Assembly (NCBI GenBank): GCA_950106755.1
Contig: OX467090.1
Coordinates: 2,294,001-2,358,000 of the forward strand
DNA from: Climacium dendroides
Lineage: Eukaryota > Streptophyta > Bryopsida > Hypnales > Climaciaceae
DNA: 64,000 nt
Direction: 5' to 3'
Both the position numbers and the translations under genes were made by a program. Numbering within the stretch: position 1 is the stretch's first letter; each line of letters opens with the position of its first letter. This document shows positions 1 through 64,000 of the stretch, piece by piece. The notes under the pieces were generated by a model. That model searched no databases. It was given only the letters and a program-made list of their open reading frames with translations, and had not been told where the DNA came from.

Positions 1-591
1 GAACCTTCCAACATAACTAAAGTTCTTGATTGACACACATCTAATGTACTCTTTCAATAGATACCATAAGAAGAATTTTGTCTAAATGGGTATTAAGCTT
101 AGATTTGAAGGGCCATTGGCTTTATTTTTCTTAAGTATGATTTCTGTCAAGGAGGCTTCTATAATCAGCTCTTTTAATTTACTTCTAACATGGTTTGTTT
201 AGGTTGTCCAATTTTCAATCCAAATTATCTTATATCTATTGCAATTGATTTTTGGTGTGCCTCTAATGACAGTACTCTCATGGGCAAATGACAATACTCT
301 CATCAATCAAATGTTAATAATATAATTACCAAGACATTGCATTATGTGGATTGAGGGTGCTCTATCCACATGGTAGTCTGTTCATAAAAAGTGACTTTTT
401 TTCAGAGCTCATTGCATTTTGAAGGGAGGAAGCTAATTTCCTTGAAACAATTTTCAGTCAATTTTCATAGGAATAAGAAATGGAATTAGCACCTAATGCA
501 AGTCCTTTCATATTTTTTTGGCCCTTCATTTGTAGAATTAGTTTATGAGTTTTCAAAGTTGAAACGGAGTGGTCATTGAAAGCAATCACCA

Positions 592-655
592 CTTGAAATG
601 TACCTATTCCACCTCTTGAAATGTACCTATTCCACCTCTTGAAATGTACCCTATT
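592..655. repeat. 23-bp direct repeat, three copies
   Basis: The unit beginning CTTGAAATGTACC starts at 592, 615 and 638, giving an exact 23-bp period. The third copy gains one C and then diverges. It is a short local duplication with no visible function. Confidence 0.9.
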
Positions 656-3600
656 CGTACATAGAAGAAAGCGAAATGTACATGTGTGGTAGTGGTCACT
701 TTTGTAGCAGGGTCGCCTTTTTAAACACCTGAGGGTCCCAATAATTAGGACGACTGGTTATACAGTTGCCGCTTCAATAATTTGCTGTACTGTAGAGCAA
801 GTCACATAATCACGATTAAGCTAAGCACCAATGCCTTTCACTAATCTCGTCTTATTAGTGAGTGAGTAGTTACTCAGCTGCACGGCTATAGGGCTACTCG
901 GCTGCAGCACCCGAGCACACTCAAATTGCGGAACCCGAAAGGAGGGGGAATTAATTAGGTAAATAAAGAATGTATTCTATTGTAACAAAGGGGAAGGGGG
1001 GCCACTACAATAATAAAATCTACTTGTGGGTGGGCCCAGCCGAGCGGGTGGGGCCCACCGACTCCACGCTTTTTAATATTTTTTTGATAAATTTTGTTCA
1101 AGTAGGTGGGGTAATGAGAATAACGATGAGAATATTCATGGAAATTGTCCATGTGTTTCAAAAACTAAAATTTAAAAAATTGAGACTATTCTTTCAATGG
1201 AAATTAAGGTGCAGAACCTCAGAATGGAAAAACCGAACTACTCTACTTACTGCAACTGAACTGAACTGAACCCATCATGCCGCTTTTCATCGGGGTGTTC
1301 TGGATGAGATTCATCCCTTATTAGAAACTCAATATCTTTATTAGAATATAAATACCGTTACCATTCTTGTATGGCCTGTCTGATTGCTTTGACCTCTTTT
1401 TTCTAGCATGTTTTTTCCCCCCCTCCTTTTGGGGCCCTTGAATTCAGAGATTTATTTAGCATTTAAAATGTTATTTTTATGTAGTCACATTTAATAGACT
1501 GGCTGGCTTCTTTCCGTTGTGGAGTGGCAACGGCAACTACAAAACTTGTTTGATGGAGTTGATAGCTCTTTTGATACGGTCATCAAGTGAGCCATTTGGG
1601 CCCCAAATGGAAAGGGCAAAAAAATGTAACTTTTAAAAAAGTTTAATTAAAAAATTTTACAAACGGAAGAACCATTGCATTAAAAAGATACACCATGATA
1701 TGATCCATTCGAGGCAACGTAATGAATTATTTGTAGAGTGACACCAAACATTTGTCCCGTACTAGGGTGAGTTGGGACAATGGTTGGCTTCCCAAAATTG
1801 TAGGAAGTCTGAAACTCATAGATCCGAAGGTATCCCTCATAGCGCTACTTGCTAAATGGATACTTTTTGCAATTGAACTAGGCATCTCCAACCTTAAAAT
1901 TCTACTCAGATACAATATTTCTAAAATGAAATCCTACCCCAAATGCGGGTATTGGTTCCCATCCCAATCTTGATTGATGGTCTATAGACCATTTGTCACA
2001 CGGAGCTTAACCCTTTAGTGTCTAAGAAGCCCAAATTGGGTCTTATGTTTTTTTTAGCAACTTTAGAGGTTTTATATGGGGATTTTTATTTATTTAAATA
2101 ATTGTTTATTTAAACCAATGAATGCAATGTTCTTCACTCAAGATAATTATATAATAAAATTTTCCATTTAGATTATGCTTTCTACAAAACACCTCCTCAA
2201 AGTCCACTACTTGAAATAGTGAATTCTTAGTACGTAAAGGGTTAAGGATTTGGAACCGTATCACCACTGCTTGGAGACTTATAGTCAAATACATACAACT
2301 TATTCCACCAATAAATGCAAACAAGGTTCTTACAACTAATCTTTGGTGGTTTACAAGCTTCACTGGTTCTAACTTTGATTTTTGAGGTGCTAGGGCTCGG
2401 GTGCTAGTCCAAAGAGGGATGCGCATGAACCTTTGGGATTGTCATACACATGATTTCAATCATGGGAGGATGTATCTTCCAAATTTTCCTTCTCAGATAT
2501 TGAATGTTGTCATTGATCTTTTCTTATCTCTAAGATCCCTCAAGAATGGTTGACCTTTCTCACTAGACACTTTGCACTTGTTCAAGAAGTTGGGATTATT
2601 GTAGTTCAATTCTATCTTAGAGCTATTAATGATTAATTTTTTCCTTCAATCTTGAACTTATCTCAATCTTGAATCTTGAATTTATTTAATAATTTTTTAT
2701 TGAGTGAAAATTAAGTATTATTTTGTTGAATTTTTTTCTATAGATTCTCAACTACATAAAAATTTAGAAAATCAAAATCAATAGTACAAAAAATTTTAGT
2801 TAAAAAAGAATCAAAGCCAAAAAATCTAATCAAGCAAGGTGCAAAACAACTTATTTTCTTCACTTTGGATGCAAATGTCTTGCAATTTATGTGGTCTAAT
2901 TTGATGAAATTTTTACCACATGTTCTCAAACAAGTTAACCCCTAGAGGTCCAAACACCACCAAAGCAATTATGGGCAACTCACTACAAATGGAATTTTTA
3001 ATTTTTTCTTTGAAAATTTCACAAAATATGTGCCCAAGGAGTAGCTTTAAGGCACAACAATTTTCAAAACTTTTGACTACATGGTTAAAAAGTTATTGCA
3101 TGATATGTAATTTTCAACATTCGGTAGGCAGTTTGGGCAACTTCAAAAAACTTCTTTAAAAATTCACTTTTTTTAAAAAATAAAAATTTGAAATTGGTTC
3201 TCTAGACTTATATATTTGTAAAAAGCTTTGAATCATTTCATTTCAATTAATGAGGTGAAAATTATGAGGAGTTTTAGTTTTAGGTTGGCTTTGGCTTGGA
3301 ACCTTCACCTTGTAGTATTCAAAACTTCATAAATTAAACAGGTTTGCAGCTAAAGGTAAAATGATCACACATATTATCACATTACAACACAGAAAGCCAA
3401 CACATATCCCTAATTACAGAACCCTAAATCTTGCACAAAGGAGATTGTGAGAATGTGAATCACCTCAATATTAGAACTCAAGTCACTTTTAAGACATCTA
3501 ACAATACAACTTTGAATCCTTAACTCTAAAAGGCCTTTGGATCCCTCTTTATAATCCATATTTAGTCTTATAACTCTTCAATTGTGATTTATTATATGAA

Positions 3601-5397
3601 TTGTAATACATTGTTATTTTCACACTACCATGATCATTAATTTACTTTGTATTAAACAATATTTGGTCAATGTTTTTCTAGTTAAATACCACCATATTCA
3701 TAATATACAATATGGCCACAAAGGACTTTCAAGCCCTTCTAGGGTTAATATGTTGTACACTCTTCAATCCTGTCACTGTATTGGACAACTAATCTACTGT
3801 ATGTCTTAAGAAATTTTGTATTAGATAACCGATGAATTGCGCTAGCAATGAATAGGTTATTGTACATAACTGGTTGCATATTTTTCAATCACAACTTTGA
3901 TCTTCATTATCCAAGGGTGTAGGAAGTAAGTTGAAAGGAAAGAAGGTTATGAGTTGCAACTTGTAATGGCAATAGTGATGGGTTGCCAATAGGATGGTGC
4001 CACATTAGCATTGAAAAGTCAACAACTGGTTATGATTTCTATTTCTTTCATCCCATCCCATACGTTGTACTTGACTTGACAATGGACCTTGTATTATTTT
4101 TAAGGTGATTTGAGTAAGTCATATAGAGGGCTTTTTCCGTGTCCAATTTCATTTCAGTTATAATGTTCTTCATTGATTGTGGTGGTATAAAATTTGAAAT
4201 TCTTTTAAAATTATGCTTTTTACAATATGAGCAATGAAATTGGTATCAAAAGTTTCCAACAAAATTGCTTCAAGGACCCAGTACTAGCACTTCGAACACT
4301 TTGAGGACCTAGCATTGTCCATCCCTGGCTAGGGCTTTTTTATTGGAAATTTTTTGCCAGACTATTAGAAATTTGACCTCTTTGATTTCATCCCTCCTAA
4401 AATTGGCCTCTGTAGTGAAACCAACAGGGAGGACACTGGTTCAAAAAAAACACCCTGTCCTTGACCTCCTTCCTTCCTATGACCCTCCCTCCTCTTCTCT
4501 CCGACCTCCCTCCCTTTCCTTCCGTGCGACCGCCATTGACCAAAATTGGTCAATTAGGAGTTTAAGGGTTAAATCAATAGGCTATCCTTAAATAATGTTA
4601 GGCTTTGTAAAGCAAAGATATCTAAAAAAATTAACATACATATTGGCTTCTATCTACATTTCTATGACTCCAAAGAAGTCCTAAACATTTATACTTTTTA
4701 TTAAGGAAGAAAGGATTTATTGACCATAATCAATTAATCATAGGCATTTTTCAATGCAATTGCTACATGTCATGATAATTTGAAGATACTATGTACAAGC
4801 ATAGAATTTACATATTGTTTGAATGTGCTATATTTTAAAGAGTTTTTTCAACTTGTAGTATAGTACTAGTACTTGATTTTTTCTCCAACAACAATTGTAT
4901 GGAAAGGCGAAATGGATCTTAGATAAATTCTAGGATATTGTTCCATTTGGCAATAAAATGTAATTGTACAATAAAAGAAATCACCACTAATTGGAAGTTG
5001 TTTCATTATCATGACAAATTTATTTACTTTATTGACTAACTTATAAGAAATATATCCTTTTCAATACCTTTAAAGTACATTTATTATATTAGCATTAGAT
5101 TTGATTCTATGGTTACCAATTTAATATGTGAAGAAGTGGGTTTTTTTTGCTTAAGGTCTAAGCCTCCATTGAGGCTCAATACAATTTTATTAGCACAAAT
5201 ACATCTAAAGCTTTTTATGTATCTTAATATTCAATTAAAAAAATACAAAATATATAAAGAGACTCAATTGTTCAATATTATAAAAAAATTTACAAAACTA
5301 TAACTTTTGCAATTTCAAGATGATTGTACTAATTTGAATAAGGTTGATATAATGGCCTACCAATTTGATCTTTATAACCAAAATTGTCCATGATAAA

Positions 5398-5800
5398 TGC
5401 ATAAACTTTCTCACTGTCCAAAAATGCATAACTTTCTCACTGTGAGTCAGAATGCCACGAAACAAAGCTCGTGCATCCTCCTCATCGAGAGCTTTCCGAC
5501 GGTACCAAAATTGTGACCAAAATATTAAAAAAGTAATTTTCTAATTTTTTAGAACCAAAAATAACTAAAAAATGCATAACTTTTACACTGTACGTCCGAA
5601 CGCCACGAAACCAAGCCGGTGCACCCAAGCTAGTGTACCCTATGCCGTTGCCACAATCAAAACAAAAGTAAAAGTAATTTTTTAATTTTTAGATCCAAAA
5701 AATACTTCAAAATTCAATAACTTTCACACTATACATTTGAATAGCACGAAACCAAGCCGGTGCATCCCTTTTTGCCGAGGGCTTTCCGACAATACCAAGC
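5398..5800. repeat. Degenerate ~145-bp tandem array, about three copies
   Basis: Each unit begins AAATGCATAACTTT or a variant (near 5421, 5567 and 5707). It then carries a CACTGT-like word, a 'gccacgaaac(c/a)aagc' block, a 'ggtgcatcc' block, and in two units 'gctttccgac'. Units are about 140-146 bp and clearly diverged. It looks like an old satellite-like or element-internal array. Confidence 0.7.
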
Positions 5801-7239
5801 ACGCAACCATAGGACGCACGGTCCAAGAGATCCCAACGTAACAAACAAACAAAACAAGCATCCTCATTTAAGGTATAGATTATAATGTTTTATGGATACA
5901 AATATAATAAATATCTACAAGAAATAATAAGAAAATTCAAAACAAAGAGGTAAGATATACTTCACCTTCTTGCAAAAGTAGATTCATTCCAACTATTTGA
6001 ATAGCCCTAACCATGTTCAATACAAATCTAAAGAAAATTAGAACTCAACCTCAATCCTTTTATTATTGCAAGGACAAGGTCATGTACATGTTTACTTCTA
6101 TTTCCCAACCTATCTAAAAATTGACAACAACAAAAAGACAACAAAAAACAAAAGAGAAGAAACAAGAGGCAACAAATAACAGAAGTAGTGACTAGAAACT
6201 TGTCCAAACTTTCATTTGTCCCTCGATGGAACAATGGAACTTTGGGATTAACCTTAACAAGAAAATCTTCATTATAATTATTGAAAAAGTTGGAGTAGAA
6301 TTTTGGGTAGGCTTTCAACTTAAGCTAAAAATGACATGTCTTCTAAAAAAATGCAATACTATCAAGCATGTATGATAAATACATTTCAACTTTACAAATT
6401 GTTCTCTTCATTTTTTATCAAACCAAAATGAGAGGTTGTCTATCTCTTTCTTTTTTATCTTTTTTTTTTGAAAAACTCTTGAAATGTAGAGAATATTGAG
6501 AGATTTTATTTTTATGTAGTCTTATTGAATATGCACATACGAATGGTCTACCCAACATGGTCATACACATACGAATGGTCTACCCATCTTGTAATTGTGT
6601 AAACATGACAAGATGGGAAGCTACAATAAAGACTTTGACAAAGGCAAAATAACATGTAAATGTATAATTATTGGATCAATTAAATAAAAGAATCAAAATA
6701 TGACTATGCTCCTCAACACAAATAAATATTGTAATTCATGTAACCCTTTTAAAATAAACTAAAATAATGACCCATGATGTAAATGACTGAAAGATAACTA
6801 TATCAAAACAATTCTTTTTGAGTATAACATGAACAATTGTCTACAACCTTCTTGTTCAACTTCATGTACCTAAATATTCCCAAGACCTTCACATCAACCT
6901 ATAAATCATTATTTTAATGACTACTTGGGACTAAAATTTGGGTCCAAATTCCATGAAACTGCGTTTTGGACTAAGCCTCAAGTGACTTTTAACCCCCAAA
7001 GGACATGATGACCATAAAAATCATGAGTTTTGATACTATGTGAAGCAAATTCACCATGAAAATCAACAATTTTGGTACTGTGTGAATCATTTACTTAAAA
7101 AAAACACCAAGAGCACATTCGAGGTCAAACTAGTGTGCAAGACCTCCTTTTCACACAAAATTCCAAGGATGAGCATCTGCACTTTTGTCCTACATGGAAG
7201 GATTCTCTCATCCATCCAACACTTAGTGTCTGTGGCGTC

Positions 7240-7639
7240 CTTCTAGGGTTAGAAGGATCAGGATGAATAGTTGAAATCTAAAAGTCATTCAACTGGAGAC
7301 TTTAGAGTCTTCTGCCGCGTTACACTATTGAGTGATATCACAGTGATCGAGAGTTACGTACCCAAGTCACAATGAACAACACCAATTGATTGAGAAGGGC
7401 ATACCTCCACGAATTGGAATCAAGGCTCCCCATTTGCAGAACCCTGTTTCTGCCCAAGCGCAAATATAACGTAACTGTCTACTAAATCAGCTGCCTACTA
7501 AATAAGAGAAGCTGACACACACTACCAGCTCGGCAATTGGCGGCTGTGACTGATATGCATCAAACAAGGTCGCATAATAAATGAGAAAAGATCGAACTCT
7601 AACCAATTGACAAACCCGTCCTTCGCGAGGAAATTAAAA
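7240..7639 (-). other. Probable 3' untranslated and flanking region of the KDEL receptor gene
   Basis: This lies directly downstream of the minus-strand stop codon at 7640-7642. It contains no further conserved coding sequence. The transcript end cannot be placed from sequence alone. Confidence 0.4.
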
Positions 7640-10112
7640 CTAAGCTGGTAATTTGAGCTTCTCGTTGTTCTTCCAGCTGCAAAAGGAAATCCAGAAGTCC
7701 GATTATCCCAAAATGCCAACAAAACAGTCACATAATAAGGTAAGATAAGGTAAGGTAAGATAAGATAAGGTAAGATAAGGTAAGAGAGAGACCTTATATG
7801 TGCCCTGAAGCCAAAATGTATCAACAGAGTACATTTGAAAATTTGACACAAAAGAGCCTTCCCCACCAACTATCAATTACTTTAGTGCTGCTTCAATTGA
7901 TTGATAATTAAATACTGAAATGACAATGTTATACTGCTGTAATATGGTAATGTTTTGTTGGCGTCTTTCTAGTGTGGTTAAGTAAAGATCGAAGCTTTAA
8001 AACATTGAAATGGCATTAGAAATTGCCGTCTTAGTATTAACCCATCAGATGATATAAATTAAGGGTGGGAGGAGGGTGTATTAAAAAGTCGTACCTCTTG
8101 AAGTAATAGTAGAAGAAATCAGCGTACAAGGCCGTCTGGACAATCCCTGCAGTCCAGGCTGCAAACCAGGAAACATATGCTCAGAAACAAGGGAAGAAAC
8201 CAAGTTTTTCTTTCATGCAGAGACAGGGCTGTACTGTACAAGATCCAAAAAGAAAAGGATAGTTAAGTAGACTTCCAGCAAACCGTGACTTCAGGTGAAA
8301 AACAAATTGAATGACCCAAATCCCAAAGAAATTTCACTCACTTATCCATTGCCGGTAGTGACTTTCTGTGAGGAACCGGTAGATCCAATTGATGAGATAA
8401 AATCCACGATATGCTCTGTCAAAAGAGGAAGTAGCATAGGTCAAAAAGTCAGATTAGAATACACTTAGCAGTAGACTAAATCTGAAGTGGCTGATGCCTG
8501 GTCAAGAAATGGTCACACCAAACATAAAGGGTAAATTGTATCTGTATTAGCCACTAAGCGCCGAAGTGGTTAATACTCCATTTCAGAAGCTTTTAGGAAG
8601 GTTAAAAAATGTAACAATAGAGAGGAAAAGTCATACCCTTCATCCATTTGAACAATAGAAATATGGGCTTAGTACGAAGTTCCTAAAATGAACTATGAGC
8701 TCCTAAAGGGGACTATCTACTTTCTTAGCTTGGTTAAAGAGTTGTGAGATTGAATTCGCCCTTGTTAGAATAAAGTAAAAACTGAAACCATGATAGGATA
8801 GAGATCGACAAAAATAACCGAAGATTATTAGAGCTGCCCTTCTAAAGCAGGGGTAGATGCATATGGAAATAGTGGCGTACCCAAGGAAGAAGACGTAGTT
8901 GCCCGTAAGATTGTCGACGTTTCTTGTTCTTTGTAATAGCACCAATTGTGGAATAATAGCAACTGCCTCCAGCCACAGGGAGAAAGTCCACATGACCTAT
9001 TCCAAACAAACACAACTAAGGTATGGAATAAAATAGACACAACTAAGGTAGGAAACCTATTTTCATTCATTTACAATGCAATTGTTTTCCAAACATGTGA
9101 CCTCGTAAGAAAAGAGATCAGCTTCTAATTTCTATCTCAATCTAAACTTTATCAGAGATACTTCAATGAGATACATCATAGATGCAGTACTCATACCTCC
9201 CGGAAGGTGAACCTGTTGTTGATCAAGAGAGCCAGCACAAAACACGGCAGGATCAGGAAATAGTGTCGGAATGTGTCGTTGTTCTTGTCATACGACAGGC
9301 GTACTGATTTATGGTATCTCATGTACCACACGATGGAGAATGAGGTGCCAAGAAAGATCAGCTTCATGGCCGTGTTGTAGAAAGAGATGTAGGTCACAAT
9401 AATGTCCAGGTAGCGAGTCGCAAATACAAGAGCATAGAGCTCCTGCGTCTTTAAAGAGATCCCTGAAAATAACACCAACGAGTCAAAACTTCATCCTAAA
9501 ACATCTGTACGCGGTTGGCAGAGGTTTCACATACAAAACGCTCTCTTAAATAATAACCACTTCCCTCAAGCGATTCCGGTGCACATTGGACAGACTTAAG
9601 ATGGTGCCCAGGGGAACTCGTAAAACACACTCCTTGTTACAATGTAGGGGTGGAGTACATCTCAGGGGACATTCAGTGTATTTCAAATCGAGAAATGGTA
9701 CTAGAGCTGTGATGATGTCCCCTGAGTAGCACTCTTTCCCAATGCAGCATCGGCAAGCATCAAAAGAGAATGACGACAAAAACAAATACAAACGAACACC
9801 AAATGAGATGACCAACTACAATAACTACACCATCAAACCGGCCATGAAGCTAACATATACATTTCATGCAAAACATAAAGACAGCTCAACATACACGTCG
9901 AGTTCCGTCCCCTACTCTGCACACCTAAAATCTCCTAAACTGCTGAAAACTCAAGCACTATTTCCAAAACCCAGGTTCAAAACACAAAGCTCCCACCGAA
10001 TTCCAAGTCCAAACGAAATACCTGCACATGACCTAATGGTGTGAATCTTCAAGAGCAACACAATTATGCTCATCAAGTGTGTCAAATCTCCAATGAGCCT
10101 GAAGATGTTCAT
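7640..10112 (-). CDS. ERD2: ER lumen protein-retaining receptor (KDEL receptor), six exons, intact
   Basis: This seven-helix Golgi/ER receptor retrieves K/HDEL-tagged ER-resident proteins through COPI vesicles. Exons on the minus strand are 10022-10112, 9197-9462, 8881-8996, 8342-8415, 8095-8158 and 7640-7676. All introns are GT-AG and all phases match. The spliced CDS is 648 bp, encoding 215 residues, the canonical plant ERD2 length. It starts MNIFR and ends in KLKLPA. Conserved family blocks include SLKTQELYALVFATRYLD, YDKNNDTFRHYF, LPQ-like IPQLVLLQRTRN, DNLTG and LYADFFYYYF. Residues known to matter for ligand binding or pH sensing in KDEL receptors are present: R5, H12, R47, D50, E129, Y160, R161 and the NWIYR block. 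The N-terminal ATG is the family start. Exon 6 encodes only 12 codons including the stop. I see no break and infer a functional gene. Confidence 0.96.
7735..7790. repeat. GGTAAGATAA-type microsatellite in intron 5 of ERD2
   Basis: This is an irregular run of AAGGTAAG and ATAAGGTAAG words. It lies between exon 6 (ends 7676) and exon 5 (begins 8095) of the receptor gene, so it is intronic. It should be length-polymorphic. Confidence 0.85.
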
Positions 10113-10870
10113 CCTGAACCCCTTGTCCAACCTGAGACCAACATTCAACCATCAATTTCACATCTAACAATTCTCCCTTTAACTAAAACCCACGGAGACA
10201 CACACACGCACTCAAACCCTCCAAACATGACCTAAGCTTACATTCAAGACATTCAAAAATGTCCGTACCCAAAAGGCAAGTCCACCCCGTACTAGTGATC
10301 CCTCGCGCCAACCCTAATGCACGTGCATTAAATAGATCCAAAGAAGGAGGAATCGAGAGCAAACAGGTTGCAATAACAATAAAAATGCCACAGTCAAGAG
10401 GAAGTGCCATTACTGTGCGAAGAATCTCGTTTTGGGTGCGCAGCTTCTCCACCTGCAATCACACAGAAACCAGCAAAATCCCAGAAAACTATCAGCAGCA
10501 CTGGTAGATCGATTATGAGATGGGATAAATTGTTCATTGTTATACGAGTCATCATCATAAACCTGTGCACAGTACTTAATAAGAAAGATGAGATTCGGAA
10601 GATAATCTGTGATTCTGAGAGGAAGCCAGAACAATTGGATCTATTGAGTTGGATTGAGTCGAACCCTTTTGTTGTGATGGCTATGGAAGCGATCCACTTC
10701 GCGCAGCGAAAGTCTCTGTGTATGCGCACGAGTATGCGACTACTTCCCTTGAAGAGTCGATGGGGTGGCGGATATATCCGGATTGATACCTTGTTGGAGG
10801 TTGATACCTGGGAGAGGATGATGCCCGCGGCGCCCGGCTTAGCAGGGGTTTGTGTAAAGGAGAGAGATTA
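10113..10870 (-). promoter_or_regulatory. 5' leader and promoter region of ERD2
   Basis: This stretch lies immediately upstream of the receptor ATG. It is richer in G and C than the flanks, for example around 10300-10330 and 10820-10850. The frames crossing it have no conserved content. The drop back to AT-rich DNA after about 10870 suggests the gene's 5' end lies here. No TATA box or transcription start can be assigned. Confidence 0.45.
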
Positions 10871-13800
10871 AGTACATACGTAACTCATCATTGATAGATA
10901 TTTTAAGCAACATGTCACCCATTCCTAGACAGGGGTCACATTTAGAACATGGTCGCTTTTAGAATAGACCACCTTATAAGATTTGATTGGCATACATCTT
11001 GCCTAAAGTACATTCACTTGCCTAAACTTGACCTGGTTTGGTCCGGTTTAAACTTGGGGCCAAATTGAAGGTCGACTTGAATTCTTCAAGTTTGAACCAA
11101 TAGAATTACTTAATTTTCCCAAATCCAGCTCAAGGGCTTTATATTAGGGCCATATTGAAACCACAACTCATCCTACATGTCGCCTTAGATTGCATAGTTT
11201 TGGCGCCAAACCTTCAGGCCCCAAGGGAGCAATTGGGACAAGTATTTGGGTGGCCTAAATTCCCATCTAGGGCCGGATTGGGGTTAGATTGGACTCCTTT
11301 GTTGAATTGTACAAATCTCTAGTGTCTACTAATGCAAGGTCTTTTTTAATTTATTTTTATTTTTTAAAGGTATATGTTTCTTATATTAATTGTGTGCTCA
11401 ATTCCATCCATGTTGCTAAATTTTTGGAGCATTGAGGTTGAATCAAAGAACATATGTGTTGTAGTACAAATGTCTAATGATTATTTCTTGTTCAGATGTT
11501 CAATCGTTACAGTTGTTTTAATATGAGATGTTTATTTGGTTTAGGATTAATAATTCATTTTTTGGATGTATTATAGAAGAGGATGGAAATGTGGTGGAAA
11601 CAAAGTTGGAGGTATGTGCTTAAAATTGCTACTTTGATATATATGTTCTTGTAGAGACCGTAGTTAGATTAAAAATTAGATGTTTAAGTTAGATGCTTAG
11701 GAGTTTATCAAAGACCAACTTTGAATTTAGAATCATTTAAGATTCAATTTCTAGAAGGTTCGATTCTTAGAAGGTTTGATTCCTAGAAGGTTTGAGAAAT
11801 ATATTATACTTAAAAAAATAGATAAAAATCAAAGAAGAAAGGTTGGGATGAAGATTGATAGATGGAAGAATTCATTTTGGATGAAAACTACCAAGAATCA
11901 TTCAAGTCAAGTCAAAGAGAGGGTCAAATTAGACTTTTGAAAATAAACTTTAAAAAGTTGCATATATTCAAAAGCACTTAGGTAATTTTTGAAAGATTCT
12001 AAAACTATATCACACTTTAAAAATAGATCAAAATCAAAGAAGATAGAGTAGGATGAAGTTTGGTGCTAAAGAGGATTAAATTTGGATGAGAGTTTCAAGA
12101 ATTTATCCAATGCAAGCAAAACAAAAACTTCAAAATCTAAAAATAATCTAAAGTTAAAATTTGGAAGTAAAGGTCAATTTGAATCAATAAGTTTAGTAGG
12201 AAATGATGGATGAAGTTTGGTGGAACAACTTAGAGGTAAAACTTTATCCGCCAATAACTTTTGATATAAATGTCCAATTTAAGAGCTCTTCACTATTTCA
12301 AAATGGTTATGTATTGTTCTACAACTTAGACTACTTAAAAGTTGGAAGTTGAATATTTCTTTAGAGGTTCAAAGTTTTGGCCCACAACACCTAATACCCC
12401 ATCAAACTTTAATTTTTGCAATTTGCATTAATTTTAGTTGAGATTTGAACCATTTAGTGCTTATCAATACAAAATACTTGTTCATTTCTTAACTCTTTAT
12501 GTATCATGAATTCATAATTTTAATTTGCATACTTTCATTACTTATATTGTAAAAATACTAGAGAATTACAGTACAATTGAAGTGATGAATTAATGTTTTT
12601 TATTTTGTCAATAAACGGAAAGTATAGGAGATTAGATGTTGATCAATGTTCTCTCACGAGTCATGGCTTGGGATCTTTTGAAGATGATGGAGGAAATCAA
12701 CCCTTTAGTCTTGATGTACGAATTGGTGGATTTAATTAGATTTTTAAAAAAGACAATCTAATGAAGAGGCATTGATTCTATACAAAAAGGGCTTTGTTAA
12801 ACTAAATTTCATTTTGGTTGATCATTGTCTTGTTGTAGTGTAGATCTTCTCAAGGCTAATAGAAGGGTAATAATAATGTTCTCTTGATGTTCAGTTGTTG
12901 GATTTGTTTAAATTTTTTTTTTAAATTCTGTTGATAATGATTATTTTTATATCTAATGATCTTTATTATACTAAATTTTATTCAAGTTGACCACTATCTT
13001 GTAGCAATGAGGATCTTCTTGGAACCAATAGGGGTACTTGCACCTCTATTTTGATGTGCTAATAATTGTACTTGTTAAGTTTTTGGAAGAAAGTAATTTA
13101 TTGATAGGGATTATTTTTGTAAAGAATGTCTAAGCTTAATTACACCAAATTGTTGATTAATTGATCATTGTCCACTTGTAGGACCTCATGGGGGATCCAA
13201 GTCTTCCATGTTGCTTTGATGGTTGTTTGATTGATCATTAATTCATTGTCCTCTTGTTGCTTGGGACCTCTCAGTGCCAAGAGGAGGACCAAGAACTAGT
13301 CATCCTAATCTACTACTTGTTGAACTTTTGCTAGATTTTAAAAAGAAAAAAAATTGGTGCTTGAAATTGTTTTGAAATGGAATGAGGTTGAGATTTTTAT
13401 GATGTTGCTTGGGACCTCTCAATACTAAGAAGAGCCCCAACCATCTAAAATATATACATATGTATATTTGGTTGATTGGGGTTCATTGTGAGGCAAATTG
13501 CCCCCTCCTTATTGGTAATGAGATGAATTTTTCATACAATTAGTAAATGCAATTTTATGTGACCAAGTGTAAAAATGGTGAAGTACATATTTTTATCCTA
13601 ATCTGAAAGACTTTAGACTCAAAAGTCAAAACACATTTTGCCGCAAAAGCATTAATTATTTTTTAATTCAATAGAATATTCTACACAACCTTATTTCCAT
13701 CTCCATTCATCTTTCACATCAATTGAGTTCTTCATCTTCATAATGTATACTTCTAATATTCTAAATAGTATTGAAAATTAGAATTTTCATCTAAATTCTA

Positions 13801-14469
13801 CATAACCACGGTAATAGGTCTAGAATAACAGGTTTTCAATAATAGATACTAAAATTTACTAAAAATAATAAAATTTAATCAATTCTTTTAGATGTAATAT
13901 TTTTTTAGAAATATCTTTGAGTTTTCTAATGCTTATTTGAATTTTTGAGCTCAACACTCACATAATCCATACTCACTGCTCACAGGCTCATGCTCACATG
14001 CTCACAAAATAGCACTACTAGTGGAAGCATTAGCATTTGGCGCAAAAGCGTGTTTGGACACTATTTAATAGCAAAGGCTACACATGCAACACAGGATGCA
14101 ATGGTGGGAGAAATGAAGTAGATAGTTGAAGCTAATTGTGACTTGCAGTAGTCTAAAATGGATGCATAATTGCGATTGTTCCTAAGCAAATTCAGTACTA
14201 GTGCAAGCATGACTTCTACCTCAACAAGAAGGCTCAAATAGCACACGAAACTTCTAAGCTTTGCCATCAAGAAACAAAATCAAATTATTGAATGTCTAGG
14301 GCACCTCTCTATAGTGCTCAATGCTAGATTGCAACAATGTCTTCCTCTATAGATGTGTACAATGACCCTAATTCCTTCTTCACTTCGACAAAATGTCCCT
14401 TTCTTTCTTGTTTTGGCTTTAATGCCAACCCTTGCTAGAGAAGGCCCCATCTTCAATTCTAGACTATAG
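10871..14469. other. AT-rich intergenic DNA
   Basis: No coding domain is visible on either strand. A short 16-17-bp triplet with core TAGAAGGTT(T/C)GA lies at about 11747-11797, and a long degenerate array lies at 12630-13450. The remainder is low-complexity, A/T-biased sequence. Confidence 0.55.
12630..13450. repeat. Degenerate repeat array with TTGATCATTGTC and GGGACCTCTC words
   Basis: The words TTGATCA(T/A)TGTC, CTTGTTG or CTTGTAG, and a following GGACCTC or AGATCTTCT block recur near 12640, 12815, 12985, 13160, 13230 and 13400. Spacing is roughly 70-180 bp. The copies are strongly diverged, so period and copy number are approximate. Confidence 0.45.
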
Positions 14470-15213
14470 CACTAGTAGAAAAATAATGACTATGCCAATA
14501 AAAAATTAACAAAAAAGTGTTGAGGGCGTTTGTATCCGTGGTCACGTTGTCTTAGACACTACGTAACAAAAAAACTATTGTCCATTTTGTTATGGTGGTC
14601 AAATCAAAAAAATAATATTATTAATTCATTTTAAAATTTGCTCAATGAATGTCTGCCACATGGCAAGCCAAGAACCAACCCAATACAAACTACCATGTAG
14701 GCCAAAAACGACACATAAATAGGACCAAAAATTAGACTTTGAAATTAATTTAGGAGATAAGTTTCTTAGAATTTAGTATTTGGTGATAGAAGAGAAGTGA
14801 CTTTGGTGATTGGAGAGTAGAGAGGACAATCTCTTTATAGAAATGGGGTGGTAGAAGGTAGAACAAAACATATGGGATATGTGAATTAAGACTATAAATG
14901 ATTCACATATCCCATATGGTTTGTTTTGACCTTTTGTTATCCAATTTGTATAAAGAGCTTGTCTTCTTCTCTTTTATGTTACCAAAATCACCTCTCTTAT
15001 ATCACTGATGTGTGAGAGACAAGTCTTTTTAACAAAAAAGTGTTAACTATTTTGTTGATTTAAACGTTGTACTATTTGAATCAACAAAAGTTCAATGACT
15101 ATTTTGTTACCTTGTTCAGATCAAGAAAAAATTGTTAAAACGGTCAATATAATATCCTAGTCAACAAAAAATTGTTAAATTTTTGTTGACTTGGACACCA
15201 TTTTCTAGTAGTG
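14470..15213. mobile_element. Non-autonomous CACTA-type foldback element, 744 bp, TAG target duplication
   Basis: The left end reads CACTAGTAGAAAA and the right end, reverse-complemented, reads CACTACTAGAAAA. Both are flanked by TAG (14467-14469 and 15214-15216), the 3-bp target duplication expected of CACTA (En/Spm) elements. The interior folds back: the arm at about 14862-14890 (core CATATGGGATATGTGAAT) is inverted at 14900-14930, and the homology continues outward into both flanks. No transposase frame is present, so it must have been mobilised in trans. Confidence 0.8.
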
Positions 15214-17629
15214 TAGCAATATCTAGTATTACTTGCATGATCTTGCAACCACCCTCATTTCTACAACCTTCGTATCATCCATATATTACAGTTAGTATTG
15301 GCTACATATAAGACTAGATATATTTATATATTTTGGTGTATTTGTGTTGAAGAACATCTGTTTGTATCCGATGGTTAGTCTGCATTTCCATTGTAGTGTA
15401 GCAATGCTTTTGTTTTTTTCCTTGTGTAATAAAGTGTATTGACTCCAAGGTCATGCGGAGTCCATTGACCAACATGTCCTGAATTAATGGCCTTGCAGTA
15501 TAACTGCTTCAACCGCTTCATTTTCACATAGTAGACAAAGCCCATAAAAAACATAATGATTGAGTGCTTAAGACTTCACTAAAAGCAATTGAATTTATAA
15601 CATTATAAGAAATGTCTATTTCTTATGACGTTACAATAAAACAAGGGGGCATTATGAATGACAATAATGTGTCGGAGATTTGAAGCTTGTTGTAGTCAAA
15701 TTTCTATAAGATGTTGGCAAAGATGTAACAATGTCACTACCGAAATAGTATTGTGCAGGATGTAATGTTTATGTTTTCTCAATCATAAGCGACACTATCA
15801 TGTTTTGGTCTGATGTTAGAAAAAACATGTTTGAGCCATATTATTAGGACTTTATAATTGATTTAAATTAAACTTCAAGATTCTTTGTAGATTGAGGTCA
15901 AGGACTTCCTTGTCATGGAAAAAAATTACTTTTTTGCTTGACAAATGTCTATGCTTTCTCAAACATCACTTATGACACTATTACATTATCTATTCACATC
16001 AAGAAAATCCTCCAACACCATGTCAAGTGGACTTCAGAATTAAGTGCTAGTTAACTTCTCCATTCACTTTGAGTTTCATATAGTATAATTCCATGGTGGA
16101 GAATGAAGAAGCTTTGGGTGGTTCATTGAACAATCAATCTCAGTCCCATCTACTAGTCTTGTACACTTTTTGGTCTTATTATCACTTTCAATGTTAAAAA
16201 AGAATAATTCCTTTCATGTTGATGATAGAAAAAAAGAGTGTACAATGTCAAAAGGCACGTGTACCACCACATCAAAACAATGTACTCACTTTGATATTTT
16301 GGTAGTTGGATAGGCATTTATATATTAAAATTGACAAGAAATTTTGAAAAAAAGGTCATTTGAGAAAATTTTGATAGTTTAGAGTGCTACCAAGGTTAGA
16401 CAAAATAGTCTATTTCTAGACCCTACTAAGCTATTCAAAGGACAAAATCTATAATAAAAAGTAGATTCACCTTGTATACATTATGTCTTGACACCCCATT
16501 TCCGAAGGCTCCAAATCTAAATAGCACCACCAAGAATTACAAAATTGAAGAATAACATTAGCATTGAAGATGTGATCTTTAATTATGTTCTAAATTCTTT
16601 CAAATGCTCCAGGTGACAATTTGAATCTTTCTTAGAACCTCCTAAAGTTCAAACTAAGTATATTATATGCCATGTGTAATGAATCTACTTTTTTATAAAG
16701 ATTTTCATAAAAGTATAATACTTTTGCAACAATAATTGTTGTGATAAGATACAATTGTAAATTGTGGAGACACTATCTATGAAGAACTCATCACTATTGT
16801 CAAAAAGAGAAAAATTGTTGGTTACTCCATCTGAAGTAATAAATGAAGCTACCATTCCATAGAAGTAGATATTATATGTATTGCAAGACAATTTTCAAGA
16901 TCTTCAACAACAACAGCTCATTCACTACGTTTAGGCATGTTTTATGTAAAGAGAGCTTATTAGGAATAATATGTAAAAAGACAATGTAATAGAGACAGAG
17001 AAGAGTTAGACATCATTCTGTCAAAATGGGCACTTTCTAAACAATCAAAGTCAAGTTCAAGTAGGAAATAGTTCTTTATTTGCTAAATCATAGACACAAA
17101 AGCTTTCAATTTCAATATCTCTAAGATTTGACCTAAGCTTCACAAGCTCTTGTCTTGTAAAAGTGAGATCATGGGGATATAATACAATATACTCCCACAA
17201 GCAATAAAAATACACCAACTTTTAATATTTTAAACACCTAATTGGGAAATTAGAATATGTAAGTTTTGCAAAAACACAAATCAAATGCTTGAAAATTTGT
17301 ATCATATGCTTAAAACTTGAGGGCTTGGACCTCACTTGTGCCCATACACCCCAAACGAACAAAAAATTAGTTAAGGTGTACACAACAAGTGTCAACATCC
17401 AAGATCAATACTTATTGTTTTCACAAGCAAAAGTAAATTATAAAAACAAGAAGAGAACAAAAATTTGTTTTCCTTTATGTTTTTAATAATGCTTTCATTT
17501 GTAACTCGTAGACAAATCTTATAAAAGAAGCTCTAGAAAGCAATCAATTTTCTAGATTTAGCCATTTGAAATATCTAGGAGAGCCAACAACTTTAATTTG
17601 GGTCCTTGCTATATAGTCACACTAGTAGA
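15214..17629. other. AT-rich intergenic DNA
   Basis: I see no conserved coding frame, RNA gene or terminal repeat pair in this stretch. Short frames present are compositionally biased. Confidence 0.5.
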
Positions 17630-19779
17630 CACGCTAGTAGAAAAATTTGCAATCAAAACAACCAGAAAGTGTTATTTGCATATGTTGCTTTGGTTGCATT
17701 GTACTAGTCAAAATTACACACAAATTTGTTGATTTGTTTAGTTATTTTGGTCAAATCCGGACAAAAAAATAATTTAAAAAGATTTTTATTTTTCAAAATT
17801 TTAGAAGATTTTTTTATCAAGTTTTTTATTCTTGCCTCCCAATTTTTTTTGGCTTCCCGGTTTTCTGGGCAATCTAAAAAAATTAATTTTTTTGTACTGC
17901 CTACCATCCACGTGGGCAAGGCCACGTAGGCAATTTGCCACATAAACGGGTGCTACTAGTAAGGTTAATCCTTGGACCTCAAAGTTGAGGCCTAATGATC
18001 TTGCCATTACATCACATCTCAATTACATGTACATGTATAATAGAATAGAATTTTATCTAACTAGTTCTATTTTTTTTTGTTTTTTTTGTAAATTCAAAAG
18101 ACTTTAAAGGCCATTTTGGCATAGTAAATAACTTTTTCAAAAAACTTTGAATTAAAAAAAGTTGTGAAACCAAGCTAACTTTCATCTGCAAAAATCCGTT
18201 TAAGAATTTTAGACTCTAATCACAAGTTATGAACAAAATTCAAAGAGGATGTTTGGAAATATCCCAAAAAATCTCCTATTCAACCCCTCTCTGAACTTTG
18301 TCCATAACTTTTGATTGGAGGCTCAAAATCTCAAATTGATTTTTGGAGATAAAAGTTAGCTTAACTATACAACTTTCCTTAATTCAAAGTTTTAAGAAAA
18401 AAGTTATTTTATTATGTCAAAATTGCCACCAAAGTCTTTTGAGTTTTAAAAATATTGAATTGTAAATAATTAAGTTTAAAAAAATCATAATATAATATCC
18501 TCCACAAAATCTTGCAACCCCACTATGAAGTCTAATAAAAAAAATTTACTTTGAAAGCTATTTTTTCCTTCACACTTTGTCCATTTTTCATAAAAATTGT
18601 TGGAAAATTTTAGCATTGAAGTTTAGTTTTTTAGGTACAATTTTCAAGTTTTTCTATAATGTTTAGATTTATTGGCAAGCATTTTATTAGAAGATACTTT
18701 GATAAATATCAAATTTAATTATTTGTATTTGTATTTCAAAATTCTAACTTTTAATAGTTTAATTCTAAATTTAATTAGAGTTTGAATAGTTAAAAATATA
18801 GAATTTAGACTTTAAATAGTTCCAATTTCTATAGTTGATTTTGAACTTGGAACTATGTATTTAAAGTTGAATAGTACAAAATTTTGTACTTGAATAGTTT
18901 ATACTTTTGAAGGCAAATGTTGAAAAAATAAGATCTAAATATATGAATTGGAACTTTGAATCAAATATTCAAGAATTCAAAATGTATTCTATTTTATATT
19001 TTGAGTAATTTGGATTCAAAATTTAGAATTCTAATCAAATTCTAAATGAGAACTCTAATCGAATTCTAATCAAATTTGAATTCTAATCAAATTCAAAATG
19101 AGAATGAGAATATTTCAAAAGTACTCCTAGAAAATTCCTATTCTCAAAACTATTGGACTTGTTGTATTACATTTCTTGAAATATGAATTACTTTTAATCA
19201 AAATAAAAGTTTGTATTCTAACTAGACTATGTTCTGAAGAAAATTCAATTGAAAATGAATTGAAATTTTAATTCTAGTCAAATTAGAATTGAATCAAATT
19301 TATTTATTTGAATCAAATCAAAATTCAATTCAAATAATTTAATTAGAATTCAACCTCTATATTCAAATTTTGGAAGAAACTCTAAAAGATTAAAAAATAT
19401 TTCAAAAAATTCTCAAAGATTCTCAAAAAAATTCAAATTTTTTTGGAAGACTCTTTGAGAAACCAAAAAAATTCTCAAAGATTTTTTATGATTTTCAAAA
19501 GATCTTCTAAGATTTTAAGAAGATTCCCTAAAATTTTAAGAAGATTTTCTAAGATTTTAAAAAGAATCCTTCAAATTTCCAAAAGATTCCTTTAGATCTT
19601 CTTAGATTCCAAAAGATTCCAAAATAAAATGGTTTAAAAAAATTTCACACCCCATAATACAAAATGGAAATCTCATTTGAACAAAAACTTGTTGATTGTT
19701 GCAATTTGTATCCAATGGTGCCTACAACAATAGATGGTTGTCAATTTTCTATCAAATTTATCACTACTTTCTAGCAGTG
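17630..19779. mobile_element. Possible decayed CACTA-like element, ends uncertain
   Basis: The left candidate end reads CACGCTAGTAGAAAAATTTG. The right end, reverse-complemented, reads CACTGCTAGAAAGTAGTG. These resemble each other and the CACTA(G/C)TAGAAA ends of the element at 14470-15213. No matching 3-bp target duplication is visible, and the left end may instead be at 17620 (CACTAGTAGAC). The interior is extremely AT-rich, with many AATTCTAATCAAATTC-like words at 19010-19340 and AAGATTTTCTAAGA-like words at 19490-19620. Confidence 0.3.
17930..18012 (-). repeat. tRNA-like head of a SINE, or tRNA pseudogene
   Basis: Read on the minus strand, this begins GATGTAATGGCAAGATCATT, which resembles a pol III A box. 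A possible anticodon-type stem follows (CCTC/GAGG), then CCAAGGATTAACC in the position of a B box. Both boxes deviate from consensus, no full cloverleaf is preserved and no CCA-proximal acceptor stem pairs. A tRNA-derived SINE head is more likely than a working tRNA. Confidence 0.35.
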
Positions 19780-22700
19780 CTAATTCATTTAGCATGGGTC
19801 CCTAAACACACAATGAGTGAGAGGTGGGATGGCGTGGCTAATGGACAAATGGCATGCGTGGAGCCAAACCATTATTGAATTGGAGGTTGGGAGCAGAAGT
19901 TGGATATGTAGTAGGCCATCCATGTAGAGCCTTGATGATTGAGCATTATAGATTACCAATAGGATGTTCCTCATCTATTTGTTTCATCCTCATCTAAGTG
20001 AACAAACCAAATCTAATCTTCTATAGCTAGCATTCAAAAAATTCACTACTGCTTTAAGTGGGCATTTGGGCATTTCAAACTTTGACTTGGAATTACAACT
20101 TGGTTTTTAAATTTTTTTCAAACTTTTTAGGATATTGTTCATTGGTTTCTATTCATTGTTTAAATGGGATGGATTTTGAAAAACACAATTTATCACCTCA
20201 CATTTATGTGTCCAATATTTTGTAAATGTAGATAGTCATGGATTCCACCACTTGTTACAAAAGATTATTTTTAAGAGGATGTTGTAGACCTCCAATGCTT
20301 GCACAATTGACATTTATGTACAACCATACATATCCAACAATATACTCTTCAACATTTTCAAATTGTACAAGCACTTGTAATTGGGAAAGACAACATTTTG
20401 AATCACAAAAAAAAGATTATCACCTTGGACAATTACTACAAAAATTTGTGCCATCTTTAACCAATATACAATTTTTTCAATTGTTTTGTATTGATTTGGG
20501 AAATTTGTGGCAACTAAATTTGTTTAAACATGTAAAAATTATTCATTTATCAACATAAATGACAAATATCCAAACACATGAGCACTTTGAATATATTTTA
20601 AATAAATAGAAGTTTATTCAAATGGATGAAACTTTTCAAATTCTTAAAATTAAATTGGAATGGGCTTGATTTCTTTAACTTTAATTTTAACTTTAACTTC
20701 CACCATTTGTGAAGGTTAGTTTTGGCAAGAAAATGCCAAGAATGAATTTATACATTAGATTTTGAAAGATTCATATCACCCTAAACCAATCACAAAATGA
20801 TATGTGGCAATTTCAACAGATTATACTTTAAAGTTAGAATATTGTTTGTTTTGTTTTGTTTGTTACGGTGTTACTATCTCCAAAATTGTTCATCTTCCTA
20901 TCACATTCTTAATACTATTGGAAAAATTCTCTACACGGAAGGTGTGTGTATAGTTGAGTGGATTACTTTTGATGTCACAATTTGTTTTTTCTATCAAAAC
21001 CTTTATATTGCAAGCCACACTATAGATAATTCACTACACCATTGTAGCTATAAAAGCACACATTCTCAACTTGAATACAAGGCAACTATGTAAATATTTT
21101 GAAGGTTTCTTTTTTAAATAAAAAGCTATGGACATTTAAAGTTGAAAATTGGATTAAGAAAACTCCATATAACATTTAATAAGAGTCTTGTAATGAATAG
21201 AACATTCTTGTTATTGTATTAGTGATTCATTACGTATTATAGTGTAGATTAAGGCATCTAGAAATTATATTATTTTACTTGATATTAATCTTAAAATAGG
21301 AGTAGTTACAAACTTTTGAAGGGGTTGAATTGAATCATATTTTCAAAAGTCCATAGAAGAGTCAAAACAATTTTTTTTTTCCAATTTAAAAAAAAAATCC
21401 TAATTATTACTAGAAATTACAAATGGGCTTCAAATCAACATTGATAATTGAATAAACATTGAATTTTTTGCATTTTCAAGATTTAGAATACCAAAATGAA
21501 TGAATAATGTCACTAGACATATTTGGTGGGACACATTTTAGTATTTTAAAAGGATCCTCTCCAATGCTTATTCTACACCACCATGTATTTCTCCCCCAAT
21601 TATTGTGTTCACTTCATTACAAGAGAAAGGGATGTTTTAAATGCAATTTTAAGGTAGAAAATGCATATCAAAAGATTTTGTGCTTTAAGTTATAATTTGC
21701 TTAAAAGCATGTGTCTAAAACTTACATTATTGTACTATACTAAATGATCAAAGGTCATCCTCTAAGGAGAACTATACATGACTTATAAGTTAAGAAATAT
21801 GTCAATGTTGTAAAAAGTTTTTTTTGTTCTAGATAGGTTTTATCAAGTGAATCTCTTGTTTTTTGCATTTTCTTCACTGTTGACATATGTCAAAATCCCC
21901 CGTTCTATACATCAATGTTTTTATAGCTTTACAACCAATTGTTTGGACAAGAAAAATTCATTCCAAAAAACAAAAATGACACCAACAGCTTCATATTTCA
22001 AGAGTATCCATCGATGCAACATTATGATCTAATATCAAATCAAAAATATACCCCCAAATACTATAGATGCACAAACTTACTTGAAAAGTAACAGCGAGAG
22101 ACTACAATCTTCACAATTTTGATTCACATGCAACGCATTTTGGGTTCAATTTTTTAGTTTCAAATTTTGAATTCAATTATCTCCTCACTCTTGTGCTAAA
22201 ATGCTTATAGCAATGAAAACGGGTATTGCAACTAAAAGAATGGAATACCAATCCTTTAAGATAGCAAATACATGCTTATAAGTATTAAAAATTCTTACAA
22301 AGAAAGGATCTTGATGAATACATTTAAGCATACAATCATTTTATATTTTTCTATGACCAATGGATACATTTAAACATACAATCATGCAACAATAAGCATG
22401 TGATTGGTTCAATGTGCACTTCAATTTAGGCTTTATTGACTATCCTACACAAAAGCCAACATTGCTTTTAGAAACTAGACCAATCACCATTTCTACATAG
22501 AATTCATGATCCCCATACATATGGCCAAGAGAAATATACATCTCAATCAAGTCATAGTTGTAGATATGAAATAGTAGTTGATTTAATAACACTGAGGTGG
22601 AACATCAATATATATTAGACAATCACCAACAAAAAAAGAGTGAAGCTTGTCATTCATAAACATGTTGTGAAAGAAAAAGAGAGACAACACAGTACCTTAA

Positions 22701-25639
22701 TGAAAGACTCCACTATGTGCTTGCAGACGTCTAATGGTTCAATTAGATGTGTATACTGAAGGACAATATACCAAAGCAAGAAGTTAGCCCCATTGAATGG
22801 CATCCCATTTTCAAGACAACCACCTAGTTTAAAAAACTAATACAACACCCAAACTTCTTGCCCCTCTCACTCTTTCACTTCCAAATCCTAGACAAGAAAT
22901 TCATTTCCAACAACAATAAACATCACAATAGAATCATGTTTTCGGACCAACTACATGCAAGGCTGATGACTTCCAACTCAATCATTACAATTGAAATCCT
23001 AATCTAATGAAATCTAAAGCATACAATACTAAATTGGTACAACAATCACTAACTAATCTATAAATTGTACCAACATATAGACTACTAAATAATATCTAAA
23101 ATTGTACAATGATTTACATATAGTTTGTAATGTGTAGTGTCCAACCTCTTTAGTAGTTAGCATTAGAGCAATGCTAACGTCCACCTTGTGCTAGTTCTAC
23201 CGTTGTCTACAAGCATCTACATACTATAGCAATCCAAAACTACTATTCAACTTGATTATGCAGAGAAAAATAATTGCCTTAAGGATACTATAATCAGATT
23301 ACACCTTAAGAAAGACATGATGGCTCGGATGAAGACGTTCAAAGGTACCTCTTAGCACCACAACGGAATACTTATTTGGTTGAATCCTGTTCATAGTTGC
23401 CAAAGCTAACATATGCCCTTGCCACACTTTGTTACTCACCCAACATCTGAACAACCCCTACAATTTGATTGCATGTAGAAACTTAGAAAAATTAGTGCAT
23501 CAATTGTAAATTCAATGTAGTATGGAAACATGAACTTGAAAAATGATAAATCCCAAACCCTCTAACTCTTCTACTTTTATGATTGAGACAAATCCTAGTG
23601 TTGAGACAAACTCTTTGAAGGCAAGGTTGAGCTTTAGACCTTCAAGAGAGCTTAAGAATTGAGATAGATCCTAGCATTGAGACAAATTTTCTAAATGCAA
23701 GGTTGAGCTCAAGGCCTTCAGGAGAGCTTGAGAATTGAGACAAATCCTAGCATTGTAGCCACCCCTTCAAGAAAAAGATGAACTTTGCAACCAATTTTTA
23801 ACAAAAATCAATTATGACTAATCTATAGTGCAAATTTTTTTCTATTTTTACTACCAAAGAGTACCTAAAGAGACCAACCAACAATAGTGACAAAAAATGT
23901 TGTGTTTTCCAAAGTTTCCATGACTAATAAACAATTTCTATTTCACATTACTGATTTCTTCTATTGAATACGACCTTCAAGCTCTAAAAAAGAATTCAAC
24001 AATTCCTTACTACTCTTTCTTCTTTGAAACACCCACACCTCTTATACTGTTTTCCTTATGCAAAGTTTTTCTTGCTAATTTTGTAGTGAATTATATGGAT
24101 ATGGACTTCTACCACATTTGGTCCACTCAACCATGCACACATCTAGAAGGAGTGCACAAGCTTTGTTTCGTGGACCTATGGTGTGACAATTATTGAATTT
24201 CAAAGTTTGTTTAGAATTAAAAAATTAGAGAATTACTTTTACTTTTGATTTGATTGTGGCAACCATACAAGACACATTAGTATTATATAATTTATGTAGA
24301 ATTTGATCCTCACGTAGGGTATTCTTATTTTTTTAAATTCTTTATATTTGTGGTTTTAATTTTTTATATATAGAGAATTTTTTTTCTATCCTATAGATAA
24401 GATCATTTTTAACAACAAGCCTAACACTTTTATTTGGTATATAGGACAAAATAACAATATATTTAAAATTAATACAAGATAGCTTTGTATAACAACAAAT
24501 TATAAAATTATAAAATAACAAGGCCTATCACCAAGGTAGTCCATCGAAACTTATCAAATTTGTGGATGAACATGTGCATTCTTCATTTCTACAATTTCTC
24601 ATAGTCCTTCATAAGATATTTTTTATCCTCCCCAATGTTTCAAGGTTAACCTACATAAAGAATAAACTTTAACCATAATAGTACCATAATCTATATAGAA
24701 GAGAATTTTTAAATACATGATTAATTTAATTTTATCCTGTGAAGAAAAAAATGTTTAGCTACATGATTAATTTTTAAACTTGTAAATGAAAATACTTTAT
24801 CATGGCAATACATTTATCTTAACCCATAAAGAACATTTTCATTTCTCAAGGGGCAACCTAAGGAATTTGACACAATGATTTTAAACAAGACAAAGCATGA
24901 GAATCAAATTTGCAAGTGAGTGAGAAAACTAAGTAAGAAACAAAGCTTTAAAGAGACAACTTTCAACGTTCTTTCCTCCTTGAGAACAACAATTGCATTT
25001 TTAACTAAATGACATCTTGTAGATGATATGCTACTATTTTTTTCAATTAGTTAGTTCAAGGTTCATGAACAAAAACTAAAAGCAAATTATAAAGGAAACG
25101 GGTCCCTAAATCATGTTTTCTAAATAATTTTGCTCTCAACTCAAAGGCCTTTGCTCAAGCTCCTTAAGCAAACAACTATCCCAACCCACAATCAAGAGCG
25201 CTATCTCCTCAAGCAATCAAAACTTTACAAAACTAAGGAGAACTGCATTTGATGTTTATAGGGAGAAAGACAAAAAATGTAATTAAAAAAAAACCCGTTC
25301 ATGACAACTCCCACAATTCCTACTATTCTCTAAATAGAAAGCTCAAGAGGTACAAAATGTCCTCTAAGGATTAATGAATGGGACTTTTTTTTAATAATTA
25401 TAAATATTGAATAGTTTTAGCTATGTATGGGAACAATTTTAACTACAATGTGCCATATGGGTTAAAATTTGAATCATATACTACAACTTTATGTCATGTT
25501 AAAAAATGTGAAATATTCTCCACATGGATTTCTACAGTATCCCATTTTTAATCCTCCAACCCTCCACGCGTCAGCATATAATCGGTAGAAAATCATCACC
25601 AAAGTCGGTTTGAAGATGAATATTGATGACCCAATGCAC
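19780..25639. other. AT-rich intergenic DNA
   Basis: No gene is recognised on either strand. Frames of up to about 106 codons around 20238-21093 have no conserved motif and strongly biased composition. A small tandem duplication lies at 23584-23760. Confidence 0.55.
23584..23760. repeat. ~76-bp tandem repeat, about 2.3 copies
   Basis: The words GAGACAAATCCTAG(T/C), GCAAGGTTGAGCT and CCTTCA(A/G)GAGAGCTT(A/G)AGAATTGAGA recur in the same order near 23585, 23660 and 23737. Copies differ by point changes. Confidence 0.8.
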
Positions 25640-25924
25640 ACCTGCTCTGGCCAATGAAAACTCCCCATCTGGTTAGAATATCGCACTGCAGGTCCTCAAT
25701 CGTTTCCCGTATACCCTCCATGGGAACACCGGATATCTTCTTGGAACATCCGGGTATCTCATGGGAACGCATATGGAACTTCGTCTCTCTCGACGACCTT
25801 CCCTTGCCGGTGCGGCCTCATCGCAAAACACGTTGCACTGCCGACCATTCCCGTCCTTTTCCACTTGTCAGCTGCAGGTGACGCGTTCCTCGTCCTCTTC
25901 TGTCAATGAGAACGGTGATGCAGC
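25640..25924 (+). promoter_or_regulatory. GC-rich candidate promoter and first leader exon of the APD-like gene
   Basis: Composition changes abruptly here from AT-rich intergenic DNA to a CpG-containing stretch. It lies about 1.3-1.5 kb upstream of the first likely coding ATG of the downstream gene. Frames crossing it show no conserved protein. I infer the transcription start region, but no TATA box or exact start can be assigned. Confidence 0.4.
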
Positions 25925-26840
25925 TTCACGGGCACCGAATTGGTATTTTTTCTAAGCCTTCTTTTGGAATTTTTGAGTATCAGTTGATCTTCTGAATTTA
26001 GTTGAGAATCCCGGTTTTCTCTGACTTGGCTGCGTTTGTTGGATCTCAGAAGTGAAGTGGCTAGGTTTTGAAGTGATTCTAGGTTTTCAAATACTCTGGG
26101 AGCTCGTAAGTTGGTAAGGGCAACTGTTTTACAAAGTTAGTCAGAAATTTGCGGATTAGGTTTCAAGAATTTCGAAACCCTTCGTGTGATTCTTAGATCG
26201 GTGCAACTTCACGGGCATCGAATTGGTGCATTATTTGGCCGTTTCTAAAAGAACATTTTTTGGTTGAGTTTGAGTGAGAGTGAGTAAGTAGATCCGTCTG
26301 AATTTTCGTTGAGATCGACTTTCTTCGGACCTCTTTGCACTTGTGGGCTCTCGGAAGTGTAGTGGTGAGTTTTTGGATTGGTGCGGGCGGACGAGGTCTG
26401 GGAGTTTTTAAGTAGGTAAGTCTGGGCAGTGTTTCAGGGTTTTAGTTTTATTTGTCTCAAGGTTGTGAATTAGGTTTCAAGAATTTCAGAATTCTTTGTG
26501 TGATTGCCGTAGAATTTTTTAGTAATGGTGGCACTTCACGGGTATCGAATTGTTGTATTTTTTGGCCTTCTGAAAAAATGTTTCGGTGTAGTTTGCGTGA
26601 GAGTGATCAAGGAGATCTGTCTGAATTTAGTCTAGATCGACTTTTTTTTCCGACTCGGTTTAGTTTGTTGGATCTCGGAAGTGAAGTGGTGAGATTTTGA
26701 ATTGGTGCAGGCGGGAGAGTTCTGGGAGTTCGTAAGTTGGTTTGGCCAGGCAGTTTTATGAGAGCATGGAGTTGGATAGTCACGAAGTTGTGAATTAGGT
26801 TTCAAATTTTGAAGTTCTTCGTGCGATTGCCGTCTGATTA
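25925..26840 (+). repeat. Threefold ~280-330-bp tandem repeat in the leader of the APD-like gene
   Basis: Units begin TTCACGGG(C/T)A(C/T)CGAATTG at 25925, 26208 and 26535. Each carries, in the same order, a 'gatctg/tctgaatttt' block, a 'gttggatctc(g/a)gaagtgaagtgg' block, a 'ctgggag(t/c)...gtaag' block and a 'ttaggtttcaagaattt' block before the next unit. Copies are diverged. GTAAG words recur in each copy, so each could supply a splice donor or regulatory site. Confidence 0.85.
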
Positions 26841-27130
26841 TAGATTTCTTTATTGTATGATTTCTTTATTGTATGATTTCTTTGTAGTTTATGTTTGGTA
26901 TCGGTTGTTCACCCTCAATAGGTGTCTTGAATCTCAAGAGACCTGGAGCGGTTGAATGTGTGCTATTGTGATGGAGTTAGCGTTTTCATGTGCCTATGAT
27001 TTGGCAGGCAGGTATTATGGGATATAAAATTGGAGTTTTTCCTAAGTTTTCGACGATTTAACATATGGACTCGCAAATACTCATATAGTGATTGTGTTTA
27101 GGTCGCTTCTGTTCCAGTTCATATTGGTTG

Positions 27131-27193
27131 ATGAAGAAGATGGACCCGTGCGTTGATGTTGTTGAGTCGGTTGCTTTGAACGAATCATCTTAA
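27131..27193 (+). promoter_or_regulatory. Upstream ORF overlapping the APD-like start codon (TAATG)
   Basis: An ATG at 27131, with a second in-frame ATG at 27140, opens a 20-codon frame ending TAA at 27191-27193. The last A of this stop is the first base of the candidate main ATG at 27193. Such a stop-start overlap is compatible with termination-reinitiation control of translation. This depends on 27193 being the real start and on this stretch being in the mature leader. Confidence 0.45.
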
Positions 27194-30100
27194 TGAACGG
27201 AACTGAAGGTATATGCTTTTAAATCTTTTAAATCTTGTGGAATTGTCTAATGGATGTCTTAGCTTCTCAAAGATTAAAACTGACTGTTGACTCTTAGAGG
27301 TCTATCTTTTTTTTATTTATGCTGATTGCTATGCTTTTTCAGTCACTCTATCTTGACTACTTTAAAGTGCATCGGAATGTTGATAAAGTATTCTTTAAGA
27401 ACTCAGTTGTTTGGGAATTTCGTGCAGACTAGCTTTGGTATCTTTTTTTCTCTTTGAATGAAAAGCATATGATACCATTGCATCTGACATTTACTCAAAT
27501 AGAGGGATAATTTAGGCTCTCAAGAACCTAGTTGTATTCCAGGTTGTTACAGATATATGATCAGCTTGTAACTTTCCACTGTAGAGGATTAAGGTTTTGC
27601 GAAGGATTATGGTGTTTTTTAAGTCCGCAGTTGTGAAGGTAATAAAATCGAAATGAAATCGAAAATATTACCGTGGATTTTGTTGAAGTCTGTCGCACGT
27701 TTGTTGGTCCCGACAGAAATGGCTAAGAGGTTCTCTCGTTGTGATTTTCTGTGTTTGAGTTGGAGTGCAATAACCTTAAGTATCTCGTTTATTGTAAAGA
27801 TGGGGTTAGGGTTTTAGAACAGGGCACTGGAGGACCTAATTGCAGTGGCTACTGTGTCATCTTTCAAGAGCCTTTGGATGTTTGAAAACAGATTATTCTG
27901 TTCATTGAATGCCAAATGCCGACAGCTATGACCAAAATTGAGTGAATATGAAAGATTGTGCATTGCAAGAAAGAGCGATATGAATGACTAAACGATTTTG
28001 GCTCAGCAAGTCCAATAGCATGTAATTTGTGCATGGACTGAGCTTGCAGTAGCTGAGATTGTGATCTACTACATGACATTGATGAATTGTCGCTACTCAA
28101 AATTTCAGGAAATCTGGAGGAACGCGCTAGACACAGGGGCGGCATGGGAAGGTCGAGTGGCGGAGCTTTTGATGCTGGGGTAACTTCTGCCTACAGTTCA
28201 AGTGGCAGGATAGAGCCCTTTGCTCCAGATGTAAGTGATCAACCTCGTCGACGGACGATGGACGACCCACCAAGTTATTATGACTCATATTGGGATCGCT
28301 CATATCCCAACAATCAGAGGTCGTGGAGTTCTGAAGAAGATCAGCGGAGGAGGGAGGGGACGCGAGCTGGCTACGGCTTCTTTGCCGTCTTCGCAGTTTT
28401 TGCAGTTTTTTGTAAGTATTATTCTTTCAGCATTTTTGCACGAACGTCTGACCCGCAGGGCCTGCTGCTAATTTGGTTTGCCATTCTGTCTGCATTACAT
28501 TCTACATTGCTCAGTTTTCTTTCAGTGGTGGAGATTTTCCTGTCGTTTTCTGAAGTGGTAAGCTCACAAAGTTGTATCGTAAGTCTAGAGGTGAATTAGT
28601 GATCACACTTATCAAGAAGCGTGATGGATAATCTCTCGCTCTATGAAGAGCTCAGTATCATCTATTTTGATGTCATGCAATGACTGCTTGCAGTGTCGAT
28701 GTGGATGTTATTTGGCCTCTACGGAAGTCAACAGCTCGAGATGGGTATGTTCTACTCACGGGTGGTGAAGGCCAATTCCTTTTTCGTGAAGGAGATAAAG
28801 GTAAGAGCTTTAGTCTCTATCTGCGTCAAGTAGAATTTGTCCTTGGGAACTAATTCAATGCCAGCGGCTACCAGAAGCATCACGAATTCTATGGTGAATC
28901 GTTTATAATCTGCTCCATATTTTTAGGTCATCCGGTCCAAAACATAACTGTCTATTACATAATCTGAGGAGGAACTTTTTATAACGAGATGCAATTGTGA
29001 ACTTGGTATCACATTTGTGTGATTTTTTTATTAATTAAATTACCCACTTGCACTAGGTGGACAGTTAAGTTGAATCTCAGAATTGTTCCTGGTCGCAATT
29101 TATTGGTGGTCTTACATCACTGCTCAAAACTACCATGTTAGTAGTTTGTATGATGCATAGTTAACAATTATGCCAATTTCTGGGTTAAACCAGGTACAAA
29201 ACATCCGGGACAAAGGTCCAGTTGCTTTTTCATTTTCGTCCTGGCCTGAGCTTTCTTCGCCAGTTTCCGAGAAAAAGAAAATTGAGGACATCGTTGTTGA
29301 GCGCAGGTCGCATCAGGTACTACTCTCTTTAAGAGCGGGTTTTTTGGCTGTTTTTTGCTCCTGTTGCTTTGTGACTCAGCATTTTGAACGCATTTTGAAC
29401 GCTTATTATCATGTGCTCTTAAGTGATTGATCTGGATATCTTCATTTTATTTGCAGCGAAACATATATTGGTTGAATAAAGGCTCGAGTATCGAGTTATC
29501 ATGTACCTTGAAGGATTCTGAGGCTGGAACAGACAGCTTGATTGTTGCTATTGTAAAAGGTTCGATTACCTACCCTCTATTTTGTCAATGGTAGTTGCTC
29601 AGGCTCTGACAACACGTGAAAGGTGCATATGCTTGTCGGAGAGATTTGTGTTGCGAACCTTTGTTATTCACAGTGTTTCAAATCATCAGCGCAGTACATT
29701 GAGGTTGGGGACCAGATTTGCTGTTAATTTAATTCGTTTTGCTGACACCTTATGTCCTTGGCCTTGATCATAATGATCGTTCATTTACTTATTTAAATTT
29801 AATAAATCTTCTTTTCTGTATTGATAAGGTATGAGAACCAAGGTTACAGTTATACTCTTGATTCTGCTAAATGCAATTTAATTCTTCTCTGTGTCGAGAT
29901 TTGTTTGCACAAATTTTGGATGCTGCTGTGAAGGAGATAATGTGATGCAATCCCTTATGTAAGTGCAATGCTGATAACAATGTAATGGAATCTCTTATGT
30001 AGGTGAAGATGGATTTCAGGATTGGAAAGGTGACCCTGGAAATCCTAGTTCGGCGTTGAGGTGGAAACGTATAAATGGTGTGTATACGCTCAAGACAAAT

Positions 30101-32289
30101 GCAGAGGCTCTTAGAAAATTAGCTTGAAACGTTTTCTGGTTCAATGGTACTGGTTGTCGGTTCAGGGAACTTTAGACATTGGGATCCTTTTTATCTGAAT
30201 TTCAGTCTTTTAAGTGCATAAACCTATGAATGATTCGGATCTATTGATGCTTTCAAGATGTTCATCACATTGATGTGCAGACAAGGGTTCATTGAGTTTG
30301 AAGGTGGAGGAGGACGATGATTATTGCATCGTTTTTGGCAATCTGAACAACCGCAAGATGACCGTGAGTAATACGTTCCTCTAGTCTTTACTTAAGGATA
30401 ATCTGTAGGATGTTTACAGAGGTCGAAAACAGAGGTCATCGTCATCATCCATTATTTTTTTGAGTGGTTTCTCTGCTTATGCTTTTGACAGCCTATATCT
30501 TAGTTAGATGTCTCAGGTACAAAAGCACATGCTTTTTGGAATGAGTAGAAATATCATAAAAATACAGCATTCAGGAGCATGGGAGTTTTCTATCCAAAAG
30601 TAATTAGCTGTACTTGCGCATGGCTGCAAGTATTTGTGATCATTCCTTAATCCCGTTTTATGACCTACTGGTAGCAAATTATTAAAATAAAATGAATTGG
30701 TTTAGTTTTGTGTACTAGATTTTCTCCTCACAATCCTATTGTTGCTTGTGGTCCAGTTCTCCGTCAATCTGAACTTCCGCTACACACTCTACTCCTCCAA
30801 GAATGCAGATCTTGTTTGTTCTTCTCAGATAGAAGACAACTGTGAGTTTCTTGTCCCTCTTGGACATTCCACCTTCGTGCTGCTCACTTCTCCATTGGTT
30901 AATCAGGTACCTAATCTTCTCCTATGATGATTTTGAACTATCATATATCCTGTTCTCTGATCTCGAGCTCTAATAACGTATAATTCAATGTTCTTGAGCT
31001 TGAACTTTTCACATTAGCTAAAAATGAGTCTTTGTGCCATGGAAGCAAAGCTTTTGATGCCCCAAACTATACAGGGATTGTTTTCAGAAATTGAATGCAT
31101 TGTCTCATGTGAATCTCACTGTACTTGGGGCTGTTGAAATACGTGCAGCTTGGAGTGGATGTTTGGAAGATTAAACTGTCATACGCACCTCGTTGGATCA
31201 CATATATTTTCTTTTGGGGTAAGTTGATATTATATTCTCCTTCGAATGGATTTGTATTTTACTTGATTATTTTCCTTATGAAACAGATGAAACCAACAAT
31301 GAGGGAAACAGCTGTTGGTCGGTGGTGTGGTTTAGTGCTGCCAACCTTAAACATTTCCGTATATATCAGTTTGATACAGGGTTCGTTGATGTAATTCATC
31401 GAAACGTGGATGTTCAACACAAGAAATCCATGTGAGATGAATGTTTAGTTGCAACCCCCATTGCTTAGAGGGTCTACTATCAATGGAGACATTCCCTGGA
31501 AAACAGCTCTTGATATATGGAAATATTAGCTAAACCCATGGGAGAGGATTGAACTGGTGTTCCGAATCCTCACCATTTTTTTTTTGCATCAATTAGGTCT
31601 GGTTGCTGCGGGAGCGCTCTTTACAAGAGCTTTTGAATTAAGGCAAGCCAGCGCCGGAGCTTTCACACCTCTGGAACGTTCTCCTCTAGTGGAAGATACC
31701 ACCTCAACACCATCTGCCCCGGTTGACCCGACTATCCAAGCAGATGGAACCAACATGGAGGGAGCTGTTCCTGAGAATGCTCTTTGCACTATATGCTTGG
31801 ATGCACCGAAGGACAGTTTCTTCGACCCTTGTGGCCATCGTTGCACCTGTTACTCGTGCGGAATGAGGTGATTCTCATTGACCTACCTTGTCTTCGTTTT
31901 CACGCTTCGTACTTATACTGAAACTTCTGTGAATAGCATGCTCTGTAATTGCACTTCTCCTGTATATTCCGCTCGCCAAGAGCGCATTTAGAGGCCGTTT
32001 GTCCTCCTGAGGCAGTGCAAAGAGGGAAGGTTGAGTGTATGCTTCTGAATGTTGGCATCAATCTCCTAAATTCTGCTCACCTTTAGCGATTGGTTTTTCA
32101 TGACCTTTGCTGGGTATCCTGTGCTGTACAGTCTGTTGTACGCAGTGGATTATGCAGCTCGCAATGCTCCCCCATCGAGGCTAATGTTGAGCGGTTGGTG
32201 ACAATTGCAGAATACAAAGAGGCGATTCTAACAGATGTCCGATATGTCGGCAAACCATCCGAACTGTGCGAAGAATTTACGATGCTTAG
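27193..32289 (+). CDS. APD1-4-like membrane-anchored RING E3 ubiquitin ligase, eleven exons
   Basis: Plant APD (aberrant pollen development) proteins are endomembrane RING ligases that pass ubiquitin from E2 to targets. Coding exons are 27193-27208, 28109-28411, 28694-28800, 29194-29316, 29457-29559, 30003-30077, 30281-30363, 30757-30906, 31149-31218, 31597-31867 and 32211-32289. Introns are GT-AG and all phases join, giving 459 residues. Residues about 93-118 form TM1 (GFFAVFAVFAVF core). The APD N-terminal and middle domains follow, with FFVKEIKVQ, IYWLNKGS, VFGNLNNRK, VLLTSP and KLSYAPRWITY. TM2 is about 337-353. The RING is C407, C410, C422, H424, C428, C431, C443 and C446, and the tail ends RRIYDA. 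A shorter alternative start at 28144 would give 442 residues; both are in frame. Length fits the family. The target protein is unknown. Confidence 0.93.
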
Positions 32290-33048
32290 TTTTAGCAGGT
32301 GCTTGTCACTTATATATGTCTGATGCGAAGTCTTTACTGGCAGGTGAAGATTGTGGTAAATTGAGGTTGTAGAGAACAAGGTGGGATAGTGAGTTTGCTC
32401 GCCTGTACATCCTTGTGTATTTGGAGAAGGTGCTAGCCGTAAATCACAGTACAGTCAGATGGTTGTGTTGATTGCCTTGGAGCCAACCCAGGGATGGTCC
32501 CGTCATCGTGAACTCAAGCGGTGTGTTGGGAGCAGTATTATTTGTCTCCTTCATGGAATGAGCATTGTCCATTCAAATGCAGTGCCTGTAGAGGATAATT
32601 GGATGTAGTTTCCATTGCTTATTCAAAGTAAGGAGAGCAGGGTTATTTACACTGAATCTTTGATTGCTCACTCTATAATTGCGCTGCACATTCTCCCGTG
32701 TAACCCGAGATTCTCTCCTGTTGCATGTACTGTTCAAATCCGATTGGAGAACTTTCGCATGTAAAGTGCGTTCGCTCCCCCCGAGGCAATGCAATAGAGG
32801 TTTGACAGAATTTATGGATGTAAGGTGAAAGCACCAGCGATCCCAGAACCCATTTACAGGGATTCGCGGAAAAGCTATACCCATCGCAGCAGAGTAGTCC
32901 CAATAGTCCTCAGTCTTTATTGTGCTGCAGTCTTAAATGTACATCATTAATATTTTGTCAAGGTGAACATGAGTGTCAGACCTTGCAAAACCTCATGAAA
33001 ACTAAAGATGAAGACTAAATTGACAATGGCAAGGATTCTGAGAGGATA
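32290..33048 (+). other. Probable 3' untranslated and flanking region of the APD-like gene
   Basis: This follows the stop at 32287-32289. It is GC-richer than neighbouring intergenic DNA and has no conserved frame on either strand. It ends where minus-strand transposase-like coding sequence begins. No polyadenylation site can be chosen with confidence. Confidence 0.4.
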
Positions 33049-33811
33049 CTAATTTGTTGGCTCTACTTCAAGAATCTCCTTGCCGGCCAACCTTGATAAC
33101 ATTCTTCTAAGAATGAATGGCTTCTTTGTAAGGAAAATTCTGTAAGGAAAAATACTATTGGCCAAACTTTGCACAACAAGGGGTAGGTGCTTTCCAAGTC
33201 TATTTCTATGGTAGGATTTGAGGAATTTGAGATTAGAAAAACACCTCTCATCCTCTACAAATTCAAGTACTAAACAACACCCTATTTCAACAACTTTGAA
33301 GTACTCAGAGATAAACTTACACAAGTGGTGTGACTGTGAGAGTTTATGCCACAATTTGATAACTAGATTGATGTGTAAGGGCTTGCTATAAGCAGCGTCA
33401 CAGCTTGATTTCATAGTCACTTTGAAAAGAGCTTGCTATAAGTCTAATTTAGAAGCGTCAAGCATGGTAGGGGCGGTATGAACCTTGCTACCATCATACA
33501 AAGGATGATTTTTGTTTACAAGTCGAGTTTCACAGTAGAACTCTTTCAAAATAGCCAAGTGGTGTGGAAAAGTGGCCTCAACGCCCTCCTGCCTCTAATA
33601 CTGGGGATAAATTATTTCAAAGGCATCTAGAAGTTCCTGTTGTGGAAATCAGCGATCCAACTCAAAGCATAGTGATTGCACTATGTCTGAATACAGATAA
33701 ACATGACAGAAGTAAAAATGAAGGATATAAAGAAAAGAACATTACTGGCTTGTTGCAAGTTGCAGTTGAAAGCCACAATTGGAAGTCCAACTTATGCTCA
33801 ATGCTTACAAC

Positions 33812-34033
33812 CCCAATTGATAGCTCCAATTCATAGCCCCAATTTATCGAGCAAGTTCATCGACCAAGCTCACAGTCCAACCCATCGAGCAAGTTCAAAA
33901 CACTAGCTTATAGGCCCAGCTCGTCAACTAAGCTCATCGACCAAGTTCATCGGCCAAGTACATAGCCCTAGCTCATCGGCCAAGCATACAACCCTAGCTC
34001 ACAGCTCCAACTCATAGCCCCAACTCATAGAGC
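33812..34033. repeat. Degenerate ~14-15-bp tandem repeat (CTCATCGACCAAG type)
   Basis: Words such as AGCTCATCGACCAAG, TTCATCGGCCAAG, CTCATAGCCCC and CTCACAGTCC follow each other about a dozen times. The array lies between the core and C-terminal blocks of the ZNF862-like pseudogene and interrupts its homology. It is followed at 34050-34180 by an A-rich purine run. Confidence 0.75.
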
Positions 34034-36269
34034 CTAACCTGAATACCAACATTCAAAACCAAAGAAGCAAATGAGAACCAAAAGAATGGAAAATGAAATC
34101 AAATGAAGCAAGGGAAAAAATTGAAAAAAAAATTTAATGGAAAAAGAAAAAAACGAAGAAAAAAATGGAAAATGAAACAAAAGAGACATACTTGAGAATT
34201 GTTGCTCTACATTCTTTTGTACGTGGTGGAATTCCTCCTCTATGACAAAAAGATGCGCACCCGTTACATTGTTATGGCAGTGTACATAGATGTGTGTCAC
34301 TGACAAATCAAAAAACAAGTGAGAGATGCTAGAGTCGCAAGGATGTCCTTGCATTGTAAGATATCAGCTCATTATATCTGTTGAATTTTTCCTTGTTGTA
34401 AGCCATAGAACTATCAATAAAAAGCCTTGCCAGTTCATTCTAGCAGGCTTTCACAACGCTCATGAAATCATACACAAAAATATCCTGAGCCTGAGACAAT
34501 TTGATCAAACAATGCACTGCATTGAGCAACGAAATGAAGCAGGCCAAAGACAATAGAACTTCAATGTCAACAAGTGAGTCAAAATTGTCACCCACTCTAG
34601 CATTAGACCTTTATCCAAGACTGCCAGTTATGTCTACACCCATTTTCACAAGCACAATCATGTATTCCTCCATGATACTTTGTGCTAGACTCCTCATGGA
34701 GATCCAGCGCGTCTCTACATTGCGGACCATCTTTAAGCCCTTAGTTTCCATGAGATTTGCAAGTTTCTGCAGCTCAGTATGACGCTTATTAGGGCGACAA
34801 AAATAAGAATAAATTGATTGGAACACTCCCTCAAGCCAACTGACCATGGGATACTTGGAAAGAGTCTCTACAATAAGATTAATCTTGTAACTCACACAAC
34901 TTGCCCCTAATATAAAGGGAGCCCACTTCTCGCGGATCTGTGTTGTAACTCCTGTTCTCGGATCCTAGAAAGTACTCACCCCATCAATCCCAAAACATAC
35001 AAGTTTAGAAGCAATTTCCTCATGTGTAAGCCCACCCTCATCTAACCTAACTTGCATAATAACCTGTATCAAGTGGTTTGCTGTGCCACCTTCATGAACA
35101 CAAGACAAATGCAACAAGTGAGGCATTCTCTCCTAATTGTCCATTGTGTATACATGAATATCAATCCAACAAGTATTATCTACCACCGTGACCTCATCAC
35201 ACAATAAGAAAACAATGTTTTTCTAAACATACAGTTTTTGCATCTGAACGTCGTATGTGATGTCTTGTCACGTCTAGCTAGACATTCAGAACTTTTGCGT
35301 TATAACAAACGTGCCAAAAACATGGTATATCATGCAAAATGTCGCATATTCAATATCAGATGTCACAAAAAACATTGGTCACATGTCAACTTCTAAGAAC
35401 CCCGTCTATGATGTGGCGTCTAACGTGAGATGCCACGTCAGTGATGACAAAATTGGTTGATGTAGTATCTATAGACGCTAACGTGACATTTTTTTGGAGC
35501 TACTTGAATAGTCTTTCTAAAATTTAATGATGTTTTTTGAGACATCAATGTGAACGTTGTCATGATGTGAACCATCTACTATTTGAATTAGACATCTTGT
35601 TAGTTGAAAAATTAGTTGTTAGTATTGTGTGTTGTGAGTTGCTAGTCGTGGGGTATGTAAGTGTTAAGAGCCTTAGTCTTGACTATGTTGTTGCCGGTTG
35701 ACAACCAGTTGTTAATAGTTGATACTACGATAGTGGAGTTAGGATTAGGGTTAGCTGGCGGCTAGCTGTCGGGGTTTGTGGTGGCTACTAAAGGCAAGGG
35801 CTGATCCTTTGCTCTCTCTCTTTTTTTCTTGTCTCTTGAAGGGTTGGAGGAGGTGGAGGTACTTGAGTGAGTGAGTTGTGTTGTTGTTATGAGAGGTTTA
35901 TTTGAAATAAAGTATTGATTTGGGGAGCTTTTGTGTAACATTTTGCAAGAATATTGGTTGAGTGTTATATTTTGGATCTGGGCTTTTGAAGAGTTGATAC
36001 ATAATTGTGCCAAGTTTCAAATCTAAATCTACTATGGAGAAAAAGTTATGAGGCGTTGAAGTGGAGGTGTTTGGATTTCAAGGCAGCCAAGGAGGTTATA
36101 TTGAGGAGCGTCATTCTTATTGGATTTTTGTGATATGAACGTGAAACTTAGAGGGTACTCTTATTATCTTATCTTCTACTTTTTACCAAAAATTTAGCTT
36201 CAATGGACTTAAGATCTAGGAATTATGTACAAAATACAACCGGGGTGTGGAGGCAGTGAAGGTTTAGAA

Positions 36270-36810
36270 AATCAGTATTGAGGTAATGTCCACCAAAGTT
36301 GAACAGTATCTTGGATTGAGTTGAAAGTTGGTATGAGAGTATTTAAGTAGTTTATCTACAATGTGGCAAAGTTTCAAGTCATTTGGAAGTTATGTACAAT
36401 AGTTATAGTAGATCAAAGTTAGGTATGAGAGTTTAAGGAAATTTGATAAGAGTTAGGAATTCAGTATTGGGGTAATGTCCACCAAAGTTGGAAATTATCT
36501 TAGATTGAGTTGAAATTTGTTATAGAAGTATTTAAGTAGATGATCTATAATGTGGCAAAGTTTCAAATCATTTAGAACTATTTTCCAATAGTTATGGTAG
36601 ATCAAAGTTAGGTATGAGAGTTTAGGGAAATTTGATAAGGGTTAGGAAGTCAGTATTGGGGTAATGTTCACCAAAGTTGAACAGTATCTTGGATTGACTT
36701 GAAATTTGTTATGGGAGTATTTAAGTAGTTGATCTATAACGTGGCAGAGTTTCAAGTCATTTGGAACTACTGTCCAATAGTTATGCTAGATCAAAGCTAG
36801 ATATGGCAAT
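36270..36810. repeat. 190-bp tandem repeat, three copies
   Basis: The block TCAGTATTG(A/G)GGTAATGT begins at 36271, 36461 and 36651. Each copy continues with CACCAAAGTTG, TTGGATTGA, ATTTAAGTAG, TGGCA(A/G)AGTTTCAA and AATAGTTAT in the same order. The exact 190-bp spacing shows a true tandem array inside the CACTA element. Confidence 0.9.
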
Positions 36811-37013
36811 TTCTAGATTATTGAAGGAATTATAGGATAGGGATTTGGGAATATAGGGACCTTGAAGGTAGGGTTATGATTATTTAGGGTGTTAGGGAGA
36901 TTATTGATGTATACAAAGCACTTTCACAGCAAAAGCTCAGTGCTATTCTGAACCTAATTACAAAACCTTGTGACAACGTCTGAATGTCTTGAATAACATT
37001 AGGTGAAACAACA

Positions 37014-37190
37014 TACAAAATGTGCCATACAAAATATAATATATACAATACATCATACAAAATTCACCATATAAAATATAATCTATACAATATGCCATAC
37101 AAATTATAGTATATGCAATATACCATACAAAATATAATATATACAATATGTCATACAAAATATAGTATATAAAATATGCCATACACTTGT
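37014..37190. repeat. AT-rich tandem repeat (CCATACAAAATATAATATA units)
   Basis: Words CCATACAAAATATAAT and CATACAAAATATAGTATA recur about five times at roughly 30-37-bp spacing. In the minus direction this makes a Tyr/Leu/Ile-rich frame with YILYG words, which I treat as a by-product of the repeat and not a gene. Confidence 0.85.
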
Positions 37191-39224
37191 ACACAATACA
37201 TTGTATTTATCAAGTATATTGAATGGCTTGAAAATCCACTTATCAATTGATGAGAAGACAAGCCTTTTATACTAGTGGGGTATAGGAGGCATGACAAACA
37301 ATATGGGATATACAAAATTAAAATATGAGCAACAACATAAATACACTGATGTTTGAAATGATGTTTTAAAAAACATCTACATGTCTTAGTTATGTTTTTT
37401 TCGACGTCATTGTAAACATTCAAAAGAACATCTGTAGTATGGAATTAGACATTCACATCAATGTTGTTTTAAACATTTGCTTCAACAATTTTTAAATTTT
37501 CTACAAATCTTATTTGTTGTCTATGATGTCATGATGAACATTTGCATGTCATTTCCAACATATATGGGGATGTCTCCTTGAACATTTAATTGATAAAGTC
37601 ACATTTATTAAATCAAGGTTGTTTGCAACATTTACTTCAATATAGTATGACACAACAATACATCCAAAATGGAATTCCAATTAGTTTAATTTAAAATTTC
37701 AATTTTCAATTTTACTAGTTTAATTTCACACCACATAGATGATGCATTCTAAGTTTAGTACTTTTAACAATTGTTCCTTCAAAGAACAAATGTATTTTCG
37801 GGCATGTACTTATGGGTTGAAGTATTGTTGTAATTTTTTGAATTTTTTTTTGAAGATAGAAAAATTGACTAGCTTCATGGGAATATAATTTTTTTTCATA
37901 ATCGGCGCTTGGGAACTAAAGTTATGACCACATAAGCTCAAAATAGAGGACAGGGGGTATTCCAGATAGCGAAAAGATATTGAAAAATTTTGAATTTTTT
38001 TTTTTGAATTTTTTTTTTGTATATTATATTTTTGTCTATCTAGAAAGCTTTGATTCATTTCAGTGGATTTGTTATGAGAAAGTTATGGACATTTTTGTAT
38101 TTTGGGCAATTATAGCATTTTCTTAAGAAAAATAACTTGTTGGATGCATTTTTTTTATTTTTTAATGCAATTTTTACAATTTTTTCAAAATAAAAATTCC
38201 ACATGGTTTAGTTTACTTGCCAAAATAATCTTACTATTGGAATTAGTGCATTTTAATTCCATCTAAAATATATTAATATTTTAGATTTTCCTTCTATCTC
38301 ATACCTATTTCTACTTCATAATTTTCTTAAGAATGAAATTAAAGTTTTTTTTATTTTTTAAATTTTTTCCTAGACTCTCAACTCAATTTTCTACTATAAA
38401 TATTTGAATCTCAAAACTCTATAGTGCAAAAATTTTAAGTTAAAAATGTTCAAAGTCAAAAAATCTAATCCCTCAATGTGCTGAAAAACTTGTTTTTTCC
38501 ACTTTAAATCTATGCAGTCAAAAATTCTGAAATTTTTTCTACAATTTTTTCTACTTATTAGGTGTAAGATCCTATGGTTAGATGTGAAAAAAATTAAATT
38601 TTTTTTTACTCTTTGCTACATAAATGGCAATTTTCAATGTTTTCTGGCAGAAAAAAGACCTTGGTCCTTTAAGGGTTAAGATGTCAAATATCTCAAAGTC
38701 CAAGAACACTAGAAAATCACCCCACATTAGGTATGAATGATTTAAAAATAACAAGTTAAGAAGGTGAAATAGTAATAAAAATTATTAAAATTTGATGCAA
38801 AATTTATGATTTTAAATTAGTAAAATTTAGAATTTAAATCTTAAATTAAAAATAAATATTTTCATATATTATAATATTGATATGATTTTATAAACCTTTT
38901 TTCATAACAAATCCATTCATCTAATTTATATAAATTTGTTATATAAATTAAATCTATATAGTTTATAACATTTTGAAAATAAATTTTTATAAAATAAATT
39001 TATAAAGAAGACATCAAAGAAGACGCCTACAATTGCTTTCACAACGTTTGCACGTCCAGTCAAATGTCATGAAAAGCACAGTGGATAGCATGTGGTTTAA
39101 AGTTACATTCGTAAGAAGTAAAAAATATTAACGCTAGAAGTGATGTTCCTGGAAATGTAAGGGTGTCTTGTATAATGTCCACAAAAATATTCAAGGTTGG
39201 AACATGGACTGATTGGGTATGATG

Positions 39225-39395
39225 ATTTGACATGCCACGTCACATCACATAATTTCCATGTTAGTATTCCATGTCAGATGCCATGTCAACATTCCATGTT
39301 CACATCACATAATTTCCATGTTAGCATTCCATGTCAGATGCCATGTCAACATTCCATGTCCACGTCACATAATTTCCATGTCATCATGCCATGTC
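39225..39395. repeat. 60-bp subterminal repeat, about three copies
   Basis: CAC(A/G)TCACATAATTTCCATG starts at 39241, 39301 and 39361, an exact 60-bp period. Each unit also contains several CCATGTCA words. It lies about 250-400 bp inside the right end of the CACTA element, where CACTA transposons carry transposase-binding subterminal repeats. Confidence 0.9.
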
Positions 39396-42129
39396 AACTT
39401 TTTGGCCTTACCACCTGCCTGTTATCCTCTTTATCACCCCGAGCAGTCACTTTACCTCTAATCGCTCATGATTTCAACAGATTTCTATCAGATTTTGACC
39501 GGATCAACGCGACCAAAACAACAGAAAAACTAAATTTTCTAGTAGTGGTCAATGTGACATCCCAATGTTTTCTGAGACGAATCATGTTATCTTGGACGTA
39601 CAACGTTTTTGGCCTGACATTAGAAAAAACACAATTTTCTTATAGTGTCGACACTGATAGAAACAACCCTCGCAGACTACACAGCACACTTGAGAACAAT
39701 TAGAATGGATGCATGAAGATATTCGCTCATTTCCCACCCTGAACTTTGGGACCAATGTTTTGAAGGCAAATGTTTCACTTTCAAGTACTTAAGCAAGTGT
39801 TGTTGCCTTTTATAATCACACATAGGTCTACCATGAGTGAGAATTTGAAGCAATGTAGAAAACTGGACTCCCTTCCACTTGAAGTCGCTTTGTACGCCAG
39901 CAATGAGCTGATCAGCCACGGTGCCAGCGTGCTTCCGTGCTACCAAAAATTTGCAGTTCTTCAAGTGCTGGCAATCTGCCTTCACAAACAATGGGACACC
40001 ATCTTTTTGACAAGTTTGATTCCCCTCATGCTTTTCGAGAATGTCTGCCTTTGGAACTAGATCCTTCTTCCTTCCTGTGATTGTAATACAACTTTGGCAA
40101 ACCACCCCGGATAAATCTCCATCGGCATTGTACTCAGCCTCCACCCGAATTTGTAGGCCTAGACTTCCTGCCAACGCCTAGTGATTGTCCCTGGAGCGGT
40201 CTTACGTCTTTTTTGCACATTGTTTGTAATCCCGCCCTTCTTCTTTTTCCCTATTACAAAAACTAGAAATCAAAGTAACCAAGACCCCGCAAGGCGGCCG
40301 ATCTATCTAAACAAAAAGTGCACAATTGAGAACAATAGAACGCAAGATCATTAAAGCAAGATTGCATAAAACACAACTACGCAAGCAAACACAAGAAGTT
40401 GGCAAAGAAAACTAGTACTTTAGTATCCCTCCTGCCGCCCATCAATAGTTTAAATTGTCAAAAATCCTCACAGAAACTCCAGAAGCATCGACAGTAATGC
40501 AGCACCAAGTCACCAACAGCTCTCTACAAATTACGCAAGCCAAGTTCTAGGCCTAGAATGTAGAGTTTTGGACTCCATTGAATCAGAATTCAAAAGCCAC
40601 CATTTCAGAAGTGCAGTGAATGTAAAAGACGATGCGCCTCCAAAATCTTCACGACAACCTAGAAGTGAGGCGCTCAAACACTGAATGACTGGAACTTCAA
40701 AAATTCAAATGGCAAAAGATGCCGCATTCAAACAACAAGTTCTTTGAGAGAGTAACTAAGTGACAGCGGCAATGGATGTAGTGACGCACTCAAGCACAAC
40801 TCTCGAGAGCCTCCAATAGGGCAACATTGCAACAAGGATTCAGGAATTAATGCGAATGTTTAGCAACAATAGAAATCAAGATTAAGGAGTTAATGCAAAT
40901 ATTGAGCTTCGTTGTGAGTACCAAACCCTAGTGGACAATTGCAACATTAGCGGTTGCGATTGTACCGCATTTGCTACCAATCGACGGCTAGGGACACGCT
41001 AGGGCAATCGATGAACGAAATACGTGGTAGACGAGCGCGACGACTTCATCAGATTAATCGTACCCTTGGCAAACAGAGGCCCAACTTTGTCCAAAAGACA
41101 GCTAAAATGTCTTTATTTTAAGGATTTCCTACTATGTGCATTTCACAAAAGATTTTTTTTGGTAAAAAAATAGAGAAAAATAGGCAGTTTTACAAACGCT
41201 GGAAAGTACCCAAAAGTGTCTTTGTTCCCATTCTTGTACCCCAAACTGTCACTAAATGTGTCTCTAGGCTTTTTGTTAATGTGTCCTCCAAATGCTTAAC
41301 TCTAATTTGTTGACGCATTTGAAAGACACACACTTAACTTTGATTCATTGACTCCTAATTTTTGTAGATTTCAATTTAGGGTACACCTATGTGATAGTTT
41401 CAATGGTTTAAGGAGCTGGCACTTTGAAAAGTTATAGAAATTACATACCACATTTGAATTTTTTTTTAATATTCATGATTTTCATCTTTCTAATACTAAA
41501 AAAATATCATTTTTAGGAAAAGGTGCCTTTAACTATGTTGAATTGCTTATATCGACATTTAGGATGCCTTCACCTTAAAGTAGTAGTATTCATAATTGTC
41601 ATTGTATCCATAACTATCGCCTCTAAATCTTGGAAAATCTTCGAAACTGAATAAATATGATTACAAGGATGTATTACATCTAAATATCAACCCTAGTATT
41701 GGTATTAGGTCAAATCCTAGTGTTGGTATTAGGTGCATGTATAGTTGGCACTTTAAAAATTCACAACTTATTCTCACAGTGTCTAAATAATACATTTGAA
41801 AGTGTTTCTATATTATTTTTTTCTTGCAAGTAGGGTCCAATAATTTTTTGGATGTGTATTAGTAGACATCATGTCCAAAACCCTTAAATTAATGGTTGTG
41901 GGTGTTGCTACCTTATATGTTCCAGACGGTCAAGGAGGATTTAGATCCCCCTTAATGCCCCATCCAAGGATAATTGCAAAAATTGCCCCCTATTTGATGT
42001 CGTGTAAATTTCATTGATTTCCTCAGTTCTCCTAGCTATTTGAGGGCCTTTTGCTTGCAAATATGAATTCATAATTTTCAAATTTTATCATGTATAGCAA
42101 ATAAAAAATTTCAGTGTATTTTTTAGGTG

Positions 42130-42200
42130 TTAAACATGGTGCAAAACACAGGGAGTCAATCCCCGTGCTAATTTGGACGTCCTAACCACTGGTTAATTGA
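42130..42200 (-). repeat. tRNA-like head of a SINE candidate
   Basis: On the minus strand AACCAGTGGTTAGGACG resembles a pol III A box. About 24 nt later GGATTGACTCC matches the B-box consensus GGTTCGANTCC at 9 of 11 positions (plus-strand 42152-42162). The spacing is plausible, but no complete cloverleaf forms. I infer the 5' head of a tRNA-derived SINE. Confidence 0.35.
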
Positions 42201-43139
42201 ACCAACTCCAAACAAGTCAAAACAAACTTATCTAAAACCTGACGTTTATTCTAAGCTTATTACACAACACACATTTAATCCATAAATGAAATTGTGGCCG
42301 TTTTTCTACCAATGAATAATAAAGAATCCTTCTACATGAAATAGAAGCGCAACTATTCATCCTCCAAATTTTATATGAAAAGGGGAGGTCTTCTACAAAA
42401 GTTTGACACTTCCAATGAGTTCATTTGGATTTTCTTAAACCAATGATTCACACAACACCTAAATGGATGATTTCCACAATCACTAATCCATCCTTTAACA
42501 TTAATTAGACCCTCTCTTCTCTAACATTTTAAATTATCTTGCGCAATTCCCACACTATTTGTTGAATGTAGTACATATTACACTTTGACTCTCTCTCATT
42601 CAACTATTCAACTTTTATGGACAAACCACCATTTCTTAACCAAGGATCCATATCCAACATGTAGGGTGTAGCTATTTTCAACCAAGGTTGGAACACATTT
42701 CCAACCAAAGCTTTGAATGTGGGAAGCAGTCAACAAGAAAGTAGTAAATAGTGAGAGGAAAAGTAGTTTTTGAATGATTGGAGTTAGAAAAGTCTAAACA
42801 TTAGCTATGGGTTTTGAGCACCTTTGAACTCCTAAAATTCATAGTAAATTCAATTTGGGGAATAAAATTATGAAAAAATTTGTAGTCCCTATGTTTCCTA
42901 TCTTTTCACATGATAAAAAAATTTGCATTGACTCATATTGCTCAAGATTTGTTCCCAAATTGCTAATTAACTATAGAAGGTACAACCAGGGGTCCAACCT
43001 TAATATAATAGTTTTTCAAGTACCAAATTGTGAAATCTTGTTTCTAAAATCTAACTAGTAAATGTTTAACCCTTGAAGTTCTTCTCTATATGCATCTATT
43101 TTGAAACTATGTATAAACAAAAAGGTTGTATTTATTTTT

Positions 43140-44835
43140 CAAAGAGGCAATTACAATGATGAATAAAACTCGTACATACCATAAGCATCAATGGGGCATA
43201 GTTCAAAAGTCATTAGGAAAAAATTGAACCCACAAAGAGGCCTTGAGTTTTCTTACTAATTTTTATACTAATTGAATGAATATGAAGGTGGCCACGTCCT
43301 CATTAGGACCACCACTTGGCATGTGCTCCATTCCTCATGATGGAACCATCATGTTATAATATTATGGACATGGATTGGGTAATGATTACAAATTTTTGAA
43401 TTCATCTTGCATTTCATAACTCAATTAGTGAGTTGAGAAGGCTCTTCTCACTTAAATTTATAAGATCATGGAGATAGATTGGATAATGATGATGGATTTT
43501 TGAATTCATCATGCAATTTTTGGCCCAATTAGTAAGTTGAGAAGGCTCTTCCCACCCAAGCTTTTGCATTACAAAGCGGCCTCTTTTGAGGTTCATTTTT
43601 TTCCTAATGAGTATACTAGAATCGTAATATGCAACATATAATAAATTACTCTAGAAGTTTGAAGAAAACAAAGTTAGCCATGTTAAAGCTCAATTTTTTT
43701 ATGCCATAATTTGGAATTACTTGATATTTTATCAATTTTTACTTTGAACCCCCAAAACACTTCTTGTGCCTTGGCATGTTGGTATACATCATTTCAAATT
43801 GTTATATACAAAAAATTGAAGGAAATTGACATTTATAGAATTAAAAATGTTCACAATTTAAAAAACATGCAAATGGAGTTGGTTCTCATAATATTTGAAT
43901 TTTTTTGGGGGAATTGTGAGCATAGAATTGCATAAGCCATTGAAGAGAGATTATAGGTTTAGGGTACATGTCTTCTATAAGTCATACTGAATTCAGTTTC
44001 TTTAGTGAAAATTTGAAATTATGTTGAATTTGTGAATAAAAATTTTAAAAAATTTCATATCAAATACAAAATGTACTTAATAAATTTGAATTTTTTTTCT
44101 GTAGGTGTATATTATAGTGAAAAATATTGTGATGTTAAACATTTATTATATAAAACAAAAAAGCACTCTTAGGTAGTAGTCCAAAGTTCAAATTGCAGTA
44201 ATTAAAATTTAGGAATTTTTCAAATTTTCAAGTTGGAATAGAAACCAAGCTTGATAATATTCATTTCAGTAGTAGAAAAAATTTCCAAAAAGATAATTTT
44301 GTTGTTTTAAATTTAGATTTAGAAAATGGAGTAGAAATTGCCAAATCACCTACTTGTTGATCCATACAGTGATTGATGAAACTGAGTATAAAGTTGAATT
44401 GTTTTCATTCAAACAACCATACCATAAGCATCAATGAATAAAGTCCAAAAGTAGATGTACAAAAATTGTAGTGTGCAACATACTACACATTACTATGGAA
44501 GTTTGAAGAAAAAATTAGTTGTGATTTGGAAGAAAATCAATTTCAAAGTTAATCATGTCTAACACTTAGTTTTGTTCAATCTGATTTGAAATTACTTTAT
44601 CTTTTTCCAATTTTTTCTTAGAACTCTAAAAGTTTTTTTTGTACCTTGGCATGTTGGTATACATCATTTTAGATTGTTGTACATAAAAATTGAAGGAAAT
44701 TAACATTTACAGAATTTAAACTATCAATAGTTTGACAAACGTGCAAATGATGTTGATTCTCACAATATTTGAATTTGGGGGGGGAATTGACAATATGGGA
44801 TAGCACTAGCCATTGTAGAGAGAGTACAAGTTGCA
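43140..44835. repeat. Diverged direct duplication, two units about 0.9-1.2 kb apart
   Basis: Blocks occur in the same order in both units. CATACCATAAGCATCAATG is at 43176 and 44418. GAAGTTTGAAGAAAA is near 43655 and 44495. CCTTGGCATGTTGGTATACATCATTT is at 43769 and 44643. A 'tctcacaatatttgaattt' block followed by a G run is near 43885 and 44757. The first unit also contains a 103-bp internal tandem duplication (43365-43565). This looks like two copies of one unidentified repeat. Confidence 0.75.
43365..43570. repeat. 103-bp tandem duplication
   Basis: ATGGACATGGATTGGGTAATGAT at 43365 is repeated as ATGGAGATAGATTGGATAATGAT at 43468. Both are followed by TTTTTGAATTCATC and by AGTTGAGAAGGCTCTTC. 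The copies differ by scattered substitutions. Confidence 0.85.
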
Positions 44836-47261
44836 ATATGGACCATTGTTACATCTTAATTCTCTTGCATTTGAAATATTAGTTGAATTGAACAATGTGT
44901 TTAGATTGTATTTCATAGCCATTTAATGCATTTTTAGGTTCAATTTGTTTGTCCAAAGATTGGAGTTCATGATGTACATAATTAATTCAAGAAATCCAAA
45001 AAAAATGAATTATCATTGTCAATGATATTCTTTTCCTTTCTTGGTGGATGAAATTACTAAATTTCTACAAAATTTTAAGAGAATATTTCTTCCTTTTGGA
45101 TAAATAAATTAAAAAATTTCATCCTCTTTGTATGTTTCATCTATATAAATAACTTCACTACTCCAATGATCACTCCTTTTGTACCAACCAAAGTAAATGA
45201 AATAAAAAGCTACATTACAAGAGGCTTTGTCCTTGGAGCAAAGGCTCTTTTTTGAGTGGATCCTACTTTAACTCTAAAACAACAAGCCAAGCCCCTTTGG
45301 CTTGGTTTCAAATAAATCTTTGATTTAAAAAAAAAATTGGAATGTTTCAACTTATTGAATTCACTTTTGTAGTAAACAAAGCTTTTCAAGTACCACATTT
45401 AGGTTACAAAGTCATAGCACTATTCTTGTTGATTAATTTTACATGCCCTAAATGCACAAACCATAGGCAAAGAGCAAGGCCTTTACATTGCTTCAAGGAG
45501 ATTTTTTATTCCCTCCATCAATTCAAAAAATGTTGTCTAAAGTTACACCTCTTCTAATATATAGCCATATGCTAATGCAAAGTCTCTTCCCTTTGGTCCA
45601 CAACTAGTAAAAAAGTTCTAATATGCCTAAAGCAATCATTAAATGAATAGAGTATAGGGTGGACAACTAAATATACCATATTACTATTATGTATTTGGAA
45701 GTAAGTAAAGTAATCCCACTTCAAAGTGAAAATTTTGTTTATCAATTGTAAATGAAACAATCACACCTAAATTGAGAATTTTGGTTGAAAATTGCAAAAT
45801 TAAAATATATTATAGTATATGAGGGTTTAGGGTTTATCACAAATTCTTTTTGTGGACAAATTATATTATTAGATTGATGAAATTTCTATATTTTCTCATT
45901 GGCAAGTGATAGGAAATTTTAATGCACAAAAAATGGAGGATTGCAATTATGTGGGCCTAGGATCATGAGTACATGAGATTAAAAGACTACACACCTATTT
46001 AGTAGGTTTCTATATTATAGAAATCTTATATGATTATAGGATCCTGATGTTATAGATATCTATATTATAGGTGTTTAGGTTTTAAGTACCTTTAGTGGTT
46101 ATAGGATATCTACTTATACATATGCTCAAGGCTTATATATACTTGCATTTCTAGCTATGCTTACATACTAGCATCATTGCAAAGAACACATCATGTGAAT
46201 TCCCTATGCAAAAGTTATGAAGAGTCAAATTTTTTGGGGAAAAAAATAGAGATATTGATTTTAAAGATGTACTTGTTCCATAATATGATTTGGAGGAGCC
46301 TAACTTAAGCCACTCTATATAAGCTAATTAGTTTGGATGCACAAAGAAAACACAATTTGATTGCTTTTAGTTTTTCAAAAATTGCAATTTTGAAGCCATT
46401 CTTCAAAAAGAGATTTAACCTTTTTTTTTACCTACTAAATTAAAGGTATTGTAAGCACTTATTAGATAGAATGGAAATCCTCTTTGGAATTATTTGTACA
46501 AAGGGATCATGAATTTAGAGAAATGGCAATTATCATTTCTGTTCACTACATTTCTAAATTCATGAATTTTTTCATACAATTTTCAATAGAATTTCCATTA
46601 TTTCTTGAAAGTAATTTAGCACATCATTAGTAGCTTGTAAATATATCACCTTTTTATGGAAAATGACTTGAAAACAATACTAACTTTGGAAAGACTAAAC
46701 AACATTCTAATTTATTGTATATCGATCAAAATTAACTTGAGTGTGGTAGCATGTCTTACCCCATGTGTAGTGTGTCTTATATGTATACTAATATAATTGT
46801 GATATGTTTGCAAACCACCCCATCACTAGATTCTTGCATAAAAATGTAGGCCCTTTGAATATGAAAGTCTAGGCTCAATTTTGGATAATTTTTCTTTTCA
46901 ATACAGACTTTAAAAATCCATAGTTTATATAATTCATATAGTTTCTAAAAATTGTTGTGGGAATGAGATCCCACATGCTAGGCCTAGAACACTAGCATAT
47001 GACGGAAAAATTCAAAAATTGTTCCCTTAAAAAGGAAAGTTTTTGAGTTCTCCTAGGAAGTTAGGTTAATTTAGGAAAACTGGATTTCCGGATCCGGAAA
47101 AATTTCATTAGGTCTAAAAACCTAATTCTGGAACCCTAGAAAGTTCCGAAAATCGGATGACGGCACCGGCCTTAAAAACCAGAAACCGGATCCGTACTAG
47201 GGATAGGGTTTTGCCGCCAAAACCTGTCCCGTACATTCATCCAACTAACCGACTATCTGGC

Positions 47262-47269
47262 CAGTATAA
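47262..47269 (+). promoter_or_regulatory. Candidate TATA box of the island ORF
   Basis: AGTATAAGAGG lies about 200 bp upstream of the first ATG (47465) and is the best TATA-like word in the GC-rich leader. Pyrimidine-rich sequence follows at 47305-47340. The assignment rests on position and word only. Confidence 0.35.
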
Positions 47270-47464
47270 GAGGAGGACTGTAGCTGGCAGTGGGAACGAG
47301 TACTTCCTTGTTTTTCCTTCCACTTGTGTTTTCCGTCTTCCTAGCTTTGTGAGAATTCCAATAGATTGAGGGACTGTATGAGTTGCGATCGTGCAGGGGT
47401 TACCGGAGTGAAATTTTGTGAGCAAGAGAGTTAGGGAGAGATTGTGTGAGGTCTGTTTGTGAGC

Positions 47465-49459
47465 ATGATGACTTCTAGGGCAAGCCGGCGCAAGCTGAAG
47501 GATCTGCCCGAGGATTCAGACAATGAGCTTCCGCCACCACCGCCCCGGCCAAGGACTATTCCGGTGATGAAGGTAGTTCCGAAGGTTCCTACCGAGGAGG
47601 ACCGGTTGGTGCGCTTGCGAAAGAACCTCACCAACATGGGGTGTGATGGGCTCCTGGAGGTTCCGTGGGGCATCAGGGAGGAGAGCTTGGTGTCTGACCT
47701 ACTTCTTCTGGAAAGTGGTATCTTGGATACCACCCTTTGGGCGAAACCAGAACTATGGGCGGTTAACACATGGAGGGCCGTCTACAAGTTCCGGGAGGCG
47801 CCGGACAAGGTCATGGAGAAGAATCAGGAGGTGATGGAGGGCGAATTCCGGGCGCCCGCCAATCCGAAGGAAGGTCACCAGGTTTCCGACCTGATGAATC
47901 CGGAGTACCGGGATGTGATAACATTCCTTAATCCTATCCTCCATCCGACCAAGCCGCGGCGAGTGGTAGCGAAGGTAGCCTCCACCATCTTGGGGAGCCT
48001 CTAGGGTAAAATGATGATGGATTGGGCAACCATCATCCACGAGTTAATCGGGGACCTTGTGCATTCCCTCCGGTCGGGGAAGAAGGGTCAAAGTCCCCTT
48101 CCAACGTATTTGTCCCATCTGTATGTTCATCACTCCCTGCTTAAGGCAAACGAGGAGAGCGCCTACCAAGAGCTAGTTCAGCTCCAACAGTACGGAGGAG
48201 AAGAACCCTCTCTTCAAGACGGACCGGACGATGAGGAGACGGAGGACAAGGAACCGCTCACTCTTCTAAAGAAGAAGCAACGACGGACTAGGATGCCGCT
48301 GGTAAATCCGACAGAAGATCCTCCCACACCGGAGCCATTGGAAGAAGAAGTTCAGGAGCAGAAGACGGAGACCAGACCGGCCGCGCAAGACGTCCGACCT
48401 TCTACGCAACAAGTTGGGCCGGTGCAACCGCAAGCTGGTACCACTCAGGCCGAGGCCGGACCCTCCCGATCCAGGATGATGGAGGTAGAGGAGGGAGATA
48501 GGACCCACATGCAACTAGGAGGGATGCCATTAGAGGACATCCAGGAGATGGCTCAGCACCTGGTATGGCGGGTGGATGACCTCACTAAACTCTACGAGAA
48601 TTATGAGGGGGCTCTCAAACGGGTGTGCCGGAAGATGGCACTAACTGATCGGAACGCCATCTTCCGGAGGACGGATGAGTTGATGGCGGCGGAGCTACAA
48701 AACGGTCGCCTAATAGAGGAATGGAAGAAGTTGGTGACGGAATTGGGAGCGTTACGCGTGGAGAACCGGACGTTGCGGGACCAAGTCCGGGATTCAGAAT
48801 CCAAGTGCGTGGGATTAGAGAGCACTCTCCGCACAACCCAAGAGACGGTCCGGCTCATAGAAGAGGACCACCGCCGGCAGATAGCGACATTGTGTCAAGG
48901 TATAGTTCGGCTCCGGAGCTCTTTGGAAGTACCGGTGGATTGTATCAATAAAGCTCGGCTGTTTGAAGCCAACCTTGACGCAGCCACCAATACGAGTCGG
49001 GTGCACATCATGAAGTGCTTATTGGAGCAGGCGAGACGGATGGATGCATTCCGGGCAGAGATGCGGGAGATGATGGAGTATTTGGCTTCCACCGAGTCGG
49101 AACCGGTCACTCTTTCTTCTCCCTCTGCACAAACTTTGGTGGCTACGGAAGGCCATAACCTGGAACCCATGGTTCCGGAAGTAGCACCGGTGGTACCGGT
49201 TGATCCGGAACTTTCACCACCACTTGGAAGGCCAGAAGGAGTGGACTGGGGAGCTGTGGTACCCCAAAGAAGCGAGGATCTACTTCCAGTAACCCCGACC
49301 ATCGACCTGACGGATACTTCTCCGGAAGCTCACAGTGGTAGAGCGGTACATTCTTCTCCTCGTCACAAAAAGACCCAAAAGGATTCCCGGGGTTGTTCGG
49401 ACGGTCCAATAATCGGGACCCGGAGTGTAGACCGGGACCTCAACATCGTGGAGGTCTAG
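47465..49459 (+). pseudogene. 665-codon gag-like or plant-mobile-domain-like ORF broken by one TAG
   Basis: One reading frame runs from ATG 47465 to TAG 49457-49459. It is interrupted only by TAG at 48002-48004, which is followed two codons later by an ATG at 48011 in the same frame. The N-terminal part (residues 1-179) has a proline run (ELPPPPPRPR), a W-rich middle (LWAKPELWAVNTWR) and NPILHPTKPRRVVAKV. After the stop come DWATIIHELIG, LSHLYVHHSLL and a charged, Pro/Gln-rich linker. A long predicted coiled coil (ENRTLRDQVRDSESK region) follows, then a Pro/Val-rich tail. I do not recognise a catalytic domain. The layout resembles gag-like or plant mobile domain proteins of retroelements, but this is inference. 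No frameshift in 2 kb implies it is recent or selected. Confidence 0.55.
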
Positions 49460-50060
49460 AGATGGGGACAAAGGGGTCCAAGTCTGTTTCCTCCGGAGAG
49501 TAGTCGGAAGGAGAAGAAACTGGATTTGCTGAAGGACTATGTTCTTCCCAAGGATCCGGATTCCAAGGAATAGTGTACAGTAACATAGTATAGTGGCAAT
49601 ACCGGAGTCCAGCCATCAAAAGCCGGAAAAATAGGATCTGGGATTTACCAGAAATCTAGCGGACCAGTAGGAATGTTTTGTAGGATTTTTAGGATGATGT
49701 TAGTCTTAGTATAAGTAGGGTTTTGATGGCTTTTCTGGTCATTCGCATCCATTCCATAGTTCCAGCATTGTACCTTTTTGAGCTTAATTCCAAGTGTTTG
49801 GAGTATCCATTCTCTTATCTTTTTATATGCGGTACATGTTTGTGGGAGGTGTAGGTCCATTCTTGCTTTTCCGGAGACTGAGAACTTACCTTGAGTAGCA
49901 AGAGTCGATTTCGTGAGTGGTTTCCGGATGTACTAACTTAATGGGGAGATCAACCGAATGGTTCCAGCAGTAGTATTAGTGTAGTACTGCTCGGATGCCG
50001 GTATAGCCTGCGTGTAGGATACAGCCTTAGGTGAAAGGGGTATCTGAGAGGCTGCTAGCA

Positions 50061-50078
50061 ACTTTCGTATACGAAAGT
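50061..50078. repeat. Perfect 18-bp palindrome
   Basis: ACTTTCGTATACGAAAGT is its own reverse complement. Flanking bases (GCA on the left, GTTGC on the right) extend the pairing with a one-base bulge. It lies in the unexplained 3' part of the GC-rich island. It could be a protein-binding site or an RNA hairpin. Confidence 0.8.
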
Positions 50079-50333
50079 GTTGCAAGACGTGCCCGAACTC
50101 TGGATTGCCGGAATTCCCCGTAGAACAGAGTCAAAGCCCCGGTGCAAGCCCAAGAGAGTACAAGGAAACCCACCCGGTCGACGGGAGGCTCAGTGCCCGG
50201 TTAAGGTTAGAATGTCGTTGTAGTCCTTGACCGTCCCTGCGTGACCTAATCCGGAAAGCCTTCCGGATTTGTGAGGTGACGGAATAGGAGGACACTTTCG
50301 GACCTTGAAGAGTTCGGTTAGTACTAATATTAG

Positions 50334-50358
50334 GGAGAGAGAGAGAGAGAAAGAGAGC
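50334..50358. repeat. GA microsatellite
   Basis: This is a run of GA dinucleotides with one AA interruption (GAGAGAGAGAGAAAGAGAG). It lies within the GC-rich island. Confidence 0.9.
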
Positions 50359-51100
50359 GTGTTTCCGGACACGGTAAGCATCCGGACGGTGGATCTAGCC
50401 ACTCGTCATCCAAACCCAGGGATCCCGGAAGGGGCACTGAACGGTTTCCGGATTCTTCCGGAACCCATCCGGCACTAGTGGCCGGACCGGACCTATAGTC
50501 CGGAGTAGTCTGACGGAGAGAAAGTGAATGCTTAGATTGGGTTATCCTATAGATCTATAAACCTCAAGTCCTCGTGGGAACGATTCCGGAGCGGTTTACT
50601 CTAAGTGGGCCTTTGGTGTGAATTAAGGGCTAATTGAAGGAATACTGGTCCGACTAATCGCTACAATTGTATACAAAAATATTCTAAAATCATTTTTGAT
50701 TGGACCACATCAGTTATAGTGCATTGTCCTTATAAAGTTAATTCTACAACAATGCATCCATTGGTCTAAAACTGTCTCATAGATGATAGCATGGCCACTG
50801 AGGTACATTCTAGGTGGCCTCAATAGCTTCCTCTAAGCCATTGGAGCCTTTTTCTTCCTATTGTCACTTAGCCAAACACAATGTTCAAAGTGACCATTTA
50901 CAAAATGCATCCAAACATTCAATAGTAGTGAGCCCTTTTAGTGACTCAAGACTGGAGATTGTAGAGAATCTTTGTCTAAGCATGTTTTCATACAATAGTT
51001 TTGGAATAGGTAATGAAAAGCTAGAGTAGATAGTTGGTGCAAAAGAACTAAGCTAATTGATATGTAACATCCCCCCAAGCAGAAAGGTGGGGTCCCAATT

Positions 51101-51432
51101 TTGGAAGTAGGAGTACAATATAGAATGGTGGAGTTCTATACTCCACTTTTTGGTCTTCACTACACAAGGGGCCTGCTCCATTTATTTTGGCATGTCAAAT
51201 TGAGCAAGCTATAGTAGCCATGATTTGACATAAAATCCTTCCATACAAGACAAAAGTTCAAATATTCATCCTCGGAGACATATTGCATAGTAGTTTGCTC
51301 TCCAATGAGTATTCTTGGAAGTGGGAATAAACAAAGGACGGTAGGGGGCCCTACTCTACCCTCTAGTCTTCATCACATAAGGGCCCACTCACTTTATTTA
51401 GGCACATCAGATTGAGCAGGCCACAGTAGCCA
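51101..51432. repeat. Diverged ~212-bp tandem duplication in the 3' part of the gypsy element
   Basis: The block running from TTGGAAGT(A/G)GGA through 'ggtcttcactacacaaggggcc' and 'ttgagcaagctatagtagcc' near 51101-51220 recurs at 51313-51432. Scattered substitutions separate the copies. It lies between the PHD-finger stop and the candidate polypurine tract, so it is probably part of the retrotransposon's 3' untranslated region. Confidence 0.75.
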
Positions 51433-51911
51433 TGCTGTTGTGTCACTCTACATCATTTATAGGAAGTGTCGTAAACTACAAGCACTAGAACATACATACA
51501 TGCTCACAAGCAAATCCACACTACAACAAGGCATTGAATGAACAACCATCCAATTGCCCCCCTAGCTGAGTAAAGCTCCCTTGCAACTTAGCTAGCAACA
51601 AAAGTTAAATGAAATAAATTCCACTACACTCACTATATAATCAATATGTTGAAGAAGATAGTTCATAGGCCTCCATCCATTTGTAGTATTGAATCAATCA
51701 TAAGTGAAGGGATAAGTTGGGTGCAATGGAGCCCCATCCTCAATCGCTTCCAACATTGTAGTTGGACTCCACAAAATCTTCATCCAAGCTTCAATATCAA
51801 GAACCATTGCTCATACTCCAACATAAAATGTCACAAGTGACTATATGTCCTATCAATAAAAAAACCCATCAGTAACCACTTGAAAAAGTAGTATCAACTG
51901 ATCATTTTCTA

Positions 51912-53170
51912 CAACGGGGACAAGTCCAGCCTCTAGTAGGAAGAACAATCAAGGGTGGTCAAAGACATGCCATGTGCCAACCTCGCTGACACAAATTACA
52001 TAGCAACATAGTTGTAGCACCCTTACTCTCCCCACATACAAAACATTTGTATCTAGGTGGAACCACTGCCAACTTTGGATCTACAGTCCTTTCAATTGGC
52101 AAATGATAAGGAGCGCAATTTTTGGTGTTGTCTTTGCACTCCTGTCCATCTTTTCCCTTCAAAAGAAGAACTCCACTAGGCAAAATGGCCTTGACTCTCA
52201 AAACGGTCCGCCCTGCCCGAACATCCAAGGTTGTTGGTGTCTCACGTTGCAAATACACGTAATCTCCAACCTTGAACCGTCGAAGTTGAGGCCTATAAGC
52301 CCCACTTCTAATGCGCGCATATTTGAGAGTATCTCTGTATTGCGCTATCGCCAAGTTCTCCATAGCCATTGGCATGGCCCTTTGAAAATACTTAGCTCGA
52401 TCCTGTAGCACCTCTGTCCAAACTCCAAGGTCATCCAAGTCTACTACTGGATTCAATTTCTCCCTCAATGCTGACGGTAACATTGGCTCTCTACCATACA
52501 ATAGGTGATAAGGGTTATAAGATGCAAGAGATGCCTGTCGACTAAAATGATAGCTCATTGCTATCCACGGCAACTTCAAATCCCAATCACAGTGATTGCC
52601 TGTCAACAATCCGTACTTGCACAAACCACGCTTGACTACCTGAACCACCCTCTCTGCCAATCCACCAGCCTCTGGGTGGTTCCTTGATGTTGTATGGTGA
52701 TCAATCAGAGCTTTAGTGCAAAGCTCCTCAAATGCCCCAAGAAACTCTCTTCCTTGGTCTACCAACACCTCAGTTGGAGCTCCAAATCTAGCCAACACAC
52801 GGTCAAGGAATGCCGCTACTGCCAACTCCGTGGAATTTTGTGATAGTGCGACCAACTCAATCCACTTGCTGAAATGCTCTACTATCACAAGTACATACTT
52901 GGCCCCTCGTGATGTAGTCATTAATGGCCCAGCAAAATCAAGACTCTACCTATAGCCCAATCCCATGATTGGTAAAGGCCATAGTTGGGGAGTTAGAGTG
53001 TTGAAGCTTGATCTAATTTGATCACAGACTTCACACCTCCCCACATAGGTTGCTACCTCTTATTGTATGCCCATCCACCAATATAATCCACGTATCATAG
53101 AATATGTACGTCGTACGCCAAAATGACCCAACTCTTTATGAACTTATCGTATCAATTGAAGACGTTGGTC
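51912..53170 (-). pseudogene. Gypsy integrase with C-terminal PHD finger
   Basis: Integrase inserts retrotransposon cDNA. The HHCC zinc domain (HKELGHF ... CEVC) lies at about 53020-53150. The catalytic core has LDFAGPL (first Asp), VDQGREF (second Asp) and LAERVVQ (Glu), the last two 34 residues apart. A KVGDYVYLQ block lies in the C-terminal domain. A complete C4HC3 PHD finger ends the protein: CFVC, CNLC, WHMAC, then GWTCPRC. PHD fingers often bind histone H3 tails, so this could guide integration or chromatin choice. Breaks are TAG 52946-52948 (a Trp is likely ancestral), TAA in the zinc domain and TGA 51959-51961 inside the PHD. Frame homology continues to TGA near 51912. Confidence 0.85.
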
Positions 53171-53395
53171 TAGTCTAGGAACAACCCTCCGAGTTCCATC
53201 TGGCCACCTACGAAATATAAAGCCATCCTCCCAATGAAACCTAGGCAAATGATGGGCTACTCGGTCTCTTTCTTGAAATGTGATATTAGATAGAAACTCC
53301 CCATGCTGAAGACAATGTAGAACCCCTTGGTCTTTTCACATATTAGTGGTAACTTGAAGTCCTCCTCCATTTAAGTCTTCATCAACAGCATCCAA

Positions 53396-54942
53396 TCAAG
53401 TCTCTCCTAAATCTTGGCTAGATCTTCCTTCCATCCATGCCAAATAAGATGAAGCATGCCATCTTGGAACTGCCTCTTGATCACATGTGCTATGCCATCG
53501 GGCACCAATCAAATCTTCCTTCAAGGGACTTGGATTGCGGCTCAAGCCATCAGCATCCAAGTTTTGCAAGCCCGCCTTGTGAACTACTTCAAAATCGTAC
53601 TCTTGTAGCAGTAAGGCCCACCTAGCAAGCTTCCTTGTGAGTTTATCAGATTCCATCAACCATTTCAAAGGTTGATGATTAGTTACAAGTGTAAAACTTT
53701 GGCCATAAAGGTATGGATGGAAATATACAACCGCCCACACTACTACTAAATCTTCCCCCTTATAAGATGAATATTTGGCCTCTACATCATTGTTGCTTCG
53801 TGAAGCATACGCAATGACATATTCCTTGCCATCATCATCCTTTTGAGTCAACACAGCTCCAATTCCTAACATACTCCAATTTGTATGGAGTTGGAAAGGT
53901 CGTTGAACATTAAGCCTCCTCAACACTGGTGCTGAACCAAATGCTCCTTTCAAAGCCTAAAATGCTTTTTTTTAATCAGGGCCCCACATCCATTCTTGAT
54001 CAGCTCGAGTCAATCGAGTCAATGGTTTGGCTAAAAGACTGAACCCACGAACGAATCGTCGGTAATAGTTTGCCAGTCCCATAAAGGCTCTCAACCTTGA
54101 CACATCTTTAGGAATGGAAATCCTCTTCAAAGCTTCCATCTTTGCCTCTTGTACTCCCAAGCCTCCTGGTGTAATCATATGGCCCAAGTAAGGCAACTAA
54201 TCATGAAAGAATTTACACTTCCCATGATATAAGTAAAGACCCCAAGCTTGCAGCCTCTCAAAGACTTGCTGCAAGTGTTTTACATGCTCCTCCGGTGTAT
54301 CACTAAAGATAATCACATCATCTATATAACACCGAGCAAATGGAAACTTCTTCAAGACTTGATCCATCACATGTTAGAACTCCGCTAGGGCGTTTTTTAA
54401 GCCAAAAAGTAAGAACTTCCAATAGAAAAGCATATCTCTTCCATCATCATCTACTCTCTAAAATGCCGTCTTCACCCTATCTTCTAGTCTCAATGGTAGT
54501 TGATGGTACCTGACCTCAAATCCAAAGTACTAAAGACTCTTAACTTTTCAACTGCATCAAATAACTCCTTAGGTGTTGGCATGGGATATCGATCAGACTT
54601 TGTTTTCTTATTAACAAGACAGTAATCTCCACACATCCATTTCTTTGTTCAATTTCCAAGAACACCTTTCTTGGCTGGCATCACTGTGGCACATGCATAC
54701 TCTCCATCTCAGAATTTTACCAATCCGGCGTTCAAAAGTTCTTTGCACCTCAGTTTAACCCCATCTTTTTCCGAAATGTTGAGCCTATATGGGTGTCTAA
54801 ACATTGGATGATCATCCTCCAATTGAATTCTCACAGGCTTGCCTTTATAACTTTCCAAATTATTGAGTTTGAACGCAAAGCAAGCGCTATACGAGCGTAT
54901 GAATGCTCGCACCTTTCGTACCTTTGCACTAATGAGTCCCAT
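53396..54942 (-). pseudogene. Gypsy reverse transcriptase and RNase H region
   Basis: RT: GLISAKVRKVR through HPYRLN and EKDGVKLRCKELLNAGLVKF is the N-terminal region. LDLRSG (motif A region) and ARCYIDDVIIFS (YxDD catalytic motif, about 54310-54340) follow, then LPYLGHMITPGG. RNase H (53396-53953): GIGAVLTQKDDDG, YVIAYASRS, GEDLVVVWAV and NLDADGLSR. Two acidic residues expected in the RNase H active site are Asn here (HTNWS and VTNHQPL where the family has TD and TDH). Several stops and frameshifts lie in 54200-54700. This explains why the element cannot replicate. Confidence 0.85.
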
Positions 54943-54979
54943 CACTACAACAAAAGTAGTGTTTTATGATTGCAAAATA

Positions 54980-55600
54980 TGACTACAGTGAGTTGTAAAA
55001 TCAAAAAATATTACTCACACAAAAATCACTGTAGATGACTCAGAATATGATTGACTCCAATAGTTTAAAAGCAATCGCTTCAAACATTAGTCATATTGGT
55101 AGTCATATGGATTGAAGGATATAAATACCCATATTTAGCTATAGTATGTCATTATGATGTATACTTTGACTATCATAGGGGGTCTTGATTTTTTCTTGAG
55201 TTGCCCGGGAAAACCAAAAAATCCTATGTGGAATATGACTATAGTGAGTCATATTTTTTGATGACATGGAATATGACTGTAATGAGTCATATTTTGCAGT
55301 GATGTGAAATATGACTATGATGAGTCATATTTTGCAGTGACATGAAATAAGACTCTTCTAAGTCATATTTTGTAGTGATGTAAAATATAACTGCGGTAAG
55401 TCATATTTTTTATGACACGGATTATGACTACAGTGAGTTGTATTTTTTGTTTATGTAGAATGTGACTGCGGTGAGTCATAATTTTGGATAACATGAAATA
55501 TGACTACGATGAGTCATATATTTGATTGATGAGGAATATGACTACGGTGAGTCATATTTTTTAGTAACGTGAAATATGACTTTTCCCAATCATATTTTAC
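54980..55600. repeat. Subterminal array of AATATGACTA...GAGTCATATTTT units
   Basis: About a dozen units of roughly 40-50 bp each contain TATGACT(A/G) followed by (T/C)(A/G)GTGAGTCATATTTT and a 'gatgacatg' spacer. Each unit is itself partly palindromic (TATGACT / AGTCATA). The same words return at 57280-57660 near the other end. This is typical of CACTA transposase-binding regions. Confidence 0.85.
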
Positions 55601-56020
55601 ACATATTTTACACCTCATTTTAAAAATGATGTGTAAAATATCATATTTTACACATCATTTTAAAAATGATTTAAAAATATCATATTTTACACATCATTTT
55701 TAAAATGATTCAAAAATATCATATTTTACACATATTTTACAAATATCATTTTTGAATGATGTGTGAAATATGACTTTTGAATGATGTGTAAAATAATTCT
55801 TTTCACTCATATTTTTTGATGATTTGTAAAACGACTATGTGTAGTCATACATCAACATAATTTAGTAGTTAAGTAAGAGAATCCATTTAATTAAAAATGA
55901 ATACATATGATTTCTTAAATGGGCAAAAATTAATCACATTAAAAAGTTAAATACAAGAAAAAATGTGATTTTTTTCAATAACATTTATTAATTACTAACA
56001 CAAAATATATCACAATGGCT

Positions 56021-56023
<3 letters not shown>

Positions 56024-56072
<49 letters not shown>

Positions 56073-56087
56073 TTTTTTTTTTTTTTT
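56024..56087. repeat. (TA)23 microsatellite followed by a 16-T run
   Basis: Uninterrupted TA repeats run from 56024 to 56069. A short spacer and a run of 16 T (56072-56087) follow. The site is likely highly polymorphic. Confidence 0.95.
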
Positions 56088-56399
56088 CACATACTTGTAG
56101 AACCTATATTCCAATAAAAATGTAAAGATGTTACCTCTTTTGTATTGCAAATAGCCTTCAATAACTTCATTTCAACCTCCAATGCCTACATGTATAAACC
56201 AAAAGGTTAGTTTTCAATAAATGAACAATATAATTCAAACTTCAAAAATTTAAAGCACTACAAAATATATAGACATGTTTAAGATAAAAAAATTATAATC
56301 ATTATATATTCAAAAATTATAAATAACAAAAAAAAATAACAATGATGATAGAGGGACTAAGAAGTAAAAAGTAGCAAAAACTAAGTGACATTATGATTG

Positions 56400-57240
56400 C
56401 AAAATATGATTAGGAGGTAAGAAGAAGAAAAACCTAAAATGGAAGAAAAACAAAAGTTAAAAGGCAAGAAGAAGCGAAATCTAAGATGGAAGAAGAAGTA
56501 AAACCTAAGATGGAAGAAGAAGCAAAAGCTAGGAGGCAAAAAGAAGCAAAATCTAAGAAGGAAAAAGGAGCAAAACTTAAGAAGGAAGAAAAAGCGAAAT
56601 CTAAGAAGAAAGAAGAAATAAAACTTAAGAAGGAAGAAAAAGATAAATCCAAGAAGGAAGAAGAAGCAAAACCTAAGAAGCAAAACTTAAGAAAAAAAAA
56701 GAAGAAAAAAACTTAAGAAAAAAAAAGAAAAAAAAGTTAAAAGGCAAGAAGAAGCAAAACTTAAGAAAGAAGAAGAAACAAAAGCTAAGTAAGAAGAAGA
56801 AGCAAAACCTAAGAAGCAAGAAGTAAGGAGCAAGAAGAAGTAAGAAGAAGTAAGAAGAAGAAAAATCTAAGAGGCAATAAGAAACAAAACTTAAGAAGCA
56901 ACAAAAACAAAAAAGAAGGAACAAAAAAGAAAGAAGAAGAAGCAAAAGCTAAGTAAGAAGAAGAAACAAAACCTAAGAAGCAAAAATTAAGAAGGAGCAA
57001 GGAGGAACAAGAAACAAAACTTAAGAAACAACAAAAACAAAGAAGGAACAAAAAAGAAAGAAGAAGAAGCAAAAGCTAAGTAGGAAGAAGAAGCATAACC
57101 TAAGAAGCAAGAAGAAGTAAGAAAAACCAAAAAGAAGAAAAACCTAAGAAGTAACAAGAAACAAAACTTAAGAAGCAACAAAAACAAAGAAGAAGAAAAA
57201 AAAAGAAAAAAAAAGTGGCAAAAAAAAAGTGGCAGCTAGG
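56400..57240 (+). repeat. ~840-bp purine-only-like tract coding Lys/Glu repeats
   Basis: The plus strand is almost entirely A and G, with AAGAAG, GAAGAAGCAAAA and CCTAAGAAG words. One frame (56486-56714) reads as KEEAK-like repeats with no other content, and the opposite strand reads Phe/Leu/Ser-rich. I interpret it as an expanded (AAG)n-derived tract within the CACTA element and not a gene. Confidence 0.8.
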
Positions 57241-57670
57241 GTTTCAAAACCCTAAATTAGTGGCAACTACAAAAAAGTGACTTTCAAAAAATATGACTAC
57301 AAAAAAATTCTACGTGGAAAAATATGACTAGGTACTTTCTAAACATATTCCCTACCCAAATTGTTTTTGGGTTGCCCTAAAAAAAATCTTACTATCATGG
57401 AGATGCGATTGCAAAATATGACTAAAGAAAAAATTTGACTAGAAAATATGACTGGGCATTCCCTAAATATGTTCCCTACCATTCTCTATGAAGTATTTTG
57501 GTGTTTCCAATGGCCATATACTATACGGCCATGATGTGTAAGGCTAAAAAATGACTTGTAGTTATATTTGCAGTAATGTTTCTTTTACCTTCAAAAATAT
57601 GACTACAAGCAATCACCAGTCATCTTCAATTATAATTTTGCAGTCATAAAATACTGCCATTGTTGTAGTG

Positions 57671-58057
57671 CATGCCTATGTCCATCTCCCAATCCTTGTC
57701 AATTGGTAAGATGATTTCTTCTTTTAGAGACCCTTTTGATGGTGTTGGCACCACCTTTGATTGCTAGTTGGAAGAACTTGCACCATTGCCCTTGTCTAGG
57801 ACAATAGATACATCATCACCCTTTGCCATTCCAAATGAATCACCTCTATTAGTACCAATGTTGGTACCATCTATAGAATGAGGTGATGTGACGAGATATG
57901 GGTCCTCTTTTGTAAAAAACACATTCTTGAACTTCTCTGTGGCATCTTCCATTTCCAAATCTTGAGCCAAAACTGCCAATACACGTTGTCCTCGTAGCTC
58001 ATCTTCTACAAGCCACTCCACATTATTTTAGGTTCTTCTCTTCTCAAGTGCTTGGTT
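57671..58057 (-). pseudogene. Gypsy pol linker between methyltransferase and RT
   Basis: The minus-strand frame contains EWLVEDELRGQRVLAVL, KFKNVFFTKEDPYL and, after one stop, GSLKEEIILPIDKDWEMDIGM. It then meets the CACTA insertion and resumes as the RT N-terminal region. No catalytic motif is visible. It is separated from the methyltransferase frame by two stops near 58030-58057. Confidence 0.6.
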
Positions 58058-59350
58058 TCAAGCTTGTTGACTGTCATGCCATGCCTTGGCATCTAAAGTA
58101 GTTATCTTCTCCACCACTAGAGGTACATTACTCTTTGCCCCCTGGCCTGAAGCATCTGCCCCCAGATTGCCTTCAAGGCCAAGTTTCTTGTGTCGTTGAG
58201 CTGCTAAGCATACTCTAAGAAACCAAACCATAAATGTGAGGTCCATGGCTTGTCCAAGGCATTGACGTCGTTGAGACTCTGTCAAACCCAGTCCACAAGT
58301 GATACCGGTAGGAAAATCCATAGCACATTCCCGCTCAATAGCACATGGCTCCTCCAATCTCATAGAAGTGTTGTCAAACACCAAACCCGGTCCGCCATTG
58401 CAAAAAACAAAAGACTGAGGATAGCTCATCAAAGTAGGAAATGCAAATCATAGCATCCCTACATGATTGATTATAGCCAATGGTAGTTGATCTTCTTGCA
58501 TCATTGTTTGGGCAAATCGGCCCTCTTCCAAAATGTCATCAAGAAGTCTGCGGTCTAGACGATTGATGTGATGTAATGCCGCTGAAACCCCTCAAATGTG
58601 AGCCAAATTGGTCCACTTCCATTGTAAGCGATGGGCGTAAGAACCAAGAGCTGCAGCATCTATTGCAATTGGCTCTCCAAGGTTCTGACATACCACCTTT
58701 GCATTCCCATGAACTTGGGCTCCAACATCTCCCAATGGAGGCACATTTTCAAGAACATAGGCCACACTTGTGACTTGATTGCGTTGCCACCAATGCAACA
58801 ACCGCAAGAGCTCCCAAAATAAATTTGAGCATGGGTCTTGGAGTCCTTGGTAGTAACCAGCCTGAGAATGTCCTTGACAAGGCCATCCAGCCATTACAAG
58901 GTCCACTTTGCCCAACCTTAGAAGATCTTCTTCTCCAATCAAGGTAATGTCCAAAGGAGCTCAAGACATACAACCTTGGATTGCACTTGCAGATAGTTGC
59001 TTTGAATATTGCATCCTCAACTGTTGCAAATGATGTTTGGCTGCTCTACTGACCACAATGTTATTTTCTACATATGTATAACTCCGTATGGACAATCTTG
59101 CTTCCAATACTACAGCTAAACCAGTACCAAGTCTAGTAAATAGTTCTATAAGAACTATGCCCTCATGATCATCATGAAGATCCACAGGCTGTTGTAGAGG
59201 TAGCAATGTGGATTGTGGCTGCCAAAGATGATGGTCTACTCCGTCCACCAACTCATGGCATTTTTCAGCCAAGTCTTTGGGTGAAATCCATGGTAGTGTG
59301 GGATCCTTGGGATGTCTTACAAACGGTTTGAATTCACCTTGTGTTTGCAA
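58058..59350 (-). pseudogene. Retrotransposon-borne C5-cytosine DNA methyltransferase
   Basis: C5-methyltransferases transfer a methyl group from S-adenosylmethionine to cytosine. Motif I is IELFTRLGTGL (59117-59149), with YTYVENN as the motif II region. Motif IV is AGWPCQGHSQAG with the catalytic Cys at 58877-58879. Motif VI is LENVPPLGD (Glu 58748-58750). The motif VIII region is YAHRLQWKWTN, where an expected second Arg is Gln. DFPTGIT and QRRQCLGQAMDL form the motif IX-X region (about 58238-58310). The order is canonical, not permuted as in plant DRM. The frame is continuous except for TGA stops at 58961-58963, 58592-58594 and 58448-58450, each one change from CGA (Arg). It sits between the protease-like and RT regions of the gypsy element and is inferred to have been part of its polyprotein. 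Confidence 0.9.
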
Positions 59351-59900
59351 ATCTAACTATGGAGGTGAGTCTGTAGCAGACATATTCCCCTCAAGCAGCA
59401 AATCTCCAGTCGCAAACCATTCCGCAATGCATCCATACACTTCCACCAAGCCCTCAACCACGCCAGCAGAAGCACCAAAGATGACAAGAATCACTTCCTT
59501 CTGTCTATCTCCTTGTGACCACCCTAGTTGAAACCATGTTTCCTCAGTCTAAGAATCATGACCAAAACCAATGGGGTACAAAGCTTGTTGCTCTAATAGA
59601 ATGTCATAGCTAGTAGCACTTATAACCACACACCTTATAGAGATGTGAATGTATGCATCAGTGCCACTTTGAACTGAAGTCGTAGTGGCTCTTTGATCAG
59701 TCCCGTAGGTTGCTCTGTGCCCTCAAGTGATGTTGCTATATTGAATGGACATGGGTCCAAATCACTAGAAAGAAGTCCCAAACTTTGAATTGACTACTTT
59801 GAAATCAAAAGACATGACTAGAATTGGCCAAACGTACTACTCTTGGCTTGACTTGTAAATGCTCACGGGTTGCTCAAGCTAGTATTGTTGCCAAATAGCT
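59351..59900 (-). pseudogene. Retropepsin-like remnant of the gypsy element
   Basis: Minus-strand frames carry DLDPCPFNIATSLEGTEQPTG, then (after a shift) TDAYIHISIRCVVISATSYDILL and EQQALYPIGFGHD. These resemble the C-terminal half of retroelement aspartic proteases (a 'SATSYDVLLG' type block). The expected D(S/T)G catalytic triad is not visible, and several stops and shifts occur. The assignment rests on resemblance and on position between gag and the methyltransferase. Confidence 0.45.
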
Positions 59901-60515
59901 TGTGGAATCCTCTACATCACTTTCAACAGTTTCTCCACTTGAATTCAAGCTGCTATTGAATTCTGCTTGTGAAAGGGATTTCTTTGGCCACCCCTTCCAA
60001 CATCGCAAAGCATCTGCTGCTGCCTTGGCAGCATCTTTCATTGTGCCTTATTCACCATCAGCCAAAGAAGACTCTTCCATCTCTCTCATGGCCACATTGG
60101 CAGGCGTTTGAACTGTGCCTCGCATAATCTTTCCCGCCATATGATATACGACAGCTGCATCAAAATTTCCTCTTTGCAATTGAACCCTTAAGAACAATAG
60201 AACCTTCAATAGTTTACAAGCCAAACTCTTCACCATGTCTCCCTCTTTTGCTGAATCTCTTTCACTAGAAATTGTTTTAAGGGATGGTCCACTCACCACA
60301 TCTGCCAGGCCAAATGGCAATGGCAATCTTAATTGCCCAATACTATCAGAAGCCCCTTGGTGGCGCACATGAGGCCTTTCTTGGGTGGCCAAGTTTTTTT
60401 TCCACCATGGGTGCAACTGGCAAAGAGCTACCTTGTGATCTAGTAGCCACTGCTACAACCACTTCACCAAGTGCACCGTACTCAAACCTATTTGATCCAG
60501 ACTTTGAGCTAGAAG

Positions 60516-61105
60516 CTCGGAGGGTGCACTACAAAGGAAGTTCATGGGTGAGGAGCGACCAAATTTTGGACCCCCTATATTATATCCTAAAATTTTATTT
60601 TTTTTCTAAAAAAATATAAATAGATTTTCCTACTTTCAAAGTTTGTGTTATGAATTATTGGTATTTTTTTTATGTTAATAAGAATTAGTTACAAATTTTA
60701 GAAGAAAAAAGATACACTGTAAAGCTAAAAATTACTTTCACACCCCTATATTATATAAGAAAAAAAATTTGAAAAATGAAAAAAAAATTCTATAAAATAG
60801 TTTTCTACTCAAAGTTTATTTTGGCTAAATATTGATACAATAGTCACCTTTATGTGATCTTTATAAATATTTTAGTTGAAAAACATGCCATTTTAGTTCA
60901 TTTTTTGATCATTTCTAGACAATATATCACATGTTATTTAGGATTGAAATTTTTAGCAATAGAAATCTATAGACATTGTTAAATAAAGCTCAAAATTGTA
61001 GATTGAAATTATAGTTTATTAGAAAGTAATTAGGAAAAGTAGAAATGGGTAGTTAAGATTTGGTCACTCCTCATTCATGAACTTCCTTTGTAGTGCACCC
61101 CCCGG
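60516..61105. mobile_element. MITE, 590 bp, 9-bp target duplication, inside gag
   Basis: The ends share GGGTGCACTACAAAGGAAGT followed by TCATG(G/A)(G/A)TGAGGAG(C/T)GACCAAAT in inverted orientation. AGCTAGAAG (60507-60515) and GGCTAGAAG (61106-61114) flank the element, a 9-bp target duplication with one mismatch as made by Mutator-type transposases. The interior is AT-rich without a gene. The CACTACAA word near the ends also recalls CACTA termini, but a 3-bp duplication does not fit there. Confidence 0.75.
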
Positions 61106-61442
61106 GGCTAGAAGTGTTGGTGTGATCTTTGCTGTCACCGCAACAAGCAATGCTAGAGTATTTTGCAACTCTCCCATATGTGCCTCAAGATTGTTGCCCC
61201 CAGAATTTGATCCACCTCCTTGAGTAGCTTGTGGGGTAAATGATTGAGGCCTCAATTGCGGGTTCTTCATCCAACACTTATCCTCTGTGTGACCAACTTG
61301 ACTACAAGATACATAAGTGCACTTTAGAGGTGTGCCTCAACTGTGAGCCTTCTTTGGTTGCCCCTTGTTTGCCGTAGATGCATTACCCTTATTGGTAGCT
61401 AGTTGCCTACCACTCTTGCCTTCAAATGATGTATCTATAGGA

Positions 61443-61520
61443 CAATCTCTCATCCCGTGGCCTAACAATCTTTCTTCCCATGGCCTAACAATCTCTCTTC
61501 CCATGGCCTAACAATCCACA
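61443..61520. repeat. 23-bp triplication in the gag zinc-knuckle region
   Basis: CCTAACAATCT(T/C)TCTTCCCATGG occurs at 61461-61483 and 61484-61506, with partial copies on both sides. On the minus strand it repeats the 'GHGKRDC' end of the first zinc knuckle. The duplication shifts the downstream frame. Confidence 0.85.
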
Positions 61521-62737
61521 ATTCCAATACTGCATACGAGGATTGGCTACCACCTCTACTTTAGCCGCCATAGCAGCTTGCTTGGAGGCCTTAGGAGTCC
61601 CTTGGCTCTTGCTAGAGCCACCAACACTGGCCTTAGATTGGCTTGTTGTTGAAGTCATGATGAATGATAGTCTTCCAGCCTCCTCTACACATAGCCCTCG
61701 ATCCAATTGCTCCGCAACATCAAACGCCTGAGCTAAGGTAGCCCAACCTCCATACAATAGCAATATGTGAGGGTGTGCCATATTACGGATTTTCTTGTCT
61801 TGCTTCCCCATGTAAAGCTCCATCAATTATCACTCTGTGAATGCATCTCTACTTTCACAAGCAAATTTGGAAAGCCTTGCATATATGATGTGGGGAATGT
61901 CTCCAGTTTCCTTCTTAAAGTCTTGGATGTGGCACATGCGATCTCGGCAAATGCCACCAAATTCCATCTCCAAATGTTCGAAAAACAATTGAAGAGGATC
62001 AAACTGAGGAGGAGGGCCCATTGTAGCTATTGCCTCGATTGAAGCTCGAAACAATCGAGAGATGAATGTAGCTGCAGTCCCATCAGTGCCACTTGTAGCG
62101 GCTCTTGGACGCAACCGTGCAGCATGTACTACATCAAGGCCCGAGGTAGCTTCTTCACCTCGCTCATCATCTCCATCACCGGTCCTTGAAGCCACAACTG
62201 CTAGAATCGCAGCTCCCTCCTTCAATGCAGTGACTAACTCCACCCTTTGAGCCCAATAGTCTTCTACCTCCTCCAATTCAAATCTATGATCTTCAAACCA
62301 AGAATCATAAGCTTGTAGAGCCTCAAATTCAAAATGAGAGGGCAATTGTTCAAAAGCCCATCAATCATTGAACAACGCATTGCATTGTCTTTGTATCCGT
62401 TGCCAGGAACAAAACCTGGTCTTCCAATCATTGAAGGCCACGCCTTCAGCTCTTCCTAAGTAGCGGTCACAAACCATAGATCCACCGCCATGGTCCTCCA
62501 TGATGCCAAAAACACTGATCCCCTAAGTTTTGAATGGATCAACACTTACAAATGGCAAGACTGGCTCCTCCTCACCCTCTACACCACGAATATCAACCTC
62601 CTCAAATACGTTGTAGTCACGTGTACGTGTTTGTACCATAAATAATCTTTAAACGTTGAATCTTCTATTCCACCGTCAAACTGCTCCACGTTGGCCTATC
62701 TTGTTGCAGCTCTAGATTGGTTCAAGTCGCAAGGTAG

Positions 62738-62952
62738 CACTACAAGAGAAACTCGTCCTAATTGACAAAAATCAGCCCCTCCTAATCTACAAAAAATTGA
62801 CAGGTTTTTATCAATTAGGACAAAAAATTGTCCGAATTGACAGAAAATTGTCCAAATTGACAAAAATCTGTCAATTTTCTGTAGATTAGGAGGAGCTGAT
62901 TTTTGTCAATTAGGACGAGTTTCTGTCATTTTGGACAGGTTTTCTTGTAGTG
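62738..62952. mobile_element. CACTA-type MITE, 215 bp, TAG target duplication
   Basis: The left end reads CACTACAAGAGAAACTCGTC, and the right end reverse-complemented reads CACTACAAGAAAACCTGTCC. TAG flanks both sides (62735-62737 and 62953-62955). The whole element is a foldback: GTCCTAATTGACAAAAATCA and CTCCTAATCTACA on the left are inverted on the right. It lies in the presumed 5' leader of the gypsy element. Confidence 0.9.
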
Positions 62953-62955
62953 TAG

Positions 62956-64000
62956 GGACAAGAAACCACAGGATACGGGATGGGTAGAACCGATGGCATA
63001 CCACGAGATACCGTTGGTGAAATGGATCCTAAACCTCAAACTTATGGTTTGCTGGTCATCAACCCAACCTCATCGCAAGAACAGAGCAAGTCTCGACCAT
63101 GTGGGTCATCAATCCCACTTTGTCACCACGATAAGAAATGGAGTTGAGCAATGGTGTGACCCCCGCCGCTCGCAACAATAATAGTTTACAAAGCGTAAAT
63201 GAAGCCTGCAAAATAGGCCAGACAATCACAATTACAAGCAATTAACTGCAAGCCCTCCAAACCTTTCTAACTAGACTCCATCTACACCTCCCAAACTAAA
63301 CCAACTTCTACTATAGTAGACAATTACCACAATTTTTTTTTAACACTTGTGATAATTTCTCCAAATAACTCCAAAATTACTATAGTAACTATCTAGGTAA
63401 TTTTCAAAATTAATCCAATAACTGCCCCAGTAACTTCCAAAATTATCCCCGATAATTAATCCGATAATATTTAAAGTTATTCTAGTAACTAGTCCGGTAA
63501 CTTCCCAAAGTCAACTGGTCTTCATCTCTCTCGTTTTTTCAAGCTATCCACGCTTGAAAAACATCAACAATCCTCACAAAAACACCTCCAAAAACAAACC
63601 CCAACGCAAAATTTCAAAATGCCATAACTTTCTCAATATTTGGTAGTTTTTGGCAATTTTGTAGTTTTTGGATAGCTTACACTATTAGTGATCTTTTTAA
63701 CACTAAACAACCACCTAAATGGCCCCCCAAAACCAAATCAGCACTAATGCTAGTTTGGTCCAGCACACATGGGGTTTTGGCAATTTCACTAAAATTCAAA
63801 TATCTTCTTCAATCTTCCTCAGAATTGAACAAAACAAATTGGACATGGATCCTTACAGTCAAGGGCTTCCTCCAAGTTCTTCTTAGCAACCTCCATGCTC
63901 TCCACGACCCTCCAACTTCAAATCAGCACCTTCAACTCCAAAGCTCCAAGACTTGAATTTGCCAGAGCTTCCGCACGTCACCACCAACGCCACCAACTCC
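62956..64000 (-). other. Presumed 5' leader or LTR sequence of the gypsy element
   Basis: No coding domain is visible. On the minus strand CGGTATCTCG and GTGGTATGCC near 62998-63020 are weakly similar to plant tRNA-Met primer sites. 63310-63510 is a degenerate array of (A/G)GTAACT and ATAATT words. 63700-64000 is GC-richer. I could not match any of this to the 3' end of the element, so LTR identity is unproven. Confidence 0.3.
63310..63510. repeat. Degenerate short-period array (AGTAACT / CCGATAATT words)
   Basis: TAGTAACT, AATAACTGCCCC, AGTAACTTCC, CGATAATTAAT and GGTAACTTCC recur about every 15-25 bp. The pattern is too diverged for an exact period. It resembles internally repetitive LTR or leader sequence. 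Confidence 0.5.

Follow-up and report, generated by a model that had tools for sequence, protein, structure and literature searches.

Retrotransposon-encoded cytosine-5 methyltransferases (MTases) have been reported from dinoflagellates and a charophyte in the accessible part of PMC5890265, with de novo CG methylation reported for retrotransposon DNMTs and methylation of cDNA suggested; this is the precedent on which the original prediction had drawn, correctly. The dinoflagellate SymbioDIRS-Dnmt3 and SymbioLINE-Dnmt are DIRS and LINE elements, regarded by the authors as independent captures, and CG methylation was reported for the SymbioDIRS-Dnmt3 enzyme. KnitGypsy-Dnmt3 of the charophyte Klebsormidium nitens combines Gypsy domains with a non-rearranged Dnmt3-type MTase located in the Pol frame, and its repeats are termed DIRS-like in a figure legend of the same paper (PMC5890265, in part). 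Retrotransposon-embedded DNMT3 in streptophytes and dinoflagellates is also mentioned, citing the 2018 paper, in the available text of PMC12344493. A 2019 review states, in its available portion, that MTase-bearing transposons are absent from land plants, and an argument is built there on their loss (PMC6338049). Among the literature matches listed, with subscription journals mostly outside coverage, no description of a land-plant retrotransposon bearing an MTase was present. Such elements pose a paradox, as they carry the kind of enzyme that silences transposons.

The window, i.e., the whole 64,000-nucleotide stretch of DNA analysed here, holds on its minus strand the remains of a Ty3/gypsy element that extends from gag, at about 62522, down to the PHD finger at 51905. 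Domains are arranged as gag, protease (PR), MTase, reverse transcriptase (RT), RNase H (RH), integrase (INT), and PHD finger on one strand, as read from Pfam, run on pieces of the window separately, and from tblastn with relatives. The order PR-RT-RNase H-integrase downstream of gag is that of Ty3/gypsy elements, with gag assigned by position and without a Pfam match. The identity and architecture of the element are hardly in doubt, and the locus as a whole is probably best explained as a decayed, nested plant Ty3/gypsy copy whose Gag-side polyprotein included a Dnmt3-type MTase. Compared by description, Gypsy domains and a non-rearranged Dnmt3-type MTase are shared with KnitGypsy-Dnmt3, and a retrotransposon-encoded C5 methyltransferase with the two dinoflagellate elements (PMC5890265, in part), whereas the host appears to be a land plant instead of a charophyte.

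Pfam matches were found for the DNA_methylase (PF00145, E = 5.6e-11), RNase H (PF17917, E = 2.1e-33), integrase core (PF00665, E = 7e-13), and PHD (PF00628, E = 5e-4; 20.5 bits, below the cut-off of 24) families. The gag and protease pieces of the window had no Pfam match, and gag was unmatched in every copy scanned, including the relatives and L031, a contig described below. With relatives as queries, tblastn placed the gag-like part at 62393-61121, protease and MTase at 60519-57851, RT-RNase H-integrase at 54957-52718, and integrase-PHD at 53185-51905. The gag-like remnant (61121..62522, minus; P0138, P0139, and L031 as queries) has a broken frame and was called by its position and a Cys/His-knuckle-like stretch judged by eye. 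It is followed by a spacer and the remnant of a retroviral-type aspartic protease (59500..60519, minus; tblastn with P0122, P0138, and P0139), a region whose relatives P0121, P0122, and P0139 exceed the cut-off for PF13650. RT and RNase H lie at 53396..54942 (minus; matches of P0148 and L031), and integrase at 52046..53242 (minus; 80% identity to P0001 over 53185-51905). The PHD finger forms the integrase C-terminus at 51905..52045 (minus; limits approximate) and is complete in L031 (E = 4.3e-10). Gag, as a gag-like part only, RNase H, integrase, and the PHD finger were located on the MTase strand in the order to be expected.

The MTase was expected between a protease remnant and RT, and the order of domains bore this out, but comparisons with P0121, P0122, P0138, P0139, and L031 did not recover the active-site stretch of the protease in the window, and a nested 2.7-kb element precedes RT. 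This CACTA-like DNA element at 54943..57670, with ends CACTACAACAA ... TTGTTGTAGTG and a 3-bp duplication CAT (both ends read), splits MTase from RT, at a place where L031 is continuous and has no insert. Inside it, repeats at a spacing of 38 bp lie near one end, and others at a spacing of 24 bp form a long, purine-rich array. An inverted-repeat insert, CACTACAAAGG ... CCTTTGTAGTG, with 50-nt arms of 90% identity, occupies 60527..61095 in the gag-PR region; the homology to P0139 breaks off and resumes across it, and no clear target duplication was seen at its ends. A search for LTRs by repeats between 62300-64000 and 44000-62300 found no pair, a 19-bp match being the most that the two parts shared, and the 5' end of the element may lie beyond the window edge. 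No primer-binding site was identified, and Rfam and tRNA scans of the window gave zero matches.

The Dnmt3-type cytosine-5 MTase domain was found at 58058..59356 (minus), in a single frame with stops. Its middle piece (58960-58592) carries the DNA_methylase match, and the outer pieces (59356-58961 and 58447-58058) lie in the same stop-interrupted frame and have no Pfam match of their own. The translation of 58058-59494, with X at stops, was 61% identical to P0121 over 99% of the query (E = 2.5e-190), and residues 50-369 of P0148 aligned to 59164-58205 by tblastn. Retained residues are the Phe and second Gly of motif I, P-C-Q of motif IV, E-N of motif VI, and the first Arg of motif VIII, while two are substituted, the first Gly of motif I (Arg) and the second Arg of motif VIII (Gln). 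The predicted presence of MTase motifs in canonical order on the element strand is therefore confirmed. An extension in the MTase frame at 57767..58057 (minus), compared with P0121, P0132, and P0135, ends in GNGASSSN in the window and in GNGAPSHN, GKGAHSSN, and GNGAQSSN in these relatives, respectively.

DRM enzymes are defined by motifs VI-X preceding motifs I-V. In the window and its relatives the order was I, IV, VI, VIII, and IX/X, so that a DRM identity was rejected, and the claim of a canonical, non-DRM arrangement held, the enzyme being of Dnmt3 type and not rearranged. Together with this order, the catalytic Cys and Glu and the proximity to DNMT3 among the solved classes place it in the Dnmt3 family. 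In sequence profile as well as in fold, the solved catalytic domains nearest to it are those of DNMT3A and DNMT3B; DNMT3A/B/C, HhaI, HaeIII, and a CpG-specific methyltransferase (4dkj) were among the 50 matches listed by VIA-align. The profile of alignment A2 scored DNMT3A at 75.4 bits and phage or bacterial enzymes at up to 64.7 bits. In contrast to DNMT3A/B, motif IV reads GWPCQG in the retroelement MTase instead of GSPCND, and the L031 MTase frame had no match to PWWP or ADD. A phage or bacterial origin is disfavoured by the motifs: 11 of 12 closely read frames, out of 34, have a bacterial-type motif VIII stretch, and the motif IX/X stretch, printed for five, ends in GNAV or GNSV. These enzymes do share the motif IV loop, which is how they were retrieved.

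Relatives were collected by a protein search with the MTase stretch (17 proteins) and a search with a 14-row alignment (88 at E up to 1e-6), both scoring only the candidates that shared most words (7,995 and 7,996, respectively). They combine to 92 distinct proteins (P0121-P0212), all of which match an L031 frame by blastp, although the last six (P0207-P0212, E 1e-8 to 9e-7) could simply be cellular enzymes. Protease and MTase occurred in one protein in 8 of the 20 relatives scanned with Pfam; the protease was above a cut-off in P0121, P0122, P0139, P0160, and P0195 and below it in P0127, P0138, and P0153. RT and MTase were joined in four of the 20 (P0148, P0151, P0164, and P0166), with RNase H and integrase in addition in P0148. 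P0138, P0139, and P0153 have a long N-terminal part read as gag without a Pfam match, and P0195, recorded from the named moss Sphagnum balticum, has a protease followed by an MTase from motif IV on. In P0169 (Closterium sp. NIES-54), a copia-type gag domain is joined to a related MTase, a fusion that may stem from a faulty gene model or from a second capture, by another kind of retroelement.

Because protease, gag-like, and RT fusions occur in relatives and the same order is found with open frames in L031, these comparisons support that the MTase belongs to the element and is not a chance neighbour. A host Dnmt3 gene or pseudogene adjoining one element copy, or swept into it, would be the obvious alternative, as Dnmt3 sequences exist in bryophytes (PMC5890265, in part) and the finding initially rested on a single locus. 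It is now extremely improbable in view of the protease-MTase and MTase-RT fusions in independent records, of L031, and of the identical frame on either side of the stop that ends the MTase frame. MTase and RT trees of six elements holding both domains likewise gave no conflict, with one of three inner RT branches open. A host gene beside the element is refuted by the fused relatives unless all of them are assembly artefacts.

The copy with open frames came from a single scan in which alignment A2 was run against contigs of bacterial and archaeal genomes. This gave five loci, four of them in Streptomyces and the fifth on contig L031. This contig of 9285 bp comes from a record titled as a Synechococcales MAG and is a retroelement, because of which we infer that it is very likely misbinned under its cyanobacterial label. 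Its ends repeat 127 bp exactly, compatible with a collapsed LTR or a one-LTR circle. The first frame is already open where the contig begins, runs to 3491, and encodes a protease (below cut-off) and the MTase; provided that the overlap joins the two contig ends, a frame at 8582-9283, open at the contig end, leads into it in phase. Frame 3492-6635 comes next, in phase with the first, and encodes RT, RNase H, H2C2, integrase, and the complete PHD, and about 2 kb without long frames close the circle at the expected place of an LTR. Identity to the window was 72 and 68% over the two segments that span RT to PHD and 44% over the main segment of PR and MTase, and the non-coding part had no DNA similarity to the window at E 1e-3. 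An MTase of the same family, P0141, is labelled as an Obscuribacterales ‘DNA cytosine methyltransferase’; both records are likely misbinned and could mislead searches for bacterial enzymes.

Against L031, 26 in-frame stops were counted across eight homology segments of the window copy, which is for this reason a dead pseudogene and is no longer able to perform any function proposed for the element. An MTase built into a polyprotein, as originally predicted, is borne out by the fusions of the relatives and the open frames of L031. With a pN of 0.35 against 0.16, the MTase is evolving faster than RT; dN/dS is not given, as seven of the eight stretches that were compared had saturated synonymous sites.

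The MTase frame ends at an identical tobamovirus-type readthrough context in both elements, which is new: AAC TAG CAA TCA in the window, with TAG CAA TCA at 57758..57766 (minus; read as 57766-57758) on the MTase/RT frame boundary, and AAG TAG CAA TCA in L031 (3489-3497), with differing neighbouring codons. As a control, identical runs of three codons between window and L031 numbered 8 of 933 in gag-PR-MTase, 1 of 100 in the N-terminal piece of gag, and 30 of 993 from RT to PHD. TAGCARYYA as such is not rare (two observed in the window against 4.2 expected), and the weight of TAG CAA TCA lies in its place and conservation. In the accessible text of PMC2754532, UAG followed by CAR YYA is essential in TMV, CAA UYA defines the Type I leaky stop, and gypsy-type elements of rice, RIRE2 among them, are cited as readthrough candidates. 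The element shares UAG and CAA UYA with this Tobamovirus type and differs in that the candidate readthrough stop divides MTase from RT.

How far this arrangement extends was read from the relatives. The L031 frame has 1162 residues; 14 of the 92 align as far as residue 1130 or farther and terminate within 54 residues, at a stop codon or a contig end alike. A further 11 reach residue 1050 and end earlier or differ (one of them, P0133, continues for some 180 residues more but lacks RT), and 63 fall short of the frame end region. The remaining four, P0148, P0151, P0164, and P0166, continue from MTase into RT without a stop, so a Gag-side position of the MTase is not universal. Twelve of the 14 full-reach relatives are present in the MTase tree, all in one 18-row clade (91/82) with the window and L031, and the four running on into RT fall outside it.

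We consider it probable, with some confidence, that the UAG CAA UCA stop is used for readthrough, a context known in the DNA of two elements. It might otherwise be an ordinary terminator in a coincidental context, with RT-RH-INT translated after re-initiation or from a separate RNA; the small number of sequences, the four relatives without a stop at this place, and a pattern that is not rare by chance speak for it. We regard such termination as rather unlikely, since nine bases are identical in two elements despite differing neighbour codons, the context fits the CAA UYA leaky-stop class exactly (PMC2754532, in part), and the L031 frame stays open past the stop. A leaky-type stop, shared at the end of the MTase frame, places the MTase with Gag. 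This differs from KnitGypsy-Dnmt3, whose MTase is in the Pol frame (available text of PMC5890265): in the window and L031 the MTase ends the gag-PR frame, separated from RT by a UAG across which readthrough would join them.

In the mechanism proposed for an intact element, most ribosomes would stop at UAG to give Gag-PR-MTase, and a minority would read through and add RT-RH-INT-PHD, after which the protease would cut the polyproteins. Since the enzyme would be made with Gag, particles would contain it at Gag-like levels, in excess of RT, and it could methylate the double-stranded cDNA either ahead of integration or immediately following it. That the MTase serves to methylate cDNA or newly inserted copies is put at slightly under an even chance. 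The leaky stop would offer a testable reason for the enzyme to travel with the capsid.

Instead of methylating DNA, the MTase could act on RNA or be a part of the particle that binds nucleic acid or has a structural role. RNA methylation was raised for the dinoflagellate LINE enzyme, for which no DNA methylation was found in yeast (PMC5890265, in part), and motif IV reads WECQG in 5 of 65 relatives. Such a role appears clearly unlikely, given that among solved structures the DNA enzymes DNMT3A/B come nearest and tRNA enzymes of the DNMT2 type lag well behind (0.0085 and 0.014), that catalytic Cys and Glu are kept in nearly all aligned relatives, and that de novo CG methylation by retrotransposon DNMTs has been reported (PMC5890265, in part). 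Substitutions comprise motif IV Pro to Glu (5 of 65 relatives), catalytic Cys to Tyr (2 of 66), and motif VI Asn to His (11 of 60), and owing to these variants some MTase branches may be altered or inactive. WECQG was observed in P0148, P0153, P0160, P0169, and P0195 and WPCQG in most others; a Glu adjoining the catalytic Cys is odd for the class.

If the enzyme does methylate new copies, the effect could be self-restraint, in which new copies are silenced, harm to the host is limited, and the family persists. This is offered as an option in the accessible part of PMC5890265 and agrees with the deep divergence of the MTase family, which fits long persistence; alone, it would leave the production of the MTase with Gag unexplained, and it has a small but real chance. 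In the proposed mechanism, the integrase PHD finger would steer insertion by chromatin state. The PHD of L031 was nearest in the PDB, among the best 60 of 82, to those of CHD4, PHF12, Cph2, UHRF1, KMT2C/D, KDM5A/B, PHF21A, and AIRE. Several of those PHDs read unmodified H3 tails. Speculatively, a chromatin-reading integrase and a methylase in one particle would rebuild the reader-writer pairing of Dnmt3 in one polyprotein.

Of the 31 rows in the MTase tree, three were partial and the other 28 covered 75% or more of the domain. The window pairs with P0121 (100/98), and separate well-supported groups are formed by P0148 and P0160, by P0153 and P0195 (Sphagnum), and by a cluster that includes P0164 and P0166. 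Support is weak for the deep forks, long branches come together, and that of P0169 is very long. In the RT tree of the six two-domain elements, the window grouped with L031 and P0164 with P0166. P0164 and P0166, holding MTase and RT, thereby belong to the same MTase family and RT tree as the window, and P0164 was 70 and 55% identical over two short stretches to P0054 of K. nitens. The integrase-PHD search gave 162 proteins, and K. nitens, Calypogeia fissa, Sphagnum fallax, and Marchantia polymorpha are named among the 120 listed, at the integrase-PHD level only; the K. nitens proteins P0036 and P0054 were 49 and 47% identical to the window. One weak locus from a scan of IMG/VR with integrase-PHD was not used.

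One old capture is the simplest reading of these sequences, short of proof, and transfer between lineages is possible. A joint reading goes further and is doubtful when taken as a whole. A gypsy lineage with a PHD integrase would have captured a Dnmt3-type enzyme a single time, before land plants and charophytes split, and the resulting family would persist in land plants that diverged early. On the branch of the land plants, the enzyme would have been moved by a leaky UAG to the Gag side and into bulk packing in the particle. PHD histone reader and DNA writer, as a split Dnmt3, would then pick the chromatin and CG-methylate the new copy, which would pass for host DNA.

The land-plant setting, predicted from the outset, is supported by P0195 of Sphagnum balticum and by a gene in the window for a RING E3 of APD1-4-like type, APD1-4 being a plant family. 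Exons of this gene lie at 29457-31868 (plus); its RING (28.9 bits) and its middle domain (26 bits) exceed the cut-off, and its N-terminal domain falls below it. Together with exons of an ER lumen (KDEL) receptor at 8856-9466 (minus), it is a probable host gene, and the two suggest plant nuclear DNA. The relatives point to a long-lived family of MTase-bearing elements in land plants, and the window and the Sphagnum balticum record count against the absence stated in the 2019 review (PMC6338049, in part). The question can now be moved to plants that are growable and transformable, such as mosses.

Two further features were observed in the window. A CACTA-type MITE, CACTACAAG ... CTTGTAGTG, with inverted repeats and a 3-bp duplication TAG, lies upstream of gag at 62738..62952. 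GC-rich sequence (52% at 48-50 kb) holds two frames side by side at 47450-49459 (plus), 184 and 484 aa long, which have no Pfam match and are perhaps the gag of another retroelement.
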